Assembly (NCBI GenBank): GCA_958295955.1
Contig: OY282420.1
Location: forward strand, 3,858,435 to 3,922,434
Direction: 5' to 3'
Length of the DNA: 64,000 nt
DNA from: an uncultured Bryobacterales bacterium
Lineage (GTDB): Bacteria > Acidobacteriota > Terriglobia > Bryobacterales > UBA6623
A program made the position numbers and the translations under genes. Every line of letters starts with the position of its first letter. Position 1 is the stretch's first letter. Shown here one piece after another: positions 1 through 64,000 of the stretch. Under the pieces are notes generated by a model, which saw only the letters and a program-made list of their open reading frames with translations, was not told where the DNA came from and did not search any database.

Positions 1-1
1 G

Positions 2-1990
2 CGCCTCGATTGGGACCAAGAATTCCGCGCCGCGCTCGAGAGCTACGCCGCGGCCGAAGACTTGGCCTCCACCTCGGCGGGGCACGCCAAAGACGTTTAC
101 AGGACCAAGGCAAAACATTATTTCGACAAGCTGACGCTCTGGCTGCAAGAACGCATGAGGGACGCTTTCAAGGCGACTTGGCGCGGACAATCCCAAGCGC
201 TCGCCGCGTGGGCCAAGGGCAAGTCGATCCGGGCGCTGTCGGGCATCGCGCCCCATGAGCGCATCAACTTCCGCGATCTGGTCAACACCGTCGCCGGCAT
301 TTGCCTGGGCTCCCATTTCCAGGATCTGGCGCCCGAATATCCTTCCTTCTCCGTGCTCATCACCGGGGCCAACCGCCGCCAGGCCGCGCAGGACGCGCTG
401 GGGGCCGTCTGCGGCCAGACCCGCACCCGGCAGGCAACGGCCGTGCTCGACGCGCTGGAGTTGCTCGACGGGGACCGCCTCGACCCCGCCAAGTCGCGGT
501 ATGCCCGGCACATCCTCGGCCTGTTCGCAGAGAAAGGCCGCGGGCAAGTGGTCAACCGCTCCGAGTTGATCCACGACGACAGGGGCGTGGAATACATGGA
601 CAAAGACCGGCAACGCCTGGAGCCCGAATGGGTTGCCGTCGTTCTGGCGGCGCTGGTCTGGTCCGGCGATCTGGTCCTCGCCGTTCCGGGCGATAAGTTC
701 GACGCCTCCGCGCTGCCGCGGTTGGCCGGGATGTCGGTCGGCGAGCTCGTGCAGTTCAAGCACGTCGAACCGCCCAAGGACTGGGACCTGCCGGCGCTCA
801 AGGCGCTGTTCGCATTGCTCGGCCTCGCGCCCGGCATGGCGCAACTGATTACCCAGGGCAAGGCTGCGCCTGTCCAGGATTTGCAGAAGGCCGTCTCGCA
901 AGCGGTGGAAAAGCTGGCGCGCGCGCAGCAAAGCCTGCAAAGCGGCCTGCCCTTCTGGGACGGCAGACTGCTTGCAGAGGACGAAACCCAAAAACTCCGC
1001 GCCCTGCTCGACGAGACCAAGACCTTTCTGGAATCGCTGCAACCCTACAACTCTCCGGGCAAGTTCAAGAGCTTCCGTTACGGCGCCCAAGACGTGGCCG
1101 GCCGCGCGAAAGGTCTCGCTGCCCTGAAGACGGTCGAATCGCTGCGAGAGTTGGCGGCGGACCTCGGCCCCTCCGCCGCGTTCCTTTCCACTGCCGAAGC
1201 GGTGCTGCCCGCGAACCATGAATGGACGGACAAGGTAAAGACCGCGCGCGGCGAGGTTCTCGCCCGGCTCGCAGACCCGGACAAGCGCGGCGCAGACGGC
1301 CTCGGGCAGCAACTCCGGCGTAAGCTGACCGCTCTCAAGAAAGACTATGCGCGGGTCTATCTGGCGCTGCACGCCAAGGCGCGGTTGGGCGTGGACGCCG
1401 ACAGGCGCAAGGCCCGGCTCGCGCGGGACGAGCGGCTCCAGACGCTGCGCAAGCTGTCCGCTATCGAGTTGATGCCCCGCAATCGCCTGCTCGAGTGGCA
1501 GGATCGCCTGGCCGGGTTGAAGAGTTGCTTTGCGCTCACGGAACCGGAGATGCGAGTCTCTCCCGTCTGCGCGCACTGCGGCTTCAAGCCCGGCGCCGAG
1601 CCGGCCGAGGCGGCCGCCGACCCGGACACCCTGGACAACATGCTCGATACCCTCGTGGAGGACTGGACGCGGATGCTGCTGGCCAATCTGAGGGCCCCGG
1701 CCGCCCGGGAGAATCTCAACCTGCTCAAACCCGATGACCGAGAACTGGTGAGCGGCTTCATCGCCAAGCGGGCGCTGCCGAACAATCCCGACCGGGACTT
1801 CATCCATGCCCTGGGCGAGGCGCTTTCCACTCTGCAGAAGGTTCCCGTCACCGCCGAGGCGCTGCGCCAAGCTCTGCTCGAGGACGGCTCGCCGGCGACA
1901 CCCGAGGAAATGAAGCAGCGCTTCGAGCGGTACCTGGAAACGCTGCTCAAAGGCAAGGAACCCGACAAGGCGAGGATCGTAGTTGAATAG
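2..1990 (+). CDS. DUF6079 family ATPase, PglY/BrxC-like (C-terminal part, cut by left edge)
   Basis: The reading frame is open from base 2 to the stop at 1990, so the N-terminus, where the P-loop ATPase domain of this family sits, lies outside the window. The visible 662 residues match my memory of DUF6079 proteins (usually about 1200 aa): an [10 protein letters not shown] segment, then NRSELI, then [20 protein letters not shown], then [12 protein letters not shown] Cys pair (CAHCGF, 1569-1586) lies near the C-terminus. DUF6079 proteins are large ATPases that travel with PglZ-type phosphatases and DNA methyltransferases in BREX-like phage-defence loci, and both partners follow here on the same strand. 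I infer the ATPase component of that complex. There is no catalytic motif in view, so the family call rests on C-terminal sequence and context. Confidence 0.72.
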
Positions 1991-1993
1991 TCG

Positions 1994-2010
1994 CGGGCGC
2001 TTTGCGCCCG
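1994..2010. terminator. Short GC hairpin after the DUF6079 gene
   Basis: A perfect 7-bp inverted repeat (CGGGCGC / GCGCCCG) with a TTT loop begins 4 bases past the stop codon. No T-tract follows, so it may be a weak or Rho-assisted terminator, or an mRNA-stabilising stem between the ATPase gene and the gene starting at 2117. Confidence 0.35.
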
Positions 2011-2116
2011 GTGGCGGGGCGCGGGTCAAAAAACAATCCCCCCGCACGTGCATTGCGGCCTGGAAGGACTCGGAACCCGTGATTCCGAACCCGTAAGAGA
2101 CAATGTGAACTGAACG

Positions 2117-4219
2117 ATGACCCGGGAAGAGCTTGTCCATCGCCTGAAAAAGTACGAGTGGGCGGATATCGAGTGCAAGGAGGCTCGCAACTCCGTACCC
2201 AAGACGGCGTACAAGACGGTTGCCGCATTTGCCAACACTGCCGGCGGGCGGCTTGTGTTCGGCATCCGCGACCGCGCCGGCGCCCTCGAGATTGCCGGCG
2301 TCAGCGAGGTGGACAAGGTACAGAACGAGTTTCTGAGCACGCTCCGATCGGGGCAAAAGATGAGCCGCTCCATCGACGTAACCGAGGACGCGGTGGAAGC
2401 CGACGGCAAGACGCTGCTGGTCTTCCATATACCGGAGTCCCCGCGAAACGAGAAACCGGTCTATCTCGACGGCGACATCCGCCAATCGTTCATCCGGCGC
2501 GGGGCCGGCGACGAACGTTGCACCCGGGCGGAGATCGAGCGGTTTCTCCGGGATGCTGCCGACGATCCGTACGACAGCCAAATTATCGACGGATTGAGCG
2601 CCGAGGAGTTTTACGATGCCGTGTCCGTGCATTGGTATCGGCGCATGTTCGACGAGCACAACCCCGGCCGGAGACGAACGCTCACCGACCGCGAGTTTCT
2701 GAACGAATGGGGACTCGTCGCCGAGCATGGAGACCGCCTCGCGCCCACGCGGGCGGGCGTCCTTCTCTTCGGCGAACCGCGCTGCGTTCACCAAGTGCTT
2801 TCGCGCCCCGTTGTGGACTGCCGGTTCATTGATTCCGCCTTCGACGATTGGACGCCGGATAGACGTTGGAGCGACAGGATCGTGATCGAGGAGAATCTGA
2901 TTTATGCATGGCTGGATCTCTCCCAGCGCTATACGAACCACGCCGAACGCCCGTTTCGCATGGACCCGGAGACGCTCCTGCGCGACGACAGCCCGCCCGA
3001 TTACATTTCGTTTCGGGAGGCGGCCGTCAACCTGCTCATCCATCAGGACTACAGCGACCACGGCCGCATGGCGACGATCCGCTTCTTTCGCGACCGAACC
3101 CTGTTCTGGAACCCGGGCGACGCCTTCGCCACAACCGATGAACTCCTGGAGCCCACCGAGAAGGAGGTCCGCAACCCGGCGATCATTACCGCTTTCCGGC
3201 GCATCGGCTTAAGCGAGCAGGCAGGTACGGGTATGCGCGCGATTTTTCGCAACTGGCAGCGGCTCGGCCACGTTCCGCCTGTGATCGAGAACGACAAGGC
3301 GAAGAAGACATTCGAACTCCGTCTCCTGCGCGAGAAATTGATCGGCGAAGAGCAACGGCGGTTGCAAGTCCAACTCGGCGTGAGCCTCGACGAGATGCAG
3401 GCGCGCCTCTTCGCTTTCGCCTGCCGGCAAGGCGGCGTCTCGCTCATGGATGCAAAGGCGGTTACGGGTTGGGCGAGACCGCAGGCTCGAAAGGTTCTGG
3501 AGGCGCTCGTAGCGCAGAGTCTTCTGCAGCCGCTCGATGAGGACGGGATGCGGTACGGCCTCGCCGATCGTCTCGCGGACCGCCCGGACAACGAGTTGCT
3601 CGGTCACTCGGAAAGCGACCAAGCCGGAGACCAAGCCGGAGACCAAGCCGGCGACCAAGTTAGAGACCAAGTTAGAGACCAAGTTAGAGACCAAGTTGGA
3701 GACCAAGTTAGAGACCAAGTTGGAGACCAAGCCAAGGATCGAGCAACGTCTCAAGTCACTGAAACTATTGATCCGGCAGTAGCCGACGACCAAATCGACG
3801 ACCAAATCAGAGACCAAGTTAGAGACCAAGTTGGAGACCAAGTTGGAGACCAAGTTGGAGACCAAGTTGGAGACCAAGCCGGCGATCGAGTTTCAGATCA
3901 GGTTCAAGCTCCGGCGGGCTTGTCCCCTGCGCAAGTCGAGATGCTGAGCAGACTTTCGCCGATCCAATGGCGGGTCGTCGAGCTTTGCGCCGCGCCGCTC
4001 CGCGTGACCGAAATCATGGCCGCGCTCGGCGCCGTCAACCGCACCCACTTCAGGAAACGACGCCTGGAGCCGCTGATTCTGGCCGGCATCGTACGCATGA
4101 CGAACCCGGACAAGCCGCGGGCGCCGGACCAACAGTATGTGCTGACTAGCGCCGGGACCGCGCTCAAGGCGGCGCGCAGCGGCAAGAGTGGAGGGAGCGA
4201 GAGTCGTGGCCAAGAGTGA
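2117..4219 (+). CDS. AlbA_2 (Schlafen-like) DNA-binding / ATP-binding protein with DQV repeat region
   Basis: A 700-residue protein. Residues ~1-140 form an AlbA_2/Schlafen-type domain (IECKEA near the start, then NTAGGRLVFGI). The middle contains FREAAVNLLIHQDYSDHGR (~295-315) and a GTGM stretch, as in AlbA_2 proteins with a C-terminal ATP-binding 'putative transcriptional regulator' module. Residues ~500-596 are a low-complexity run of the tetrapeptide (G/R)DQV/A, encoded by 12-bp repeats. The last ~100 residues (SPIQWRVVELC…VNRTHFRKRRLEPLI) resemble a winged helix. The family is common in defence and toxin-antitoxin neighbourhoods, where members act as regulators or nucleic-acid-binding effectors. 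The gene lies 126 bp after the ATPase and overlaps the methyltransferase gene. I infer a regulator or effector of this island. Confidence 0.75.
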   Translation: MTREELVHRLKKYEWADIECKEARNSVPKTAYKTVAAFANTAGGRLVFGIRDRAGALEIAGVSEVDKVQNEFLSTLRSGQKMSRSIDVTEDAVEADGKTLLVFHIPESPRNEKPVYLDGDIRQSFIRRGAGDERCTRAEIERFLRDAADDPYDSQIIDGLSAEEFYDAVSVHWYRRMFDEHNPGRRRTLTDREFLNEWGLVAEHGDRLAPTRAGVLLFGEPRCVHQVLSRPVVDCRFIDSAFDDWTPDRRWSDRIVIEENLIYAWLDLSQRYTNHAERPFRMDPETLLRDDSPPDYISFREAAVNLLIHQDYSDHGRMATIRFFRDRTLFWNPGDAFATTDELLEPTEKEVRNPAIITAFRRIGLSEQAGTGMRAIFRNWQRLGHVPPVIENDKAKKTFELRLLREKLIGEEQRRLQVQLGVSLDEMQARLFAFACRQGGVSLMDAKAVTGWARPQARKVLEALVAQSLLQPLDEDGMRYGLADRLADRPDNELLGHSESDQAGDQAGDQAGDQVRDQVRDQVRDQVGDQVRDQVGDQAKDRATSQVTETIDPAVADDQIDDQIRDQVRDQVGDQVGDQVGDQVGDQAGDRVSDQVQAPAGLSPAQVEMLSRLSPIQWRVVELCAAPLRVTEIMAALGAVNRTHFRKRRLEPLILAGIVRMTNPDKPRAPDQQYVLTSAGTALKAARSGKSGGSESRGQE
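3616..3905 (+). repeat. 12-bp in-frame tandem repeat, two blocks, encoding (G/R)DQ(V/A)
   Basis: Two blocks (about 3616-3733 and 3787-3905) of the unit GACCAAGTTGGA or close variants (GACCAAGTTAGA, GACCAAGCCGGA) are separated by about 50 bp of diverged sequence. The 12-bp period keeps the frame, so copy-number changes would lengthen or shorten a hydrophilic linker between the ATPase-like core and the C-terminal winged helix without truncating the protein. Confidence 0.9.
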
Positions 4220-7001
4220 CGCGGCGGCGGGGCTGTTCCCGGCGCCTGCCGCGCAAGAGGACTCGGGGCCGGTCGAATGCCTGGGTATGACCTTCGCATC
4301 CGACGAGGAGCGGCGGAAGCATTTTCTGCAGCGGCTGAAGGAAAAGCTGCCCGAGTTGCGGCAGCGGCCCGACTTCCCGACGGGCAACGACGAGGACATT
4401 CTGCGGCTGTCCGACCCGCCCTACTACACCGCTTGCCCCAACCCGTTCCTGGCCGAGTTCGTCGCGCATTACGGCAAACCCTACGACCCCGAAGAACCGT
4501 ACCGCCGCGAACCGTTCGCCGTCGATGTCAGCGAAGGCAAGACGGACCCGCTCTACAAGGCGCACGGCTACCACACCAAGGTTCCCCATCGGGCGATCGT
4601 GCCCTCCATCCTGCACTACACCGAGCCGGGCGACATCGTGCTGGACGGCTTCTGCGGTTCGGGCATGACCGGCGTGGCCGCGCAGTGGTGCGGCGCGGCG
4701 CCGGCGGCATACCGCCTGGAAATCGAGCGCCGCCGGCAGGAGGAAGGGCGCAAGGCGCCGCAGTGGGGCGCGCGCCGCGCGATCCTGGGCGACCTTTCGC
4801 CCGCCGCAACCTTCATCGCCGCCAACTACAACATCCCCTTCGACGCCGCCGCCTTCGCCGAAGCGGCCCGCAAGCTCCTCGACGACGTGGAGAACGAGAT
4901 CGGCTGGATGTACGAGACGCTGCACGCGGACGGGAAGACCAAAGGGCGGATCGACTACACCGTTTGGAGCGAGGTGTTTTCGTGCCCGGAGTGCGCGGGC
5001 GAGGTGGTGTTCATGCGGGAAGCCCTCGATAGAGCGAGCGGCGGCATCAGGGACGAGTTCCCCTGCCCGGAGTGCCGGGTGACCCTCGCCAAGCGGCGGC
5101 TGAACCGGCTGTATGTCTCCGAATACGACGCCGGCATCGGCAAGACCGTCAGAACCACGAAGCGGGTTCCGGTTTTCATCGTCTATACGGTAGAGGGAAC
5201 CCGGTATCGGAAGAATTTGGACGCCGGCGACCGCGAGGCGCTCCGCCGGATCGCAGCCCTGGACCGTCCTCCCGAACTGCCGTTGGACAGGATGATGCAT
5301 ACGCCGGAAGGCACGGACAACTGGGGAGATAAATACAGGCCGGGCGTTGCCGGGTTCTCGCACGTCCACCACCTGTTTCTTCCGCGGGCCGCGCATGCTT
5401 TGGCCGCGATGTGGCGTCGTGCGCAAGCCTGCCCCGACTCGCGAACCAAGAATGTTCTGTTGTTCTTCGTGGAACAAGCTATTTGGAACTTGGCCTTTTT
5501 GAACCGGTTTCGGCCAACCGGATACTCACAGGTCAATCAATACATGGCGGGCACTATCGCTGTTCTATCGCAGCATGCCGAATGCTCTCCGCATTACATA
5601 CTCAACGGCAAGCTCAAGCGGCTCGCCAAAGCTTTCGCGCCGCCGCCGGCGCAAGACGCGATGGCGGCTGTGACCATCGGCGATTGCGCCCGGATTGCGG
5701 CGCCCGACAACTCCATCGACTATGTGTTCACGGACCCGCCGTTCGGCCACAACTTGGCGTATGGCGAACTCAACTTCATCAACGAGGCTTTCCTGCGGGT
5801 CTTCACGAAGCTTGCCCCCGAAGCCATAGTCAGCCGCACGCAGCGGAAAGACCTTGGCGCGTACCAGCGACTGATGCAGCGGTGTTTCGAGAACTACTAC
5901 CGCGTCTTGAAACCCGGCCGTTGGATGACGATCGTCTTCCACAACTCCAAGAACGCGGTGTGGAACGCCATCCAGGAGGCATTGTTATCCGTGGGTTTCG
6001 TCGTTGCCGACGTCCGCATCCTGGACAAAAAATCGGGCACGTTCAATCAGGTGAATGCAGGCGGCGCGGTCAAGCAGGACCTGGTTATCTCCGCCTACAA
6101 GCCCAACGACGGGCTCGAGGAACGCTTCAAGCTGACCGCCGGAACGGAAGCCGGCGTCTGGGACTTCGTGCGCACGCACCTGCGGCAGCTTCCGGCGTTC
6201 GTGGTCAAAGAGGGCAAGGCCGAGGTCATTGCCGAGCGCCGCAACTACCTGCTCTTCGACCGCATGGTGGCCTTCCACGTGCAGCGCGGCGTGATGGTGC
6301 CCCTCTCCGCGGCGGAGTTTTACGAGGGGCTCGCGCAGCGCTTCTCCGAACGCGACGGCATGTTCTTCCTGACCGAGCAGGTTGCCGAGTACGACCGCAA
6401 GCGCATGAAGGCCAAAGAAGTGCTGCAACTGGAGATCTTCGTCAAAGACGAGGAGACGGCACTCCAGTGGCTGAAGCAGTCCCTGGCCAAGAAGCCGCAG
6501 ACCTTCCAGGAAATCCACCCGCAGTTCATCAAGGAGATCGGCGGCTGGCAGAAGCACGAGAAAACTCTGGAGCTTGCCCTGCTGCTGGAACAGAATTTCC
6601 TGTGCTACGACGGCGCGGGTGAAGTCCCCGGCCGGGTTCACAGCTACCTTTCGACCAACTTCAAGGAGTTGCGCAAACTGCCCAAGGACGATGCGGCGCT
6701 GCGGACCAAGGCCAAGAACCGCTGGTACGCGCCCGACCCGAGCAAGGCCGCCGACCTGGAGCGGCTGCGGGAGCGCGCTTTGCTGCGCGAGTTCGAGGAG
6801 TACCGCAAATCCGAGAAGAGGCGCCTGCGGGTGTTCCGCCTGGAAGCCGTCCGCGCCGGCTTCCGGCAGGCTTGGCGGGAGAGCGACTACGCCACGGTCA
6901 TCGCCGTAGCCCGCAAAATCCCCGAAACGATCCTGCAGGAAGACCCCAAGCTGCTGATGTGGTACGACCAGGCAATCACGCGAATGGAAAACAAGTTATG
7001 A
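4206..7001 (+). CDS. DNA methyltransferase (N4/N6 amino type, zinc-ribbon insert), PglX-position
   Basis: A 931-aa protein. The SAM-binding motif I (VLDGFCGSGMTG) is near residue 145 and the catalytic motif IV (FTDPPFGHN) near 510, so this is a DNA amino-methyltransferase with motif I first. Two CPEC pairs (~259 and ~286) form a probable zinc ribbon between them. The last ~250 residues are charged and helical and carry no known motif. The GTG at 4206 is chosen because GGAGGGAG sits just upstream; an earlier in-frame GTG at 4188 is possible. The gene overlaps the preceding gene by 14 bp and the next by ATGA. In BREX-like loci the methyltransferase marks self DNA and is needed for defence. The exact subfamily (DUF1156/PglXI-like) is inferred. 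Confidence 0.82.
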   Translation: MAKSDAAAGLFPAPAAQEDSGPVECLGMTFASDEERRKHFLQRLKEKLPELRQRPDFPTGNDEDILRLSDPPYYTACPNPFLAEFVAHYGKPYDPEEPYRREPFAVDVSEGKTDPLYKAHGYHTKVPHRAIVPSILHYTEPGDIVLDGFCGSGMTGVAAQWCGAAPAAYRLEIERRRQEEGRKAPQWGARRAILGDLSPAATFIAANYNIPFDAAAFAEAARKLLDDVENEIGWMYETLHADGKTKGRIDYTVWSEVFSCPECAGEVVFMREALDRASGGIRDEFPCPECRVTLAKRRLNRLYVSEYDAGIGKTVRTTKRVPVFIVYTVEGTRYRKNLDAGDREALRRIAALDRPPELPLDRMMHTPEGTDNWGDKYRPGVAGFSHVHHLFLPRAAHALAAMWRRAQACPDSRTKNVLLFFVEQAIWNLAFLNRFRPTGYSQVNQYMAGTIAVLSQHAECSPHYILNGKLKRLAKAFAPPPAQDAMAAVTIGDCARIAAPDNSIDYVFTDPPFGHNLAYGELNFINEAFLRVFTKLAPEAIVSRTQRKDLGAYQRLMQRCFENYYRVLKPGRWMTIVFHNSKNAVWNAIQEALLSVGFVVADVRILDKKSGTFNQVNAGGAVKQDLVISAYKPNDGLEERFKLTAGTEAGVWDFVRTHLRQLPAFVVKEGKAEVIAERRNYLLFDRMVAFHVQRGVMVPLSAAEFYEGLAQRFSERDGMFFLTEQVAEYDRKRMKAKEVLQLEIFVKDEETALQWLKQSLAKKPQTFQEIHPQFIKEIGGWQKHEKTLELALLLEQNFLCYDGAGEVPGRVHSYLSTNFKELRKLPKDDAALRTKAKNRWYAPDPSKAADLERLRERALLREFEEYRKSEKRRLRVFRLEAVRAGFRQAWRESDYATVIAVARKIPETILQEDPKLLMWYDQAITRMENKL

Positions 7002-9772
7002 CAGAACGAAGATGGAACGGCGCGCGGTGGTGGAAATTCGATTTTCACACGCATACACCGGCATCCAACGATTACGGCAAAGGGCCGCAGCAGAAGGAGC
7101 TTCGGAAACGGAAGCCTAAAGAATGGCTGCTTGACTACATGCGCGCCGAGATTGATTGCGTTGCGGTCACGGACCACAACACCGGGAAGTGGGTCGATCT
7201 TGTCAAGGAGGCGCTCCGCGAACTCGAGTTGGAGAAGCCGGAGGGTTTCAGACCACTCCACGTTTTCCCGGGCGTGGAACTTTCGGTCAATGGCGGAGTC
7301 CATTTGCTTGCGATTTTCGATCCTTCGAAGACATCTGCGGACATTGAGGCCCTGCGCGGCGCAGTTGGGTATCAAGGAACGCCGGGGTGGAGCGACGGCG
7401 TCACAGGTAAATCGTTCGTCGATGTAGCCAACGAAGTTGTTGCAGCCGGGGGAGTTGCGATTCCCGCCCACGTGGATAAGGACAACGGGCTTTTTCTTCG
7501 GCTGCAGGGGATTACTTTGCGGCAGGCGTTGGGCTGTAAGAATATCTTCGCCATGGAGCTGATAGCCCCGGATTCTCGAAAGCCGCAACTCTACATTAAC
7601 AATAAGAATAAGTTGAACTGGACCGAAATTATTGGGTCGGATAGTCATCATCCTTCGGGTGAGGATGGACAGAACTATCCCGGCAGCCGGTTCACCTGGG
7701 TCAAGATGGGATATCCCAATATCGAGGGGTTGCGTCTTGCCCTGCGCGACGGATATCTTTCCGTTCGAAGGTCTGACCGAGGGGATGGTAATCCGAACGA
7801 ACATGCGGATATGGTTATCGAGAGCATTAGCGTTTCCAAGGCACGCTATATTGGACGCACAAGAAGCTTCGAGCAAACGTTCAACCCTTGGCTCAATGCC
7901 ATCATTGGAGGCAGGGGCACGGGCAAATCGACCCTTGTTGAGTTCCTGCGCCTTGTTTTGCGGAGGCAGGAAGAAATACCGAACGATTTGCAAGCGGAGT
8001 TTGGTAAATATCGGTGTCTTGACACGGATACAGAAGACGGTGGGTTGCTGACGGACCAAGCCATCATCAGGGCAGTTTACCGAAAAAACGATTCCCTGTT
8101 TCGTATCCAATGGAGTCCTTCCGGTGACCTTAAACCCATCGAACAAGAGTTCGATGGAACATGGCAGCCAGCGGAAGGCGACATCCGGCAACGGTTCCCC
8201 GTGCGGATCTACAGTCAGAAACAAGTGTTCCAACTCGCGAAAACGCCGCTTGCGTTGCTCAAGGTTATCGATGAAGCCCCGGATGTCAAACGGCATTCCT
8301 GGTCTGAAAAATGGAAAGAGGAGGAAAGCCGCTTCCTATCTCTGCGCGCCCAGATCAGGGAGATAAATGCCGGCCTTGCCGACGAGCCGCATTTTCGCGG
8401 CTATCTCGAAGACTTGAAACGAAAACTGGCTGTTTTCGAACAGGCGGGACATGCCAATGTTCTGAAAATGTTCCAAAGACGCAGCCGGCAGCAGCGGGAT
8501 GTCGAAGCATGGGAGAAAAGCTGGGCCGGCGCGGGAAATCAGTTGCGGAAAGCCGCGGCTGCAATCGTCCCGGATATCCTGGACGGAACATCCTTCGATT
8601 TTGATTCGACAGCAGACAAGGAATTGAAGGACTATGCCGCTGAGGCGCGCAACAGCCTGGATGAGATATGTAAAAAGCTTGAAGCCCTTGCGGCGCAAGC
8701 GGATGAAGCTGCCGCCGAATGGCGAAAAAACAGGGATGGGTCGTCCTGGGAACGGAATGTCGATGCCGCTCTGCAAGCGTATGAGAACCTGCAAGACAAT
8801 CTGGCCCGCGAGAGGGTCGGCGATCCCGCGGCCTACGGCCAACTCGTACAGAGCCGGCAGAACATCGAGCAACGGCTGAAGGAGCTGTACGGGCGCAGAA
8901 AACAGGTCGATGAACTGAAAAAGAAATCAAAGGAACAGTTACAGAAACTGACGGGAATCCGCCGGGAGTTAACCGAGGGACGAAGGAAATTTCTTGACAG
9001 AGTCCTGAAAGCGAACCGGTATGTTCGGATACGGGTTGTGCCTTACGGCGCACGCGAGACTGTCGAAAGCGAGTTCCGCCGGTTGATCCAAATAGGGGAA
9101 GGTGGGTTCGAAAAGGACATCGGGTCGCCGGACGGCGAAGGGTTGCTCGGCAAACTTTATGCGAGTGGCGACGGCGCCAAAAATATCGAACGGAATCTTG
9201 TGGGTATCAAGGATAGCATCAAACAAATTGCCTCGAACCGGCACGATCCGGCAACCGTGGGGGACAAACGTTTCGCAGCCCGCATCGGCAAACTCCCGCC
9301 CGAAGCCCTTGACCGCCTCGACTTGTGGTTTCCGGAAGATTCGTTGGAGGTGCGGTACAGCGCAGCGGGCGACGGACGGCATCTTCAACCGATACGGGAA
9401 GGTTCGCCCGGTCAGAAAACGGCTGCGCTCCTGGCTTTTCTGCTTTCCTATGGGGAGGAACCGTTGATTCTGGACCAGCCGGAAGACGATTTGGACAACC
9501 GCCTGATCTACGACCTGATCGTAACTCAGTTGCGGGAGGTGAAACGTCGGCGTCAGGTCATCGTCGTCACGCACAACGCGAATATCGTCGTCAATGGCGA
9601 CGCCGAATTGGTAGCGGCGCTCGGTGCGCGTGGCAGAGAGACGCAACAAGAATGCGCAGGAAGCCTGCAAGAAAAACAGGTTCGAGACACAATTTGCGCA
9701 ATCATGGAGGGCGGGCGCAAAGCCTTCGACGAGCGTTACCGCCGCATTGCGCTTGAGGAACACCATGTTTGA
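6998..9772 (+). CDS. TrlF-type PHP domain + SMC-like AAA ATPase
   Basis: A 924-aa protein whose ATG overlaps the methyltransferase stop (ATGA). The N-terminus is a PHP phosphoesterase/nuclease-like domain: FDFHTHT (~14), TDHN (~56), GVEL (~93) and GSDSHH (~212), the metal-binding His/Asp series. An SMC/RecN-like ATPase follows: Walker A GGRGTGKST (~303), a long charged coiled-coil-rich centre (~440-720), a Walker B-like LILDQPEDDLDN (~820) and the H-loop VTHNAN (~856). This is the layout of TrlF family proteins, thought to be DNA-sensing or DNA-cleaving ATPases in defence loci. The gene is visibly less GC-rich than its neighbours, which suggests a separate origin. It occupies the place where BREX-3 normally carries its helicase. 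Confidence 0.85.
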   Translation: MTERRWNGARWWKFDFHTHTPASNDYGKGPQQKELRKRKPKEWLLDYMRAEIDCVAVTDHNTGKWVDLVKEALRELELEKPEGFRPLHVFPGVELSVNGGVHLLAIFDPSKTSADIEALRGAVGYQGTPGWSDGVTGKSFVDVANEVVAAGGVAIPAHVDKDNGLFLRLQGITLRQALGCKNIFAMELIAPDSRKPQLYINNKNKLNWTEIIGSDSHHPSGEDGQNYPGSRFTWVKMGYPNIEGLRLALRDGYLSVRRSDRGDGNPNEHADMVIESISVSKARYIGRTRSFEQTFNPWLNAIIGGRGTGKSTLVEFLRLVLRRQEEIPNDLQAEFGKYRCLDTDTEDGGLLTDQAIIRAVYRKNDSLFRIQWSPSGDLKPIEQEFDGTWQPAEGDIRQRFPVRIYSQKQVFQLAKTPLALLKVIDEAPDVKRHSWSEKWKEEESRFLSLRAQIREINAGLADEPHFRGYLEDLKRKLAVFEQAGHANVLKMFQRRSRQQRDVEAWEKSWAGAGNQLRKAAAAIVPDILDGTSFDFDSTADKELKDYAAEARNSLDEICKKLEALAAQADEAAAEWRKNRDGSSWERNVDAALQAYENLQDNLARERVGDPAAYGQLVQSRQNIEQRLKELYGRRKQVDELKKKSKEQLQKLTGIRRELTEGRRKFLDRVLKANRYVRIRVVPYGARETVESEFRRLIQIGEGGFEKDIGSPDGEGLLGKLYASGDGAKNIERNLVGIKDSIKQIASNRHDPATVGDKRFAARIGKLPPEALDRLDLWFPEDSLEVRYSAAGDGRHLQPIREGSPGQKTAALLAFLLSYGEEPLILDQPEDDLDNRLIYDLIVTQLREVKRRRQVIVVTHNANIVVNGDAELVAALGARGRETQQECAGSLQEKQVRDTICAIMEGGRKAFDERYRRIALEEHHV

Positions 9773-11015
9773 CAGCACGGAAGAACTGCTGGAGAAGATA
9801 CGCCTTGGAGAAGATACGTCTCTGGAGTTCAAGACGGTCCGGTTCAGGGGGGAGCGGGTAGAAGAGCCGCGGCGGGACGATCTGGCCCATGAGTTGGCGG
9901 CTATCGCCAATACTCGCGACGGGGTGCTGGTTCTGGGCGTGGACGACAGGACGCGGGATATCGCCGGCATACCGGTGGAGCGCCTCGAAGCCGTCGAGCG
10001 CTACGTTTATGAAATCTGCAACGACCGCATCGTGCCTCCCGTTCCGTTCCGTGCGTTTCGTCTGCGGCTTCCCGATGGCGCGGGCGTCTTGCGGGCGGTG
10101 CTCAAGGTGGAAGTGCCGCGCAGTCTTTTCGTTCACAGCAGCGCCGGGAGATATTTTTTCCGGCAAGGAAGCTCGAAACGCGAGATGCAGCCCGAATATC
10201 TGGGGCGGTTGTTCCAGCAGCGGAGCCAAGCCCGCTTGATTCGATTCGAGGAACAGCCGGCGCCGCAGTCGGGCATCGGCGATTTGCCCGAGGAGTTGTG
10301 GGCCGACTATACGACCCGCTCCGACGAGCCTGCCGATGTCGTGCTTCTGAAGCGCAGTCTTTTGACGAAGGAAGAAAGCGGAATCGTACGGGCTTCAGTC
10401 GCCGGAATTTTGCTCTGTTGCAAAGCGCCGGAGCGCTTTTTGCCCAACGCCTATATCGAAGCCGTACGCTACCGCGGAAAAAGGCAGGACTCCAACTATC
10501 AGATAGACGCCCAAAGGATTCGCGGCCCACTGCCCCGGCAGATCGAGGGTGCGATGGCCTTTCTGCGGAGAAACCAGACTATCGCCGCCGTGAAAACGCC
10601 GCATCGAGTCGAAAGGCCGCAGTTTAGCGAGCGAGCGGTTTTCGAAGCGGTCGTCAATGCCGCGGCCCACCGGGACTACTCCGTTTTCGCCTCGAAGATT
10701 CGGTTTTTCATGTTCGACGACCGACTGGAAATTTACTCGCCGGGCAGCCTGCCGAACACCGTTTCCATTGACAGCATAGCCCTGCGTCAAGCGACCCGAA
10801 ACGAGTTGATTACAAGCCTGCTGGCGGAAACGCGCGTAGCGGAAACGGTGGGAGACGTAGGGCGCGGTTTTTACATGGAAAAGCGGGGCGACGGCGTACC
10901 CATCATTTTGCGCGAGAGCGAGAAACTCTCCGGGAAGAAGCCGGTTTATCGGCTCATCGACGATGCCGAGCTTTTGCTGACCATTTATTCCGCAAACATG
11001 GAGCGTGAAGATTGA
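9765..11015 (+). CDS. AlbA_2 domain-containing ATP-binding protein
   Basis: A 416-aa protein with ATG at 9765, overlapping the TrlF stop by 8 bp. Residues ~15-130 are an AlbA_2 domain (LEFKTVRF…, [18 protein letters not shown]). The second half carries [15 protein letters not shown] (~295-310) and a [12 protein letters not shown] stretch (~365), matching the C-terminal ATP-binding module of these regulators. It has the same architecture as the protein at 2117-4219 but no DQV repeat tail or winged helix. Gene overlap with TrlF implies co-translation and perhaps a functional pair. Other possibilities are a transcriptional regulator of the island or an antitoxin-like partner that restrains TrlF. 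The biochemical role is unknown. Confidence 0.75.
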
Positions 11016-11023
11016 GAAGCGCC

Positions 11024-11161
11024 ATGCGTATGAAGAATCCGCCGCACCCCGGCGCATTCGTCAAGACCGAGGTCATCGCGCCGCTCGGCCTGACCGTTGC
11101 CGCCGCGGCCGCGCTCGGCGTCTCGCGGCCTGCGCTGTCGGCGTTGCTCAACGGCCGCTAA
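11024..11161 (+). pseudogene. Truncated HigA-type antitoxin (45 aa)
   Basis: The reading frame gives a start [13 protein letters not shown] and an end [13 protein letters not shown], the beginning and the recognition-helix region of HigA/VapI XRE antitoxins, which usually run to about 95-100 aa. It stops immediately after the helix, and the sequence behind the stop (starting AYVRLRPG if read through) does not resemble the usual continuation. The middle also looks shortened, because the helix-turn-helix is nearly fused to the start motif. No HigB toxin is adjacent. I read it as a decayed antitoxin fragment, not a functional pair. Confidence 0.65.
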
Positions 11162-11201
11162 GCTTATGTCCGGCTTCGTCCCGGAGAGTCGGACAGCACT
11201 C

Positions 11202-11228
11202 TATAATCACGGTTATATGCAGCGGAGG
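11202..11228 (+). promoter_or_regulatory. Promoter -10 and strong RBS for the AbrB-type antitoxin
   Basis: A consensus TATAAT at 11202-11207 lies 26 bases before the ATG at 11234, with GGAGG at 11224-11228. No good -35 is seen at 17±1 bp. The position suggests an internal promoter that could also drive pglZ downstream. Confidence 0.45.
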
Positions 11229-11233
11229 TTCAC

Positions 11234-11461
11234 ATGCTCGCATTGAAGGTGGCCGCGGCAGGCGTCTCTTCCGGTCTCGTTCTCAGCGAAGAGGCGATGA
11301 CGAGGCTTGGGGTGAAGGAGGGCGACACGCTTTATCTCACCGCGGCGCCGGGCGGCGGCTATCGGCTTACCCCCTACGACCCCGATTTCGCGCAGCAGAT
11401 GAAGTTGGCCGAAGAGATCATGCGCGATGACCGCGAGGCGCTGCGAGCGTTGGCCAAGTGA
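11234..11461 (+). CDS. AbrB/MazE-like (SpoVT-AbrB fold) antitoxin
   Basis: A 75-aa protein with the swapped-hairpin pattern of AbrB/MazE DNA-binding antitoxins: an N-terminal beta segment, then GLVLSEEAMTRLGVKEGDTLYL (~13-35), then a C-terminal acidic helix that would bind a toxin. It has its own TATAAT and GGAGG. A recognisable Doc-type toxin should follow but only a short remnant is left (11466-11519), so this looks like an orphaned antitoxin. If expressed, it may still autoregulate the promoter in front of pglZ, which starts 54 bases after its stop. Confidence 0.8.
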   Translation: MLALKVAAAGVSSGLVLSEEAMTRLGVKEGDTLYLTAAPGGGYRLTPYDPDFAQQMKLAEEIMRDDREALRALAK

Positions 11462-11465
11462 GCGC

Positions 11466-11519
11466 CGGCTTGCCGAGCATGGCGGCTTGGGCGGCATACG
11501 CGATCCGGGCGCGGTATGA
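11466..11519 (+). pseudogene. Remnant of a Doc (Fic-fold) toxin gene
   Basis: Read from 11466, the sequence gives RLAEHGGLGGIRDPGAV followed by a stop at 11517-11519. LAEHGG and G-x-RD-x-G are the conserved N-terminal signature of Doc/death-on-curing toxins, which are often preceded by an AbrB-type antitoxin as here. The rest of the toxin, including the Fic motif, is absent, and pglZ starts inside the last codons (ATG at 11516). I infer a deletion that joined the remains of an AbrB-Doc module to pglZ. Confidence 0.6.
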
Positions 11520-13510
11520 ATAGCTGGCGCGACCGTATTTTGAGCGAGTTCACGCCGGGCGCGGCGCGGCTGACGCTGGTTGCCGACCCGGACGGCCTGC
11601 TGCTGGAAGAGGGCGTTCTGGCGGCGGTGCGCGAGCGGGGCTTCGATCTGCTCGCGTTCGACGACCCCGTTGCCTTCCGCTATGCCTACGAATCCGGGTT
11701 CCGCTCGCGCTGGGATCGGGGCGAGGGGGAGGGACTGGCGGTCGTGCTGCGTTTCGCGGGCGGCGACCTCGACGCTCTGCCGCATGACCTGCTCCAGGCG
11801 GGCCGCAGGTTGTCTTTCAGCCTCGCAGAGCTATTCCCCGGTCTGAGTCCTTCTCTTCCGGCTGCGTTGGACCGCGCGGATCTCGACGCGCTGTACGCAG
11901 CCCGGCAGAAGAGCGGTCCCGGCGTGCTGGGCGAGAACGCCGGCAAGGACTTCGTGCTGCGGCATGTCTTCGACATCGCGCCGGAGACGATCGAACAACC
12001 GCCCGATCTGCTGCGCATGCTGTTGCGCCGCCACTACCGGGGACTGCGCATTCCCGCTTTGCTGGACGAACGCCTGCTCCAACTCCTGCGGCGCCGCGGC
12101 GCTTTCGCGGATTGGCCGCTGGAAACGATCGTGCCGGATCGGGAGGCTTTTTTCGCCTTTCTTCAGGAACGCTGGCCCGTCTTTCTCGACCGGGCGGCCG
12201 GCGGAGAAGGGAAGGAGCCGTCCCGCCGATTCGAATTTCCGGGGCCCGCGGATTTGCCCTTCGACCACGAGGACGTCCGCGTTTACATCGACAACCTGTT
12301 CGTGGAGGGGTTCCTGCAGGCGGTTGCCCATGAGCGGGCTGCGGCGTTGGCGGAGACGTGGCTCGCCTTGGGCATTCGCACGGACGAGCGGGCGGATCGC
12401 AAGCGCCGCTTGGAACTTCTTCTGGAGCGCATGGGCGACACGGCCGCGGACGTGCCGCAAGAAGATGCGCGGCATGGCGACTGGTTCCGTTTCGCCAAAA
12501 CCTGGGCCGAGTTGGTCAATCTTGCTCTGGAGTCGGATAGGGTCTTGCCCCAAGAGGCGCGCCGGCGGATGGAGCATCTGCAGATGCGCATCGACGCCGC
12601 GCTCGCGCCGTGGTTGGCGAAGCGCTACGCGGGGTTGATCGCCTTGCCGCCCGTTCCGCCGGTCATGCTGCACCACGTTCCGCGCCTCATTTCCAGGCAG
12701 GTCGCCGGCGGCGGGGGGCGCAAGGCGGCGCTCGTCGTGGTGGACGGGCTGGCGCTGCACCAGTGGATCGCCGTGCGCAAGGAGCTTGCCCGGCAGCGCC
12801 CGGGGTTGCGTTTCCGCGAAAGCGCAGTCTTCGCCTGGGTGCCGACCGTCACCTCCGTTTCCCGCCAGGCGGTCTTTGCGGGTCAGCCGCCCATCTATTT
12901 CCCGGACAGCATCCACGCCACCGACAAGGAGCGCGCGCTGTGGATGCGGTTCTGGGAAGACCAGGGGCTGAAGCGGCAGGAGATCGCCTATGCCAAGGGG
13001 CAGGCCGCCGCCTCTCTGCAGAGCGTGGAGGAAATGCTGCCCGGAACGCGCGCCGCCGGCCTGGTCGTGGGCACGGTGGACGAGATCATGCACGGCATGA
13101 AGCTGGGCATTGCGGGGATGCACAACCAAGTACGGCAGTGGGCCGCGCAGCCGTTCCTGGCGGAGCTTGTCGATCTGCTGCTGACCAACGGGTTCCACGT
13201 CTGGCTGACCTCCGACCACGGCAATATCGAGGCCGCCGGGTGCGGGCGGCCCGCGGAAGGGGCGGCCGCGAACCTGCGCGGCGAGCGGGCGCGCATCTAT
13301 GCCGACTCTCTGCTGCGCGCTCGGGTCAAAGAGCGCTTTCCCCAAGCTCTGGAGTGGCCGCCGGTCGGGCTGCCGGAAGACTATTTGCCGCTGCTGGCCC
13401 CCGGCCGCAAGGCGTTCGTGCGCGAGACCGAGCGCGTCGTCGGCCACGGCGGAGCCTCGCTCGAAGAGCTTGTCGTTCCGCTGGTGCGCATCGAAAGCAG
13501 GGACGCATGA
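11516..13510 (+). CDS. pglZ: PglZ family putative phosphatase (BREX type 3-like)
   Basis: A 664-aa protein. The C-terminal half carries the alkaline-phosphatase-fold metal motifs of PglZ: ALVVVDGLALHQW (~405), TSDHGNIEA (~565) and VGHGGASLEELVVPLV (~642). The N-terminal half is the helical region typical of BREX-3 PglZ proteins. PglZ is the hallmark of BREX/Pgl phage-defence systems. Its phosphatase fold is established, but its substrate is not. The gene starts within the Doc remnant, 54 bp after the AbrB antitoxin, and overlaps the next gene by ATGA. With DUF6079 and a methyltransferase upstream it defines this island as BREX-like. Confidence 0.9.
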   Translation: MNSWRDRILSEFTPGAARLTLVADPDGLLLEEGVLAAVRERGFDLLAFDDPVAFRYAYESGFRSRWDRGEGEGLAVVLRFAGGDLDALPHDLLQAGRRLSFSLAELFPGLSPSLPAALDRADLDALYAARQKSGPGVLGENAGKDFVLRHVFDIAPETIEQPPDLLRMLLRRHYRGLRIPALLDERLLQLLRRRGAFADWPLETIVPDREAFFAFLQERWPVFLDRAAGGEGKEPSRRFEFPGPADLPFDHEDVRVYIDNLFVEGFLQAVAHERAAALAETWLALGIRTDERADRKRRLELLLERMGDTAADVPQEDARHGDWFRFAKTWAELVNLALESDRVLPQEARRRMEHLQMRIDAALAPWLAKRYAGLIALPPVPPVMLHHVPRLISRQVAGGGGRKAALVVVDGLALHQWIAVRKELARQRPGLRFRESAVFAWVPTVTSVSRQAVFAGQPPIYFPDSIHATDKERALWMRFWEDQGLKRQEIAYAKGQAAASLQSVEEMLPGTRAAGLVVGTVDEIMHGMKLGIAGMHNQVRQWAAQPFLAELVDLLLTNGFHVWLTSDHGNIEAAGCGRPAEGAAANLRGERARIYADSLLRARVKERFPQALEWPPVGLPEDYLPLLAPGRKAFVRETERVVGHGGASLEELVVPLVRIESRDA

Positions 13511-14280
13511 CCGCGCGGCAAGCGCAGATCGGTTTCAGCCGGCGCATCCGCCTGGAGTGGTTCGAGCGGACGGCCGAGCTGGTTGCCGGCGGGAACGGCA
13601 GGGCCGCCGTCAACGACGCGCTGCAGGAGTTGCTGCGGGACAAGGTTTCCGTCGGCGGCCGGGCCGTAAGAGGCGGCCGGGAGAAAACGATTACCATCCT
13701 GCTCAAGACTTGGCTCGACGTTCCCGCCGGGTTGGAGGCGCTGCGGGACGACGGCCTGCGCCTGCTCCGGGGCTTGGAGGCAAAAGACCGCATCGCCTTT
13801 CATTGGGGCATGGCGGCGGCGGCCTACCCTTTTTGGGGCGTGGTCGCCGCGCACGCGGGCAGGCTGCTGCGGCTGCAGGGCGCGGCGGCCGCGGCCCAGG
13901 TTCAACGGCGGATTCGGGAGCGGTACGGAGAGCGCGAGACCGCTTCGCGAGCAACGCAACTGGCGCTCAGAACGTTCGTCGATTGGCGCGTTTTGCGCGA
14001 CACGCCAAGCAAAGGCGTCTATGTCCGCGGGGAGCGTCATGCGATTCGGGACCCGGCGCCGGCCGCTTGGCTGCTGGAGGCGCGCCTGCGCTCCGGCGCG
14101 GCCCGCTCCGCGGTCATGACGGACCTGCTCGACAGCCCGAGCCTCTTTCCCTTTCGCCTGCCGCGCCTCTCGGCTGCGCATGCGGCGGCCGTCTCGCCGC
14201 GCCTGGACGTCATGCAGCGCGGCCTGGACGGCGATCTGCTGCTGCTGCGGGAGGAGATGGGGCAACCGCCGCCGCGCTAG
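13507..14280 (+). CDS. Unknown protein in the BrxA position of a BREX-3-like cluster
   Basis: A 257-aa protein starting inside the pglZ stop (ATGA), so it is probably co-translated with PglZ. It is basic and helical, with no signal peptide or membrane segment. I recognise no firm domain. The segment RIRERYGERETASRATQLAL… and the following LRTFVDWRVL look like a helix-turn-helix arrangement. In BREX type 3 the gene after pglZ is brxA, a small DNA-binding DUF1819 protein, and this protein has about the right size and place. BrxA homology is an inference from position plus the basic character and is not shown by a motif. Confidence 0.55.
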   Translation: MTARQAQIGFSRRIRLEWFERTAELVAGGNGRAAVNDALQELLRDKVSVGGRAVRGGREKTITILLKTWLDVPAGLEALRDDGLRLLRGLEAKDRIAFHWGMAAAAYPFWGVVAAHAGRLLRLQGAAAAAQVQRRIRERYGERETASRATQLALRTFVDWRVLRDTPSKGVYVRGERHAIRDPAPAAWLLEARLRSGAARSAVMTDLLDSPSLFPFRLPRLSAAHAAAVSPRLDVMQRGLDGDLLLLREEMGQPPPR

Positions 14281-14289
14281 GGTGAAAGT

Positions 14290-14527
14290 ATGGCTGCGGA
14301 ATATCCCATCGAGGAGGTCGATGCCCAATGGGAGACGGAGCCGGAGCAGATGGGCAGCAAGGAGAAATTCTGGTTCCGCAAACCGGACGGCTCCGACTGG
14401 CTGTTCAAGTTCCCGAAAGAAAACACAGGCGAGCATTGGGCGGAAAAGATCGCCTACGAAATCGCCCGCGCGGCGCAATTTTTATCAACGAAGGCGACGT
14501 GAGCGGTTGCGGGAGATTTTCCAATGA
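14290..14527 (+). pseudogene. HipA-like kinase gene with a large internal deletion
   Basis: From ATG 14290 the frame encodes EQMGSKEKFWFR…WLFKFPKENTGEHWAEKIAYEIA, the N-terminal signature of HipA-like kinases that normally run to about 300 aa and pair with HIRAN proteins. After ~62 residues it diverges and stops at 14500-14502. In the +1 frame the next codons read RERLREIFQ and end with a TGA at 14525-14527 that overlaps the ATG of the HIRAN gene. That looks like the original kinase C-terminus. The simplest reading is an out-of-frame deletion of ~600-700 bp removing the whole catalytic core. Confidence 0.65.
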
Positions 14528-15285
14528 GCGAAAAAACCTTGTTCCTGGCGTGGCAAGATGCGGTACAGAGCCGGCGATGGTTCCCGGTGGGCAGGCTGGA
14601 TGCGCATATTTCGTCCCCCAGGTATGCCTTCGGTTACATCCGCGGCGCGGAGACGGCCGCGGCAGAAAGCGGCTTTGCCCCGCTCTACGATTTCCCCGAC
14701 TTCAATCGCCGCTATATCTCTGACCAACTCTTTCCCCTGTTTCAAAACCGCGTCATGACCAAGCGGCGCCCGGACTTTCGAGAATACCTTGAGATTCGGG
14801 ACATCAAGGAGCAAGATCCCGACCCGCTGGAAATCCTGGCCGTGGACGGAGGCTACCGCGTCACGGACAACTTTCAAGTGTTTCCCAAAATCGAGAAAGC
14901 GCCGGACGGGGCCTTCCGCTGCCGGTTCTTCCTTCACGGTTGGCGGCATACGAACGACGAGGCAAAGCGCCGGCTTGAGAGTTTAAAGGCCGGTGAAACG
15001 CTCAACGCCGCGATTGAGTTGATCAACCCGGAAACCGGCTTGGCCGTCCAGATTCTGACGGCGGACTACTACGTGATCGGTTGGGCGCCCCGTTACCTGG
15101 TCCGCGATCTGACCGAGGCGATGGCTCATGCCCCCGGCGAGTATCGCGCCCGCGTGGTCAAGGTCAATCCGGTTCCGGCGCCGGCTAAACAGCGCGTACT
15201 GATCGAATTCAGCGGCCGCCGGCCGCAGGACTACGAGCCGATGTCGTCGGAGGATTTTCAGCTTATTGCGCCGGCAGCCGCGTGA
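14524..15285 (+). CDS. HIRAN domain-containing protein
   Basis: A 253-aa protein with a conserved N-terminal segment (TLFLAWQDAVQSRRWFPVGRL, then LFPLFQNRVM and RRPDFREYL) and a C-terminal HIRAN domain (~160-245: ELINPETGLAVQILTADYYVIGWAPRYLVRDL). HIRAN domains bind 3' DNA ends or stalled-fork DNA in HLTF/Rad5; in bacteria the family often sits next to a HipA-like kinase. Here that kinase is broken, so this is an orphan partner. The start overlaps the kinase's old stop by ATGA. The 3' end overlaps the convergent gene at 15263 by 23 bp. Confidence 0.78.
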   Translation: MSEKTLFLAWQDAVQSRRWFPVGRLDAHISSPRYAFGYIRGAETAAAESGFAPLYDFPDFNRRYISDQLFPLFQNRVMTKRRPDFREYLEIRDIKEQDPDPLEILAVDGGYRVTDNFQVFPKIEKAPDGAFRCRFFLHGWRHTNDEAKRRLESLKAGETLNAAIELINPETGLAVQILTADYYVIGWAPRYLVRDLTEAMAHAPGEYRARVVKVNPVPAPAKQRVLIEFSGRRPQDYEPMSSEDFQLIAPAAA

Positions 15286-15934
15286 GTTGCAGCTTCAAGC
15301 GCCGGTAGAACCGCCCATCGAGGGGTTCCTTCAGCAGAAACCGGAAACGGGCGCCGCGAGGGTCTCGCGCGTGGATCTCGAATTGGTAGGGGCCGGCCGA
15401 CCACACGGAATCGACATCGCGGTCGAGCATCCATTCGCGGGAATGATTGCCGCCCGCGCTCTGGAAGTAAGCGGCTTCGGCGGTGAAGACGAGCCGCCCC
15501 TGGCAGCCGCCCGCGCGGTGGAGATGTTTCGCGCCGGCGGCGAAGGCGACGCCTTCCGCCGGAATTGCGAACGCGCGGTTCGAGACGGGCTTGGCGAGCC
15601 GGTCCGTCATGCTCGCGAACAGTTGGTTGCCGATCTCGCCGGAGGTCAGCGAAAAACGGTAGCGCTTGCCGCGGCCGGTGAAGGGAAGGGCGTTTTCGTA
15701 GGTGACGACGACGATTTCGGTCGGGCCGAGACGGTCGAGAAATTGGATGTCGGCGTACTGCCAGCGGCGGCTGCGGCCGGCGTCTCTCGCCTCAAAGCGA
15801 ATTTCATCCGCTCCGATGGCGAGGACGCCGCGGCCGTCCGGCAGCAGCTTTTTGCGATGGACGACGTCGAATGCGCCGTCCGCCGCGTGCAGCGCCGCGG
15901 CAAATCCGGCCAGAAGAACGATGCGGAGAATCAT
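15263..15934 (-). CDS. Secreted protein of unknown function, last gene of the cus-type operon
   Basis: A 223-aa protein with a short signal peptide (MILRIVLLAGFAAALHA). The rest is beta-rich: a repeated pattern of short strands, with VLAIGADEIRFEA early and EWMLDRDVDSVW late, suggests two PH-like or lipocalin-like halves, but I recognise no family. Its start overlaps the cusA stop by ATGA, so it is co-translated with the efflux pump and probably works in the periplasm. It is not a known Cus component (no CusF-like Met/His/Trp site seen). Confidence 0.6.
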   Translation of the reverse strand: MILRIVLLAGFAAALHAADGAFDVVHRKKLLPDGRGVLAIGADEIRFEARDAGRSRRWQYADIQFLDRLGPTEIVVVTYENALPFTGRGKRYRFSLTSGEIGNQLFASMTDRLAKPVSNRAFAIPAEGVAFAAGAKHLHRAGGCQGRLVFTAEAAYFQSAGGNHSREWMLDRDVDSVWSAGPYQFEIHARDPRGARFRFLLKEPLDGRFYRRLKLQLTRLPAQ

Positions 15935-18900
15935 ACGCTTTCCTCAAGATCGGCAAAGCCGGTAAGTGGTCCGCCCCGGGGCAGGCCGCGGCCGCGCCAC
16001 AAGTAGTACGCCGCGGGGATGAGCAGCAGCACGGTCAGGCCGGAGGTGACGATCCCGCCGACGAGCGGCGTGGCGATCCGTTTCATGACGTCGGCGCCCG
16101 TGCCGCTGCTCCAGAGAATCGGCAGCAGCCCGAACGCGTCGGTCGCGACGGTCATGACGATCGGCCTGACGCGCCGCACCGAACCGGCGTAGATTGCCTG
16201 CAGTAGCCCGTTACGATCGGCCGGCAGGCCCTTGTTTTGGAAATCCCGGTAAGAGCGGTCGAGGTAGAGCAAGAGAACGATCGCCGTTTCCGCGTAGAGT
16301 CCGGCCAGGGCGATCATGCCGACCCAGACCGCGACGCTCAGGTTGTAGTCGAGGGCGTACAGCAGCCATACCGCTCCGGTCAAGGCGAACGGCGCGCCGG
16401 CCAGCACCAGGAGGCTTTCGGCGATGGAGCGGTTGTTGAGATAGATCAGCACGAAGATCGACAGCAGCGTGAAGGGCACGATGTAAAGCAGGCGCCGCCG
16501 CGTGCGCTGCATCGATTCGAATTGTCCGCTCCAGGCCATGCTGTAGCCAGCCGGAAGCTCGATTCCCTCGGCTACCGCGCGGCGCGCCCGTTCGACGTAG
16601 GAGCCGATATCGACATCGCGGATATCGACATACACCCAGGCGTTGGGCTTGGCGTTTTCGCTTTTGATGACCGGCGGACCGGCGGCGTAGCGGATAGCGG
16701 CGAGGCGGCCCAACGGAACCTGCGGTCCGGCCGGAGTGGAGACGAGCACGGCGCGCAAGGCCGGCAGATCGTCGCGCAACTCGCGGGCGTAGCGCAGATT
16801 TACCGGATAGCGTTCGAGTCCTTCGACCGTCGTGGCGATATTCATGCCGCCGATTGCGGATTGGATGACTTCCTGAACTTGGCCGACGGTCAGGCCGAAG
16901 CGGGCGATCTCGCCGCGGTCGATCTTGAAGTCCAGGTAATTGCCGCCCATGACTCTTTCCGCATAGACGCTCGCCGTGCCCGGCAGAGCGCGCATGACGC
17001 GCTCGACCTGCTTGCCGATGCGTTCCAGCTCGGTCAGGTCCGGCCCGGCGATCTTGATGCCGACGGGCGTCTTGATTCCGGTCGAGAGCATATCGATGCG
17101 CGTCTTGACGGGCATGGTCCAGGAGTTGGTCACTCCCGGTATTTGCAGCGCGGCGTCCATCTGCCGGGTCAGCTTTTCGGGCGTCATGCCTGCTCGCCAT
17201 TCGCTGCGGGGCTTGAGCGCGATCGTGGTTTCGAGCATTGACAGGGGCGCCGGGTCGGTGGCGGTTTCCGCCCGGCCCGCTTTGCCGAAGACGTGCGCGA
17301 CTTCGGGGAACGTCTTGATGATCTTGTCGGTCTGCTGCAGGATTTCGCGCGCCTTGGCGATGGAGACGCCGGGCAGCGTGGTCGGCATGTAAAGCAGGTC
17401 GCCTTCCCATAGCGGCGGCATGAACTCCGAGCCGAGCCCTCGGAACGCCATTGCCGTAACGATCAGCGCCGGCGCGGCGGCCGCCAATAGCCACCAGCGC
17501 AGCCGCAGCGCAAGCGCGAGCGCCGGCCGGTAAACCGCGGTCAGCAGCCGGCTCAGCGGATTCTTCCGTTCCGGGAGAATCCCGCCGCGAACCCAATAGC
17601 CGACCAGCACGGGCGTCAGAGTCACGGAGAGCAGAGCCGCCGCGGCCATCGCATACGTTTTCGTGAACGCCAGGGGCTTGAACAGACGCCCTTCCTCCGC
17701 CTCGAGGGTAAAGACCGGCAGGAATGAAACGGCGATGACGAGCAGCGAGAAAAACAGCGACGGGGCGACCTCTTTCGAGGAATCGGCAACGATCCGCCAG
17801 TGAGGCTTGACGCCGCGATAGCGTTCGAGATGCCGGTGAGCGTTCTCGACCGTGACAATCCCGGCGTCGACCATCGTTCCGATGGCGACCGCGATGCCGC
17901 CCAGCGACATGATGTTGGCGTCGATGCCCTGCCAACTCATGGCGGCGAAGGCCATGAGGATGCCGACCGGCAACGAAACGACGGCGACGAGTGCGCTTCG
18001 AAAGTGAACGAGGAAGAGGACGCAGACCAGCGCGACGATGCCGAATTGCTGCGTCAATGCGTCTTTCAGGCCGGCGACGGAGCGCTCGATCAGATGCGAA
18101 CGGTCGTAGGCCGTCTCGATGGTCACGCCTGCGGGCAGCCCCGGCCGGAGCTCTTCGAGGCGCGTCTTGACGCCGCGAATGACTTGCAGCGTATTCGCGC
18201 CGGAACGCACGACGACGATGCCGCCGACTGTTTCCCCTTCGCCGTCCCAGTCGGCGAGGCCGCGGCGCATCTCGGGGCCGATATGGACGCGCGCGACATC
18301 GCGGAGGAGGATCGGGATCCCGCGCGCGTCCACGCCGAGCGCCGTCCGGCGGATGTCGTCGAGCGATTCGAAGTAGCCGCGCCCGCGAATCATGAACTCT
18401 TTTTCCGAGATCTCCAACACGCGCCCGCCGACCTCGCGGTTGCTCATGCGAACGGCTTCGCGGATTTTGGAAATCGACAGATTGTAGGCGCGGAGCTTGT
18501 TGGGGTCGAGAGTAATCTGATATTGCTTGACGAAACCGCCGATGGAGGCGACTTCGGCCACTCCGGGGACGGCGGAGAGCTCGTATTTGAGAAACCAGTC
18601 CTGGATCGAGCGCAGTTCGCTCAAATCGTGCCTGTCGGACTTGAGCGCGTACATAAACGCCCAGCCGACGCCGGTTGCGTCGGGTCCGAGGCTGGGAGTC
18701 ACGCCCGGAGGGAGCCGGCCTGCGGCGAAGTTCAACGACTCCAACACGCGGCTGCGCGCCCAATAAAGATCCGTGCCGTCTTTGAAAATGACGTAGATGA
18801 GCGATAGGCCGAAGAACGAATATCCGCGCACCGTCTCGGCGTACGGCACGGACAGCATCTGCGCGCTCAGCGGGTAGGTAACCTGATCTTCGACGATGCG

Positions 18901-19074
18901 CGGCGCCTGGCCGGGATATTCCGTGCGCACGATCACCTGCGTGTCGGACAGGTCGGGGATGGCGTCCAAGGGGATGTCGGCGATCGCGAGGAGGCCGCCG
19001 CCGACCGCCGCCAGAGCCGCGGCGATGACCGGAAAGCGGTTGCGAATCGACCACTCAATGAGGTTGGCCAACAT
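15931..19074 (-). CDS. cusA: Cu(I)/Ag(I) efflux RND transporter permease, CusA-type
   Basis: A 1047-aa heavy-metal RND pump of the inner membrane. The signature GTMVDAGIVTVENAH (~400), with the proton-relay Asp, is the variant found in monovalent-metal (Cus) pumps and not in Czc pumps. The three methionines that bind Cu(I) in E. coli CusA are present in matching contexts: GDLLYMP, PLSMLET and RIDMLSTGIK. The family has about 12 membrane helices. The start at 19074 overlaps cusB by 20 bp. With the adaptor and outer-membrane channel genes upstream it forms a complete tripartite efflux system exporting Cu(I)/Ag(I) from the periplasm. No regulator (CusRS, CueR) is in the window. Confidence 0.93.
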   Translation of the reverse strand: MLANLIEWSIRNRFPVIAAALAAVGGGLLAIADIPLDAIPDLSDTQVIVRTEYPGQAPRIVEDQVTYPLSAQMLSVPYAETVRGYSFFGLSLIYVIFKDGTDLYWARSRVLESLNFAAGRLPPGVTPSLGPDATGVGWAFMYALKSDRHDLSELRSIQDWFLKYELSAVPGVAEVASIGGFVKQYQITLDPNKLRAYNLSISKIREAVRMSNREVGGRVLEISEKEFMIRGRGYFESLDDIRRTALGVDARGIPILLRDVARVHIGPEMRRGLADWDGEGETVGGIVVVRSGANTLQVIRGVKTRLEELRPGLPAGVTIETAYDRSHLIERSVAGLKDALTQQFGIVALVCVLFLVHFRSALVAVVSLPVGILMAFAAMSWQGIDANIMSLGGIAVAIGTMVDAGIVTVENAHRHLERYRGVKPHWRIVADSSKEVAPSLFFSLLVIAVSFLPVFTLEAEEGRLFKPLAFTKTYAMAAAALLSVTLTPVLVGYWVRGGILPERKNPLSRLLTAVYRPALALALRLRWWLLAAAAPALIVTAMAFRGLGSEFMPPLWEGDLLYMPTTLPGVSIAKAREILQQTDKIIKTFPEVAHVFGKAGRAETATDPAPLSMLETTIALKPRSEWRAGMTPEKLTRQMDAALQIPGVTNSWTMPVKTRIDMLSTGIKTPVGIKIAGPDLTELERIGKQVERVMRALPGTASVYAERVMGGNYLDFKIDRGEIARFGLTVGQVQEVIQSAIGGMNIATTVEGLERYPVNLRYARELRDDLPALRAVLVSTPAGPQVPLGRLAAIRYAAGPPVIKSENAKPNAWVYVDIRDVDIGSYVERARRAVAEGIELPAGYSMAWSGQFESMQRTRRRLLYIVPFTLLSIFVLIYLNNRSIAESLLVLAGAPFALTGAVWLLYALDYNLSVAVWVGMIALAGLYAETAIVLLLYLDRSYRDFQNKGLPADRNGLLQAIYAGSVRRVRPIVMTVATDAFGLLPILWSSGTGADVMKRIATPLVGGIVTSGLTVLLLIPAAYYLWRGRGLPRGGPLTGFADLEESV

Positions 19075-20410
19075 GCGTTCCGTCTCCGTATGGATGCTCC
19101 GGCATCGGCTCGGTTGAGTTGTCGAGCAAGCGGCCGACCGCCGCGCGCAGGTTGCTTTCCGAATCGATGAGGAACTGCGAGGAAGTCACGATGCGCTCGC
19201 CGGCCGCTACCCCCTCGATGACTTCCTGTTTGTCCCCCGCAACGGCGCCGAGACGGACCTCGCGCGGCTCGAATACGCCGCGGCTCCGCTCGACGATGAC
19301 GATCGAGCGCTCGCCCGAATGGAGCGCCGCCTGTTGGGGAATCGTGACGGCGTTGGCGATGCCCGGCGGCCGGATCGCGACATCGACGAACATGCCGGGG
19401 CGCAGCCGCAGATCGGGGTTGTCGATTTCAGCGAACGCCCTGAGCGTGCGCGTCCGCGGGTCGAGCGCCGTATCGAACAAGGTAATGCGCCCGCTCCACT
19501 TGCGGCTGGGGAACGACCGCGCCCGCACGCTGACGCGGGCGCCCTCGCGGACGCGGCGGATGTCGTCCTCGTAAAGCGCGGCCTCGACCCACAGGCGGGA
19601 ATGATCGGCGAGCTTCATCACCGTCATGCCGGGCGTCAGGCGCATCCCTGCCAGCGAGTCGCCCATTTTGCTCACGATGAATCCGGAGACCGGCGAGAAG
19701 ACCGTTACGGTGCGCGCGGCCTTGCGGGTTGCATCGAGCCGGGCAATCTCCCGGTCTCCCACGTCCCAGTAGCGCAGCCGTTCCCGTCCGGATTCGACCA
19801 GCGCCAGCGCCCGCTCGACGGCTTCGGGGTAGGCCGAGCCGGCAAGCTTATGGGAATAGTCGAGCGCCGCCAGGTACTCTTGCTGCGTGGTGACGAGTTG
19901 GGGACTGTAAACATCGAACAGAGGCTCCCCTTTTGCGACAAGCTCGCCGACGTTGTTGCGGTAAGCCTTTTCGATCCAGCCGTCGTACTTGGTATTGACC
20001 GAGACGACGGTTTCCTCGTTGTGGCCGAGCGTGCCTACGGTGCGAATTTCGAGTGCGAGGTTGCCCCGCTCGGCAACGGCGGTGCGCACCGAGAAGTTTT
20101 GCAGGAAGTTGGGGGCTACCCGCACGGCGCCGTCCGCCGGGGGCGCCTCGTCTTCGAAAACGGGGATGAGCTCCATGCCCATCGGCGATTTGCCGGGCTT
20201 ATCGGAAATGAAATCGGGATCCATCGGGGCGCGCCAATAGAGGATTTTTCGCTCGGCCGCGGCCGGCGCGGGGGGCGGGGCTGCATGGCTGCCGGTCATT
20301 TCTCCGGCGTGTTGCCCGGCGAACGGGTTGCGGCCGACGAAGCTCGATGCGGCCGTGCCGAGCGCGAACGCCGCGCCGGCAATGAGGATCGTTTTCGCGC
20401 GGTTCGTCAT
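19055..20410 (-). CDS. cusB: Efflux RND periplasmic adaptor, CusB-type
   Basis: A 451-aa membrane-fusion protein with an N-terminal signal/anchor (TILIAGAAFALGTAASSFVG). Just after the anchor it carries ILYWRAPMDP…DKPGKSPMGMELIPVFE, the methionine-containing N-terminal metal-binding segment typical of CusB (heavy-metal-binding YHS-like part). The barrel-sandwich and alpha-hairpin parts follow (~100-330), then the membrane-proximal domain (GVAAGERIVTSSQFLIDSE). The start codon overlaps the stop of the channel gene (ATGA at 20407-20410). The protein links CusA to the outer-membrane channel and delivers metal to the pump. Confidence 0.93.
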   Translation of the reverse strand: MTNRAKTILIAGAAFALGTAASSFVGRNPFAGQHAGEMTGSHAAPPPAPAAAERKILYWRAPMDPDFISDKPGKSPMGMELIPVFEDEAPPADGAVRVAPNFLQNFSVRTAVAERGNLALEIRTVGTLGHNEETVVSVNTKYDGWIEKAYRNNVGELVAKGEPLFDVYSPQLVTTQQEYLAALDYSHKLAGSAYPEAVERALALVESGRERLRYWDVGDREIARLDATRKAARTVTVFSPVSGFIVSKMGDSLAGMRLTPGMTVMKLADHSRLWVEAALYEDDIRRVREGARVSVRARSFPSRKWSGRITLFDTALDPRTRTLRAFAEIDNPDLRLRPGMFVDVAIRPPGIANAVTIPQQAALHSGERSIVIVERSRGVFEPREVRLGAVAGDKQEVIEGVAAGERIVTSSQFLIDSESNLRAAVGRLLDNSTEPMPEHPYGDGTHVGQPH

Positions 20411-21714
20411 GGTTGCTCCTTGTCCGGCTTGCCGGCGGGAAACGCAGCGCCGATCGCCCGCTCCATTTCGGCGAGCGATTTCATGAAGTCGCTTTGCAGC
20501 CGCGCCAAGCCGAGACGCACTTCGAGCAGCATGCGCTCGCTGTCGAGCAGGTCGAGCACGCCGACGGTCGCGGTCGCGGTCGCGTAGGCGGCTTCGGTCG
20601 AACGCAATGCCTGCTCCGCCTGCGGCAGCAGCGCGCTTTCGAAAAGATCGATCTGCCGGCGTATGGTTTGCAGGCGGAATCCGACCGAACGCACCGACAG
20701 GCCGGCCTCGTTGACGGTTTCCCGGTAACGCTGCTTCGAGGCGATGAGCCGTTCGGTTGCTTCCAGCACGCCCGCGTCGTACTTGCGGCGGGAGATCGGC
20801 AGGTCGATTCCGACCGTGAGGCTGTAGATGTTTTTGCCGTTCCCGTCGGGAGGCGAGTGTCTGCCGGCAAGGTCGCGGCGGCCGCGTACGTTGATAAAGC
20901 CGGCGCTTACGGTCACGTCGGGCAGGTGTTCTCGCCGCGCCAGATGCAGGCGCTTTTCGGCGCCTTCGACCCGCTCGAACACGGCTGCTATTTCCGGCCG
21001 ATGTTGCCGGGCAGCCTCATGAAGCGCTTCGAAATCGACGGATGCCTCGGGTACGGGAGGAAACTCGATTTGCGGCGCCGGCTCATCCGCGCGGCGATCT
21101 CTCAGCTTGTTGAGAACGGCTTCGGCATCCGTTCGCTGTCGGCGCAAGGTTTCGAGGTTGTTGAGGCCGCGGGTGATCTCGGCTTGCAGTTTCACCGCGG
21201 CTTGCTGCAAGCCGACGCCTTGGGCGTAGCGGGCCTGCGCCAAAGTCTCGAAGTGGTCGAGCAGATCGAGATCCTGCGCGGTGATGCGCATTGCCCGGTC
21301 GACGTACGCAAGATCGTAGTAGGCGAGCTTCAGGCGCCGCACGACCTCCGCCTTTGCGGCTTCGTGGTTTCGGGCCAGCACGGCCGCCTCTTTCGCAGCG
21401 ACTTGTTTGCGGTCGTTGAGCTTTCCGAACCAGGGAAAGCGCTGCGAGACGCCCAGGGCCGTGGTTTGCGGCCCGACGCGTGTTTCCGGCGCCCGCGCGA
21501 ACTGCGTCAACTCCAGCATGGGGTCGGGAAGAGCCGCCACTTGCGGCAACCGTTGCAAGGCGGCGCGGTATTGCGCAAACGACTCGCGGACGCCCGGGTT
21601 GCGATCCAGCGCCTCGGCAATGTAACCGGCAAGCAGCGCGTCGCCGTTCGTCGAGTAGGGTTCGCCGTATGCCGGCGCGGCCAGCATCAGGCCGAATGCA
21701 AGTTTCCAGTTCAC
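20407..21714 (-). CDS. cusC: TolC-family outer-membrane channel, CusC-type
   Basis: A 435-aa protein. I chose the GTG at 21714 (VNWKLAFGLMLAAPAYG), which has GGAGGAA 8 bases upstream and begins a signal peptide; the upstream ATG at 21780 would add 22 residues without signal character. Two outer-membrane-efflux repeats follow, rich in Ala, Leu, Gln and Arg with long amphipathic helices (ALPDPMLELTQFA, QRFPWFGKLNDR, GVLDLLDSERMLLEVRLGLARLQSDF). It forms the trimeric exit duct for the CusBA pump. It is the second gene of the operon if the small Cys-rich gene upstream is included. Confidence 0.88.
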   Translation of the reverse strand: MNWKLAFGLMLAAPAYGEPYSTNGDALLAGYIAEALDRNPGVRESFAQYRAALQRLPQVAALPDPMLELTQFARAPETRVGPQTTALGVSQRFPWFGKLNDRKQVAAKEAAVLARNHEAAKAEVVRRLKLAYYDLAYVDRAMRITAQDLDLLDHFETLAQARYAQGVGLQQAAVKLQAEITRGLNNLETLRRQRTDAEAVLNKLRDRRADEPAPQIEFPPVPEASVDFEALHEAARQHRPEIAAVFERVEGAEKRLHLARREHLPDVTVSAGFINVRGRRDLAGRHSPPDGNGKNIYSLTVGIDLPISRRKYDAGVLEATERLIASKQRYRETVNEAGLSVRSVGFRLQTIRRQIDLFESALLPQAEQALRSTEAAYATATATVGVLDLLDSERMLLEVRLGLARLQSDFMKSLAEMERAIGAAFPAGKPDKEQP

Positions 21715-21814
21715 GCTTTGTTCCTCCGAAGTTTTCCGGCAGTTTTCGGGCAGGGCCGACCGCGCTCGGGCGGAACCCAAGCAGGCGGAGGCCGGATTGC
21801 TTGCGTTGGAGGAA

Positions 21815-22192
21815 CTAGATCAGGAACGCGCAGTGCAGCACGAATCGCGGCGGCGAGTCCGCCGGGACGGCCGGGATAAAAGGCGCGCCGGAACGACTTT
21901 GCGCCGTGGGGGCGGGGCAGGCCGCGGCCGCGGATTCTGCGGGCAGCGCCGGCGGCGCCGTATCCGGCGGCAAGACGGACGCCGCGGACGCGCAAAGCCG
22001 CTTGCAAGCATCCGAGAACGGCGTGCTCGAATGCTCCTGCCGCCGGCCGCAACAGGCGTGGGCGTCGGTTTCGATCGCCTCGAAAAATGCCGCCGCGCAA
22101 GGAATGGCCGGCAGCGCCGTCAGCATCGCCGCGAAGGCCGCAGCGGCGAAGCGCCGGCCGGCGCTTTCCGTTACTTGCCTCAAGACGTTCAT
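21815..22192 (-). CDS. Small secreted cysteine-rich protein at the head of the cus-type operon
   Basis: A 125-aa protein with an N-terminal signal peptide (AAAAFAAMLTALPAIPCAAA). The mature part holds an ACCGRR motif, then CKRLC, then a Pro/Ala-rich tail with one more Cys and a C-terminal hydrophobic LHCAFLI. I recognise no family. The cysteines, and the place directly before a Cu/Ag efflux operon (100 bp before cusC, same strand), suggest a periplasmic metal-binding or sensing role. This is inference only; coding potential is supported by the signal peptide and good codon use. Confidence 0.5.
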   Translation of the reverse strand: MNVLRQVTESAGRRFAAAAFAAMLTALPAIPCAAAFFEAIETDAHACCGRRQEHSSTPFSDACKRLCASAASVLPPDTAPPALPAESAAAACPAPTAQSRSGAPFIPAVPADSPPRFVLHCAFLI

Positions 22193-22301
22193 GGCGCTGC
22201 GGTCATCACTTTTGAGCGGCCCGAGGCCGCCTGCACGTTCAGTATAAACCCTGCATCCACCCGAGAGTCAAGAAGTTTTCGGCTGCCCGCAGCCGGCGGC
22301 G

Positions 22302-23507
22302 CTACGTCGGTTCGACCAGATCGTCGAGCTGCGTGGCGTAGAGCGCGGGCTTGCCTTCCCGGTCGGTTACGAAGTACACCCACTTGCTGTTGGCGGAAAC
22401 GACCGGGTCGGGCAGCGCCGCGCGGCGGTCCAGGCGCTCCGCGCCGGCGAGCGGATAGGGCTTGCGGCTGCTCAGGTGCTCGCAGAGCGTGATTTCGCGC
22501 TGCAGGCGCGGGAACAACACATAGATGTTGGGTCCCGAAAGCCGGCGGCCGGCGCCGACAATCGCCGAGCCGTCGGTATTTTCGGCGAACCATCCGAACG
22601 CCGAGCACGGCGAATCGACGGTTTCCTCGAGCGTGTCGGGATCGATGCTGCGGATCGTCGCTCGGCGGTCAGTCGAGTCGGGGTAGTGGACATAACGCAC
22701 CCGGGCGCCTTCGCCGGACCAGCGTTCCCTGACGACCCGTTCGTCTTTGGCGGTCGGCCGCAGGTTTTTCTTGCCCTTGCCGTCGAGGCCGGTCAGGCAC
22801 AGGCGGTTGGCGACCTTTTCCGGGGGGCCTTCTCGGGCGTAGAGCAACTGCGGGCGTCCGGGCCGGAACTGGGGGTTCGCCAGCCAGTGGCGCTCTTCGG
22901 CAACGATCCGGCCGGCGGCGCGCTGCGCAAGCGCCACGACGCGGATTCTGCACTGCGGCTTTCTGGCGAACTGCCGCTCGGGGGTCGGTTGCCAATGGGC
23001 TTCGCGCATCTCGACGACGGCCGCGCTGCGCTCGTCCGCGGAGACGCCCAGATCGCCCGTGACGATCCACCCGTCCGGGCACTTGTAGTGCGTTTTGCGT
23101 CCGCCGCCGCGGGCAAGGGCTTCGTGCAGCTCGTTGTCTTGCAGATAGAAAAACGAGCGGCCGCGGCGGGTCAGGTGAGGGGAATAGGGATGAATGCCGG
23201 GGCCGGCGGTGAGCTGCGTCAGCCTGCCGCGCTTGAGGTCGAGCCGGTAGATCTGGCGCGCGCCGGAGTGCTCGGCGGCGAGCAGCAGAAACGAGTTGTC
23301 CCGCGCCAGGCAGCGATGGCTGTAAGCCGGGAGATGATGGAGAACCGCCGGGTTAGTCAGCCGGAACATATCGCGGCCGGTGAGGTCGTCGGAAAACCGT
23401 ACGCGGGGGGCGTCGAGGCGCGTTCCCCTCCCGGCCGCTCGAAGAATCGGAGCCGGAAAGCCGGACAGAATCGTGCGCCGGCTGACGAGCCGCATGGACC
23501 GACTCAT
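22302..23507 (-). CDS. Oligogalacturonate lyase-like beta-propeller protein
   Basis: A 401-aa protein. It starts with a Tat-like or Arg-rich leader (RLVSRRTILSGFPAPILRAAG), then the seven-bladed propeller pattern of oligogalacturonide lyases / TolB-like WD40 repeats: AGPGIHPYSPHLTRRGRSFFYL, then GKKNLRP, with DPVVSANSKWVYFVTDREG near the end. Family members act on unsaturated pectin oligomers or related uronates. The active-site residues cannot be confirmed by eye here. It lies 30 bp after the last shell gene on the same strand, so it is probably part of the microcompartment operon and linked to sugar or uronate breakdown. Confidence 0.7.
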   Translation of the reverse strand: MSRSMRLVSRRTILSGFPAPILRAAGRGTRLDAPRVRFSDDLTGRDMFRLTNPAVLHHLPAYSHRCLARDNSFLLLAAEHSGARQIYRLDLKRGRLTQLTAGPGIHPYSPHLTRRGRSFFYLQDNELHEALARGGGRKTHYKCPDGWIVTGDLGVSADERSAAVVEMREAHWQPTPERQFARKPQCRIRVVALAQRAAGRIVAEERHWLANPQFRPGRPQLLYAREGPPEKVANRLCLTGLDGKGKKNLRPTAKDERVVRERWSGEGARVRYVHYPDSTDRRATIRSIDPDTLEETVDSPCSAFGWFAENTDGSAIVGAGRRLSGPNIYVLFPRLQREITLCEHLSSRKPYPLAGAERLDRRAALPDPVVSANSKWVYFVTDREGKPALYATQLDDLVEPT

Positions 23508-23537
23508 CGTATCAGGCGGCGCGCCGGGCGGATGGGG

Positions 23538-23834
23538 TCAAGATTTTCGGCCCGCGCCTGCCTCGGGCGACAGTTCGATGCTGTCCACGATGCCGATCAC
23601 CGCCGCGTCGATCGGCGCTTTCATGCGCTTCACGGCGGTCATCGCAGCCCAGCCGTCCTGCGTCATCAACACGGTTTCGCCGATGCCCGCGCCCAGCGTA
23701 TCGACGGCGACGAACGGCGCGCCCCGCTCCCGCGCGGCGAGGTCCAATGGACGCACCAGCAGCAGTTTGATCCCTTCGTGTGTCTCGTGCTTCGCGGTGG
23801 AGACGACCTCGCCGACGATCTTGCCGAGAATCAT
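23538..23834 (-). CDS. BMC-P (EutN/CcmL) microcompartment vertex protein, copy 3
   Basis: A 98-aa protein starting MILGKIVGEVVSTAKHE. The order GKIVGEVVST, then LLLVRPLD, then VAVDTLGAGIGETVLMTQD, then IDAAVIGIVDSIEL is the EutN/CcmL pentamer pattern. BMC-P proteins form pentamers that cap the twelve vertices of the shell. The ATG at 23834 overlaps the stop of the previous BMC-P gene (ATGA), which fixes the start; a longer upstream frame is only the shadow of that gene. It is the third of three tandem, diverged BMC-P genes, as in PVM-type loci. Confidence 0.92.
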   Translation of the reverse strand: MILGKIVGEVVSTAKHETHEGIKLLLVRPLDLAARERGAPFVAVDTLGAGIGETVLMTQDGWAAMTAVKRMKAPIDAAVIGIVDSIELSPEAGAGRKS

Positions 23835-24100
23835 GATTCCCCGCGGGCGATGTTGTCGACGATGCCGGTGATGCCGGCGTCGGTGGGCGCTTGCGGGTCG
23901 AAGGCGAAACAGGCTTCGCGCCGGCCGCTCCAATAAACCGTTTCGCCCGCGCCGGCGCCCACGGCGTCCAGCGCCACGAGGGGCGCGCCGCGGTCGCTGC
24001 CGTCGGCGTCGATCGGTTGGATGACGAGCAGCTTTTTGCCGTCCAGCAGAGGGTCTTTGACCGTGGCCCAGACACGGCCGACGACGCGCGCCAATCTCAT
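23831..24100 (-). CDS. BMC-P (EutN/CcmL) microcompartment vertex protein, copy 2
   Basis: An 89-aa protein with the BMC-P core (MRLARVVGRVWATVKDP, LLVIQPIDADG, ALDAVGAGAGETVYWSG, ITGIVDNI). Its start overlaps the stop of the upstream copy (ATGA, 24097-24100) and its stop overlaps the start of the downstream copy. The sequence differs clearly from the other two copies (for example YWSGRREACFAFD in place of the usual loop), so the three may make hetero- or alternative pentamers rather than being recent duplicates. Confidence 0.92.
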   Translation of the reverse strand: MRLARVVGRVWATVKDPLLDGKKLLVIQPIDADGSDRGAPLVALDAVGAGAGETVYWSGRREACFAFDPQAPTDAGITGIVDNIARGES

Positions 24101-24378
24101 CGGCTTGTTTCTGCGTCGAGGCTGATTTGGTCGATAATGCCGACGATCGCGGTATCGACCGGCGTGTCTTTCATGCCGGAGGCCATGCGCGCCGAACTGC
24201 CCGCCACGCAGAGCACCGTTTCGTTCGCGCCGGCGCCCACGGTGTCGAGCGCGACGACGTAGGCATCCTTCGCTTGGCCGCCGGGAGCGACATGCTGCAA
24301 GATCAGCAGCTTTTTGCCTTCGAGACGCGGGTCCTTGCGCGTCGCGACGACGGTACCCACGACTCGAGCCAAAATCAT
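24097..24378 (-). CDS. BMC-P (EutN/CcmL) microcompartment vertex protein, copy 1
   Basis: A 93-aa protein with the pattern MILARVVGTVVATRKDP, LLILQHVAPGG, VALDTVGAGANETVLCV, then VDTAIVGIIDQISL. It is the first of three BMC-P genes transcribed leftward, 28 bp after the hexameric shell gene. It is the closest of the three to generic EutN/CcmL sequences. It forms pentameric shell vertices with or alongside the other two. Confidence 0.93.
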   Translation of the reverse strand: MILARVVGTVVATRKDPRLEGKKLLILQHVAPGGQAKDAYVVALDTVGAGANETVLCVAGSSARMASGMKDTPVDTAIVGIIDQISLDAETSR

Positions 24379-24406
24379 GACGGTCGGTTCGGCCGGCGGC
24401 CGGAGA

Positions 24407-24694
24407 CTACTTCTTCGCGGGCGGCTGGAGCGAGAAGATGTCGTCCAGGTTCGCGTGCGGACGCGGGATGACGTGGACCGAGATCAACTCGCCGATGCGC
24501 CGCGCGGCGGCGGCGCCGGCGTCGGTGGCGGCCTTGACGGCCGCGACGTCGCCGCGCATCAGCACGGTGACGTAGCCGGAGCCGATCTTCTCCCAACCGA
24601 CCAAGTTGACGTTGGCCGCTTTCACTGAGGCGTCGGCGGCTTCGACGAGCGATACAAAGCCGCGTGTTTCAATCATTCCGAGGGCTTCACCCAT
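24407..24694 (-). CDS. BMC-H hexameric microcompartment shell protein
   Basis: A 95-aa single-domain shell protein (PduA/EutM/CcmK class): [17 protein letters not shown] at the start, then [29 protein letters not shown], then the C-terminal [15 protein letters not shown]. The KIGSG segment forms the hexamer pore. It is the only BMC-H gene in the window, so the shell would be built from this facet protein plus BMC-P vertices; other tiles (BMC-T) may be encoded elsewhere. It starts 7 bp after the aldolase stop, so the two are surely co-transcribed. Confidence 0.95.
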
Positions 24695-24701
24695 GAGTCA
24701 T

Positions 24702-25502
24702 TCACACTCCTCTGGCGCGGGTCGCTTCTTCCACTAGCCGGATCAATTCTTCCCGAGTCACAAAAAAACCGTCTTGGCCGTTGCCGTCCGCGGCTGCGGC
24801 GGCGGGACCGACATCCTCCGCCGTAACCGGACAGCCCGGCACGGCGGTTGCGTTCGAGGCGACGCCGTAACGCCCTCTCGATTCAAATAGCTTATCAACT
24901 TCGAGGCGCGGCAGGGCTTTCGCGCCGCCCAGCATTTCGGCGACGAAATTGATGCGCGCGAAATGCTCGACGGTCTCCATGCGGAAGTACGCCTGCATCA
25001 CGTCTTTGCCGTAGCTGACCGCGCCGTGATTGCCCAGCAGCAGGGCGTCGTATTTGGGGATCAACGGCAGCATCGGCTCGGTCAGGGCGTCCGTTCCCGG
25101 CAGGCCGTAGCCGGCGAGCGGCACGCAGCCGAGGCCGATGATGACTTCGGGCAGCAGCGCCGTGTCGAGGGCGCGGCCCGCGGCGGCGAATCCGGTGGCC
25201 GTGGGCGGGTGAGCGTGGACTACCGAATCGATGTCCGGGCGAACGTTGTAGATCGTGAGGTGCATCATGATTTCGGAGGTGCGCTCGAGGCGCCCCGAAA
25301 CCTTGTTGCCTTCGTAGTCCACGACGATGATGTCGTCGACGGACATCATGCCCTTCGAAACGCCGGTCGGGGTACACATGATGCGCTCGTCGTCCAGGCG
25401 GATGGAGATGTTGCCGTCGTTGGCGGCGACCCAGCCCTTCTGAAAAACGAGCTTGCCCACCTCGACGATGTCGCGGGCGTATTCGCGTTCGGTTTTAACC
25501 AT
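24702..25502 (-). CDS. Class II aldolase/adducin-family enzyme with C-terminal encapsulation-type helix
   Basis: A 266-aa protein, longer than the ~215 aa of plain L-fuculose-phosphate aldolases. Class II aldolase features are ANDGNISIRL (~27), the metal-binding HAHPPTATG (~98) and LLLGNHGAVSYG (~155). After residue ~235 comes an Ala/Gly-rich linker, then FFVTREELIRLVEEATRARG, an amphipathic helix like the encapsulation peptides that target cargo into microcompartments. In PVM-type BMCs this enzyme splits fuculose- or rhamnulose-1-phosphate into DHAP and lactaldehyde, with the aldehyde kept inside the shell. Direct linkage to shell genes supports that role. The exact sugar is not determined. 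Confidence 0.85.
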   Translation of the reverse strand: MVKTEREYARDIVEVGKLVFQKGWVAANDGNISIRLDDERIMCTPTGVSKGMMSVDDIIVVDYEGNKVSGRLERTSEIMMHLTIYNVRPDIDSVVHAHPPTATGFAAAGRALDTALLPEVIIGLGCVPLAGYGLPGTDALTEPMLPLIPKYDALLLGNHGAVSYGKDVMQAYFRMETVEHFARINFVAEMLGGAKALPRLEVDKLFESRGRYGVASNATAVPGCPVTAEDVGPAAAAADGNGQDGFFVTREELIRLVEEATRARGV

Positions 25503-25518
25503 GCGAAAACCCAGGATA

Positions 25519-26139
25519 TCACGCGGGGCCGGGGAAACCGAAACAATGAATGCGGACGCCGGGCTCCGGCTCGGCAGCGCCGGCGGTCATCGCCTCGGCG
25601 ACTGCGAGCGGCGAGACCGCGCGGTATTGCCGCAGCGGCCCCCAAAGCAGCATGTTCAGCGCGTTGCGGACGCCGTTCGTTGACAGCAGAAAGCTCGGGC
25701 GGAAGATGTCGAGACGCTGAAAACCGAGGGTTTGCAGTTCCTCTTCCAGGCGGCCTTTGAGGCGCAGGTAAAACAGAGGCGAATCGGCGTCGGCCGCGGC
25801 CGAGGTGACGATCAGGAAGCGCTTTGCGCCGCGCGCCGCGGCCAGCTTGGCGAAGGCCAGCGGGTAGGCGTATTCGGCGAGCTCCAGCGCGCGGCGGTTC
25901 GTCAGGGAATCGCGTCTGACGCCCAGGGCGCAGAAGGCGTCGTCGACCGCCGGCGCCGCGGCGTTTTCCAGCGCGTCGAAGTCCGTTCGCCGCCAGATCA
26001 ACTTGGGGTGCGTTGCCGTTGCCCCGCGGCGGGCCAGCACATGCACCGCGTTGTAGCGCGGACTCTCCAGCAGCAGGCGCAGGCAGCCGCCGCCGACTTT
26101 TCCGGTGGCTCCGGCCAGCAGGGCGGTACGCGCTTCCAT
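25519..26139 (-). CDS. NAD(P)-binding Rossmann-fold protein (atypical SDR, HTATIP2/YwnB-like)
   Basis: A 206-aa protein. The ATG at 26139 begins MEARTALLAGATGKVGGG, a dinucleotide-binding GATGxxG motif at the very N-terminus as expected. AFCALGVRRDS (~65-75) and the following tract, with FLIVTSAAADADSPLFYLRLKGRLEEEL (~115-142) holding the YxxxK-like YLRLKGRLE, match the atypical SDR group of NAD(P)H-binding or nucleoside-diphosphate-sugar epimerase-like proteins. It sits 16 bp before the aldolase in the same direction, so it is likely co-transcribed; substrate unknown. The longer upstream frame is not used because it runs back through the repeat and the lactonase. Confidence 0.78.
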   Translation of the reverse strand: MEARTALLAGATGKVGGGCLRLLLESPRYNAVHVLARRGATATHPKLIWRRTDFDALENAAAPAVDDAFCALGVRRDSLTNRRALELAEYAYPLAFAKLAAARGAKRFLIVTSAAADADSPLFYLRLKGRLEEELQTLGFQRLDIFRPSFLLSTNGVRNALNMLLWGPLRQYRAVSPLAVAEAMTAGAAEPEPGVRIHCFGFPGPA

Positions 26140-26141
26140 TG

Positions 26142-26183
26142 TCTTTCCGGCCTGCGCAGCAGCGTTTCCGGCCTGCGCAGCAG
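26142..26183. repeat. Two copies of a dispersed 21-bp repeat (TTTCCGGCCTGCGCAGCAG core)
   Basis: Two adjacent 21-bp units at 26142-26162 and 26163-26183 share TTTCCGGCCTGCGCAGCAG, whose centre CTGCGCAG is palindromic. The block ends exactly at the lactonase stop codon and lies just before the start of the NAD(P)-binding gene. The same unit recurs at 40702-40759 inside a helicase gene, 14.5 kb away. Confidence 0.85.
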
Positions 26184-27341
26184 TCAGGGGGCGAGGAAGC
26201 GGATGCATACCGGGGCGTCGAGGCTCAGTTGTTCGCCCGTCGGCGTCAGTTTGCCGGAGTCGGCGTCGATGCGGTAGATGACGATGTTGTCGGTATGCTG
26301 ATTGGCCGCCAGCAGGTATCGGCCGCCGGGGTCGATAGCGAAATTGCGGGGCCACTCCCCTTGTGTCGAGACCTGCTCGACCGCCGCGAGCCGGCCGCTC
26401 GCTTCATCGACGGAAAAGACCGCTATGGAATCGTGGCCGCGATTGGAGCCGTAAACGAATTTCCCCGACGGGTGGACCTGAATTTCGGCGGTGTAGTTTT
26501 CGCCCGCGAAATCCGCGGGCAGCGTCGAGATCGTTTGCAGCGCGGTCAGGACGCCGGCGGCGGGGTCGTAACCGTATGCCGCTACCGTGGAATCGAGTTC
26601 GTTGATGCCGTAGGCGAATTGGCCGGAGGGGTGAAAGGCGAAGTGGCGGGGTCCGGCGCCCGGCGCCGTGCCGACGTGCGGCGGGTCGTGGGGCTGCATC
26701 GAGGCGTTTTGGGGATCGACCGCGTAAACCTTGATTTGGTCGAGGCCGAGGTCGGAGAAAAAGGCGAAGCGGTTGTCGGGAGAGAAATCGGCGGAGTGGG
26801 CGTGGGCCTGCTCCTGACGGGGATGAACGCTGCCGCCTTCGTGTTGAAAAAACGACACGGCTTCGCCCAGGGCGCCGTCGCTGTCGATGGGGAACGAGGC
26901 GACGCTGCCGCCTTTGTAGTTGGCGGCGACGAGCATCTTGCCGCCGGCGTCCACGCTGAGGTGGCAGGGCCATGCGCCGCGCGAGGAAACTTCGTTGAGC
27001 TCGGTCAGCTTTCCACTCGAGGCGTCGATGGAAAACGAGCTGATGGAGCCGCTTTGGTTGCTGTCGTAGTCGTCGATTTCGCTCAGGGCGTAGAGGTATT
27101 TCCGATTCGGGTGCGGCGCGAGGAACGAGGGCTCGCGCAGTTCGGCCGCGAGGCCCAGGTCGGTTGCTCTGCCGGAGGCCGGGTCGAAACGGTAGGCGCG
27201 TATGCCCTTGCTCGTTTCCCGCGTATAGGTTCCGACGAACATCAGGTAGCCGGCGGCGGCTTGTTCCGGCTCGGGCGAATCGCCGGCGCAGGCGAACAGC
27301 AGGGAGAAAATGACCGCAGGCAAATAGCGCATGTCCAACAT
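26184..27341 (-). CDS. Secreted lactonase-family beta-propeller (6-phosphogluconolactonase-like, lipoprotein)
   Basis: A 385-aa protein. The N-terminus MLDMRYLPAVIFSLLFACAG is a signal peptide with a lipobox-like LFAC, so the mature protein is probably a lipoprotein. The body is the seven-bladed lactonase propeller (PF10282 type): LMFVGTYTRETSKGI at the start, LSVDAGGKMLVAANYKGG (~130), GPRHFAFHPSGQFAYGINEL (~230), QVHPSGKFVYGSNRG (~285) and WPRNFAIDPGGRYLLAANQ (~335). The family hydrolyses sugar lactones or cis,cis-muconate-type lactones. The gene heads the minus-strand run that continues into the aldolase and shell genes. Either M1 or M4 (27332) could be the start. Confidence 0.85.
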   Translation of the reverse strand: MLDMRYLPAVIFSLLFACAGDSPEPEQAAAGYLMFVGTYTRETSKGIRAYRFDPASGRATDLGLAAELREPSFLAPHPNRKYLYALSEIDDYDSNQSGSISSFSIDASSGKLTELNEVSSRGAWPCHLSVDAGGKMLVAANYKGGSVASFPIDSDGALGEAVSFFQHEGGSVHPRQEQAHAHSADFSPDNRFAFFSDLGLDQIKVYAVDPQNASMQPHDPPHVGTAPGAGPRHFAFHPSGQFAYGINELDSTVAAYGYDPAAGVLTALQTISTLPADFAGENYTAEIQVHPSGKFVYGSNRGHDSIAVFSVDEASGRLAAVEQVSTQGEWPRNFAIDPGGRYLLAANQHTDNIVIYRIDADSGKLTPTGEQLSLDAPVCIRFLAP

Positions 27342-27445
27342 CAGAGCTTATCCGTAGGGCGGAGGGCAACCCGGCGGCTGCTTGTTCGGCAGGCGGCGCG
27401 TTGGAAAGGGGTTCTAGCGCGGAGGACTATGCGGGCCCCTCGATC

Positions 27446-28021
27446 TCAGGGCCATTCGACTTCTCTCTTGAAATCGCAGTGCGCGAGGAGTTCCGGCGCC
27501 GGCTTGCATCCCGGTATGCAGATGAGCGCTATCTGGATACCCGCTCGTCGAGCATACTTCATGGCCGGGATGCAATCCGTGTCGTTCGTCACAAGTCCGA
27601 CCTTATCCACAGCGTGCGTTTGAGCATAGTTCGCCATGTCCAAGCCGATCCTCATATCAACGCCTTTTTGTTCGAAGTTCGGTTTGAAATCCTTGTCTTC
27701 GAGGGGCGATGCAGCAATGGGAGTCCGGACCGGAACCCATCCCCTGAATTTCAATACGCCAAGCCTGACGGCGAACAAATTGCGCTGCGCCAAATCTTGA
27801 AGCCAACGGTCTGAACCTTGAAACCGGCGGTCCTTACCGGACACCGGTAAGGATTTGGATCCCCGATAGGGAGCACAGTCATAGTAAAGGATGCGCTGAA
27901 TGCGTTCTCCGTCTTGAGCGCACTTATAGCCGAGTTTCTCAATGAGATCGCAATCGTACGTCTTATTCGCTTGCCTGGCGAGTGCCCGAACGTGCCCGCC
28001 ATCGATCAGAACGGCTATCAT
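27446..28021 (-). CDS. NYN domain (PIN-like) ribonuclease-type protein
   Basis: A 191-aa single-domain protein. VLIDGGHVRALAR at the N-terminus, GVDMRIGLDMANYA (~120) and VGLVTNDTDCIPAMKYARRAG (~143) are the three acidic motifs of the NYN/PIN fold and would coordinate Mg2+ for RNA cleavage. Base composition is lower in GC than the flanking operons, which suggests acquired DNA. It stands alone, opposite to the ThDP gene, with no antitoxin gene next to it. A perfect hairpin (28039-28071) ends 17 bases before the start codon and there is no clear Shine-Dalgarno, so expression is probably tightly limited. Confidence 0.85.
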   Translation of the reverse strand: MIAVLIDGGHVRALARQANKTYDCDLIEKLGYKCAQDGERIQRILYYDCAPYRGSKSLPVSGKDRRFQGSDRWLQDLAQRNLFAVRLGVLKFRGWVPVRTPIAASPLEDKDFKPNFEQKGVDMRIGLDMANYAQTHAVDKVGLVTNDTDCIPAMKYARRAGIQIALICIPGCKPAPELLAHCDFKREVEWP

Positions 28022-28038
28022 ACGCCTATTACTTATAA

Positions 28039-28071
28039 CGAACCCCCGCAGGCGCAGCCTGCGGGGGTTCG
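28039..28071. repeat. Perfect 15-bp inverted repeat with 3-nt loop upstream of the NYN gene
   Basis: CGAACCCCCGCAGGC (28039-28053), loop GCA, then its exact complement (28057-28071). It is too GC-rich and lacks the T-tract expected of an intrinsic terminator, and no gene ends here. A TATAAG box lies between the hairpin and the NYN start on the minus strand, so the repeat covers the likely -35/upstream region or the mRNA leader. It could be an operator, a REP-like element or an RNA control stem. Confidence 0.8.
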
Positions 28072-28237
28072 ACAGTATAGAGCCCGCCTACGGGTGTAAC
28101 GGATATTCTGAAACGATTGTAAGCGGCTTTCGACGATTCTGTCAAGCCGGCGGCCCGATTTTTTTACTTTTCGCGCTTTTCGTTGCGGGTTTCCGTTGCG
28201 GCCGGGAATAGCGTACACTTTCAGCGGGGAGATCGAC

Positions 28238-30148
28238 ATGCGCGAACTGATTGGAAGCTATCTGACTCGGGATCTGTCTCGGCGGGGACTGCTCGAAAGC
28301 CTGGTCGGACTGGGCTTTACCGCGGCCGCCGCGGAATCTTTGATTCGTCCGCTCGACGCGGCGGAAGCGGTGGGCGCAGCCGACGGCCCCGGTTTCGACA
28401 AGGTCAGCGGCACGGGCGGCGAAGCCGTTGTCGCCCAGATGAAGGCCGCGGGCGTCGAATATCTGTTTACCAACCCCGGTTCGTTCGAGGTAGGGCTCTT
28501 CGACGCCTTTCTCGGGCAGCCCGGCATGCAGCTTATCGTCAGCCTGCACGAGGGCTTGGTGGTCTCGACGGCCGACGGCTACCACCGCATGAGCGGGAAA
28601 CCGGCGTTCCTCAACCTGCACGTGATCGCCGGCACCGCGCAAGCCGCCGGACAGATGTATAACGCCGCGCGGGACGGCTCGGCGCTGGTCGTCACGGCGG
28701 GTCTCAACGACAACGAGATGTGGAGCGACGAGGGCACGCTGGCGCCGCGTCCGGGGTACGACCAGAAAGACGTCAATCGGCAGTTCACCAAGATTTCATG
28801 GGAAGCGCGCGAACCGCGCTCGCTGGCGCTGATGGTGCGCCGGGCTTTCAAGGCGGCGACGATGGCGCCCGGCGGCCCGGTTTATCTGGCGATGGCGCAT
28901 CACGCTCTCGAAGCGAAAGGCGTGGAGCAGGGCATTCTGCCGGGCAAGCGCTTTATCGCCAACGCGCGGCCCCGGCCTGCGCGGGACGCCGTCGAGAAGG
29001 CCGCGCGTATGCTGGTCGAGGCGCGCAACCCGATGCTCGTGGCCGGAGACGAAGTGTGGAAGGCGGGCGCGCAGGACGATTTGATCCGCTTGTCCGAGGC
29101 GCTCGGCCTGCCCGTCTCTTACCTGCTGCAAGGCTACTGGAATTTCCCGTCGCGCCATCCGCATTACGCGGGCCGGTTCTCGATGAATTCCGCCGTCGCC
29201 AAGCGCGGCATGGACGTGGTGATGAGCGTTGGCGCGCCCGACTTCGGCGGACGGGTGGTGCCCCGCGCGCCGGAAGCGCCGCTCGACGCGAAGTTCGTCC
29301 GCATGGGCATGAATACCGGCAACCTGGGCCGCAACTATCCTCTCGACTTGGCGCTCGTCGGCGACGTGCGCGAGGGTCTGCGCGACCTGACGGACGCCGT
29401 GGAGTCGCTGACGACCGCCGACCGCCGCGCCAAAATCGCCAAGCCGCGCTCGGAGCGCCTCGCGGCGATGTCGCAGGAGGTTCTGCGCAAGGCGGCCGCG
29501 GCGGCCAAGGCGAATGCCGGCGGGTCGCCGGTCCACGCCGACGAGCTCGGCGCGGCGCTGGCCCGCAACATCGACAAGCATGCGGTCTTCGTAAGCGAGA
29601 ACCTGACCGGCAAGCACGGCCTGCTCAAGCTCGGCCACCGCGAGGACGAGGTGATGTGGCTCGCCAATACCGGACTCGGGCTCGGTTGGGGCGTCGGCGC
29701 CGCCGCGGGGGCGAAGCTGGCCGCTCCCGACCGCGACGTGATCTGCTCGATCGGCGACGGCTCGGTGATGTACAGCTCGGCGGGCTTCTGGACGCAGGCG
29801 CGCTATGAAATCCCCGTGCTGACGGTCGTCTGGAACAACCGCAACTATCAGACGGTGCGCCATGCCTATCACCGCTACAAGGGCAGCATGGCCGAAAGCG
29901 ACCGCTATACGGGGATGTATCTCGGCGACCCCGACATCGACTTCGTGAAGCTGGCCGAGTCGCAAGGCGTTTCCGGCGAGCGCGTCGAATCCGGCGCGGA
30001 CCTCGATGCGGCCTTCCAACGCGGCCGGCGGGCGATCCGCGAAGGCCGCCCGTACATACTCGATGTCAACGTCGCCCGCTACGGCGGCGGCGCCGCATCG
30101 ACATGGCACCAGAAGTTCAGCTTGGCGAACCAGGGGAAACCGGCGTAG
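28238..30148 (+). CDS. Thiamine-diphosphate-dependent enzyme (acetolactate-synthase/benzoylformate-decarboxylase family) with Tat-like leader
   Basis: A 636-aa protein. The ATG at 28238 has an AG-rich RBS region (GCGGGGAGA). The leader has LSRRGLLESLVGLGFTAAAA, close to a twin-arginine signal. The catalytic N-terminal domain has the cofactor-activating Glu in SLHEGLVVSTADGYHRMSG (~105), the central domain follows (~210-360), and the C-terminal ThDP motif is SIGDGSVMYSSAGFWTQA…NNRNYQ (~505-540). The family decarboxylates or condenses 2-oxo acids. The substrate is unknown. The gene is followed by unrelated genes rather than an ALS small subunit, arguing against branched-chain amino-acid synthesis. 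Export of a ThDP enzyme would be unusual; the leader might also be vestigial. Confidence 0.82.
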   Translation: MRELIGSYLTRDLSRRGLLESLVGLGFTAAAAESLIRPLDAAEAVGAADGPGFDKVSGTGGEAVVAQMKAAGVEYLFTNPGSFEVGLFDAFLGQPGMQLIVSLHEGLVVSTADGYHRMSGKPAFLNLHVIAGTAQAAGQMYNAARDGSALVVTAGLNDNEMWSDEGTLAPRPGYDQKDVNRQFTKISWEAREPRSLALMVRRAFKAATMAPGGPVYLAMAHHALEAKGVEQGILPGKRFIANARPRPARDAVEKAARMLVEARNPMLVAGDEVWKAGAQDDLIRLSEALGLPVSYLLQGYWNFPSRHPHYAGRFSMNSAVAKRGMDVVMSVGAPDFGGRVVPRAPEAPLDAKFVRMGMNTGNLGRNYPLDLALVGDVREGLRDLTDAVESLTTADRRAKIAKPRSERLAAMSQEVLRKAAAAAKANAGGSPVHADELGAALARNIDKHAVFVSENLTGKHGLLKLGHREDEVMWLANTGLGLGWGVGAAAGAKLAAPDRDVICSIGDGSVMYSSAGFWTQARYEIPVLTVVWNNRNYQTVRHAYHRYKGSMAESDRYTGMYLGDPDIDFVKLAESQGVSGERVESGADLDAAFQRGRRAIREGRPYILDVNVARYGGGAASTWHQKFSLANQGKPA

Positions 30149-30165
30149 TTAGCGGATCGTGAATC

Positions 30166-30501
30166 GTGGATAGTGGTAGCAACGCGGAGCCGCCGGTTGC
30201 AGCGGCCTTCAACATGAAGGAACGTGCGGAGCGCGATTTCAGTTCGCGCCAAGGCGGCAAGCGAGTCCGGCGGACGATCGAGAACCTGTTGCGCGAGCGG
30301 CGCGCCATTACCCTCGACTTCATCGGCGTGGGCGTCATCTCGAGCGGTTTCGCCGATGAGGTCTTCGGCCGTCTTTTCGTGGACATGGGGCCGCGAGCCT
30401 TCATGACGCGCATCGAGATGCGCAACGTGGACCGCACCGTCGGAGGACTCATCGACCGGGCCATCGTTCAAAGAACCAGACTGGGCAACGGCGGCGGATG
30501 A
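30166..30501 (+). CDS. STAS-like DUF4325 domain protein
   Basis: A 111-aa protein with a GTG start at 30166; an in-frame ATG at 30214 gives a 95-aa version. The segment ITLDFIGVGVISSGFADEVFGRLFVDMG (~51-77), then NVDRTVGGLIDRAI, is the STAS-like DUF4325 signature, related to anti-anti-sigma proteins. In other bacteria it is commonly fused to or next to a histidine-kinase-like ATPase or an XRE regulator, forming a switch pair. No such partner is adjacent here. It begins 17 bp after the ThDP gene stop, so it may share that transcript. Confidence 0.7.
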   Translation: MDSGSNAEPPVAAAFNMKERAERDFSSRQGGKRVRRTIENLLRERRAITLDFIGVGVISSGFADEVFGRLFVDMGPRAFMTRIEMRNVDRTVGGLIDRAIVQRTRLGNGGG

Positions 30502-30650
30502 TCCCGTGGAGAGGCCGCCGGCGGGCCATCCGCGGCCCGCTGCGCGGCGCGGGTAGTATATAGTGGATGGCAGGAGCGGAGCGGCAGGCGGCAAGGCCAA
30601 GCGAAAACTCCCCGCCCTTCACTCTCCACTACTCCAAGGAGTCGTTCACG

Positions 30651-31985
30651 ATGCAAGCTTCGCGCCGATCTTTTCTGACCTCGACCGCCCTGGGCGCGGC
30701 CGCTGCGCCGCTGACGGCGGCCTCGGCCAACCGCGTGTTGGGCGCCAACGACCGCATTCGCCTGGGGCTGATCGGCTGCGGCGGCATGGGCGGCGGCGAT
30801 CTCCGCGACGCGCTGCGCGCCGGCAATACGCAGTGCGTTGCGCTTTGCGACGTCGATACGACCCGCATGGAGAAGACCCAGCAGCGGATCGGCGCCCAGG
30901 CCGGGCAGAAAGCCGACTTGACGACGCAGGATTTTCGCCGCGTGCTCGACCGCAGCGATATCGATGCGGTGATCGTCGCCACTCCCGACCACTGGCACGC
31001 CATCCCCACGGTCGAGGCTTGCAAGGCGGGCAAGGATGTCTATGTCGAGAAGCCGCTGGCGATCACGGTCTGGGAAGGGCGGCAGATGGTCAAGGCGGCG
31101 CGCAAATACGACCGGGTGGTGCAGATGGGCACGCAGCAACGATCGGGGTCGCACTATCTGGCGGCCAAGGAATATCTCGACAGCGGCAAGCTCGGCCGCG
31201 TGCGGCTGGTGCGCTGCTGGGCTTATCTCGATTGGAAAGGCGAGACGCCTCCGCTGCCGGACGGCCCCGCTCCGCGGCACGTCGATTACGATATGTGGCT
31301 CGGCCCCGCGCCGAAGCGCAGCTTCAACGAAAACCGTTTTCATTTCAGCTTCCGCTGGTACTGGGCCTACTCGGGCGGCCTGATGACCGACTGGGGCGCG
31401 CACATGATCGACATCGCCAACTGGTACATGGGCATCAAGGCGCCGACTTCGGCGATGTCCGTCGGCGGCAAGTTCGCTTATCCGCGCGACGCGATGGAGG
31501 CGCCGGACACGCAGCAAGTGCTCTACGAGTTCCCCGGATTTTCGATGATGTGGGAGCATGCCTTGGGCGTCGGCCGCGGTCCTGCCGACCGCGAGCACGG
31601 CGTCTTGCTGCACGGCGAGAAGGGCGTGCTGGTAATCGACCGCGCCGGCTGGGAGGTTTACCCTGAGACGGACCGCATCGACAAGCGCGTGCGCGAGTTC
31701 AAGGCCGCCGGCCTGCCGCGCCAGGCGTATCGGGCGGACCGCGAGGACATGCATCTGGACCACGTGAAAAACTTCCTCGACTGCATGCGCACGCGTAAAA
31801 AACCCCGTTCGGATGTCGAGATCGGCCACGATTCGATGATCGGCTGCCACCTGGGGAACGCCGCGGTGCGCACGGGCCGGCGCGTTTACTGGGATGTCGA
31901 AAACGAGCGCGTGGTCGACGACCCCGAGGCGGAAGCGATCATGTACAAGCGGGAGTACCGCAAGCCCTGGAAGCTGGAAGTCTGA
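30651..31985 (+). CDS. Gfo/Idh/MocA family oxidoreductase, Tat-exported
   Basis: A 444-aa protein. The ATG at 30651 follows AAGGAG and opens with a clear twin-arginine signal (MQASRRSFLTSTALGAAAAP). A Rossmann domain follows: LGLIGCGGMGGG (~40), CDVDTT (~65), DAVIVATPDHWHAIPTVEA (~108), then the family marker DVYVEKPLAIT (~130). The C-terminal substrate domain contains WYWAYSGGLMTDWGAHMIDIANWYMG. Such Tat-exported members are abundant in Acidobacteriota and Planctomycetes and oxidise or epimerise sugars in the periplasm with a tightly bound NAD(P). The specific sugar is unknown. TATA-rich sequence around 30555 may be its promoter. Confidence 0.9.
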   Translation: MQASRRSFLTSTALGAAAAPLTAASANRVLGANDRIRLGLIGCGGMGGGDLRDALRAGNTQCVALCDVDTTRMEKTQQRIGAQAGQKADLTTQDFRRVLDRSDIDAVIVATPDHWHAIPTVEACKAGKDVYVEKPLAITVWEGRQMVKAARKYDRVVQMGTQQRSGSHYLAAKEYLDSGKLGRVRLVRCWAYLDWKGETPPLPDGPAPRHVDYDMWLGPAPKRSFNENRFHFSFRWYWAYSGGLMTDWGAHMIDIANWYMGIKAPTSAMSVGGKFAYPRDAMEAPDTQQVLYEFPGFSMMWEHALGVGRGPADREHGVLLHGEKGVLVIDRAGWEVYPETDRIDKRVREFKAAGLPRQAYRADREDMHLDHVKNFLDCMRTRKKPRSDVEIGHDSMIGCHLGNAAVRTGRRVYWDVENERVVDDPEAEAIMYKREYRKPWKLEV

Positions 31986-32007
31986 GCGCCGCGGCGGGCG
32001 TAATGAT

Positions 32008-32661
32008 TCATCTTTCAGCGGCCGAGCGGTCGTATGCTTCGAGCACATAGCGTCGGGTGCGGTATTCGCCGTATTTTTTCATCTCGCTGCTTTTGAGGCC
32101 GGGGAACGAGGCGCCCGGCGGGGGAGCGTCCAGGATGTACTCGAGGTCGGAGCGGTCCAGGCGGTACATGCGCGCGAAGATGGCGTCGAGCTCGCACTGC
32201 AAGCGATGTCGGCGATCCTCGTCCCAGGGGAAGGGCGGCCCCGCGTAGCCGAGGTCGGCGGCGAACCCCTCCAGGTCCGCGGCGGTGTAGGTCAATTCCA
32301 GGACGCGGGGCAAGACCAGCTCGGCGTACGGCAATCCGGGAGCCGCCTCTTCCAGATAAGCCTCCGGCGGCAGCACGGGCAACTGCTTGACGATGAAGAA
32401 GTTCATATTGACGCCGCCGACAGAGAAGCGGGCGGCCCAATCGAGCGGGAGGCTGTTCATGTTCGCCAGCACCAGCGCGGAAGCTACCGCCCGCGCCTGG
32501 GCATAGTCCACTACAGGGGCGCTGTTCCCTACGGCGCAACGGGGGATATTGCCCGTGAGAAAGGTGCGCTCGTTCGTGGCGTTGGTGATGCCCCGAAATA
32601 CCTGAAGCCATCGAGCGTAATCGATGGGCGGGAGAGGGGTCGCCGGATCGCCTTCGTGCAT
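32008..32661 (-). CDS. Detached C-terminal (target-recognition) module of an Eco57I-type methyltransferase
   Basis: A 217-aa frame with an ATG at 32661. The sequence YARWLQVFRGITNATNERTF, then NSAPVVDYAQA, LANMNSLPLDWAARFSVGG and NMNFFIVKQLPVLPPEAY matches the C-terminal recognition part of large Eco57I-like methyltransferases, but there is no SAM-binding or NPPY-type motif. It sits 340 bp beyond the last frame of the 33186-36731 methyltransferase, which lacks this module. It is either the displaced original C-terminus, an independently expressed specificity subunit, or a silent cassette. The MTase-type ending (RRYVLEAYDRS) is intact, which argues that it is under selection or recently separated. 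Confidence 0.75.
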   Translation of the reverse strand: MHEGDPATPLPPIDYARWLQVFRGITNATNERTFLTGNIPRCAVGNSAPVVDYAQARAVASALVLANMNSLPLDWAARFSVGGVNMNFFIVKQLPVLPPEAYLEEAAPGLPYAELVLPRVLELTYTAADLEGFAADLGYAGPPFPWDEDRRHRLQCELDAIFARMYRLDRSDLEYILDAPPPGASFPGLKSSEMKKYGEYRTRRYVLEAYDRSAAER

Positions 32662-32674
32662 GGAATCCCGATAC

Positions 32675-32688
32675 TATACCGTGGTATA
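32675..32688. promoter_or_regulatory. Palindromic operator/promoter candidate between divergent small genes
   Basis: TATACC-GT-GGTATA, two perfect 6-bp arms, lies 14 bases before the detached recognition-domain gene (minus) and 43 bases before the DUF1640 gene (plus). The minus strand also reads TATAGT here, which could be a -10 element. The position between divergent starts suits a repressor site. Confidence 0.4.
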
Positions 32689-32730
32689 AACAATAGGGCG
32701 TTGCGCAAGGACGCCGCCCTGAGGATCACA

Positions 32731-32982
32731 ATGGCAAGCGCGGCATTCAACACGCACGACGCGGTCAGGAAGTTGAGAGCGGCCGGAGCCGAGGAACCCC
32801 TGGCCGAGGCGGTAGTGGAAACCGTTGACGAAGCCGTCAGCGAGCTTGTGACCAAAAGCGATCTCAAAAACGAGGTCGACAAGTTGAAGGCAGAGTCCAA
32901 AGCCGAGCTCTATCGCGCATTGTGGATTCAAGGCATTGGCATTATCGGCGCTACAGTCGCTTTGATAAAGCTCTTGCCGTAA
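32731..32982 (+). CDS. Small DUF1640-like coiled-coil membrane protein
   Basis: An 83-aa protein beginning AAFNTHDAVRKLRAAGAEE. The middle is a charged coiled coil (VTKSDLKNEVDKLKAESKAEL) and the last ~20 residues are one membrane helix (WIQGIGIIGATVALIKLLP). This is the bacterial CCDC90/DUF1640 pattern. An RBS-like GAGGAT sits upstream of the ATG. It is the only plus-strand gene in this stretch and sits between two pieces of methyltransferase recognition domain, so it looks like cargo that split, or arrived after the splitting of, the larger gene. Function unknown. Confidence 0.75.
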   Translation: MASAAFNTHDAVRKLRAAGAEEPLAEAVVETVDEAVSELVTKSDLKNEVDKLKAESKAELYRALWIQGIGIIGATVALIKLLP

Positions 32983-33001
32983 GCAAAAGCCTTTTACGGG
33001 A

Positions 33002-33274
33002 TCACGGAGAGCGGCGGTTATCGGTGGAGCCGATGTGCAGGAGAGGGGCTTTGTTGCTCACTGCCGCTCCCCCCGGTAAGGCGGCGAAGACGGATGTTCG
33101 TTGGTTTGTGGGGCTTGCGATATCCCTGAAGACAAGGAGCCAACGACGATTGTCGTTCCCGAATCGCTCAGGCCGAAAGGCGGGATTATCGCGAAGACTC
33201 CCGTCCGCTCGTTGGTTGCGTTGGTGATCTTTCTGAGAGCGAGTTGCGGGCAAGCTTGGCGAGGATATCGAGAA
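33002..33274 (-). pseudogene. Out-of-frame recognition-domain remnants following the pentamer tract
   Basis: Beyond the repeat, the two frames not used by the current methyltransferase each encode a version of the conserved motif seen intact at 32008-32661 (VFRGITNATNERT). One frame, ending at 33058, reads LRKITNATNERTGVFAIIPP. The other, ending at 33002, reads WLLVFRDIASPTNQRTSVFAALP then NKAPLL. They start about 117 bp apart, so they are two successive remnants, not one motif read twice. Both stop well short of the full module. I treat the block as debris of the recognition domain that slippage in the tract could bring back into frame. Confidence 0.65.
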
Positions 33275-36200
33275 CCCGACCCGACCCGACCCGACCCGAC
33301 CCGACCCGACCCGACCCGACCCGACCCGACCCGACCCGACCCGACCCGACCCGACCCGACCCGACCCGACCCGACCCGACCCGACCCGACCCGACCCGAC
33401 CCGACCCGACCCGAGTATCAAGCACAACCGCCTCCCGTTTGTCAACTCTTTCGGCTACTTCATTCTCGGGCACCCAGTAGCGCGGGACGATAACCGCTTC
33501 GGGGTTCGCCTTCTCTTGCGCGGTCATCTGCCGGGCGTTTCCATTGCGGATGTCCTTGGCCGAGACGTCCTCGAAGGTGGCGAAGCGGTGGTCGTATTGG
33601 TGGAAGAGCTTGGCCTCGTACAGCGGCAGGTAGCGCTCTTTGCCGCGCGTGAACACGTTGCCCTGCAGGCGCCAACCCGCTTCCGCCAACTGCTCGCGCG
33701 TGCGGAACAGACCGGAGTCGTTGGCCATGTCGAACATCCGCTGGAACTTCGCGCCCCAGGGATTGGCCTCCGGTTCTTCGTCTTGCGCCTCCCGCCGGAA
33801 CACCCCGGCGCGGCGGTACATCTTGCGGGCGATCTCCATGTCCCGCCGGGTTCGGAAGATGGGGCAGGTGCGCGTGTTGGGATTGAACAGCCGGATGTCC
33901 TCGGCCGACAGCGCGAACCGCCGCCCGGCGTCGCGAAGCTGCTCCGGTGCGGTGCAGAAAAAAGCGAACTCGGGCGCGGGGCAGGGAAGCGCGGCGCCGG
34001 TCAGCGTCAGCAAACAGAACTTGATCCGGCTGTCAATGTCTGCAAAGACCTTCTCCCGGTTCTCGAAGTCGTACAGGCTGACCAGCCTCTGCCCGGCGAC
34101 CGTTTCGTCGAAGAATGCCTTGGTCGAATGGTCCGTGGCGATGCCGGTAGGCGCGATCAGTCCCGCGCGGCCTTTCGGCGACAGCAGCCGCAGGAACGTC
34201 TCGGCAAACACCGCGTAGGTGTTCACGTCGCCGACGCCGGTCAGAGGAAACCGCCCGCCGCCGCGGATGAACAGGCTTGACGCCTCGGCTTCTCGTCTCG
34301 CCGTTTCGAACTCGGCAAAGAGCGTCTTTTCCGCCGGCAGCGCGGCCTCAAGGGCCAAGCGCTCGATGAGCCGGTTGCGCGCCGCCTTGTTCGGGGCGGC
34401 GGCGATCTCCGGCGAGCGCGATGCGAAGAACTCCTGCTCCTGCAGCTTGACGCGCTCCCACGGCGGATTGCAGATTACGACGTCGAAGCCGCCGCGGCGC
34501 ATGACTTCGGCAAAGGCCGAGCGCCAGTGAAAGAAGCCGTGCCGCGCGGCCGATTCGCGGACCGCGGCCTCGACTCCCGGCCGCATGGTCAGCCCCTTGT
34601 CGAGGCGGTTGAGGTCTTCGCCGAGCGGCGCGGTCTCCAGCGCGTCTCTCGTCTTGCGGGCGAAAAACGCGCCGACGAAGAGGTCGGCGCGCAGCTTCTC
34701 TCTTGCGCGGGACTTGTCCCCGGTTTCCCAGGCGGCGCGCTTGCGGTCGACGTCGTCGATCGTCTCTTCGGACATGTCTTCCCAGTCGGCGGCCGGCGCG
34801 GCGGCTTGCGCCAAGCTGCCCGCGGCGAGCAGGCTGCCTTGCACGGAGCGGCCTGTTTGCCTGTTGCGCCGCTTGAGATCGCGGCAGACGATTTTGTCGT
34901 CGCCGGTGAGCGGCTTGTAGGCGGCGCCGGGAATGCCCTCGGCCATGACCGCCGGGTCGAGGACGCCGATCAGGCTGTCGCCGCAGCGGACGTGGGCGTC
35001 GAGGAACGACAGCGGCTTGCCCGGCTCGACCGTTTCGATCCAGAGCGCCGCCTTGCACAACGCGATCGCGAGCGGGTTGCGGTCGACGCCGTAGATGCAG
35101 CGCTGCGCGACCTCGCGCAACGCCTGACGGCGCGCGGCTTCGTCGTCGACGCCGGCTTCGAGGCGCGCGATCTCGGCGGCCATGCGCCGCGCCGCAGCCA
35201 GCAGGAAATGTCCCGAACCGCACGCCGGGTCGACGACCTTGAGCTCGAGCACGGCCGCCCGCGGGTCTTCGGGATGCTCGGCAACGGCCCGGGCGATCGC
35301 CGGGTCGAGCGCCGAGCGGATCAACTCATGCACCAGCGCGGGAGGGGTGTAATAGGAGCCGGTCAGTTTCCTCGCGGAGCCTTTGCCGTCGACGAGGTCG
35401 AACGTCCAGGGCGAGGCGTCCACGTCCAGCGCGGGCTGCAACTCCAGCAGGCTTTCGTAAACGGAGCCGAGCTCTTCGGTTCCCATGTCGCGGTAGTTGA
35501 CGCGGACGAGCGCCGCGCCGGAGGGGAAGAAGGCGAGGGCGCGCACGGCTTCCAGCAGATGCGCGTTGGCGATGGCTGCGCCGTCCAGGTCGGGGCACTG
35601 CTCGCGGCGGAACAGGCCGCCCAGGGCCGGCAGGCCGAGAGCGGGCGCGCCGCGGTCGAGAGCGGCGAAGGCAATGCGCAGGCTCTGCCAGAGGTCCCGG
35701 TGGCGGTCGTAGTGCCGCCGGCGCAGGGCGCGTTCGCGCAGGCGGGCCAGGGAGTAGCCTTGCGCGTACACGGCGCGCTGCGCTTCCGCGGCGTCCGGCG
35801 CATGCAGCAGGCCGCGCTCTTCGACGGTGAAGAGAAAAAGCAGGCGGTAAACCAGCCCGAGAAGCTGCCGGAACCAGTCTTCGGGCGTGAGCGCGCCGGA
35901 CCGCAGGGCGGCGCGCAGGCCGCTGTTGTCCGCGTGCTGCAGGAAGCCGTTGCCCAGGCTGCGCAAGGCATCGGCGACGCCGCTGCGGAGATTTTGCAGG
36001 GCGCGCTCGCCGGTTTTGTGGGCTTCGGCGCGCCAAGTCTCGAGGATGCAGCCGGAAGGCTTGCCGTCGGCCGGCTGCAGGCGTCCGGCATGGGCAACGA
36101 GCCAGAGCGCGGCGAAGTCGGGGTAGAGTTCTTCTTCGAAAATGAGATCGAGGTCGGCTTCGATGCAGGCGGGCCGCGTCAGGCTGGGGTTGTCGCGCAG

Positions 36201-36731
36201 GATGCGCAGCTTCGCTCCGTTGGAGACGATGCCCCACAGGCAGGCATCCGCGGCATTAAGGTACTCCTGCACGAGTCCGTGGGGGGCTTCCCGGCGGCCT
36301 TCCCAGCCGAAATGCGGGTCGGCCTTGTCGAGATCGAAGCCGCGCGCCGCCAGCAGCAGGGGCACGGCCCCGCCGCAGGCGCGGTGGGTCAGCTTGAAGA
36401 CGCGGTCCCGCTCGGCGGCGCTGCCGGCCGCGGTCAGATCGTCGTAGCCGAGGACGGAGCGCAGCAGCGGCTCGAGCCATTCTTTGACGCCCACCCGCCG
36501 CGCGTCGAGGTCTCGGCGGGCGCGGCGCAGGGCGTAGCGGGAGTAGAGATCGCCTGCGATGCGCCAATAGCGGGCGATCTCGTCCTTAAGCGCGAGCGAC
36601 TGCGAGAGGCCGTAGTCGGCGCCGTTCTGCCGCGGCGCTTTCAGCGCGGCGACGGTCCGCAGGAACTCGGGCGGCAGGATGCCGCCTGTGACCCGCAGCG
36701 CCGCGAACGCATGACTTTTTCGCGCCGCCAT
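33186..36731 (-). CDS. Eco57I-type adenine DNA methyltransferase with 3' phase-variable tract (DrmMI-like)
   Basis: A 1181-aa protein. Start ATG 36731 (MAARKSHAFAALRV) is chosen over the longer frame from 36791 because the extra residues lack coding character. An N-terminal helical region leads to TGSYYTPPALVHELI, then the SAM motif VVDPACGSGHFLLAA (~499) and the catalytic FDVVICNPPWERV (~755), a gamma-class N6-adenine methyltransferase. It continues to VPRYWVPENEVAERVDKRE, where intact relatives enter the FRDI recognition domain. Here the frame instead enters the 28-copy CCCGA tract and ends after a 29-aa nonsense tail, so the encoded enzyme lacks its recognition module. It is the third gene of a minus-strand set with two helicases. 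It is probably inactive in this frame. Confidence 0.88.
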   Translation of the reverse strand: MAARKSHAFAALRVTGGILPPEFLRTVAALKAPRQNGADYGLSQSLALKDEIARYWRIAGDLYSRYALRRARRDLDARRVGVKEWLEPLLRSVLGYDDLTAAGSAAERDRVFKLTHRACGGAVPLLLAARGFDLDKADPHFGWEGRREAPHGLVQEYLNAADACLWGIVSNGAKLRILRDNPSLTRPACIEADLDLIFEEELYPDFAALWLVAHAGRLQPADGKPSGCILETWRAEAHKTGERALQNLRSGVADALRSLGNGFLQHADNSGLRAALRSGALTPEDWFRQLLGLVYRLLFLFTVEERGLLHAPDAAEAQRAVYAQGYSLARLRERALRRRHYDRHRDLWQSLRIAFAALDRGAPALGLPALGGLFRREQCPDLDGAAIANAHLLEAVRALAFFPSGAALVRVNYRDMGTEELGSVYESLLELQPALDVDASPWTFDLVDGKGSARKLTGSYYTPPALVHELIRSALDPAIARAVAEHPEDPRAAVLELKVVDPACGSGHFLLAAARRMAAEIARLEAGVDDEAARRQALREVAQRCIYGVDRNPLAIALCKAALWIETVEPGKPLSFLDAHVRCGDSLIGVLDPAVMAEGIPGAAYKPLTGDDKIVCRDLKRRNRQTGRSVQGSLLAAGSLAQAAAPAADWEDMSEETIDDVDRKRAAWETGDKSRAREKLRADLFVGAFFARKTRDALETAPLGEDLNRLDKGLTMRPGVEAAVRESAARHGFFHWRSAFAEVMRRGGFDVVICNPPWERVKLQEQEFFASRSPEIAAAPNKAARNRLIERLALEAALPAEKTLFAEFETARREAEASSLFIRGGGRFPLTGVGDVNTYAVFAETFLRLLSPKGRAGLIAPTGIATDHSTKAFFDETVAGQRLVSLYDFENREKVFADIDSRIKFCLLTLTGAALPCPAPEFAFFCTAPEQLRDAGRRFALSAEDIRLFNPNTRTCPIFRTRRDMEIARKMYRRAGVFRREAQDEEPEANPWGAKFQRMFDMANDSGLFRTREQLAEAGWRLQGNVFTRGKERYLPLYEAKLFHQYDHRFATFEDVSAKDIRNGNARQMTAQEKANPEAVIVPRYWVPENEVAERVDKREAVVLDTRVGSGRVGSGRVGSGRVGSGRVGSGRVGSGRVGSGRVGSGRVGSGRVLDILAKLARNSLSERSPTQPTSGRESSR
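33275..33414. repeat. Pentanucleotide tract, exactly 28 copies of CCCGA
   Basis: An uninterrupted run of 140 bp, 28 perfect CCCGA units (TCGGG in the sense of the gene). Three units encode VGSGR, so the current frame contains a VGSGR repeat in the methyltransferase. Because 5 is not a multiple of 3, loss or gain of a unit changes the downstream frame. Perfect long tracts of this type are contingency loci in phase-variable methyltransferases. Confidence 0.98.
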
Positions 36732-36950
36732 TACAGATATGGTAGGCGCAAGCGCGCCAAGCGCCCGAAACGCGGCGGCGCATGTCTGCAAGGCCGACGC
36801 CGGAGAGCGTTATAACGAGGGCCGGCCGGTTGCCCCCGAGGGGTGATGCGCGGCCCCGGAGGCCGGCTATATGCAAGAATACGCCTGAAGAAGACGCGCA
36901 GAGCTTGGGAACGTCTGTTGCCGGCGCGCGCAGCGGCTGAGGCGCCCGCC

Positions 36951-39854
36951 TCACAAGTTCGCCAGGGGCATGAAGACGTAAACCCCGATCTTGTCCACCG
37001 GCAGCGCCGGCGTCACCGCGTAGCGCAGGCCGCGGGCGCCGCTTGCCTCGCGGATGCGCCGGTGGTCGGAGAGCAGTTCCCGGGCGCGCCGGCGGGCGAT
37101 GTCGGAGAACGCCTCTTCCAGGTCGGGCAGCGCGGCGAGAGCCTGCCGGATCAGCATGCTTTTTTGCCCGTCTTCCATGTTGCGGCCGGGTTCGAGCGCG
37201 AGCAGCGCAAGGGCGTCGCCGTCGGCCGGCAGCTCGGGCGCGGCGCCGGCGCGGACGACGACAGCGAGGCATTCTTCGGCCAACAACGCTTTCGCCGGCG
37301 CGGGACGGCCGTCCGCGCCGCGCCGCTCGACCTCGATCTGACTGCGCAGGCGCAGCAGGTAGAGCACGGTGCGGGTTTCGACCCCCGCGGTGAAGACCGC
37401 GCCCGCCCGGGCGGCGATTTGCGGGTTGCCGGCGTCGAGCGCCTGTTCCGCCGCATAGTCCGCAAGGGCGGCGACCAGCGGATGCGCGCGGTGGATGTAT
37501 GCCGCTCCCTGCGGCGCGGGTTGGGCGAAGGCGAGCTTTGCCGAAGATGAGAAGCCGATGCCGTCGAGGCGGTCCTGGAGCGCCCCGGGCAGGTGCTTGA
37601 CCGGCAGGCGGCAATACCCGTTGCGCCGGTCGAGCGGCGCCCCCAGGCGTTGGGCGGCCGAGCGGACGAAACGGGCGACGTCGTCCGGCCCGCCGAGCAC
37701 GGCAACGGCCTTGCGCCATTCCGGGAGAACGTCGTCCGGCCGCAGCCGCCGCTGGGCGAAGATCGTGCGCGTCCGCGTCATCCTGTCGCGCGCGTTCCGC
37801 CAAGCCTCGTCCACTTCGTCTTCGACGTCCCCGAAATCGAGCTTGCGCTGCTCGACCGCTTCGGCTATGCCGCCGCTGCGCAGCAGAACCGCCTTCATAA
37901 CGGCGTCCACGACCTTGTTGCCGTCGGCCGGCAGGGGCACGGCCACGCCCAACTCCTTGCGGATCTTGGATGCCTTGCGCAGGATCACCTGGAGCACGGC
38001 GCCGTCCACGGGGTTGTTTTCGCCGTAGAGCATCAGCGCGCGCACCGCGGGCGACGCCTGCCCGAAACGATCGGCGCGGCCCTCGCGCTGCTCGTGGCGG
38101 GTCGGGTTCCAGGTGAGATCGTAATGGATCACCGCATCGAACCGGCTTTGCAGGTTGATGCCTTCGGACAGGCAGTCCGTGGCCGCTAGCACCGGCGCCG
38201 CGCCGGATTCGAGATCGTCCAATTCCTCGATGCGCTCTTCGCGCTGGTCGGAGGTCAACTCTCCGGTAACGACGGCGACGCGGGTTTTCTGCTGCGGCAA
38301 GGCGCGCTGCAACTCCTCGCCGACGTAGTGGGCGGTGGCGACGTAGCGGCAGAACACGACCGGCTTGAAGCCGTCCGCGAGCAGCCGCCGCGTCTCGACG
38401 ATCAGCAACTTCAGCTTGGGGTCGTTGGCCGGGCCGCGCAGGGCGTCGGCGCGGGCGATCAGCCGGCGCAGCGCCGGGGCGTCCTCCGGCGTTTCCAGGG
38501 CGCCGGCGGGCGCGCTTTCGTTGCGCGTCAGGGAGTCGTCGTCCGCTTCGTCCATGACCGTTTCGCCGGCCGCCCGGTCGAGGTCGGCGATTTGCTCTCG
38601 CTCGCTCTCTCCTGCCGCGGCTTGCAGCCGCGTGCGCAGGGCCAGCGAAGCCGCGGCGGGGCTGGAGGAGACGCAGCGCAGCAGCGCCAGCGCCGCCCAC
38701 CAGGACATGCGCTGCTGCAGCTTGCTGCCGCCTTCGGCACGCTCGACCATGGCGCGGGCATAGGCCAGCGCGTCGTCGAAAAGCCGCCCCCAATCGCCGG
38801 TCAAGCGGTAGGTGGCTTCGCGGCTCTCGCGGACGGGGAAGCCGGCGGCGTCCTTCCACTCGGCGATGTCGCCGCGCCGGCGCTGGATGAAGCGTCCGGC
38901 GAGCTTTTCGCGCAGCTTGCCGCGCGCCTCGCCTTCGGGCATTGCGGCAAGCTGCGCGAATTCGGGCGCCAGCAGGCCCAGCAGGTTGTGAAAAGCGGCG
39001 TCGTCGCCGGAATGCGGCGTGGCCGTGAGGAATACCATGTGCCGCCGGGGCTCGCCCGCGGCGAGGCCCCGGAGCAGACGGTAGCGTTGATGGCGGGCGG
39101 CGGTATCGGCCCGCACGCAGGCATGGGCCTCGTCCACAACGACGAAATGCGGGCAGGCGCGCAGGAAATCTTCCCGGCGGCGGTCGGATTTGATGTAGTC
39201 CAGGGAGACGACCGTATAGGGATGGACTTCGAAAATGGATTCATCCGGCCGCAGTCCCCGTTCGAGACGCGCGGCCGTGCCGGTGCGGACGACCTCGGCC
39301 TCGATGCTGAATTTCTCCGCCAGCTCCTGCTGCCACTGCTCGCAGAGATGCGGCGGACAGAGGACGGCGAGCCGCTCGACCTCGCCGCGGTCGATCAACT
39401 CGCGGGCGATCAGGCCGGCTTCGATGGTCTTGCCGATGCCCACGTCGTCGGCGATCAGCAGGCGGACGGTGTCCAGCTTGAGCGCCATGAGCAGCGGCGC
39501 CAGTTGATAGGCGCGGGGCTCGACGTTGAGGTTGCCGAAGCTTCTGAAGGGGCCGGCGCCGGCGCGCAGCTTCAGGCGCAGCGCGTCGCGCAGGAGGAGC
39601 GCCGCTTCCCGCGAGCCCGGCTTTTCGGGGTCCGGCAGGTCGAACGTTGCCGCCGCGGGCTGCTCGGTCTCCAGCGGCAGATAGATCAGCGAGGCATCGT
39701 CCTCGGCCCCGCCGAGCGGCCGCAGCTTCAGCAGGTCGGGCCGCGTCTCGGGCAGAACGACCCATTCACGCCCCCGCGCCCGCACCAGATCGCCGGGCTT
39801 GAACCGAACCGCCGCTTCCATTGCGCGCTCTTTGCCCCGCTCCTCCGCTTTCAT
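36951..39854 (-). CDS. SNF2-like superfamily 2 helicase (DrmD/BrxHII-like)
   Basis: A 967-aa protein. Start ATG 39854 overlaps the stop of the giant helicase (ATGA); a second ATG at 39821 (MEAAVRFKPGDLV) is also plausible. Motifs: Walker A LIADDVGIGKTIEAGL (~139), DEAH box VVDEAHACV (~236), motif III FLTATPHSGDD (~275), and the second RecA lobe with LSEGINLQSRFDAVIHYDL then EQREGRADRFGQ (~560-592). The C-terminal ~300 residues are specific and end in a QEV-like region. This layout fits the SNF2 helicases of DISARM (DrmD) and BREX-3/4 (BrxHII). It probably translocates on DNA for the neighbouring methyltransferase and helicase-nuclease. Confidence 0.85.
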   Translation of the reverse strand: MKAEERGKERAMEAAVRFKPGDLVRARGREWVVLPETRPDLLKLRPLGGAEDDASLIYLPLETEQPAAATFDLPDPEKPGSREAALLLRDALRLKLRAGAGPFRSFGNLNVEPRAYQLAPLLMALKLDTVRLLIADDVGIGKTIEAGLIARELIDRGEVERLAVLCPPHLCEQWQQELAEKFSIEAEVVRTGTAARLERGLRPDESIFEVHPYTVVSLDYIKSDRRREDFLRACPHFVVVDEAHACVRADTAARHQRYRLLRGLAAGEPRRHMVFLTATPHSGDDAAFHNLLGLLAPEFAQLAAMPEGEARGKLREKLAGRFIQRRRGDIAEWKDAAGFPVRESREATYRLTGDWGRLFDDALAYARAMVERAEGGSKLQQRMSWWAALALLRCVSSSPAAASLALRTRLQAAAGESEREQIADLDRAAGETVMDEADDDSLTRNESAPAGALETPEDAPALRRLIARADALRGPANDPKLKLLIVETRRLLADGFKPVVFCRYVATAHYVGEELQRALPQQKTRVAVVTGELTSDQREERIEELDDLESGAAPVLAATDCLSEGINLQSRFDAVIHYDLTWNPTRHEQREGRADRFGQASPAVRALMLYGENNPVDGAVLQVILRKASKIRKELGVAVPLPADGNKVVDAVMKAVLLRSGGIAEAVEQRKLDFGDVEDEVDEAWRNARDRMTRTRTIFAQRRLRPDDVLPEWRKAVAVLGGPDDVARFVRSAAQRLGAPLDRRNGYCRLPVKHLPGALQDRLDGIGFSSSAKLAFAQPAPQGAAYIHRAHPLVAALADYAAEQALDAGNPQIAARAGAVFTAGVETRTVLYLLRLRSQIEVERRGADGRPAPAKALLAEECLAVVVRAGAAPELPADGDALALLALEPGRNMEDGQKSMLIRQALAALPDLEEAFSDIARRRARELLSDHRRIREASGARGLRYAVTPALPVDKIGVYVFMPLANL

Positions 39855-42800
39855 TCGGCAGCCGGCGCTTTGCCCTTGCCGAAGACCCAGGCGTACTCGT
39901 CCGCGATGCGCCCCCAGGACGCCCGCTCCGCGGGAAAGCGCACGACGGTGAAGCCCGCATCGCGAAGGCGCCGCGTGATCTCGGCGTCGAGGGCTTTTTG
40001 GCTGCTTCCCCGGTGGACGGGGCCGTCGATGTAGATCAAGGCTTGCCGCTCGGCGTAGGCAAAGTCGGGTCGGGTATGGAATTTCTCGAGGTAGGGCTGC
40101 GCCCGGTCCGGCAGGCGGCGGCCGCTCGTTTTCAGATAGTCGAGCCACGCCTTTTCGAGGCTGGAATGCGAGGCGTTGCGCATATCGTCGAAGCTTTCGC
40201 CCAGCGGGGAGGCGCAAGTCTTGCGTTCGCTGCGCGCCAGCCGGCAGAGCAGATCGAGCATGTCTTCGTTGCGGCGGTCGATTCGTTCGTGGTCCGGCTG
40301 GTTGTAGTAGCTGAGCAGGCAGCGGTAGCAGCCGGCCTCGCAGTCTTTCTCCCGATTTTCGAGGCCGGCGGCATCGAGCGGGCCGCCGGATTGCGAGGCG
40401 TAGTGGCAGACTTCCAGCGCCTTGCGGGCGACCTGCCTTATCGCTTCGGGATCGCTTGCCAGACGGGTGAGGACGCCGGCGCCGCCTTCGGCCGCCTCGT
40501 AGAAAAGGACGGCGGCGCGCTTGTCCCGCTCGGGCAGGGGCTCGGCGGCAAGCTCCGCCTCTTCCAATTGGAACTCCTGCTCGATGCCGCGTTTGAGTGC
40601 GTACTGCAGCGAGATCATGGCCTCGTCAGAAAGCTGGGCGCCCGGCCTGACGACCAGGATGTTGCGGGTGTCCTCGACGAAGGGCGTAATGCGCTCGATC
40701 TTTTTTCCCATCTGCGCAGCAGTTTTTCCGGCCTGCGCAGCAGTTTTTCCGGTCTGCGCGCCGTCGTCTTCCGCGTCGGTCGGCGCTTGGTCGTCTTTGG
40801 TCCATTCGCCGGTATGGGCATCGATGCTGAAGCCGTAGATGGACTTCTCTCGGCGCCGCCGCCAGCCGAGGTTGATGCGCCAGAGCGTAGCGGCCGGGCC
40901 GTATTCGAACTTGAGGAGAGTTTCTCCTTTTTCCTGCAACTCGGCGCGCTCGACGCGCGGCCTGCCGTTCTCCTCGGCGAAGCGCAGCGTGGTGATCGTC
41001 TCGTAACCTTGACGCTGCCGCTCTTCTTCGTCGGAGGTGATGCGCATGGCCCGCCGGGTCGAGACTTGCTCGATGCGGTAGAGGTTGGAGACGATGCGGC
41101 TGTCCGCGAGGGAGGCGGCGCAGTTGACGCAGCGTTCGAAACTCTTGCGCTCTCCGAAATGTCCGTAACCGCAGGCGGGACAGATGCGGGCGGCTTGCAC
41201 CGGCAGCCCGGCCGAAGCGGCTGCCTCTCCCTCGCCGCGGATGGCGAGCAGGGCGCGCCGCACGCGGTAAGTGCTGCCCTCGTGGTAGATGATGGATTGC
41301 GGGCCGAACTCGCTGAGCCCGAGAAAGCGGGGGCGGCTCAAGAACGAGTCGCGAACCAGTCTCTCGCGCCGCCCGGGGATGAAGGCCATAAGCGGCAGGC
41401 GGGGGAAGTTGTAGCCCGGCAAGAAGCCCTCCGCCGCGAGATAGCGGTAGGTATGGAAGTCCGAGTTCATCGTCGCTTTGCTTTCGAGCAGCAGATTCTG
41501 CTGAGTATAGGCTTCGTCGTAGCGGGACTTGGCCTCTTGGCGTTCGCGTTCGGTCGCCGCGGCGTTGTGCAGCACCGCGTTGGCGGATTGCATCTGGCGC
41601 GACGTAGCGAGGTAAAGAGAGCGCCAGCGGCGAAAGGCTCCATCGAACCGCAGCTCCGCGGAGTTCACCGCGCTGTCGAGCCACCTTTCCGTGTACCAGG
41701 GGGCGGCCGGCCCGGAGAGGTCTTGCTCGAGTGTGGCCAGGATGCGCCGCGCGCGCCTTTTCGTTGCGTCCACGGCTTTGGCCCCGCGGATATCCTCGGC
41801 GAGTTTTTGGCGCAAGGGCAACTCGACGGGGTTTTCCAGATCGAGCGCTTCGCGCACTGATTTGCCCGGCGAAGCTTCCGTTTCCACCAGCCAGACTGCG
41901 TGCAGGTGGCTGCGTACGAGGTCTTCGTTGGCCAAGTCGATGGACGGCGCATTGACGGCGCCGGCGACCATGCGCGCCGGCTCTGAGAAAAAGTACTGGT
42001 CGTGGGGCGAGCGGGCCGCGCAGTAGGTAATGACCAATGCCGGTTGACCGCTGCGGCCGGCGCGTCCGCTGCGCTGCGCGTAATTGGCCGGCGTGGGCGG
42101 CGCGTTGCGCATGTAAACCGCGTTGAGCGTGGAGATGTCGATGCCGAGTTCCATGGTCGGCGAGCAGAAAAGGATGGGCAAGCCTGCCGGCTCCACCCGG
42201 TCGTCCACGATGCGCTCGTCTTCGAGGCCCTTGCGGAAACGCATTTCGCGTTCTTCGCGGACCCCGGCCTCGACCTGCGCCGTATGTTCCCGCGCTTCCA
42301 GGCGGTGCAGGAAATGTTCGCCGCCATCCAGGAGCTTTGCGGCATTGTCGTAGAGGGCGCGGAAGAACCGGTTGGCGGCGTCGGCGCCCGCGGCGAGACG
42401 CCATTCCAGAACGGAACTGTCGATGCGGTAACCGACTTGCCGCCCGCCGCGGCCGCCGTTCGGGTCTGTCGGCTCCACATAGCCGTAAACGGTCAGCACG
42501 CTCAAGATGCCGTCGACGAGGGCGTTGTAATCCTGCTCGCCGAACTGCTGCGGCCGGCGCGAGGCTGCGGCGCCCGCCAGGGCTTGCGAGCGGAGTTTCC
42601 GTCCGAAGGCGGAGCGGTGGGAGACGTGAACCAGGCGGGAGTCCTTGCCGCCGATTTTTGAGGCGGGACGCGGGACCATGACGGCGTGCGGTTCGAGGCG
42701 GTCTTCTTCCGACAGTCCCCAGGGTTCTTTCAACTCGTTGAAGCTGCGGTTGCGGATCTGCTCCTGGAAGCTCGGGTCGAGGTAGATGGTCTTGATGCAG

Positions 42801-45145
42801 AGCGCCTTGCGCATGCGGTCGAGCAGAGCGCGGGCGATAGCGAAGCGCTGCTCCGGGGTCATGGCGCCGAGCAGCGGGTGCGCCTTGCGCCATTCCACCT
42901 CGTCTTGGCAGCAAGCCTCGAGCTCCCGGTAGCGGATATCCAGGAGGTTGAGTTGCTCCAGGTTGGGGTTGGCGATGCGCCAGCCGCGCTGCAGATCGAA
43001 ATAGAGCCGGTAGCCCAGAACGTCGCGCAGGGTCTTGAGGGTATTGCGCGCCTTGAGGCCCTTGGCCTCGGGGTTGGCGGCGTAATCCGCCGGGGTCAGG
43101 CGCAGGCGGTCGAGTACGCGCTGGGTCAGCACGTCGTCGGTCAAGCCGCGCTTCGGGTTTTGTCGAACGGCGGCGAGCAGCGCGCCCCGCAGCAGCAGAA
43201 TCTGGATGAAGTCGTTGAAGTGCCCGGCCTGGAGGCTGGCGTCCTGCCGGTTGTCGGTAAAGGCGAGCAGCTTCTTGGTTTTCTCATTGAGGTCGGCGCC
43301 GATCAGGTGCTTCAGGGCGGACAGCGCCAGCACGGTCGTGGCCGAGCTGCGGCCCTCGCTCGACAGGCCGGAGAGCTTGCTCAGATCGCTGCGCCTACCC
43401 TCGTAATGGACGGCGCAATCCGGGTTGAGGCAGAAGCGGAACGATCCGGGAACGAACCACGCGGGCAGCCCTTCGCCGGCGGCCTTGCCCCGGGTATCCA
43501 CCTGGACCTCGATGGGGCTGTAGCGCTTATAGTGGGGCTTGAGGCGCGGCGCGCCGTTGCGCAACTCCAGCCAGTTCTCCGGGTAGTGGCGCTCCAATTG
43601 CGCCGGGACGAATGCCGCCGCGTTGTCGGGCAGCAGATAGCCGTGGCGCAACTCCTCATCTTCGTTGGAGCGTTCGGCAAGATCGCGCGGGCTGAACTTG
43701 CGCGGCCTTCCGCCCTCGATTTCCGCCCACACCGGGAAATATTCCTGGCCGCACTCCCGGCAGAAAGCGAGATTGAATAGGCGCCGGTCGCGGCGCCCCG
43801 GTTGGAGTTGCTGCCCGTGCAGCGTGACGAAGCGTTTTCCGGGCGCCTCCAGGGTGGAGTAGGCGTTCCAGGCGCCGCTGATGAACTGGTGGAGGCGGAA
43901 GGCGAAGAACTCGCGGCGGCTCTCGTTCCTGCTGTTCCAGGCGGCAAGCAGGAAGTCCGCGAGGTAGCGGCGGCAATCCTCGCTCTGCAGGCCGCTTTTC
44001 TTGGCGAGCCTTGCCGCGGCTTCCTTGACCGTCAGCGGCCGCGAGATGCGGGCGAGCTTGCCGTCTCGTTTTTCCAGACCGAGATTCCATTCCACCCAGG
44101 CGGCAATGGGGTGTCTTGTCAGTTCGGCGTGGGTCGGCTCCGCCGGAACGCCCGCCTCGATGGCGCGGCGCAGTTCGGCGCGGCTGCCGAGCGCGCCGCG
44201 GGTAACGCGCTCAAGGGTTTCGGTGACGACGTTGGCGGGCTTGACGGCGGCGCCGAAAAGCCGGCCGGCAACGGCCGCGACAGCCGCGTTGCGCTCGCCG
44301 GCCGATCCTTCCGAGGCCATGGTGGCGGAGGTGCCGATGCAGAGCAGATTCTCGTTGAACCGTTCCCGCACGCGCCGCACCAGCATGGCCACGTCGGCGC
44401 CCTGCCGCCCGCGGTAGGTGTGCAACTCGTCCAGAACCAGAAAGCGGAGCCCCGCCGCATGCTTGCGCACGGTCTTATCGTTTTCCAGGAAGCGCGTCAG
44501 GATCAACTCGAGCATGACGTAGTTCGTCAGCAATATGTCGGGGGGATTTTTGGCGATCCGTTCCCGCTCATCGTTCGACTCCTGTCCGGTATAGCGGGCA
44601 AAGGTCACCGGTTCGTTGCCCTTGCCGTAGCCGCAAACCAGAAACTTCTCCAATTCCTCCAGTTGGCTGTTGCACAGGGCGTTCATCGGATAGACGACGA
44701 TGGCGGAGATGCCCCGGCCGGCATCGCCGGATTTCTTTCTGCGCAGCACGTCGTCGACGATGGGGATGAAGTAGCTGAGCGACTTGCCGGAGCCCGTGCC
44801 GGTGGTCAGCACGTAGCTCTCGCCCCGTTTGGCGATGGCGATAGCTTCGGTCTGGTGGCGGTGTAGAACGAGGGGCTCGCCGCCCGCGCCGCGGCCGGCC
44901 GGTTTCTTGAGCCGGAAGATATTGGCGCATTCGGCGTCGAGGACGCCTTGGGCTGCGAGCTCGTCGATAGAGCCGCCCTTGACGAAATTGGGGTTCAACT
45001 GAATCAGCGGGTCGGGGCAGAAGCGGCCGCCGCGGTAGGCGTCGTCGACGGTCCGGCGGATGTCTTCCGCGCGGATTTTGACGAAGCTTCGCGAGAAGCG
45101 CTCGTAGTCCTCGACGATCTGATTACGGAAAGCGAAAACGTCCAT
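39851..45145 (-). CDS. Giant DEAD/DEAH helicase fused to DUF1998 and a C-terminal nuclease-like domain (DrmA-DrmB-like)
   Basis: A 1764-aa protein. An N-terminal SF2 helicase has Walker A TTGTGSGKSLSYFIP (~114), LDELHTYRGRQG (~237), SATMAS (~273) and motif VI QRSGRAGRSG (~1023). A CREC zinc-like pair lies at ~470. After motif VI come RICPACGYG…CVNCA (~1322) and a DUF1998 core with the Cys cluster KDCEAGCYRCLLSYYN (~1598). The last ~100 residues (SLEKAWLDYL, RPDFAYAERQALIYIDGPVH, ITRRLRDAGF) resemble a DUF559/Vsr-type endonuclease. In DISARM, helicase (DrmA), DUF1998 (DrmB) and nuclease (DrmC) are separate proteins; here all three functions appear in one chain. It heads the operon. In-frame 21-bp repeats sit at ~1463-1481. 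Confidence 0.83.
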   Translation of the reverse strand: MDVFAFRNQIVEDYERFSRSFVKIRAEDIRRTVDDAYRGGRFCPDPLIQLNPNFVKGGSIDELAAQGVLDAECANIFRLKKPAGRGAGGEPLVLHRHQTEAIAIAKRGESYVLTTGTGSGKSLSYFIPIVDDVLRRKKSGDAGRGISAIVVYPMNALCNSQLEELEKFLVCGYGKGNEPVTFARYTGQESNDERERIAKNPPDILLTNYVMLELILTRFLENDKTVRKHAAGLRFLVLDELHTYRGRQGADVAMLVRRVRERFNENLLCIGTSATMASEGSAGERNAAVAAVAGRLFGAAVKPANVVTETLERVTRGALGSRAELRRAIEAGVPAEPTHAELTRHPIAAWVEWNLGLEKRDGKLARISRPLTVKEAAARLAKKSGLQSEDCRRYLADFLLAAWNSRNESRREFFAFRLHQFISGAWNAYSTLEAPGKRFVTLHGQQLQPGRRDRRLFNLAFCRECGQEYFPVWAEIEGGRPRKFSPRDLAERSNEDEELRHGYLLPDNAAAFVPAQLERHYPENWLELRNGAPRLKPHYKRYSPIEVQVDTRGKAAGEGLPAWFVPGSFRFCLNPDCAVHYEGRRSDLSKLSGLSSEGRSSATTVLALSALKHLIGADLNEKTKKLLAFTDNRQDASLQAGHFNDFIQILLLRGALLAAVRQNPKRGLTDDVLTQRVLDRLRLTPADYAANPEAKGLKARNTLKTLRDVLGYRLYFDLQRGWRIANPNLEQLNLLDIRYRELEACCQDEVEWRKAHPLLGAMTPEQRFAIARALLDRMRKALCIKTIYLDPSFQEQIRNRSFNELKEPWGLSEEDRLEPHAVMVPRPASKIGGKDSRLVHVSHRSAFGRKLRSQALAGAAASRRPQQFGEQDYNALVDGILSVLTVYGYVEPTDPNGGRGGRQVGYRIDSSVLEWRLAAGADAANRFFRALYDNAAKLLDGGEHFLHRLEAREHTAQVEAGVREEREMRFRKGLEDERIVDDRVEPAGLPILFCSPTMELGIDISTLNAVYMRNAPPTPANYAQRSGRAGRSGQPALVITYCAARSPHDQYFFSEPARMVAGAVNAPSIDLANEDLVRSHLHAVWLVETEASPGKSVREALDLENPVELPLRQKLAEDIRGAKAVDATKRRARRILATLEQDLSGPAAPWYTERWLDSAVNSAELRFDGAFRRWRSLYLATSRQMQSANAVLHNAAATERERQEAKSRYDEAYTQQNLLLESKATMNSDFHTYRYLAAEGFLPGYNFPRLPLMAFIPGRRERLVRDSFLSRPRFLGLSEFGPQSIIYHEGSTYRVRRALLAIRGEGEAAASAGLPVQAARICPACGYGHFGERKSFERCVNCAASLADSRIVSNLYRIEQVSTRRAMRITSDEEERQRQGYETITTLRFAEENGRPRVERAELQEKGETLLKFEYGPAATLWRINLGWRRRREKSIYGFSIDAHTGEWTKDDQAPTDAEDDGAQTGKTAAQAGKTAAQMGKKIERITPFVEDTRNILVVRPGAQLSDEAMISLQYALKRGIEQEFQLEEAELAAEPLPERDKRAAVLFYEAAEGGAGVLTRLASDPEAIRQVARKALEVCHYASQSGGPLDAAGLENREKDCEAGCYRCLLSYYNQPDHERIDRRNEDMLDLLCRLARSERKTCASPLGESFDDMRNASHSSLEKAWLDYLKTSGRRLPDRAQPYLEKFHTRPDFAYAERQALIYIDGPVHRGSSQKALDAEITRRLRDAGFTVVRFPAERASWGRIADEYAWVFGKGKAPAAE
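40702..40759. repeat. Dispersed 21-bp repeat inside the giant helicase gene (2.7 copies)
   Basis: Units at 40702-40722 and 40723-40743 plus a partial third to 40759 (TTTTTCC-GGCCTGCGCAGCAG), with slight variation in the first. In the gene they encode AAQAGKT repeats in a linker between the DUF1998 part and the helicase C-terminal segment. The same unit occurs in non-coding DNA at 26142-26183. A 21-bp length keeps the frame, so insertion here is tolerated. Confidence 0.85.
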
Positions 45146-45225
45146 TGTCAGCGGCAGGCGGTATTGCTATGCGCAATGACAAAGCATAACAATCGCAGCA
45201 GCCCTGCTGCGGAGCGGAGCCGCCG

Positions 45226-46914
45226 CTACTCTTCCACGCCGAAGACGTAGATGGCGCGGCCGAGGGCGATGGCGATGCGCTGCTTGCCGTCGACGGCGTA
45301 GGCGATCGGGTTCGATACGCCCGTTCCGCCGCTTTGGAAGTGCCAGAGCGGCTTGCCGCTGCTGCTGTCGAGCGCGAAGAAAGCGCCCTCGGGCGAGCTG
45401 CCGAAGACCAGTCCGCCCGCGGTGGAGAGCAGCCCGGAACGGGAGCGTCCGCCCGCGGGGAAGGCCCATTTGAGCTTGCCGGTCTCGGCTTCGAAAGCGC
45501 GCACCTCGCTGTAGGGTTCCTCTTCAGGGATCGTCCGCGCGCCGCCGGCAGTGTAAAGGCTGCCCGTCTTGTAGATGGCTTCGCCTTGGTGGAAGATGTT
45601 GCCCATTTCCAGGGTGGTGACGTAGAAGAGGTTTTCGAGCGGGCTGTAGGACGGGCTGAACCAGTTCGTCGCGCCGGGCACGGAGGGGTAGATTTTAACG
45701 CCCTCGATCGTCGGCGCCGTGTTCGGCAGGCGCATCGGGCGGCCGTGGTCGTCGAGGCCCTCCGCCCAGGTCTGCTTGGCGTACGCCCGGCCTTGCAGGA
45801 ACTCGCCCGTTTCGCGGTCGAGGACATAGTAGAAGGCGTTGCGGTTGGCGAACAGGACGAGCTTGCGCCGCTTGCCGCGCACCACGCCTTCCATGAGCAC
45901 CGGAACTTGCGTGGCGTCCCAGTCGTGGACGTCGTGGGGCGTGAACTGGAAATGCCAGCGGAGCTTGCCGCTGTCCGCGTCGAGCGCCAGCAGCGAATCG
46001 GAGTACAGGTTGTCGCCTTCGCGGACTTCCCCGTTCCAGTCCGGGCCGGGGTTGCCGGTTCCCCAGTAAACGAGGTTCAGCTCCGGGTCGTAGGAGCCGG
46101 TGACCCAGGTCGTGGCGGCGCCGCGTTTCCAACTGTCTCCCGCCCAAGTCTCGTTGCCGGGCTCGCCGGGGCCGGGCACGGTCCAGAAACGCCAGGCGCG
46201 CTCGCCGCTCTGCGCGTCGTAGGCGTCGAGGAAGCCGCGCACGCCGTACTCGCCTCCGGCCATGCCGACGACGATCTTGTCCTTGACGGCCAGCGGCGCG
46301 ACGGTTACCGAGACGGCGGCATGGTAGTCGAAAACTTCGACGTCCCAGCGCACCAGGCCGCTTTTGGCGTCGAGCGCGACAAGGTGCGCGTCGAGCGTGC
46401 CGATGTAAACCGAGTCCCCGAGGACGGCGACGCCGCGGTTGACCTCGCCGCAGCACACCGGGATGTCGTTGGGCAGCTTGCGCTTGTACTGCCAGAGCGG
46501 CCGGCCCGTGCGGGCGTCGAGCGCGGTCACGTCGCTGGGCGGCTCGGAGAGGTACATCACGCCGTCGACGACCAGCGGCGTCACCTCGAATTTGTGCAGC
46601 GTGTCGATCTGGTGGGTCCACAAGACCTTGAGGCCGGCGGCGTTGGCGCGGTCGATCTGCTGCAGCGGAGAATGGCGGTGGGCGGAATAGTTGCCGGAAT
46701 AGGTGAGCCAGTTGTGGGGCTCGGCGGCGGCATCGCGGATACGCTCGTAGGCAAGGGGCGCGCCGATGGAAAGCGGGGCGAGAATCGTGGAGAGCACGAC
46801 CAGGGCCGCGGCCCTGACGAGGCGGCTGCCCGGGCTTGCCGCCCGCGGCTGAATGCGTCTCATGGCTGCACTATACTCCATAGCGTCGTTTTTCCACTCT
46901 CCGCCAAATTTCAT
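45226..46914 (-). CDS. PQQ-dependent (quinoprotein) alcohol-dehydrogenase-like propeller protein
   Basis: A 562-aa periplasmic protein. The signal segment is RLVRAAALVVLSTILAPL. The eight-bladed propeller starts EPHNWLTYSGNYSAHRHSPL. Features of methanol/ethanol dehydrogenases are seen: the vicinal cysteines in VCCGEVNRG (~155), which form the disulfide ring above PQQ, and repeated tryptophan-docking motifs of the form ALDAxxGxxxW. HDVHDWDATQVPVLMEG matches the metal/substrate region. No haem-c domain is present, so electrons would pass to the cytochrome encoded just upstream. The ATG at 46914 overlaps that gene's stop; M18 (46863), preceded by GGAG, gives a better signal peptide. Confidence 0.88.
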   Translation of the reverse strand: MKFGGEWKNDAMEYSAAMRRIQPRAASPGSRLVRAAALVVLSTILAPLSIGAPLAYERIRDAAAEPHNWLTYSGNYSAHRHSPLQQIDRANAAGLKVLWTHQIDTLHKFEVTPLVVDGVMYLSEPPSDVTALDARTGRPLWQYKRKLPNDIPVCCGEVNRGVAVLGDSVYIGTLDAHLVALDAKSGLVRWDVEVFDYHAAVSVTVAPLAVKDKIVVGMAGGEYGVRGFLDAYDAQSGERAWRFWTVPGPGEPGNETWAGDSWKRGAATTWVTGSYDPELNLVYWGTGNPGPDWNGEVREGDNLYSDSLLALDADSGKLRWHFQFTPHDVHDWDATQVPVLMEGVVRGKRRKLVLFANRNAFYYVLDRETGEFLQGRAYAKQTWAEGLDDHGRPMRLPNTAPTIEGVKIYPSVPGATNWFSPSYSPLENLFYVTTLEMGNIFHQGEAIYKTGSLYTAGGARTIPEEEPYSEVRAFEAETGKLKWAFPAGGRSRSGLLSTAGGLVFGSSPEGAFFALDSSSGKPLWHFQSGGTGVSNPIAYAVDGKQRIAIALGRAIYVFGVEE

Positions 46915-47732
46915 CGGGACCTCCGCAGCGAGGCCAGGTACGAGACGAGATCGTCGAGCTCGGCGTCGGAAAACACGCTGCCGTAGGGCGGCATAGAGGA
47001 TTCGCCTTTGTGCTTGTCGAGCGCGTCCAGATCGGCTTTACGCACGGAGAGCAAAGCGTCGGAAGAATCGCGGATCTGGATGGTGAACGGGTCTTCGTTC
47101 AGACGGATGCCGCGGATGCGCCGGCCGCCGACAACGGCCGTCACCGGCAGATAGTCCGCGGACACGGACGCCGCGGGGTCCGTGAGCGATTGGCGAAGAT
47201 GCGCCAGGCTGCGGCGCGACCCGATGCCGCTCAGTTCCGGGCCTTGGCGTCCGCCGCCGCCGTCGAGCCAATGGCAGGCGGCGCAGTTGCCCTTGCCTGC
47301 GTAGAGCCGCTTGCCGGCCTGCGGGTCGCCGGGCAGGGGTTCGGGGTCGGCTTGCCCGATGGATTCGACATAGGCCGCGATTTTCCAGATTTCGCTGTCG
47401 TGGAGTTGCCCGCCGCGCGGCATCTCGGTGCCCGGAATGCCGAGGTCGATGACCAGAAAGAGCGCTTGCGCGCCGCGGGCGCGCGTCAAATCGGGCACGG
47501 CGAGATTGGGGCCTTGGGCGCCGCGGCCCTCGGGGCCGTGGCAGGCGGCGCAGTGGCCGTCGAACAGCCGCTTGCCCTGCGCGATTTCCTGCGCGTCAAC
47601 CGGCGGACGCGGCGGAATCGGCTCCTTGCGGCCGACTTGGGCCTGGAGCGCGGCGGCGGCCAGGAGCACGCTCGTCAGTAGTCGCAACGGTTCCCTCCGG
47701 CGATCAAGAATAGCAGTCCGCATGGCGGACAC
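46911..47732 (-). CDS. Di-haem cytochrome c, partner of the quinoprotein
   Basis: A 273-aa secreted protein with two CxxCH haem-attachment motifs: HCAACHGPEG (~60) and NCAACHWLDG (~150). The leader LRLLTSVLLAAAALQA suggests export. Axial Met ligand candidates are GTEMPRGG (~103) and SSMPPYGSV (~245). A third segment (TAVVGGRRIRGIRLNEDPFTIQIRDSSDALLSV) matches the Acidobacteriota/Planctomycete 'c-type with beta strand' insert that often follows PQQ dehydrogenases. The gene overlaps the dehydrogenase start by ATGA, so the pair is translationally coupled and the cytochrome should accept electrons from PQQH2. Confidence 0.9.
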   Translation of the reverse strand: MSAMRTAILDRRREPLRLLTSVLLAAAALQAQVGRKEPIPPRPPVDAQEIAQGKRLFDGHCAACHGPEGRGAQGPNLAVPDLTRARGAQALFLVIDLGIPGTEMPRGGQLHDSEIWKIAAYVESIGQADPEPLPGDPQAGKRLYAGKGNCAACHWLDGGGGRQGPELSGIGSRRSLAHLRQSLTDPAASVSADYLPVTAVVGGRRIRGIRLNEDPFTIQIRDSSDALLSVRKADLDALDKHKGESSMPPYGSVFSDAELDDLVSYLASLRRSR

Positions 47733-47795
47733 TCAATATAACGAAAAAACGAGGCGGCGCGCCGGCTTGCTATCCTGAGGCACGGAACCTCCGAC

Positions 47796-47872
47796 GGGCC
47801 CGTAGCTCAGCCGGATAGAGCGGCCGCCTCCTAAGCGGCAGGCCGGGGGTTCGAATCCCTCCGGGCCCGCCA
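47796..47872 (+). tRNA. tRNA-Arg (anticodon CCT)
   Basis: A 77-nt cloverleaf. The acceptor stem GGGCCCG (47796-47802) pairs with CGGGCCC (47862-47868); the D-arm is GCTC…GAGC. The anticodon stem GCCGC/GCGGC has loop CTCCTAA giving anticodon CCT (Arg, codon AGG). The T-arm GGGGG-TTCGAAT-CCCTC is followed by discriminator G and an encoded CCA. No direct repeat of its 3' end was seen elsewhere in the window, so there is no evidence that the neighbouring defence genes used it as an attachment site. Confidence 0.97.
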
Positions 47873-47966
47873 TTGTGCAACATTGCGCGATGACCGCTCT
47901 CGAAAACGTCAAGCGCGACGCCGGGGTCCGCGGGATCGTTCCTGCATCCTCGGCCCCGTAAGCGCC

Positions 47967-48005
47967 TTCAAACGCCGTTTAAGCGCTGTTTGAACGCCGT
48001 TTGAA
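47967..48005. terminator. Imperfect inverted repeat between convergent tRNA and DUF6152 genes
   Basis: Left arm TTCAAACGCCGTTTAAGCG (47967-47985) and right arm (47987-48005) match at 15 of 19 positions with almost no loop. A direct repeat GTTTGAA also occurs. The position between a plus-strand tRNA and a minus-strand gene end suits a bidirectional terminator, although no T-run is evident. It may equally be a REP-like element. Confidence 0.45.
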
Positions 48006-48059
48006 AATTATTGCCTTCTCGAGCAGCCCGGTGGAGCGGCAAGGAACCGTTACGCGCCG

Positions 48060-48506
48060 TCAGCGGCGGGGCTCGGCGGGGTCGCGGCCGTCTTTGGGAG
48101 CGCCGGTTCCGGACGAGCCCATGAAGAGCTTGCGTCCGTCGGGGAAGGTGATGTCACGGCCGTTCATCTTGTTCGAGCCGTCCTTGGCCTGGTAGCCGTC
48201 GACGACGATCTCCGTTCCCGGCAGAAGAGAGTTTTTGTCGAAGCCGCGGCGCAACAGAGTGTTGGGCGTGCCGCCTTCGCAGGCCCATGCCTCGACCTCG
48301 CCGTTCTCGCCCTCGACTTCGATATGGATCCAGGCGTGGGGATTGATCCATTGCATTTTCGTCACCGTGCCTTTGAGCGTCAGCGGCCGGTTGGCGTCGA
48401 ACTCGGCGGAGAAGGCGTGATGGGCCATTGCCGTTCCGACGGCCCCTGCGATCAAACATGCCGCTGCCGCCGCAACGGCCAAGATCCTGCTCTGCATCGT
48501 TTTCAT
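48060..48506 (-). CDS. DUF6152 family secreted protein
   Basis: A 148-aa protein. ATG 48506 follows GGTGAGGG; an earlier GTG at 48518 is possible. Signal peptide RILAVAAAAACLIAGAVGTAMA, then HHAFSAEFDANRPLTLKGTVTKMQWINPHAW, the DUF6152 hallmark (OB-like small periplasmic domain), then ACEGGTPNTLLRRGF and a C-terminal DGRDITFPDGRKLFMGSSG. Function unknown; members are widespread in Acidobacteriota and Proteobacteria and usually sit next to the kind of secreted proteins found directly upstream here. The gene begins just 13 bases after that gene's stop, so it is co-transcribed. Confidence 0.88.
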   Translation of the reverse strand: MKTMQSRILAVAAAAACLIAGAVGTAMAHHAFSAEFDANRPLTLKGTVTKMQWINPHAWIHIEVEGENGEVEAWACEGGTPNTLLRRGFDKNSLLPGTEIVVDGYQAKDGSNKMNGRDITFPDGRKLFMGSSGTGAPKDGRDPAEPRR

Positions 48507-48519
48507 CGTTTCCCTCACC

Positions 48520-49500
48520 TTACTCGTTTTCCGCTTTTTTGTTTTCTTTCTCCTGGGCGCGCGCGCCGGCCAGCATGGTAAACATGCTCTCGTTGCCTTC
48601 GTGGCAGGCGTACTCGAACATCGGCTGGTCGTTCTTGGCCATGGGAATCACGGCCGTCCAGGGCTTTTCGAACGACTCGGGATCGTCGATCGTGTATCGG
48701 TAAACGATCTTGTCGTCGGCGACGCGGGTGAAGCGCTCGGTCAGGCGCATGTTTTTTCCCGAGCCGCGGAAGCTGGTCTTGTCGGTGAAGTTGCGCGATT
48801 CCACGACCAGCGTATCGCCTTCCCAGCGGCCGCGGGCGTCGCCGCGCCACTGGCGCATGTTCGCGGGCAGGTGCGGGCGTCCGTCCATGGGCACGATGCG
48901 CGCGTCGTGGACCATTTCAACCAGCAGCACGACGAAGCCGGGCGTCTGAAAGATATGGACGTTGTTGTTGTAGGCGCTCGGGTTGTAGGGCGGGCCGGCG
49001 TTGAAGCCCAGGATGCAGCGCTCGGCTACGCCGCGGTCTTCGGGACCGTGCGGCAAGCGGGCGCGGGCCGCGCGCATGGCGCCGTAGCGTTTGCGGGCCT
49101 GCGGCGTGAGCGCGGGGATGCGGCCGTCAGGCGGATCGACGATCAGCGACGTGCGCTTGTCTGCGGTGAGTTTTTTGCCGTAGTCCCACCAAAATTCGTT
49201 ATAAGCGTTGGCCACGTCGGCTTGTACGCTGAGTCCGTCGGCTTGGCGGCGGTCTTTGTTTTTGGTCTTGACCAGGCGCGCCTCGAACTCCGCCGCTTCT
49301 TCGTCGGAGAGGACGGTCTTCCCGGCCAACTCCTTGGGGCGCTCGAGGGGCGTGATGGTGCGGTAGTCCCAGATGCCGCGCAGGTCGGGATCGCCCCAGG
49401 CCGTGCGCGGCATTTCCCACTCGGCCTTGTCGGTTTTGTCGGCGGCGTTCAGCGTGGGCGCCAACAGCAGCGTCAATACGATCGGCAGTCGGAAACGCAT
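48520..49500 (-). CDS. Secreted protein of unknown function (GxPDLxGIW / GRWEGDTLVV family), copy 2
   Basis: A 326-aa protein. ATG 49500 is preceded by GGAGGG. The leader MRFRLPIVLTLLLAPTLNAA is a signal peptide. Recurrent family motifs are AWGDPDLRGIWDYRT (~33-47), MRQWRGDARGRWEGDTLVV (~220-240) and YRYTIDDPESFEKPWTAVIPM (~275). The same motif set appears in the next upstream gene, so the two are paralogues sharing ~25-30% by eye. Such proteins are numerous in Acidobacteriota genomes and have no assigned function. Occurrence with DUF6152 suggests a shared periplasmic complex or an oxidative pathway. Confidence 0.8.
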   Translation of the reverse strand: MRFRLPIVLTLLLAPTLNAADKTDKAEWEMPRTAWGDPDLRGIWDYRTITPLERPKELAGKTVLSDEEAAEFEARLVKTKNKDRRQADGLSVQADVANAYNEFWWDYGKKLTADKRTSLIVDPPDGRIPALTPQARKRYGAMRAARARLPHGPEDRGVAERCILGFNAGPPYNPSAYNNNVHIFQTPGFVVLLVEMVHDARIVPMDGRPHLPANMRQWRGDARGRWEGDTLVVESRNFTDKTSFRGSGKNMRLTERFTRVADDKIVYRYTIDDPESFEKPWTAVIPMAKNDQPMFEYACHEGNESMFTMLAGARAQEKENKKAENE

Positions 49501-49514
49501 GGGAACCCTCCGTT

Positions 49515-50330
49515 CTATTCTTCGGTTTTCTTGCGCAGATGTCCGTACATCAATTCTTCGGCGAACTCGACGCACTTGAACTCGAGAAGCTGTGCGTTCT
49601 TTTCGACTCGCCGGTAAAGGGGCATGACGATTTTCCAGGGTCTGGTGAAGACTTCCGGATCTTCGATAGCGGCTTCGTAGAGCAGCAGGTTGGGGCCGGC
49701 CGGGGTGTAGCGTTCGACGACGTGGAGCCGGTCGCTGTGGAAATTGCCGGCGCGGTCGAACCACGTTTGATCGATAAGCGCCGTGACGTCGACGACAAGC
49801 GTTTCGCCCTCCCATTTTCCCCGCGAGTGGCCCATCCAACTATCGACGGGCGCCTCGAAATCCGGACGGTTCATATAGACGACGCGGGCTGAGCCGGCGA
49901 ACTCGTAAGAGATCAGGATATGCTCGGGCGTCTGCACGATCTGGAAAGGGAAGGGCATATAGGTCGCGCGCGGCACTCCCGGCATATAGCACTTGACGGC
50001 GGGGTCTTTCTTGAGCCGGTTCTTGCGGTTTTCGTTGCGGATTTTCAACGCCTCGGGCTTGTAGGGGATTTCGCCGCCTTCAACGACGCCCAGCCCGCCG
50101 GGGATGGCGCCCAGAGCGCCCAACTCGACGATCGGCCCCGCTTCCGCCGAGTGGCCTTCGATATTCCAGTGCGCGGAGCCGAGCGCCTGCCAGATGCCGT
50201 TGAGATCGGGATTGCCGTCGGGCGTGCGCGGCGCCTTGTAGCCGCCGGCTTCGGCCGCCGGCGCCTGGGGCGCCGGGCCGAGCGCCAAGGCGACAACGGC
50301 CGCGGTCTGGAAAAACATTCGCATACGCAT
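49515..50330 (-). CDS. Secreted protein of unknown function (GxPDLxGIW family), copy 1
   Basis: A 271-aa protein. The ATG at 50330 has GGGGAGAAG upstream; the longer upstream frame has no signal peptide. The leader RMFFQTAAVVALALGPAPQAPA is a secretion signal. Motifs are TPDGNPDLNGIWQALGSAHWN (~37-57), PVDSWMGHSRGKWEGETLVVDVT (~170) and YEAAIEDPEVFTRPWKIVMPL. It is first in the three-gene minus-strand set and 14 bp from the next gene. It is a shorter paralogue of copy 2. Confidence 0.78.
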   Translation of the reverse strand: MRMRMFFQTAAVVALALGPAPQAPAAEAGGYKAPRTPDGNPDLNGIWQALGSAHWNIEGHSAEAGPIVELGALGAIPGGLGVVEGGEIPYKPEALKIRNENRKNRLKKDPAVKCYMPGVPRATYMPFPFQIVQTPEHILISYEFAGSARVVYMNRPDFEAPVDSWMGHSRGKWEGETLVVDVTALIDQTWFDRAGNFHSDRLHVVERYTPAGPNLLLYEAAIEDPEVFTRPWKIVMPLYRRVEKNAQLLEFKCVEFAEELMYGHLRKKTEE

Positions 50331-50448
50331 CTTCTCCCCGCCAAACGATAGCACGATTCGGGCCTTTCTTTCGGGACCCCCGTAGATTAAGCGGCATAAA
50401 AACCGAGCGCGGCGCCTGTCAAGAGAAACCGCGTGACATAATGGCCTC

Positions 50449-51909
50449 GTGCCGAGATTTTCATGGGCGGTCGCGTTGCTTCTGGCCTGCGCGCCGGCCG
50501 TGCGGGCGGAGTACGACATCGCGGTCAACGGGGGCCGCGTCATCGACCCGGAGTCGGGGATCGACAAGACGCTCAACGTCGGCGTGACCGCGGGCCGGAT
50601 CGCAGCGTTGACGGAGCGGCCCATCGCCGCCGCGAAGCAGATCGACGCTGCGGGGCGCGTGGTCGCGCCGGGCTTCATCGACCTGCACCAGCACGGGCAG
50701 AGCATCGCCAATTACGAGGCGCAAGTCCGCGACGGCATCACCACCGCGCTGGAGTTGGAGATCGGCGTCGAGGACGTTGCCGGCTGGTACGCGGACCGCG
50801 CGGGAAAAGCCGCCGTCAACTATGGCGCGAGCATTTCGCACCCGTATTCCCGGCAATTGGCGATGCTGGGGCGGAATCCCGGGCTTTCCGGCGAATCGCT
50901 CGCCGCCGAGTTGACGGCCGCGCAATATCAGCATCTGCGCGAGCGAGTCGCCCGCGGCCTCGACGAAGGGGCGCTTGCCGTCGGCTTCGGCCTCGCCTAC
51001 ACGCCCGGCGCAACCGGCGAAGAGATCACGGCGATGTTCCGTTTGGCGGCGGAGTACGATGCTGCGTGCCATGTTCACATGCGCACCAATTACGAGGACT
51101 TCGGCAATCTCGAAGAAGTCGTGCAGGCCGCCAAGGAAACGGGCGCGCGGTTGCACGTCGTTCATCTCAACAGCAGCGCCCGCGACCGCGTCTCGCAATA
51201 CCTGGAGAGGATTCTCAAGGCGCGCACAGCGGGCGTTGCGGTCACCACCGAGTGCTATCCGTATAACCGCGGCTCTACGCTGATCCAATCGCACCTGTTC
51301 AACGATTGGCAGAGCTACACGGATGAGCAGTTCGGCGGATATATCTGGGTCGAGAGCGGAGAAACCCTGACGCGGGAGACGTTCGGGCGCTACCGGGCGC
51401 GCGGCGGGACGATCATTACTCCGCCCGCTTACAGCGAGGAGAGCGTCCGCCGGGCCGTGGCGAGTCCGCTGACGATGATCGCCAGCGACGGCATGTGGCT
51501 GGACAAGGGGCGCGCGCACCCGCGTTCGTTCGGCACGTATTCCCGCGTGCTGGGGCGTTACGTGCGCGAGATGCAGGCGTTGACGCTGACGGACGCGCTG
51601 CGGAAAATGACGCTCATGCCGGCGCAGCTTTTGGCAAAGCGCGTGCCCGAGATGCGCAACAAGGGCAGAATCCGGCTCGGCGCCGACGCCGACATCGTGG
51701 TTTTCGATGCGGATACCGTCATCGACCGCGGCACGTTCGCCGACCCGGCGCAAAGCCCCGCGGGAATCGAGCACGTGATCGTCAACGGAGTGCTGACGGT
51801 TGAAAACGGAAAGTTGCTGCGCAGGGTTGCCGCCGGGCGGCCCGTGCGCGCGCGTCAAATCCGCCGCGACGCGCCGGGGACGACCTGGCGGCAGCCGCAG
51901 CCGGATTGA
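50449..51909 (+). CDS. Exported amidohydrolase (N-acyl-D-amino-acid deacylase-like)
   Basis: A 486-aa protein with a GTG start (VPRFSWAVALLLACAPAVRA signal peptide). Metal-dependent amidohydrolase motifs: FIDLHQHGQSI (~78) supplies an HxH-type pair, HPYSRQLAML (~128) and VHLNSSARDRV (~241) follow, and the late MIASDGMWLDKGRAHPRSFGTY (~345-366) matches the D-aminoacylase lid and its C-terminal ASDG motif. AGRVVAPGFIDLHQHG is the usual entry to the barrel, and GRIRLGADADIVVFD the small beta domain. Substrate may be N-acyl-D-amino acids or dihydropyrimidine-like cyclic amides. Divergent from the secreted-protein operon. Confidence 0.85.
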   Translation: MPRFSWAVALLLACAPAVRAEYDIAVNGGRVIDPESGIDKTLNVGVTAGRIAALTERPIAAAKQIDAAGRVVAPGFIDLHQHGQSIANYEAQVRDGITTALELEIGVEDVAGWYADRAGKAAVNYGASISHPYSRQLAMLGRNPGLSGESLAAELTAAQYQHLRERVARGLDEGALAVGFGLAYTPGATGEEITAMFRLAAEYDAACHVHMRTNYEDFGNLEEVVQAAKETGARLHVVHLNSSARDRVSQYLERILKARTAGVAVTTECYPYNRGSTLIQSHLFNDWQSYTDEQFGGYIWVESGETLTRETFGRYRARGGTIITPPAYSEESVRRAVASPLTMIASDGMWLDKGRAHPRSFGTYSRVLGRYVREMQALTLTDALRKMTLMPAQLLAKRVPEMRNKGRIRLGADADIVVFDADTVIDRGTFADPAQSPAGIEHVIVNGVLTVENGKLLRRVAAGRPVRARQIRRDAPGTTWRQPQPD

Positions 51910-51977
51910 TTGCTCGGCGGTGCGGGAAACCGCGGCTGACCGTCAAGCCCGTTGCGATTCGCCGTTCCCGCCGCGAT

Positions 51978-52760
51978 TCATGTGTGCTTCGGCACCTGTC
52001 GCACACTCTTTGCCCACTCCGGGAACCTCTCATGTTTGCGAAGCGTTGCCAAATCTTCATCTTGTTCTATGTCGCGAAACTCCAATCCTTTATCGAGCGA
52101 CTCTTTTAGATCGCGGAAGACATCGTCTATCGCTCCGCCATTGTTCGACAGCCAACGATAACATGCTCGGTTGAAAAGATAACGGTAATCCTCGGGCGAC
52201 AGCTTGTGCGCGGCATCGACGTGTCCAGCCGCCTCAGCGAAAAGACGCAGCTTTTTCTTTGCGTTAGCCATGATGCCGTGTGCCCTAGCTCGGTCCAGCT
52301 TCGAGACATCCGCGCTGTCCAGGATCGATGTCAGCAATTCTATGGCGCGTTCCGGGTCGTTGTCGCGTACGGCGATCGCTGCATCGCTGATTTTGACTTG
52401 GCCGCCGAGCGCTTTGATTTCGGTATCCAGCTTCAGGAGTTGCGAGGACATCCGGCGCAACAGCGCGTGTCCGGTGAACCCGGCAGCAAGCGATACGGAT
52501 GACAACAACATCAACGCCCGAAACTCATCGGCGGGTTGGGAAGTCGGTTGAAATAGTTTTCCGATAGCCTCCGAAAAATCGCTTTGCAGGAAGAAGCCGA
52601 CTGCGACCACTGCAGTGACGGCACCGATGAAGACTCGGGTAAGCCAGACTCGCCACGGCTGCTCGGGTTCCGCTCCGGGCAGCCGTCCGATCAAGGACTG
52701 GGACAAGCCTCCAAGCGCTCCGCAAAACACCACGATGAATATGACGACGCCAACCGGCAC
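51978..52760 (-). CDS. Membrane protein with C-terminal TPR-like domain
   Basis: A 260-aa protein with a GTG start (52760). Three hydrophobic segments are visible: VGVVIFIVVFCGALGGLS (~2-19), WLTRVFIGAVTAVVAVGFFL (~39-58) and ALMLLSSVSLAAGFTGHALL (~83-102). A coiled region (SSQLLKLDTEIKALGGQV) follows, then helical repeats with TPR character (DPERAIELLTSILDSADVSKLDRARAH, then AEAAGHVDAAHKLSPEDYRYLFNRACY). Base composition is lower in GC than the flanks. No family recognised. It faces the amidohydrolase tail-to-tail with 68 bp between. Likely a scaffolding or sensor protein. Confidence 0.7.
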   Translation of the reverse strand: MPVGVVIFIVVFCGALGGLSQSLIGRLPGAEPEQPWRVWLTRVFIGAVTAVVAVGFFLQSDFSEAIGKLFQPTSQPADEFRALMLLSSVSLAAGFTGHALLRRMSSQLLKLDTEIKALGGQVKISDAAIAVRDNDPERAIELLTSILDSADVSKLDRARAHGIMANAKKKLRLFAEAAGHVDAAHKLSPEDYRYLFNRACYRWLSNNGGAIDDVFRDLKESLDKGLEFRDIEQDEDLATLRKHERFPEWAKSVRQVPKHT

Positions 52761-52887
52761 GGCTCAGATAATCAGCTTGTCTGCCATCGTTTGACTCCAA
52801 CTACTCCTAAAGTATAGATGACCGGGCTGCAAAAAATCTACTTTGAGCTTCGGCCCCGAAATTTTGTCCCCGTAGGGGGCCGCCGGC

Positions 52888-55719
52888 TCAGCGGTATTCG
52901 ACCCAGATCGGGCTCGACCAGGCTATTTGCCCGTTCCGTTGAACCAGCCGGACGTGGTACCAGGCCGTCTCGTCCGGCGGGTCGGCGTCGCGGAACGAGA
53001 GATCGACCGCCGCGCGGCCCGGCTCGGCGCGATGCACGATCAAGCCGTTGCGGATCACTTCGAGCGAGTCGATCGGCGACGTTCCGGCTACGCGGATGCG
53101 CAACTTGGGCGGCTCGGCGGCGGCGATTACGGAACCCATTTGGGCCGGTTCGCCGCGGCTGCCCGCGGCTTCGAATTGGAGCACGATGTTGTCGGTCGCG
53201 GCGAAAGTCCGGCGCTGCTTGATGGCGTCGAGAACGACTTCCGCGCGCAGTTCGGGCGCCCAGACGGCGGCATAGGATTGGTGGGTGGATTCGTGGTCAG
53301 AGTTCGCCAGCAAGCCGAGCTTCCAACCTTTTTTCCAGGCGTTCCAGACGAAACCCTCCGCTTGCGAGGCGTTGGCCTTGGCCGGGCCGTTCTGCTCTTC
53401 GTACGAGCCGCGCAACGCCTGAAACACTTCGACCACGGGCTCGGCGCGCGGGTCGTTGTCGCGCCAGTCGGTGCCTCCTCCGCCCGCCGTGGTGTGGGCG
53501 ATGGCAATGTCGCCGTTGGCGATCAGCGCGGGATAGAGCCGCTCGGCCCAGCTCTCGACCCCGTAGAATTCCTCGTCGGAGATCGGTACGGGCTGCATGC
53601 GCCGGCGCGTCGAGATCACGTTGCGGTGGCCGCCCGGGAAGGTCACGGTGCGTTCGTAGCCGAAAAAAGTTGCGAAACGTCCGGGGCGGTTGAACATGGT
53701 CGCGATCTGCCGCGTCCGCCACCATTGGTATTTGTAGAAGTGGAGCCGCTCGGCGCCGGAGTGATCGGTCACCGCCAGGAAATCGAGCGCGCCGGCATCG
53801 AGCGCGTAGCGGTAGGCGAACAGGATGTCGCCGTCCCGTTGGCTGTCGGCGGAGAGGTCGGTGTGGCGGTGCAGGTCTCCGCGGAAGAGCTTGAGGGGCG
53901 CCTTGCCCTCCCAGCGGGCGGCGCGGACGCGGGCGAGGTCGGCCTGCTCGGTGGGCGCGGCGTTCTCGAAATCGGCCGCTTGCCGCGGCGGGCGCATGGC
54001 TTCGGTTGCGGCGCGCCGGTTCTCCAGGGACAACTCGGCATAGCGGATTTGCGACGTGCGGACGTGAGGGTCTGCGTAGCTGCGGCCGTCGCTGGGCCAA
54101 ACGGCGGCCAGCTTGCCCGCGAAGGCCGCCGTGGCGAGTTGCGCGTAGGCGCCGCCGCTGCTGAGCGGAAATTCACGAACCGGCAGCCAGCGCGCGCCGT
54201 CGTAGGCGGTCAGATGGAGCGAAGACATGCCGCGGATTGTGTCGTACCAGGGTTGCAGCCGGCGCTCCGCTGAGCCGAATTGCAAGTTCAACTCGTGGTC
54301 TTCCACCGGATGCCGCAGGAGCATCTTTCTGAAGAACAGATACGGCAGCCGGTCGGGGCCGATCGCCAGATGCGGGTACTCGTGCATCTCGGACATCCAG
54401 ACAGGCACGGCGTTTTCGAGCGGCTGCGCGGGCGCGGTCCACTTGCCGCCGGCGTAACGCGCCAAGCGGATCCGGCTCGAAGCGCGGAGTTGCGTGCCGG
54501 GACGGCCCAGAACGCCCCAGTCCTTGCCCCAGTTCGCTCCGCTCTCGGCCCAGGCCGTCCAGACGGCGCCGTCGGCGTCCACGGCGACCGACGGCTCGAT
54601 CTCGCGCAGCGCCGTTTGCGCCGCTGCGATGACCGGGCCCGCGCCGTCCGCGTCGAGGCGGCGCATGAAAATGTCGTAGTTACCCGCGTCGTAGCCGTCC
54701 CAGGCGATCCAGACGGCGCCGTCCGGCGCGGCGGCGATTGCCGGCGCCCAGTCGTTCGCGGCCGACGGACTGACCCGCGCGGGCGGCGACCATTCGCCCG
54801 CGGAATAGGAAGCGGTCATGATGTCGAGGCCGTCCGCGCTGAACTCCTGCCAGGCAACCCAGGGCCGTCCGTCCGCGGCAGTGACGCTTTTGGGGAAGAA
54901 TTGTCTGTCGCCGCCGGGCGCGACGTAGCGCTCGGCCCCCCAGCGCTCTCCGTCCGGATCGAAGACGCGGTTGACCAGACGCCAGCGGCCGGAGAGGAAT
55001 TCGCTCCAGAACACGTGGATCTTCCCTTCCGCGTCGGCAGCGAGCGCGGTCCCGTAGAAATCGCCCCAACCGTCGGCTGCGCGGAAGGTCCGCCATGCGC
55101 CGCCGGCTCGCTGCGCCAGGTAAACCGTGTTTGCTTCGTTGTGGTAGGTGGTCCAGGCAACGTATAGGGCGCCGTCCGCGGCCGCTGCGGCCGGGAAATC
55201 GTGCTGGCTGGCTTCGCCGCGCGTCAGAGCATGCACGACCGGCGCGGCGACCGCCTGCGCGTCGCCGTCGAGGAAACCGAGACGGCCCGCGCGGTCGAGT
55301 TCCGCCGGCGTGAACTCGAAATCGCCGCGGTTCGTGGCGACTGCGACCCGCGCGTTCGGCGGAGCGTCCAGGGCCAGGAAAACGCCGTTCGGCAGGACCT
55401 TCACGCCGCCCGGAAGCTCTTCGCGGAAGCGGTAGCGCGCGTCCGGCGGATTGAAGTAGCGGGTCTGAAAGTCCCATCCGGCGGTTCCTTCGATGCGGTC
55501 GGGGCCGTCGAAGCGCCAGCCCCACGCCGCCAGAGTTTCGCCGGCCGACAGCGAGACCCGGCCCGACCACCGGCGCGGCGCTTCCGCCGTCAATCCGAAT
55601 TCCAGCTTGACGACCGTGCTCGCGCCGGGACGCTCGATTACGGTCCGCGGGGTTTCCGCGGCCGAAACGGACAGCGCGGCCAAGGCGAACCCCAGAGAAG
55701 CGCGGGACATGAGCGGCAT
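52888..55719 (-). CDS. Exported BNR/TolB-propeller protein with C-terminal DUF3604 (PHP-like) domain
   Basis: A 943-aa protein. Signal peptide MSRASLGFALAALSVSAA (M4 or M1 start). Residues ~150-450 carry repeated WIAWDGYDAGNYDIF / VAWQEFSADGLDIMTASYS blocks, the BNR-type propeller pattern with Asp/Trp repeats. Residues ~600-940 match DUF3604: FRGDLHRHTDLSADSQRDGD (~613), the metal-binding FLAVTDHSGAE (~650) and LANSDHESTHQ (~810), a PHP-like phosphoesterase pattern. Family function is unknown; such secreted two-part proteins may act on sulfate or phosphate esters of polymers. Divergent from the TonB receptor gene (81-bp spacer), so the two might be co-regulated. Confidence 0.8.
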   Translation of the reverse strand: MPLMSRASLGFALAALSVSAAETPRTVIERPGASTVVKLEFGLTAEAPRRWSGRVSLSAGETLAAWGWRFDGPDRIEGTAGWDFQTRYFNPPDARYRFREELPGGVKVLPNGVFLALDAPPNARVAVATNRGDFEFTPAELDRAGRLGFLDGDAQAVAAPVVHALTRGEASQHDFPAAAAADGALYVAWTTYHNEANTVYLAQRAGGAWRTFRAADGWGDFYGTALAADAEGKIHVFWSEFLSGRWRLVNRVFDPDGERWGAERYVAPGGDRQFFPKSVTAADGRPWVAWQEFSADGLDIMTASYSAGEWSPPARVSPSAANDWAPAIAAAPDGAVWIAWDGYDAGNYDIFMRRLDADGAGPVIAAAQTALREIEPSVAVDADGAVWTAWAESGANWGKDWGVLGRPGTQLRASSRIRLARYAGGKWTAPAQPLENAVPVWMSEMHEYPHLAIGPDRLPYLFFRKMLLRHPVEDHELNLQFGSAERRLQPWYDTIRGMSSLHLTAYDGARWLPVREFPLSSGGAYAQLATAAFAGKLAAVWPSDGRSYADPHVRTSQIRYAELSLENRRAATEAMRPPRQAADFENAAPTEQADLARVRAARWEGKAPLKLFRGDLHRHTDLSADSQRDGDILFAYRYALDAGALDFLAVTDHSGAERLHFYKYQWWRTRQIATMFNRPGRFATFFGYERTVTFPGGHRNVISTRRRMQPVPISDEEFYGVESWAERLYPALIANGDIAIAHTTAGGGGTDWRDNDPRAEPVVEVFQALRGSYEEQNGPAKANASQAEGFVWNAWKKGWKLGLLANSDHESTHQSYAAVWAPELRAEVVLDAIKQRRTFAATDNIVLQFEAAGSRGEPAQMGSVIAAAEPPKLRIRVAGTSPIDSLEVIRNGLIVHRAEPGRAAVDLSFRDADPPDETAWYHVRLVQRNGQIAWSSPIWVEYR

Positions 55720-55800
55720 GGATGCACGGTAGCAAACTCAACCGTCCGGGTCCGCCGCCTTTGGCAATACTGCAATAATCGTAAGGTGGGGTTGAAACCA

Positions 55801-58800
55801 ATGCGCTCCTGGATTGTTTGGGCATTCGCGGTCGTTTTGGGGTCCGCCGTTCCCGGGTTCGGCCAGACCGCTGACGGGAATCTGGTCGGGAGCGTGCTCG
55901 ATAAGACATCCGGTTCGATAGCGGCCGCAGGCGTGCATCTGAAAAACGAGGCGACCGGCGTGGAATGGGAAGCGGTTACGGACAGTTACGGCTCGTACCG
56001 CTTCAATAACCTGCCCGTAGGCGGCTACGTGCTCACCGTTTCCGCCGAAGGGTTCGCCGCGGCCTCGCTGGCCGGCGTCGCCGTGGCGCTGAACCGCACG
56101 AGCACAGTCAACGTCGTCCTGGAGGTGGGGCGTCTGGTTACGGAAGTGGAAGTGACCGCCGCCGCCGCTGCAATCGACACCACCACGCCGACGATCGGCA
56201 GCTCGTTCGATTCCCGTCAGGCGGTCTTCAGCCCCAGCGCCAACTTGCCGCTCGGCGTGCTCAACCTGTCGCTGCAGGGCGCCGGCGTTGCTTCGAGCGG
56301 CGGCGTCGGCTTGGGGGATGGCCCCTCGGTCGGCGGGCAACGGCCGCGCAACAACAATTTCATGGTGGAGGGAGTCGATAACAACGCCAAGGACGTCACC
56401 GGCAGCATCGTGCAGATTCCCAACGAAGCCGTCGCCGAGTTTTCGCTGCTGCAGAATCAGTACGGGGCGGAGTTCGGGCGCTCGACCGGCGGACAGTTCA
56501 ATACCGTCGTGAAAGGCGGCGCAAACCGGGTTCACGGCGCTCTTTACGAATACTTTTCTAATCGCAAGTTGAACGCTCTGGATCAATCCAACGCGCGCCG
56601 CGGCATTTTCAAGAGGCCGCGCCTGGACGACAACCGCCTTGGCGGCAACGTCGGCGGCCCGATTGTGGCCAACCGGCTGTTCTATTTCGGTTCGTATCAG
56701 TATCACGCGGTCGGCAGCGAATCTCCGCCGGGGAGGCCGTTTTCGGCGCCGACGGCGGAGGGCTACGCCGCTCTGGAACGCATCCCCGGCCTGTCGAGCA
56801 CGAACCTCGGGGTGCTCCGGCGTTTCGTGCCGGCGGCGCCGGCGGCTACGGGGGTTGCCCGCGTGCGGGGGACGGAGATTCCGATCGGCGTGCTGCCCCT
56901 CAACGTGCCGACGTTCCAGAACAATTACAACTGGATCGCCAGCATCGACGCTCACCGCGCAAACGGAGACCAGATGCGTTTCCGCTATATCGACGATGCG
57001 ACCGACGCCGTCGATCCGGCCACGTCGCCCGATCTGCCGGTCTTCGTCAACCAGAACACGCTGCGGCGGAAACTGGCCACCTTCTCTTACTTTCACACCT
57101 TTTCGGCGCGTTGGTTCAACGAGACGCGGTTCGGCTACAGCAGCGCTTCGACCCGCATTCCGGCCGGGGAATTCGAATTTCCCGGGCTGGACTCGTTCCC
57201 CAACATCACCATCGAGCAGGATCTCGACATCCAGATCGGGCCGTATGACGACTCGCCGCAGATCGGCGCTCAGAACACCGCGCAGATGGTCTCCAACTTC
57301 AGCTTCCTGAGCGGGCGCCACACGGTCAAGCTCGGCGTCGATGTGCGCAAGAACGCTTCCGACGACCTGTACATTCAGCGGCAGCGCGGCGATTACAACT
57401 ACGCCACCCTCGAGCGCTTCCTGCTCGACTTGAATCCGGATATTCAATCGGAGCGGAACACCGGGGGCAGCATCTATCACGGCAATAACATGGAGTTCTT
57501 CGCCTATGCAAGCGATGCGGTCAAGCTCAGCCGGAACCTCACCCTGGACCTCGGCCTGCGGTACGAATACAAGGGCGTGCCCGCCGGGGACAAGCTACAA
57601 AGGCTGAACGCGATTTCGAGCGTTCCCGGCGTGCTGACGTTCGGCGAGCCGCGGGCGCAGAAATGGAACTTCGCCCCGCGCGCCGGCTTGGCGTATGCGC
57701 CCGGCGCCGCGGGCAAGACCGTGTACCGCGCCGGCTTCGGCATCGCTTACGATTCGTATTTCACCAACCTCGGCACGCTGACCAAGCCGCCGCAGCTCGA
57801 GAATACGTTTCGCGTGGACCCGGCCGCGCACATTCCCGATTTCTTGGCCAACGGAGGCATTCGGCCCGACCAGCGGCCCGCGGAGTTCGACGAAGCGACG
57901 GCGCGCCGGACGACCTCGACGTACATCCAGCATCAGCACTTGCCGTATTCGATCCAGTGGACGCTGGGCATCGAACGGGTTATCGCCCGGGACTACTCGC
58001 TGAACGTGCGCTATCTGGGCACGCGCGGCGTCCGCCTGTTCACGCAAAGCCTGCTTCCCGTGGTCGCCCGCGCCAACCCGGGGCGTTCGCTGCCCACCTA
58101 TCTGCAGCGGCCGTCGCAAGCGGAGCTCGATGCGCTGCCGCTCACGCTCGACGACATCGAAAGCAGCCCGGTCATGCTGCAGAGTTTCGCCGATGCCGGC
58201 TTCGGCCCGATCCTCTACAGCTTTCCCAATCGCGGCAACTCGATCTATCACGGCCTGGCCTCGGAGATCAAGAAGCGTTTTTCCCAAGGGTTGCAGTTCG
58301 TCGGCGCCTATACCTGGAGCCGGAACATCGACGACAGCACCGCGGATATCTTCTCGACCCTGATTTCGCCGCGCCGCCCGCAGGATTTCCAAGACATGCG
58401 CGCCGAACGGGCCAAGTCTTTTCTCGACCGCTCCCACCGCTTCACGCTGGCCTGGGTCTTCGAGGCGCCGCGGCTCGACCGCTTGCCGAACCGGCTGTTG
58501 AAAAACCTGCTGGGCAACTGGGTTTTTTCCGGCATGTACACGGCCGAGTCGCCGCAATACGCGACCGTCCAGAGCGGCCTCGATTCGAACCGCAACCTCG
58601 ACGGCGCCGCGGACCGCGTTGTCGTCAACCCGCAGGGCATCGACCGCACGGGCAGCGGCGTGACGGCGCTCAGGAACAGCGGCGGGAGCATCGTCGGTTA
58701 CTTGGCCGACAATCCCGACGCCCGCTATATCCGCGCCGGCGGGGGCGTCCATCCCAACGGCGGCAGGAACACCCTGCCCCTGCGCGGGATCGACAATTTC

Positions 58801-59043
58801 GACGTCAGCGCGAGCAAGCGGTTCGTTTTCGCCGAGTCCAAAGCCGTCGAGTTCCGCGCCGCATTCTATAACGCCCTGAACCATCCCCAGTACACGCCGG
58901 GATCGCTCAGCAGCGTCAGAGCCGTCAGCTCCCGCGACACGCGCAACAACCTGATTCCCGGCCACGCGAACTTCGACAAGCCGGACCGGGTTTATAGCAG
59001 CCATGCGCGGGAGATCCACCTGGTCTTGCGCTTCACTTTTTGA
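55801..59043 (+). CDS. Oar-like TonB-dependent receptor with carboxypeptidase-regulatory domain
   Basis: A 1080-aa outer-membrane protein. Signal peptide RSWIVWAFAVVLGSAVPGFG. Residues ~25-110 are a CarboxypepD_reg-like domain (LVGSVLDKTSGSIAAAGVHL…SYRFNNLPVGGYVLTVSAEGF). A plug domain follows (NNFMVEGVDNNAKDV, then LLQNQYGAEFGRSTGGQFN), and a long 22-stranded-barrel-type region runs to the final LRFTF with a terminal aromatic residue needed for barrel insertion. In Acidobacteriota dozens of such Oar-like receptors import oligosaccharides or peptides. No clear TonB box is seen. The start at 55801 rather than the longer upstream frame is fixed by the signal peptide and GGTGGGG upstream. Confidence 0.9.
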   Translation: MRSWIVWAFAVVLGSAVPGFGQTADGNLVGSVLDKTSGSIAAAGVHLKNEATGVEWEAVTDSYGSYRFNNLPVGGYVLTVSAEGFAAASLAGVAVALNRTSTVNVVLEVGRLVTEVEVTAAAAAIDTTTPTIGSSFDSRQAVFSPSANLPLGVLNLSLQGAGVASSGGVGLGDGPSVGGQRPRNNNFMVEGVDNNAKDVTGSIVQIPNEAVAEFSLLQNQYGAEFGRSTGGQFNTVVKGGANRVHGALYEYFSNRKLNALDQSNARRGIFKRPRLDDNRLGGNVGGPIVANRLFYFGSYQYHAVGSESPPGRPFSAPTAEGYAALERIPGLSSTNLGVLRRFVPAAPAATGVARVRGTEIPIGVLPLNVPTFQNNYNWIASIDAHRANGDQMRFRYIDDATDAVDPATSPDLPVFVNQNTLRRKLATFSYFHTFSARWFNETRFGYSSASTRIPAGEFEFPGLDSFPNITIEQDLDIQIGPYDDSPQIGAQNTAQMVSNFSFLSGRHTVKLGVDVRKNASDDLYIQRQRGDYNYATLERFLLDLNPDIQSERNTGGSIYHGNNMEFFAYASDAVKLSRNLTLDLGLRYEYKGVPAGDKLQRLNAISSVPGVLTFGEPRAQKWNFAPRAGLAYAPGAAGKTVYRAGFGIAYDSYFTNLGTLTKPPQLENTFRVDPAAHIPDFLANGGIRPDQRPAEFDEATARRTTSTYIQHQHLPYSIQWTLGIERVIARDYSLNVRYLGTRGVRLFTQSLLPVVARANPGRSLPTYLQRPSQAELDALPLTLDDIESSPVMLQSFADAGFGPILYSFPNRGNSIYHGLASEIKKRFSQGLQFVGAYTWSRNIDDSTADIFSTLISPRRPQDFQDMRAERAKSFLDRSHRFTLAWVFEAPRLDRLPNRLLKNLLGNWVFSGMYTAESPQYATVQSGLDSNRNLDGAADRVVVNPQGIDRTGSGVTALRNSGGSIVGYLADNPDARYIRAGGGVHPNGGRNTLPLRGIDNFDVSASKRFVFAESKAVEFRAAFYNALNHPQYTPGSLSSVRAVSSRDTRNNLIPGHANFDKPDRVYSSHAREIHLVLRFTF

Positions 59044-59119
59044 CGGCGGGGCGCTGCCTGCCGTCCCATGCTCCTTGCGCTAGAATTTACCGTTCGTTCC
59101 CCGATACCGTCAAGAGATC

Positions 59120-60889
59120 ATGCACTCATCCCCCGAAACCGAAAACGGCGCCTTGGACATCCTCTACGAACCCGACGAGCGGCCGCCCCTGGCGATCTCC
59201 TGCGGGCTCGGCTTTCAGCAGGCGGCCATATGTATTGCCGGCGTCGTGCTTGTGCCGGCGATCGTCATTCGGGCGGCGGGCGGCCAGAGCGATCTCTATC
59301 TCACCTGGGCCATCTTCGCCGCATTGATCGTCAGCGGGCTGAGCACGGTGCTGCAGGCTGCGCGCCTGGGCCGCATCGGAGCCGGATATATCCTGCCGAT
59401 GGGCACGTCGGGCGCCTTTATCGCCGTCTGCGTGGCGGCGCTCGCGGAAGACGGCCCGGCGCTGTTGGCAACCCTGGTCGTCGTTTCGTCTTTCTTTCAG
59501 TTCGCTCTCGCCCGGCGGCTGTCTTTGCTGCGGCGGATCGTCACGCCGACCGTGGCCGGCACGGTGATCATGCTGATCGCAGTAACCGTCATGCCCATCA
59601 TTTTCGGACTCTTGACAGACGTGCCCGAAGGCGCCCATCCGGCCGCCGCCCCCGCCTGCGCCGCGGCGACCGTCGTCGTGCTCCTCGCGCTCGCGCTCCG
59701 CGCTACGCGCAGTTGGCGGCTGTGGGCGCCGCTGATCGGCATCGCCGCGGGGTGCGGCGCGGCCGCTGCGTTCGGCATTGTCGATGTCACAAGCGTGGCC
59801 GCAGCCCCCTGGATCGGCATTCCCCAGGGCGGCTGGCCGGGTTTCGACCTGCGCTTCGGACCGGCTTTCTGGGCGCTGATTCCGGCTTTTGGGTTCGTCA
59901 CCCTGATCGGCGCGGTCGAGACCATCGGTGACGCCATCGCCATTCAGAGGGTCTCGTGGCGCAAGCCGCGGGCTCCCGATTTCCAGGCGGTGCAGGGCGC
60001 GGTGGCGGCGGACGGTGTGGGTAACCTGCTGTCCGGCCTTGCCGGTACGGTGCCCAACACGACCTACTCCAGCACCGTCGCGATTACCGAGATCACGGGC
60101 GTCGCCGCGCGCTCCGTCGGCGTATGCATCGGGCTTGTGTTCCTGGCGGCGGCGTTTCTGCCCAAGGTGGCGGCAGCCCTGTTGGCGATTCCGAATCCGG
60201 TAGTCGGCGCCTACCTCATGGTGCTGCTCGCGGTTCTTTTTGCGCTCGGCATGGGGATTGTCGTCCGCGACGGCATGGACTACCGCAAGGCTATGGTGGC
60301 GGGAGTCTCGTTCTGGGTCGGCGCGGGGTTCCAGCAGGGCGCGATCTTTGCGGACCTGCTGGGCCCGGGGTTGGGCGATCTGCTCGGCAACGGCATGACC
60401 GCGGGGGGCGTGACCGCTATTTTACTGACGCTGTTCCTGGAGTTGACCGGCCCGCGCCCCAAGCGCCTCGAGACGTCGCTCGCGGCCGAGGCGCTGCGGG
60501 AAATCGACGCCTTCCTCAAAGACTTCGCCGGCCGCGCGGGTCTGGCGGCCGATGCAGCGCGCCGCCTGCGCGCCGTCGGCGAAGAGATCTTGCTCAGTCT
60601 GGTCAGCAGGGAAGAGGACGGGCCGGCCCGCGGCGGGCGCCGCCTGCGCGTGACCGCAAAGCGCAGCGGCGGCGGAGCGGAACTGGAGTTCGTGGCCGCG
60701 CCGCACGGGGAAAGCAACCTGGAAGACCGCATTGCCGTGCTCGACAACCAAGGCGCCGGAACGCCGGTCGAGCAGGACTTCTCGCTCCGGTTGCTGCGGC
60801 ACTTCGCCTCGTCCGTGCGCCACCAGCAGTATTTCGACACGGATATCGTGACGGCCCACGTCGATGCGCGCGGAAAGCGGAAGGAGTAG
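59120..60889 (+). CDS. Nucleobase:cation symporter-2 permease fused to a histidine-kinase-like ATPase domain
   Basis: A 589-aa inner-membrane protein. The first ~450 residues hold about 12-14 membrane segments of the UraA/xanthine permease family: AGYILPMGTSGAFIA (~94-108), LIPAFGFVTLIGAVETIGDAIAIQ (~253-276, with the conserved ETxGD) and GLAGTVPNTTYSSTVAI (the NG/PxTT-type signature, ~302). After ~470 comes a soluble tail, LRAVGEEILLSLVSREEDG…LDNQGAGTPVEQDFSLRLLRHFASSVRHQQYF, like the GHKL ATPase of RsbW/anti-sigma kinases. The fusion suggests transport gated by, or reporting to, a phosphorelay. Substrate is a purine or pyrimidine by family. Confidence 0.85.
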   Translation: MHSSPETENGALDILYEPDERPPLAISCGLGFQQAAICIAGVVLVPAIVIRAAGGQSDLYLTWAIFAALIVSGLSTVLQAARLGRIGAGYILPMGTSGAFIAVCVAALAEDGPALLATLVVVSSFFQFALARRLSLLRRIVTPTVAGTVIMLIAVTVMPIIFGLLTDVPEGAHPAAAPACAAATVVVLLALALRATRSWRLWAPLIGIAAGCGAAAAFGIVDVTSVAAAPWIGIPQGGWPGFDLRFGPAFWALIPAFGFVTLIGAVETIGDAIAIQRVSWRKPRAPDFQAVQGAVAADGVGNLLSGLAGTVPNTTYSSTVAITEITGVAARSVGVCIGLVFLAAAFLPKVAAALLAIPNPVVGAYLMVLLAVLFALGMGIVVRDGMDYRKAMVAGVSFWVGAGFQQGAIFADLLGPGLGDLLGNGMTAGGVTAILLTLFLELTGPRPKRLETSLAAEALREIDAFLKDFAGRAGLAADAARRLRAVGEEILLSLVSREEDGPARGGRRLRVTAKRSGGGAELEFVAAPHGESNLEDRIAVLDNQGAGTPVEQDFSLRLLRHFASSVRHQQYFDTDIVTAHVDARGKRKE

Positions 60890-60891
60890 GC

Positions 60892-61986
60892 TCAGTCGTC
60901 TTGCGCGGCGCCGAGTTTCTCGTCAAGGAACTCTTTGACCATCGCCGACAGTTTTGGCGAGCCGAACTCGCCGCCGCGGCCGTGCGCTCCGCCTTTGACC
61001 GTGTGGAAGATGTGCTCCACTCCGCCTTCGGCCAGCGCCTCGGCGAGCAATTCGCTCTGGTTGTAGGGCACGGTCAAATCGTTGTCGCCGTGAACGATCA
61101 AAAACGGCGGGTCGTCGGCAGTGACATAGGCGATCGGGTCGGCCCGCCGCACGAGGTCGGGGCGTTCCTGGATCGGCCCGCCGATCAGCATCGACTCCGG
61201 CGATTGCGGGTCATCGTGGACCATCGTGCTGCCGGCGGCGTCCATTGCGGTAAAGGTCGTCGGGCCGAAGTAATCGACGACGGCTTGCACCCGGCTGGAT
61301 TGCTCCGGGTGGCCGAGGTTGCCCTCAAGCTCCTCGACGCCGCCGCTGGTTCCCAGCAGGGCGACGAGATGGCCGCCGGCCGAAGAACCCCAGACGGCGA
61401 CCCGCCGGGGGTCTATGCCGTACTTGCCGGCATGCGCGCGCAGCCAGCGGACGGCGGCCTTGCAGTCGTGAATCTGGGCCGGGAAAACGGCCGTTTGGCT
61501 GAGCCGGTAGGCGATGCTCGCCGAGACGTAGCCTCCGGCGACAAACCGCGCGGCGGGGTTCCGGTCTTTACTGCCTGCCCGCCAGGCGCCTCCGTGAATC
61601 CAGACGATCAGCGGCAGCGGCTTCTCGGGCCGGTTGGCAGGCAAATAGAGATCGAGCTTCAACTCCTGCTCGGGCGCCCGGGCATAAACGATGTCCCTGA
61701 GAACGCGGACGCCGGCCGGCAACTCGGCGCGGCGCCGATTGGAGCGGCGGCCGACTCGATAGGCAAGGTCTTCTTGCGGGGTGACGAACCCGTCCTTATC
61801 GTTGTCAACCCGCTCGAACGCCCCGCGGTTTCTTTCGGGAAACTCTTGCAGCGTCAGCTTGCCGTCGCCGTCGGCGTCGTTGTTTTGAAAGAATCTTGCG
61901 GATTGCTCGGCATCGCGGTTCGGCGCACTCGGCTGCGCCCATAGAACGGCTGTAGAAAGCAGGAAGACGATCGGCAGCGCTCGCAT
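60892..61986 (-). CDS. Exported alpha/beta hydrolase (esterase, BD-FAE/HSL-like) with two EF-hands
   Basis: A 364-aa protein. Signal peptide MRALPIVFLLSTAVLWA. Two calcium-binding EF-hand loops follow (DADGDGKLTLQEF ~36; DNDKDGFVTPQED ~61). The hydrolase begins at ~100: oxyanion HGGAWRAGSK, nucleophile elbow WGSSAGGHLVALL, catalytic Asp in IVHGDNDLTVP and His in KGGAHGRGGEF. This is the bacterial esterase/BD-FAE-type family; EF-hands fused to a hydrolase are typical of Planctomycetes and Acidobacteriota polymer-degrading enzymes. It may deacetylate sugars or plant polysaccharides. It is convergent with the permease, 2 bp apart. Confidence 0.88.
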   Translation of the reverse strand: MRALPIVFLLSTAVLWAQPSAPNRDAEQSARFFQNNDADGDGKLTLQEFPERNRGAFERVDNDKDGFVTPQEDLAYRVGRRSNRRRAELPAGVRVLRDIVYARAPEQELKLDLYLPANRPEKPLPLIVWIHGGAWRAGSKDRNPAARFVAGGYVSASIAYRLSQTAVFPAQIHDCKAAVRWLRAHAGKYGIDPRRVAVWGSSAGGHLVALLGTSGGVEELEGNLGHPEQSSRVQAVVDYFGPTTFTAMDAAGSTMVHDDPQSPESMLIGGPIQERPDLVRRADPIAYVTADDPPFLIVHGDNDLTVPYNQSELLAEALAEGGVEHIFHTVKGGAHGRGGEFGSPKLSAMVKEFLDEKLGAAQDD

Positions 61987-62241
61987 GACAGACTTACTTT
62001 AGCAGCCCGCGGCAAAAGTCACGCAGGCGGCGTTACGCGCCCGGGAGCGATACGGTATCGGGCGAGATCTCAAGAGATTCGGCGCCGCGCATTCTGCCCG
62101 GTAGGCAAGCAGGGGCGCGCAACCCCTCGGGCGGCGCCGCTGCGCGGACCGGAAAGACGGTCGGGGACGATCTCCCGGATCGCCTCCCTGCTCACTTCTC
62201 GCCGAGCGGCCGCAGGAGCCCGCCGCGCCGCCCGCGGACTT

Positions 62242-62682
62242 TCACCACGGACTGCCGGCGCTCGGCCCGATTACGGGGTTGCAGGCATTTTGCAGCACTT
62301 TCCGCTCGGTGTTGTGGGTCAGCCGCTCGAGAGCGGCCTGGGGTTCGAGCCACTCGACGGCGCGCACTTCGCCGGATGGTTGGAACTCGCCTTCACGGAG
62401 CGCAACCATTTCAAAGAAGACGACGATCTTGGGCGCGTTGTCCACAAGATAATAGACGGCATCCGCGAACCCTGAAATTGCGGCTGCGCAACCGGTTTCT
62501 TCCAGGACTTCGCGAAGGGCGGCGGCCTGCCACGTCTCGCCGGCGTCGAGCTTGCCCTTGGGCAGGCAGCATTCATTCGGCCGATGACGGTTGCGCCGGA
62601 CCACCGCCACTTCCCGTTTGTCCGTACTGCGCCAGACGACGCCGCCGGCTGCGCGGATCAAGCGGTTGGAAGTCGCGGGCAT
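62242..62682 (-). CDS. NUDIX hydrolase
   Basis: A 146-aa protein. The Nudix box is GKLDAGETWQAAALREVLEETGC (~43-65), GX5EX7REUXEEXGU. The start IRAAGGVVWRSTDKREVAVVRRNRHRPNECCLPKG is common to the diadenosine tetraphosphatase/RppH-like group. Likely a housecleaning hydrolase of nucleoside diphosphates linked to other moieties; substrate not determined. The gene starts 4 bases after gpmI ends on the same strand, so it is probably co-transcribed with gpmI. Confidence 0.93.
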   Translation of the reverse strand: MPATSNRLIRAAGGVVWRSTDKREVAVVRRNRHRPNECCLPKGKLDAGETWQAAALREVLEETGCAAAISGFADAVYYLVDNAPKIVVFFEMVALREGEFQPSGEVRAVEWLEPQAALERLTHNTERKVLQNACNPVIGPSAGSPW

Positions 62683-62686
62683 TGCC

Positions 62687-64000
62687 TCAGCGGCTCCCGC
62701 CGGCTGCCGTGCTGCGCAGATCTCGGCCGGTCATCTCGGACGGCTTTTCGATGCCGAGACAGCCGAGGATGGTCGGCGCGATGTCGCGCAGCGATCCGCC
62801 CGAATGCAACTCTCCCCGGAACTCGCTCGCCAGGATGAACGGCACGGGGAAGGTCGTGTGGTAGGTGTGCGGCTCGCCCGTCGCCGGGTCGATCAGCAAG
62901 TCGGCGTTGCCGTGGTCGGCGGTAACGATCCATTGTCCGCCCGTGCGCTTGAGCGCGGCTTCGATGCGCTCCAAACAGCCGTCCACCGTTTCGCAAGCCT
63001 TGACGGCGGCGGGGATAACGCCGGTGTGTCCCACCATGTCGCCGTTCGCGAAGTTGACCACAATCAGATCGAATGCTCCGCTCTCGATCCCCCGGACAAC
63101 GATGCCGCACACCTCCGCGGCGCTCATTTCCGGCTGGAGATCGTATGTGGCGACCTTGGGCGAGGGCGCCATCTCGCGCTCCTCGCCGTCGTAGGGTTTC
63201 TCCCGGCCGCCGTTGAAGAAATAGGTCACGTGCGGATATTTTTCGGTTTCCGCGGCGCGCAGGTTGAGCAGTCCCTCGCCGGCGCAGATTTCGCCGAGAG
63301 TCCTGTCCGGGAACTCCGGCGGGAGTACGATCGGGTACGCGTAATTCCTGTCGTACTCGGTCATGGTGACGTAGTGCAGGTTTTGCCGCCTTGCGGGATT
63401 GCCGGGCAGAGGGGTTGCCGGGTCGTTGAGCGCCAGCGTCATCTGGCGCGCGCGGTCGGCGCGGAAATTGAAGAAAACGACGGCGTCGCCGTCGCGCACC
63501 GCGCCCGCGGGCCGGCCGTCGGAATCGACGATGACGACGGGCTCGACGAACTCGTCGGTGATCCCCGCCGCGTAGGAAGCCCGCACCGCGGCCGCGGGGT
63601 CGGCGGCGCGCGCGCCTTCTCCCAGGACAATCGCGCGGTAAGCCTTTTCCACGCGCTGCAGGCGGTTGTCGCGGTCCATGGCGTAATAGCGACCGCTGAC
63701 GGAGGCGATCTTGCCGGCGCCCAAAGCGGTCATCCGCGCCTGCAATCGCTCGATGAAGCCGGCGCCGCTTGCGGGCGGCGTGTCGCGGCCGTCGGTAAAG
63801 CAGTGGACATAGACGTTCGCCACGCTTTCGCGTTTCGCCATCTCCAGTAGGGCGAACAGGTGGCTCAATTGCGCATGGACGCCGCCGTCGCTGACGAGCC
63901 CGAGCAAGTGCAGGCTGCGGGAGCGGGCGCGCGCCATCGCTTGCTGCAGCACGGGGTTGTCAAAGATCGCTGCGGAGGCGATCGCCTCGTCGATGCGGGT
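62687..64000 (-). CDS. gpmI: 2,3-bisphosphoglycerate-independent phosphoglycerate mutase (N-terminus beyond right edge)
   Basis: The frame is open to the right edge (437 visible residues of a usual ~510), so about 70 N-terminal residues lie outside. LLGLVSDGGVHAQLSHLFALL and VHCFTDGRDTPPASG match iPGM phosphotransferase-side motifs. The phosphatase-domain metal sites follow: FANGDMVGHTGVIPAAVKACE and VTADHGNADLLIDP, and the C-terminal HTTFPVPFILASE. The enzyme interconverts 3- and 2-phosphoglycerate in glycolysis using two Mn2+ ions. A housekeeping gene that marks a return to core genome after the accessory region. Confidence 0.96.
   Translation of the reverse strand, partial: TRIDEAIASAAIFDNPVLQQAMARARSRSLHLLGLVSDGGVHAQLSHLFALLEMAKRESVANVYVHCFTDGRDTPPASGAGFIERLQARMTALGAGKIASVSGRYYAMDRDNRLQRVEKAYRAIVLGEGARAADPAAAVRASYAAGITDEFVEPVVIVDSDGRPAGAVRDGDAVVFFNFRADRARQMTLALNDPATPLPGNPARRQNLHYVTMTEYDRNYAYPIVLPPEFPDRTLGEICAGEGLLNLRAAETEKYPHVTYFFNGGREKPYDGEEREMAPSPKVATYDLQPEMSAAEVCGIVVRGIESGAFDLIVVNFANGDMVGHTGVIPAAVKACETVDGCLERIEAALKRTGGQWIVTADHGNADLLIDPATGEPHTYHTTFPVPFILASEFRGELHSGGSLRDIAPTILGCLGIEKPSEMTGRDLRSTAAGGSR

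What the first reader, a model, noticed from the sequence alone, without database searches (positions are those of the whole stretch)
32008..33274. Three successive copies of the recognition-domain start motif lie behind the methyltransferase
Reading away from the methyltransferase, the motif (V/L)FR(D/G/K)I(T/A)xxTN(E/Q)RT occurs three times: ~33237-33183 (frame C), ~33120-33063 (frame B), and intact in a 217-aa frame at 32008-32661. The first two are truncated; the third carries the full C-terminus. A DUF1640 gene lies between them. This looks like repeated recombination or duplication of a recognition cassette, comparable with type I hsdS shuffling, rather than a single frameshift. The intact copy could be a silent donor or an independent specificity subunit.
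Basis: partly seen in the sequence, partly recalled or inferred. Interest (0 to 1): 0.82.

Follow-up and report, generated by a model that had tools for sequence, protein, structure and literature searches.

The report
Repeat-driven three-way switch in methyltransferase
A stretch of short DNA repeats sits inside a phage-defence DNA-methylating enzyme gene, and by gaining or losing repeat units it can send the ribosome into one of three reading frames, each with a different enzyme ending; two of these endings carry related building blocks kept by natural selection across many bacterial phyla.

Summary
The three motif copies are real and not chance. Each unit gained or lost cycles the exit frame: frame A stops at once, frame C enters copy 1, frame B enters copy 2. 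I found 12 further loci in distant phyla with the same layout. All have a microsatellite at the same codon position. The units differ (lengths 1, 2, 4, 5, 7, possibly 8 nt), and none is a multiple of 3. Sixty-six single-copy homologues have none there. Copy 1-to-copy 2 spacing is 107 nt in 11/11 loci. Each copy is under purifying selection in its own frame only (pN/pS 0.25-0.36, versus 0.93 or more in shifted frames). In most relatives frame B runs into copy 3 and the C-terminal domain; here a 409-bp insert has split that off as ORF 32008-32661. Best reading: slipped-strand, three-way C-terminal phase variation of a DrmMI/PglX-like methyltransferase, probably changing DNA recognition or activity. 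Slippage and altered specificity were not observed. A new variant of C-terminal phase variation, not hsdS-type recombination.

The parts
33415..36791 (-). Methyltransferase body (gamma-class N6-adenine MTase, DrmMI/Eco57I/PglX-like), up to RYWVPENEVAERVDKREAVVLDT
   Evidence: Pfam Eco57I 3.9e-16; PADLOC DrmMI 5.1e-67; fold of a relative matches BrxX/PglX, CamA, M.BseCI, MmeI
33274..33414 (-). Perfect pentanucleotide array (ACCCG)28.2, encoding (VGSGR)n in every frame; the proposed slippage switch
   Evidence: TRF; only site in the genome with at least 5 units; unit number cycles the three products
33186..33273 (-). Frame A tail (VLDILAKLARNSLSERSPTQPTSGRESSR*), the state in the assembly; early stop
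   Evidence: the stop recurs in frame A in 11/11 loci and is mostly forced by the motif codons
33163..33240 (-). Unit copy 1, frame C; frame C stops at 33060-33058 (TGA overlapping the GTG of copy 2)
   Evidence: pN/pS 0.36 in its own frame, 0.93 and 1.97 when shifted
33056..33133 (-). Unit copy 2, frame B; contains GTG at the conserved start-codon position (V of AVSNKAPLL)
   Evidence: pN/pS 0.35
32622..33048 (.). 409-bp insert with its flanking 18-nt imperfect direct repeats, separating copy 2 from copy 3; absent from relatives
   Evidence: (D19); copy 2 to copy 3 is 532 nt here = 123 + 409, against 120 nt in most relatives
32731..32982 (+). Small CCDC90/DUF1640-like coiled-coil ORF inside the insert
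   Evidence: PF07798 E 2.7e-4, below gathering; three further relatives in the same genome
32524..32601 (-). Unit copy 3, start of the C-terminal ORF
   Evidence: pN/pS 0.25
32008..32661 (-). Stand-alone ORF: copy 3 plus the C-terminal (spacer-helix) domain of the methyltransferase
   Evidence: C-terminal part up to 75-78% identical in the closest relatives, where frame B reads into it
36951..40217 (-). SNF2-type helicase, DpdE/DrmD-like, same operon
   Evidence: PADLOC DpdE 1.5e-208, DrmD 2.3e-83; conserved beside the MTase in relatives
39851..45145 (-). DruE-like DEAD/MrfA-type helicase, same operon
   Evidence: PADLOC DruE 1.7e-91, Pfam MZB; conserved in relatives

Best explanation
The array at 33274-33414 is a slipped-strand phase-variation switch placed at the border between the methyltransferase body and the end of its target-recognition domain. 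Loss or gain of one 5-nt unit moves translation to the next frame. Frame A ends after about 30 residues (probably off). Frame C adds unit copy 1 and ends. Frame B adds copy 2 and, in most relatives, runs on through copy 3 into the C-terminal helical domain. The units are alternative, diverged versions of the closing strands of the recognition domain, so a population holds cells with different forms of the enzyme, likely differing in DNA recognition or in activity and hence in phage defence. SHOWN: array, frames, conservation of site and spacing, frame-specific purifying selection, all three frame states among assembled loci. INFERRED: slippage in living cells, translation of both long forms, change of specificity. 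SUGGESTED: the C-terminal part can also be made as a separate chain from an internal GTG/ATG start in copy 2, so frame C may give a split enzyme; in this window only the split form is now possible.
For: Perfect 28-unit array, unique in the genome. In silico unit numbers 25-31 cycle A/B/C endings. Thirteen loci share the site: GGGTC, GAGCC, AGACC, ATCGG, GGACA, CAGG, ACAG, GAAC, GTCAACC, C11, G9, long G, (GA)n; no unit length is a multiple of 3. Of 68 related loci, 66 show one open frame through the site with a single copy; only two have even a short chance run nearby. In 943 kb of fetched loci, perfect 4-5-nt arrays occur only at this site. Copy 1 to copy 2 is 107 nt in 11/11; copy 2 to copy 3 is 120 nt apart from two insertions and one two-copy locus. 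pN/pS in own frame 0.36/0.35/0.25 (codon bootstrap 0.28-0.48 for copy 1), shifted frames 0.93-1.97. Frame B is stop-free across copy 1 in 11/11 loci, chance about 10^-7.9 under synonymous shuffling (loci are related, so this is optimistic). Assembled states: A in 3, C in 3, B in 1. Copy 2 carries a start codon (GTG 8, ATG 2, TTG 2, GTT 1) against 3/12 at the same place in copy 3, Fisher p about 0.001.
Against: No read-level or strain-level length variation could be examined; every locus is one assembly, mostly MAGs, and in five the contig breaks at the array. In the B-state model only copy 3 is folded with confidence; the array and copy 2 come out disordered (residues 661-747). In the C-state model copy 1 has strands but pLDDT about 30-40, so its fit into the recognition-domain slot is not shown. 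The C form lacks the C-terminal domain present in the single-copy relatives. Selection ratios are uncorrected pairwise proportions over 26 codons from related loci. In this window the 409-bp insert means no frame gives the fused full-length protein.
Confidence: 0.8

Rival explanations
1. Plain ON/OFF phase variation: only frame B (fused, full-length) is active; frames A and C are both off and copy 1 is a passenger.
For: The C form lacks the conserved C-terminal domain; copy 1 is low-confidence in the C-state model. PglX of Streptomyces switches ON/OFF by a G tract (PMC4365076).
Against: Copy 1 is under purifying selection in frame C (pN/pS 0.36, bootstrap 0.28-0.48) and only there; its distance to copy 2 is invariant; C is the assembled state in 3 of 7 loci.
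Confidence: 0.25
2. The C-terminal ORF is a separate subunit gene; the array switches between a split enzyme (frames A/C, with reinitiation at the GTG/ATG in copy 2) and a fused one (frame B).
For: Start-codon excess in copy 2 (12/13 against 3/12); frame C stop overlaps that start (GTGA/ATGA) in 5/11 loci; the ORF stands alone in the window, in L068 and, as an orphan without its MTase, in Thioalkalivibrio HK1 (L065).
Against: Shine-Dalgarno-like runs upstream are uneven, and the frame C stop is not at the start codon in the other loci. Compatible with the main explanation as its second half.
Confidence: 0.35
3. Recombination/duplication of recognition cassettes as in hsdS shuffling: copies 1 and 2 are truncated remnants and the 32-kb copy a silent donor.
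For: Three homologous copies; copies 1 and 2 of L068 are nearly alike over part of their length, so some conversion happens; the cassette is better conserved than the body in some pairs.
Against: Direct orientation, fixed spacing in distant phyla, copies cluster by position, frame-specific purifying selection, a frame-shifting array at the same site in every locus. No inverted copies of the unit.
Confidence: 0.07
4. Decaying gene: an expanded microsatellite and insertion broke the methyltransferase and the pieces are relics.
For: In this window no frame gives a full-length protein.
Against: Same layout in 13 loci of many phyla with different repeat units; C-terminal ORF up to 75-78% identical to relatives with no stops.
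Confidence: 0.04
5. Programmed ribosomal frameshifting from frame C to frame B inside copy 1 makes one protein with all units.
For: Invariant 107-nt spacing; both frames open over the overlap.
Against: Does not explain an array with ever-changing non-triplet units; no slippery signal was looked for in detail.
Confidence: 0.04

Closest known systems
C-terminal phase variation (Helicobacter canadensis PMC2823697; Neisseria gonorrhoeae PMC5320596)
   Same: A simple repeat late in a gene changes frame and so the C-terminus; in NGK_1211/1212 and HCAN_0660/0661 one frame fuses with the next ORF
   Different: There: described within single species, mostly homopolymer tracts, no homologous units reported in the alternative frames. 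Here: tandem homologous units in at least two frames (three in L069), each under selection, conserved across phyla while the repeat unit itself turned over
NgoAV hsdS1/hsdS2 (N. gonorrhoeae, PMC9577141)
   Same: Repeat-length change gives a truncated or a fused specificity subunit; the two forms were shown to methylate different sites
   Different: Type I HsdS with a poly-G tract, two forms; here a single-chain gamma N6 MTase with duplicated end units
Pgl/BREX PglX G-tract phase variation (PMC4365076)
   Same: Tract inside a PglX-type defence methyltransferase
   Different: ON/OFF by truncation, no alternative coding units described
hsdS shuffling (PMC7394358, duplicated hsdS genes)
   Same: Aim may be the same: several specificities from one locus
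   Different: Works by recombination between duplicated hsdS genes; not seen here
DISARM DrmMI, Druantia DruE, DpdE
   Same: Closest family models for the three operon proteins
   Different: The combination DruE-like + SNF2 + MTase matches none of the full gene sets as far as I could see; gene order also varies

Membership tests
C-terminal (SSR-mediated) phase variation | Simple sequence repeat of non-triplet unit inside the coding region towards the 3' end | tested here: met
   13/13 loci
C-terminal (SSR-mediated) phase variation | Each repeat-length change gives a different C-terminus | tested here: met
   in silico
C-terminal (SSR-mediated) phase variation | Repeat length varies between cells or strains | not testable with these tools
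   No reads or several strains of one species held; different loci show all three frame states
hsdS shuffling by recombination | Alternative specificity segments exchanged by recombination, usually inverted copies or a silent hsdS plus recombinase | tested here: not met
   Units in direct orientation at fixed spacing, copies cluster by position; a recombinase gene was not searched for systematically
gamma-class N6-adenine MTase with TRD (PglX/BrxX, MmeI, CamA) | Rossmann MTase with motif I and NPPW/Y plus C-terminal recognition domain | tested here: met
   Z 24.2 to BrxX-DNA 9ewz, 24.6 to CamA, low sequence identity (15-17%)
DISARM class 1 | drmMI, drmD, drmA, drmB, drmC together | tested here: not met
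   DrmMI- and DrmD/DpdE-like proteins present; the third gene is DruE-like and the genes tested next in line are a PQQ enzyme and a cytochrome c
Druantia | DruE plus the type-specific partner genes | tested here: inconclusive
   DruE-like helicase present; partners not seen among the genes tested, other types not excluded

The most novel reading that the evidence does not exclude
A horizontally spread, three-position recognition switch: a microsatellite acts as a frame selector in front of tandem copies of one recognition-domain element placed in different frames, so one gene makes methyltransferases of different DNA specificity (in L069 each of the three frames carries its own unit). Turnover of the repeat unit at a fixed site shows that selection maintains the switch, not a particular repeat.
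Probability: 0.4. Interest if true: 0.9.

Novelty: new variant of a known kind. Interest (0 to 1): 0.78.

Why it matters
Most repeat-based phase variation known turns genes on or off, and most described examples come from animal pathogens. Here the same switch point has been kept in mostly uncultured bacteria of many phyla while the repeat itself was replaced again and again, and the alternative frames carry homologous, selected protein units. If the endings change DNA recognition, a single locus gives a clonal population several restriction/defence specificities without recombination, and shows how selection can build coding content into alternative frames. It also warns that short-read assemblies break or freeze such loci and annotate them as broken genes.

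Tried and rejected
Programmed stop/start overlap (frame C TGA overlapping the copy 2 GTG) as the universal mechanism: found in only 5/11 loci, kept as a suggestion. Copy 1 as relic: rejected by pN/pS. Constraint on frame A: only a weak hint in the 11 codons after the array (pN/pS 0.67), not used. Recognition-cassette exchange between bodies: identity is higher at the end than in the body for some pairs but rises gradually, so no clear breakpoint. Viral contigs: no relatives. Wider genome sampling (about 1,450 genomes in the phylum of the window, the class of L063, the class of L061 and the family of L064) gave one or two further loci, so the system is rare and scattered. Residue-level mapping of the unit on PglX/MmeI by sequence profile failed beyond the catalytic motifs. 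C-state model: copy 1 strands at low confidence, inconclusive.

Full report
OBSERVATION. At DNA level repeat family D2 relates them (88% and 69% to copy 3 over 26 nt). Copies 1 and 2 are in different frames. A small CCDC90/DUF1640-like gene on the plus strand lies between copies 2 and 3.

WHAT THE FINDING LEFT OUT. The methyltransferase ORF (33186-36791) runs into a perfect array (ACCCG)28.2 at 33274-33414, the only place in the genome with five or more such units. The array encodes (VGSGR)n in all frames, without stops. After it, frame A ends within about 30 residues, frame C reads copy 1, frame B reads copy 2. Changing the unit number in silico cycles the three endings with period three. The assembled state is A.

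RELATIVES. The C-terminal ORF led to two relatives in the same family of genomes whose methyltransferase and C-terminal parts lie on different contigs. In both the methyltransferase contig breaks at a microsatellite just after RYWVPExEVxxRLDK: GAGCC units in G009 and CAGG units in G010. A scan of 84,980 species genomes with the C-terminal alignment found close relatives (51-77%) in Acidobacteria, Chloroflexi, Acidimicrobiia, Alpha- and Gammaproteobacteria, Rhodothermales and Latescibacterota, and a class search around L063 gave one more, L161. In total 13 loci, the window included.

ONE SITE, MANY REPEATS. Every one of the 13 loci has a simple repeat at this site: GGGTC x28 (window), GAGCC (L060/L051), AGACC x20 (L061), ATCGG x24 (L063, chromosome-level assembly), GGACA x16 (L066), CAGG (L050), ACAG around a run of N (L069), GAAC/AACTCGAC at two contig ends (Thioalkalivibrio HK1, L148/L070), GTCAACC at two contig ends (L142/L075), C11 (L064), G9 (L068), a long G run at a contig end (L144; its length may be a sequencing artefact), (GA)n (L161). 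Unit lengths 1, 2, 4, 5, 7 and possibly 8: none is a multiple of three. As a control, 66 of 68 other homologues from the same scan have one open frame of at least 100 aa leading into a single unit, and only two short chance runs (A8, ACG4) occur near the site. In 943 kb of fetched loci, perfect 4-5-nt arrays occur only here.

ALTERNATIVE FRAMES CARRY SELECTED UNITS. Copy 1 to copy 2 is 107 nt in all 11 measurable loci (L069 apart); copy 2 to copy 3 is 120 nt, except the window (532 nt = 123 + 409 insert), L068 (222 nt) and L070, which has only two copies. L069 has a period of 113 + 113 nt, so its three units sit in three different frames. Over ten loci pN/pS is 0.36 (copy 1), 0.35 (copy 2) and 0.25 (copy 3) in the own frame, and 0.93-1.97 in shifted frames; codon bootstrap for copy 1 0.28-0.48; the part of copy 2 before its possible start codon gives 0.33. 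Frame B stays open across copy 1 in 11/11 loci; with codons of copy 1 shuffled among synonyms the joint chance is about 10^-7.9, an optimistic figure because the loci are related. The copies cluster by position, so the triplication is old, except in L068, where copies 1 and 2 have converted, and in L069. Assembled states: A in window, L066, L068; C in L061, L063, L161; B in L064.

STRUCTURE AND PLACE OF THE UNIT. A model of the natural frame B protein of L064 (958 residues, mean pLDDT 86) gives a gamma-class methyltransferase with recognition domain. Residues 661-747 (tract, out-of-frame copy 1 and copy 2) are disordered, while copy 3 (about 750-786) forms the closing strands before the C-terminal helices. 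Nearest solved folds: CamA, BrxX/PglX, M.BseCI, MmeI. In BrxX the recognition domain ends at residue 837, and N823, close to that end, contacts base A4 (PMC11842806); by position the unit should cover this part, an inference I could not confirm residue by residue. The natural frame C protein of L061 gave strands in copy 1 but with pLDDT 30-40, so the idea that copy 1 fills the same slot is not shown.

SPLIT OR FUSED. At one valine of copy 2 (AVSNKAPLL) the codon is a possible start in 12 of 13 loci (GTG 8, ATG 2, TTG 2), against 3 of 12 at the same place in copy 3 (the automatic codon call for a few rows was corrected by eye from the printed sequence, e.g. L063). The frame C stop overlaps this codon in 5 of 11 loci. 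In the window (insert), in L068, and as an orphan in HK1 (L065), the C-terminal part stands as its own ORF. So frame C may give a two-chain enzyme and frame B a fused one. This is suggestive only.

SYSTEM. The operon is DruE-like helicase - SNF2 (DpdE/DrmD-like) - methyltransferase. The same three genes accompany the cassette in relatives, with the DruE-like gene either first (window, L050, L163) or after the C-terminal ORF (L162, L062). It is therefore most likely phage defence; this rests on family models, not on a test.

THE INSERT. 409 bp flanked by an 18-nt imperfect direct repeat (CCCCTCTCC[T/C]GC[A/C]CATCG) split copy 3 from copy 2 in this genome; three further members of the small gene family lie elsewhere in it. 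With the insert no frame here gives the fused form.

COMPARISON. The mechanism class is known: C-terminal phase variation (PMC2823697; PMC5320596, which also describes one frame fusing with the next ORF). NgoAV proves that a tract can switch a truncated and a fused specificity subunit with different methylation motifs (PMC9577141). PglX of Streptomyces is switched on and off by a G tract (PMC4365076). What I did not find described is a conserved cassette with homologous, selected units in alternative frames behind a repeat whose unit keeps changing. My literature search covers open-licence papers only.

VERDICT. Observation confirmed; interpretation partly supported; new variant of a known kind. 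Slippage, expression and specificity change remain to be shown.

Noticed in passing
window 32622-33048: 409-bp insertion with flanking 18-nt direct repeats carrying a CCDC90/DUF1640-like gene; three more members of that small gene family in the genome (L168, L169, L170). Possibly a small mobile unit.
   Followed up: partly
L002 (G000:C1:2083847-2087437): The same genome has a second, ordinary single-copy homologue of the methyltransferase (1373-aa frame) without array or extra copies.
   Followed up: partly
L065, L070, L148 (Thioalkalivibrio sp. HK1): HK1 holds an orphan copy 3 + C-terminal ORF far from its methyltransferase, besides a two-copy cassette with its own C-terminal domain.
   Followed up: partly
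L052 8090-8231 (G015): A related methyltransferase is cut at GVFPGVH by unrelated sequence near the contig end.
   Followed up: no
window 26144-26183 and 40702-40759: Two tandem arrays of nearly the same 21-mer (TTTCCGG[CT]CTGCGCAGCAG), the second in frame inside the DruE-like gene.
   Followed up: no
window 3617-3878: Imperfect 12-nt tandem array (20.6 copies of GACCAAGTTGGA).
   Followed up: no
L051 against window: In G009 the body of the methyltransferase (48%) and the helicase (40%) differ strongly from the window while the cassette is 76% identical, hinting at mosaic inheritance.
   Followed up: partly

Follow-up and report, generated by a model that had tools for sequence, protein, structure and literature searches.

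Most of the phase-variable methyltransferases known so far come from host-adapted pathogens, in which homopolymers or short repeats turn a gene on or off; the Campylobacter jejuni type IIG enzyme and Streptomyces pglX are methyltransferases that are switched on and off via homopolymer tracts. Phase-variable pglX of Streptomyces belongs to the same broad fold class as the enzyme treated here. In C-terminal phase variation, as described in Helicobacter canadensis (PMC2823697) and Neisseria gonorrhoeae (PMC5320596), a repeat lies late in the gene and its slippage yields three C-termini; the tracts listed there are homopolymers, and the tails consist mostly of a few residues or a fusion. In the NgoAV type I system, slippage of a poly-G tract in hsdS1 results either in a truncated specificity subunit or in a fusion with the next ORF, and methylation specificity is altered (PMC9577141). 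The type IIG enzyme of C. jejuni is phase-variable as well (PMC4889913).

The locus described here was found in a window of 64,000 nucleotides (the whole stretch of DNA that was analyzed) from an uncultured Bryobacterales bacterium. It shares with C-terminal phase variation a late repeat, three C-termini and the fusion of some frames to downstream coding sequence, but differs from it in that the repeat stands mid-gene, is followed by selected paralogous copies of one element with a stop-restart overlap, and occurs in many phyla with varied units. As in NgoAV (PMC9577141), slippage would set a truncated against a fused form, here, judging from sequence, in a predicted methyltransferase, whereas NgoAV concerns a type I HsdS subunit of one host genus, with a homopolymer and no frame-shifted paralogous modules described. 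The C. jejuni type IIG enzyme and the methyltransferase have in common repeat-driven switching, a large adenine methyltransferase and the broad fold class. Similarities to BREX PglX/BrxX and DISARM DrmMI comprise the fold, the best PADLOC match (DrmMI) and an adjoining DrmD-like helicase; unlike the BREX families, the protein scores far under the curated cut-offs, and no repeat-selected modules of the target-recognition (TRD) part are described in the literature that we found. C-terminal phase variation and poly-G-dependent fused or truncated HsdS were already known, while for the module layout and the locus we found no description: a search of openly accessible journal papers for frame-shifted paralogous modules behind a repeat, or for this locus (sponge symbionts, DISARM, BREX), returned nothing.

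Taken as a whole, the data are best explained by a three-way reading-frame selector in a putatively defence-linked adenine methyltransferase, a reading to which we assign a probability of roughly 0.6. Its most detailed version, in which slippage would pick a one-chain, two-chain or truncated form, with TRD-element copies arranged in successive -1 frames and joined stop to start, in a device that would have spread across phyla (perhaps to an archaeon) with its unit freely replaced, stands at about even odds.

The repeat tract and the methyltransferase frame

The (CCCGA)28 tract lies at 33275..33414 on the minus strand, where the coding strand reads (TCGGG)28 and is translated as repeated VGSGR. 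Both TRF and exact matching returned 28 perfect units (100% matches, no indels), and together with Pfam they bore out the claim of an earlier note that a perfect tract is embedded in the frame of an adenine methyltransferase. Within the 4.58-Mb genome the tract is unique, with 25 overlapping 20-mer matches, all inside it, and none for the backward control. A repeat census over 862 kb, made up of the window and 798 kb of sampled sequence from this genome, detected just one other long short-unit repeat, (CTGACGA)17, so the tract is not a product of chance.

The surrounding ORF (36791..33186, minus strand; 1201 aa) contains a catalytic part, the first TRD part and the tract and, with 28 units, ends in a 29-aa tail. 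Pfam assigned it the Eco57I (E=3.9e-16; 60.1 bits versus a cut-off of 25.3) and N6_Mtase (3.4e-9) domains with no nuclease family reported among its matches, and the DPACGSG and NPPW motifs are visible, in keeping with an Eco57I or type IIG-like adenine methyltransferase; the fold is BrxX-like, going by the model of homologue L062. Its best PADLOC family was DrmMI (5e-67), while the best NCBIfam BREX methyltransferase score, 53.6 bits against a cut-off of 400, places it outside the BREX PglX family.

A perfect short tandem repeat inside an ORF, with a unit that is not a multiple of three, has the structure of a simple-sequence contingency locus, and a repeat behind a complete upstream part with three frames leading to three C-termini, as seen in the window and its relatives, has that of C-terminal phase variation. 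Re-translation with 0-31 units confirmed the frame arithmetic proposed before: 28 units give the 29-residue tail, 29 units a tail with VFRDIASPTNQRT and 27 units a tail with LRKITNATNERT. The proposal of a contingency locus at the specificity part of the enzyme held in one respect, since homologues carry other out-of-frame units at the same site and the repeats of close relatives differ in unit and number, but the 27- and 29-unit tails are not whole specificity domains. Both proved to be short copies of one TRD element. Nor does the tract seem to mark the border between the catalytic part and the TRD, as had been suggested; in the model of the intact relative L062 it falls inside the TRD, between parts at residues about 520-645 and 739-830, the limits being our own reading of that model. 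The true end of the TRD is encoded outside the region considered in the earlier note, in a separate ORF (32661..32008, minus strand) severed by a 409-bp insert. Also missed in that note were the paralogous modules of the alternative frames, which appear to be under selection and to share a stop-restart overlap.

Just upstream of the tract (window 33420-33470, minus strand), the stretch AGACTTGACA has nearly constant nucleotides in homologues from GC-rich genomes of several phyla. It resembles a -35 box, and a promoter was considered from few sequences; a -10 box was not consistent.

Repeats and frame-shifted modules among homologues

When the last third of the catalytic part was used to query 84,980 genomes, 80 homologues were obtained, 24 of which have a simple repeat at the same site, directly behind a PRYWVPExEVxxRLDK motif. 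The units are AGCCG, AGGC, ACCG, GCACA, GCAGCCCG, CGTCAAC, ACAG, CGAC, AGCC, GACC, AGAC (31.5 copies), ATCGG (24 copies), AGAGCAGC (18.6 copies), CCGAG, poly-C and poly-G, that is, 1, 4, 5, 7 or 8 nt long; where the L061 and L065 contigs end, the C or G runs of 43 to 51 bases resemble assembly noise. Four loci found later carry (AG)17 or, in three cases, AGGC/GGCA (2 or 4 nt), and in none of the 28 repeat loci of relatives is the unit a multiple of three. By record title, the hosts belong to Acidobacteriota, Gemmatimonadota, Alpha- and Gammaproteobacteria, Actinomycetota, Verrucomicrobiota, Planctomycetota, Chloroflexota, Bacteroidota, Rhodothermota and Latescibacterota and include a Thorarchaeota bin, about a dozen phyla, one of them represented by an archaeal bin; many are presumably sponge symbionts, judging from their isolate codes. 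Two distant relatives come from viral contigs.

Mapped on a tree of the catalytic part, repeats cluster strongly, with 22 rows in one clade (SH-aLRT 99), and L073/L076 and L080 lie outside it, which implies at least three changes; the mixture of phyla in the tree suggests horizontal transfer. Units can differ even between close relatives, as four loci (L054, L208, L066 and L056) that are 93-94% identical over ~700 nt upstream carry AGGC, AGGC, AGCC and ACCG, respectively, in differing numbers. Of the 24 repeat loci, nine sit on contigs that break off at the tract, and in three others it contains runs of N, a pattern that fits a variable tract, if not necessarily one that varies within a population; a switching tract would explain these assembly breaks.

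The tract is followed by two or three copies of a module of ~35 aa, W-L-x-x-F-R-x-I-x-x-A-T-N-E-R-T-x-I-x-x-x-I-P-x-x-x-V-S-N-K-A-P-L. Frame-shifted modules were found in all 15 readable repeat loci, and a motif search detected no frame-shifted second module near the junction in the 56 homologues without a repeat; for some of these the search did not pick up even the one module, and two (L093, L115) end at the junction. Two layouts can be distinguished. In class I (window, L041, L054-L056, L062, L066, L068, L069, L141, L142, L145, L156, L207-L209, with L067 and L071 similar), module 1 lies in frame A, and modules 2 and 3 are fused in frame B. In class II (L063, L072, L073, L076, L080), modules lie in successive frames, the last one leading into the TRD. 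Modules 1 and 2 are spaced by 107 or 113 nt, both 2 mod 3 and hence one frame back, in every readable locus except L055; the spacing from module 2 to module 3 is 120 nt in class I (123 in L145) and 113 in L072. In L055 (about 6057-6163) the first spacing is 106 rather than 107 nt and the frame-A stop is destroyed, probably through a one-base indel or an assembly error.

The modules are conserved as protein, each in its own frame. For module 1, dN/dS was 0.26 overall in its own frame versus 1.1-1.5 in the other two, with codon-position differences of 79/47/124, while the linker just upstream (32/33/27) was neutral in all frames and the tail of module 1 was conserved in the frame of module 2 only. 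Modules 1 and 2 of class II gave 0.17 and 0.14, and the range across tests was 0.14-0.33. By the codon-position tests and dN/dS, even those frames that stop short of the TRD appear to be translated and to be under selection. The codon-position test also led us to reject an unselected tandem duplication.

The first residue of the VSNKAPL motif is encoded by a start codon in 14 of 14 class I loci (GTG for Val, otherwise ATG or TTG); Val at this position is always GTG, although GTG makes up 54 of 200 Val codons across these ORFs. The next base is A in all 14, so that the resulting NTGA holds the frame-A stop, and in most class I loci the first stop of frame A falls exactly there, the exceptions being L067, L069, L071 and L142, which stop before the overlap, and the frame-shifted L055. 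The loci found later (L202, L207, L208, L209) have GTGA again, and in L073, L076 and L080 of class II an ATGA spans the frame-B stop, at the homologous residue (MSDRAPL). Frames A and B overlap by ~70 nt, and the constant -1 offset would be explained by the fact that an NTGA overlap always passes to the -1 frame. Shine-Dalgarno (SD)-like tetramers were present 4-14 nt upstream of the restart codon in 7 of 14 loci and absent from the homologous sites in module 3 (0/11) and module 1 (0/21).

One bin (G276) contains two repeat-and-module cassettes, with the units CAGG (L156) and AGCC (L066). Relatives with a single module (L013, L018, L091, L098, L106, L107, L110, L117, L124, L129, L130) have in-frame extra segments of about 280-440 nt at the same junction.

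Frame choice and competing explanations

In our preferred reading, that of the three-way selector, slippage of the tract would change the frame in which ribosomes enter the downstream part. One frame (B in class I, C in class II) would give a single fused enzyme; the preceding frame would end in its own module at NTGA, where translation would resume and produce a second chain from the TRD half, yielding a split enzyme; the third frame would give a truncated protein. Consequently, cells of one clone would differ in methylation specificity or activity, and in the linked defence system. In the window, the 28 units are in the truncated frame, and the insert has severed the fused frame, so that the TRD half stands as a separate ORF. 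We regard frame switching by slippage as very probable and the selected use of more than one frame as likely, and we lean slightly toward a split enzyme made by stop and restart.

Among 15 loci with an uninterrupted tract, the fused frame was found in L062 only, the stop-restart frame in four class I loci (L066, L069, L071, L202) and three of class II (L072, L073, L076), and the truncated frame in the window, L055, L056, L067, L208 and, in frame A of class II, L080, with L075 in frame A of an unusual layout. One fused frame in 15 is fewer than the expected third (binomial p about 0.02), a deficit on which we do not lean. Nearly half of the uninterrupted tracts are therefore in the stop-restart frame and the alternative frames are selected, with about a dozen unrelated units at one site in about a dozen phyla, so that one may ask if frame choice yields different enzymes, and does not just decide whether an enzyme is there, and by what means the members of a microbial community maintain variability in a defence system. 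Several facts speak against the selector: NTGA could be kept merely as a stop, the SD-like match occurs in just half of the loci and four class I loci stop earlier, the fused frame is rare, and the window gene cannot reach the full protein via slippage alone.

The alternative that fares best, though we consider it rather unlikely, is plain ON/OFF phase variation, the usual form in phase-variable methyltransferases, with the fused frame alone active, the other frames giving an inactive truncated protein, and modules 1 and 2 being leftovers of an old duplication. The predicted structures are in its favor. The AF2 model of the fused L062 protein has a mean pLDDT of 86.8, with module 3 forming ordered strands and the tract and module 2 disordered, and its fold is that of BrxX (9ewz; Z 23.9, 519 residues aligned, rmsd 5.9), CamA (8cxs; Z 24.2) and MmeI, whereas in the frame-A product (L066; shallow alignment) module 1 was not folded and the first TRD part was less confident. 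This model gives no support for docking of module 1 onto the rest, a point that also weighs against the split form; in that form, if the module were interrupted ahead of its third strand (before APL), the two chains would part within a loop. However, leftovers would not account for purifying selection on module 1, and on module 2 in class II, in frames that never reach the remainder of the TRD, nor for a -1 offset and an NTGA site maintained across phyla.

Selection on module 1 in frame A, and the differences between module sequences, could also mean that truncated proteins ending in module 1 or 2 act on another DNA target, like the truncated HsdS of NgoAV, without any restart. This is improbable, given that such products would lack the second TRD half and the C-terminal helices, that AF2 gave no ordered placement of module 1, and that the conserved start codon and SD-like sequence would be left unexplained. 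Still less credible is programmed -1 ribosomal frameshifting that would join the frames within their overlap: it agrees with the constant -1 offset and the ~70-nt overlap of frames A and B, but no slippery heptamer was noticed by eye, and the start-codon bias at the stop would have no explanation. Finally, a neutral microsatellite in a decaying gene, or an assembly artefact, could be imagined from the interrupted window gene with its tract in the truncated frame and from the many contigs of relatives that break at the tract, but it is the least probable of all, since the position is shared with differing units across many phyla, also in records whose titles call them chromosomes (L069, L072, L080), and the modules and the TRD half are still under purifying selection.

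The severed gene in the window and its neighbors

In the window, module 1 (LRKITNATNERTGVFAIIPPFGLSDSGTT...; frame A, 27 units) lies at 33058..33249 on the minus strand and is of the type selected in its own frame among relatives. It ends at a TGA that overlaps the restart GTG of frame B, forming a GTGA at 33058..33061 (minus strand), upstream of which is a Shine-Dalgarno-like purine run, GGGGGGAG. Module 2 (WLLVFRDIASPTNQRTSVFAALPGGAAVSNKAPLL...; frame B, 29 units; 33002..33142, minus strand) runs into the 409-bp insert (32640..33048) and then stops. The insert, flanked by an 18-bp imperfect direct repeat (16/18; 32622..32639 and 33031..33048), interrupts frame B between modules 2 and 3; upon its removal in silico, the flanks join, the in-frame AVSNKAPLPPIDYARWLQVFRGITNATNERT is restored and modules 2 and 3 fuse. 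Because the insert severs the fused frame, the whole protein cannot be reached in the window by unit number alone. Inside the insert is an 83-aa ORF (32731..32982, plus strand) with a weak CCDC90-like match under the Pfam cut-off. A multicopy mobile element was ruled out, as the genome holds no second copy besides a 64-nt piece at 77%.

The detached ORF (32008..32661, minus strand), whose start ATG comes from the insert, comprises module 3, the second TRD half and the C-terminal helices and matches, by homology, the final ~200 residues of intact relatives. Its dN/dS against L041 was 0.20, a value that a recent insertion might by itself explain. Pfam, NCBIfam and PADLOC gave no matches for this TRD half or the 29-unit tail, and phmmer against PDB sequences gave a single chance match only. 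In two other family members both gene halves are on different contigs. The C-half contig L041 (G241) begins inside the repeat, after which come module 1 in one frame and then, in a second frame, modules 2 and 3 and the remainder of the TRD.

Two helicase genes lie upstream of the methyltransferase in the same direction. The partner gene (36951..40217, minus strand) encodes an SNF2-type, DpdE/DrmD-like helicase; among relatives whose sequence extends far enough upstream, most have such a gene next to the methyltransferase. The second (39851..45145, minus strand), a DruE-like DEAD helicase with an MZB zinc-binding domain, also has counterparts near L069, L083, L104, L108 and L109. Compared with DISARM, the locus has a DrmMI-like methyltransferase and a DrmD-like helicase (322.9 bits versus an NCBIfam cut-off of 610), and the DruE-like helicase stands in place of separate DrmA/DrmB; the scan for DrmC covered part of the window ORFs.

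The genome encodes a second methyltransferase homologue (G000:C1:2085347-2087620; loci L036, L040), an uninterrupted protein of 1373 aa without a repeat and without extra modules. Elsewhere in it, the (CTGACGA) repeat (16.9 copies; G000:C1 about 1875295; locus L190, 15295-15412) lies out of frame close to the 5' end of an ORF for a large NHL-repeat protein and is a candidate second contingency locus, and a degenerate 12-bp tandem repeat, GACCAAGTTGGA, is present in about 20 copies at window 3617-3878. In another genome (G157), the methyltransferase homologue L022 stops after three TATTGCGAG units (around 1250-1450, coding strand minus), and the next ORF has, by eye, the look of an excisionase-type antitoxin; the junction region there seems to be an insertion hotspot.
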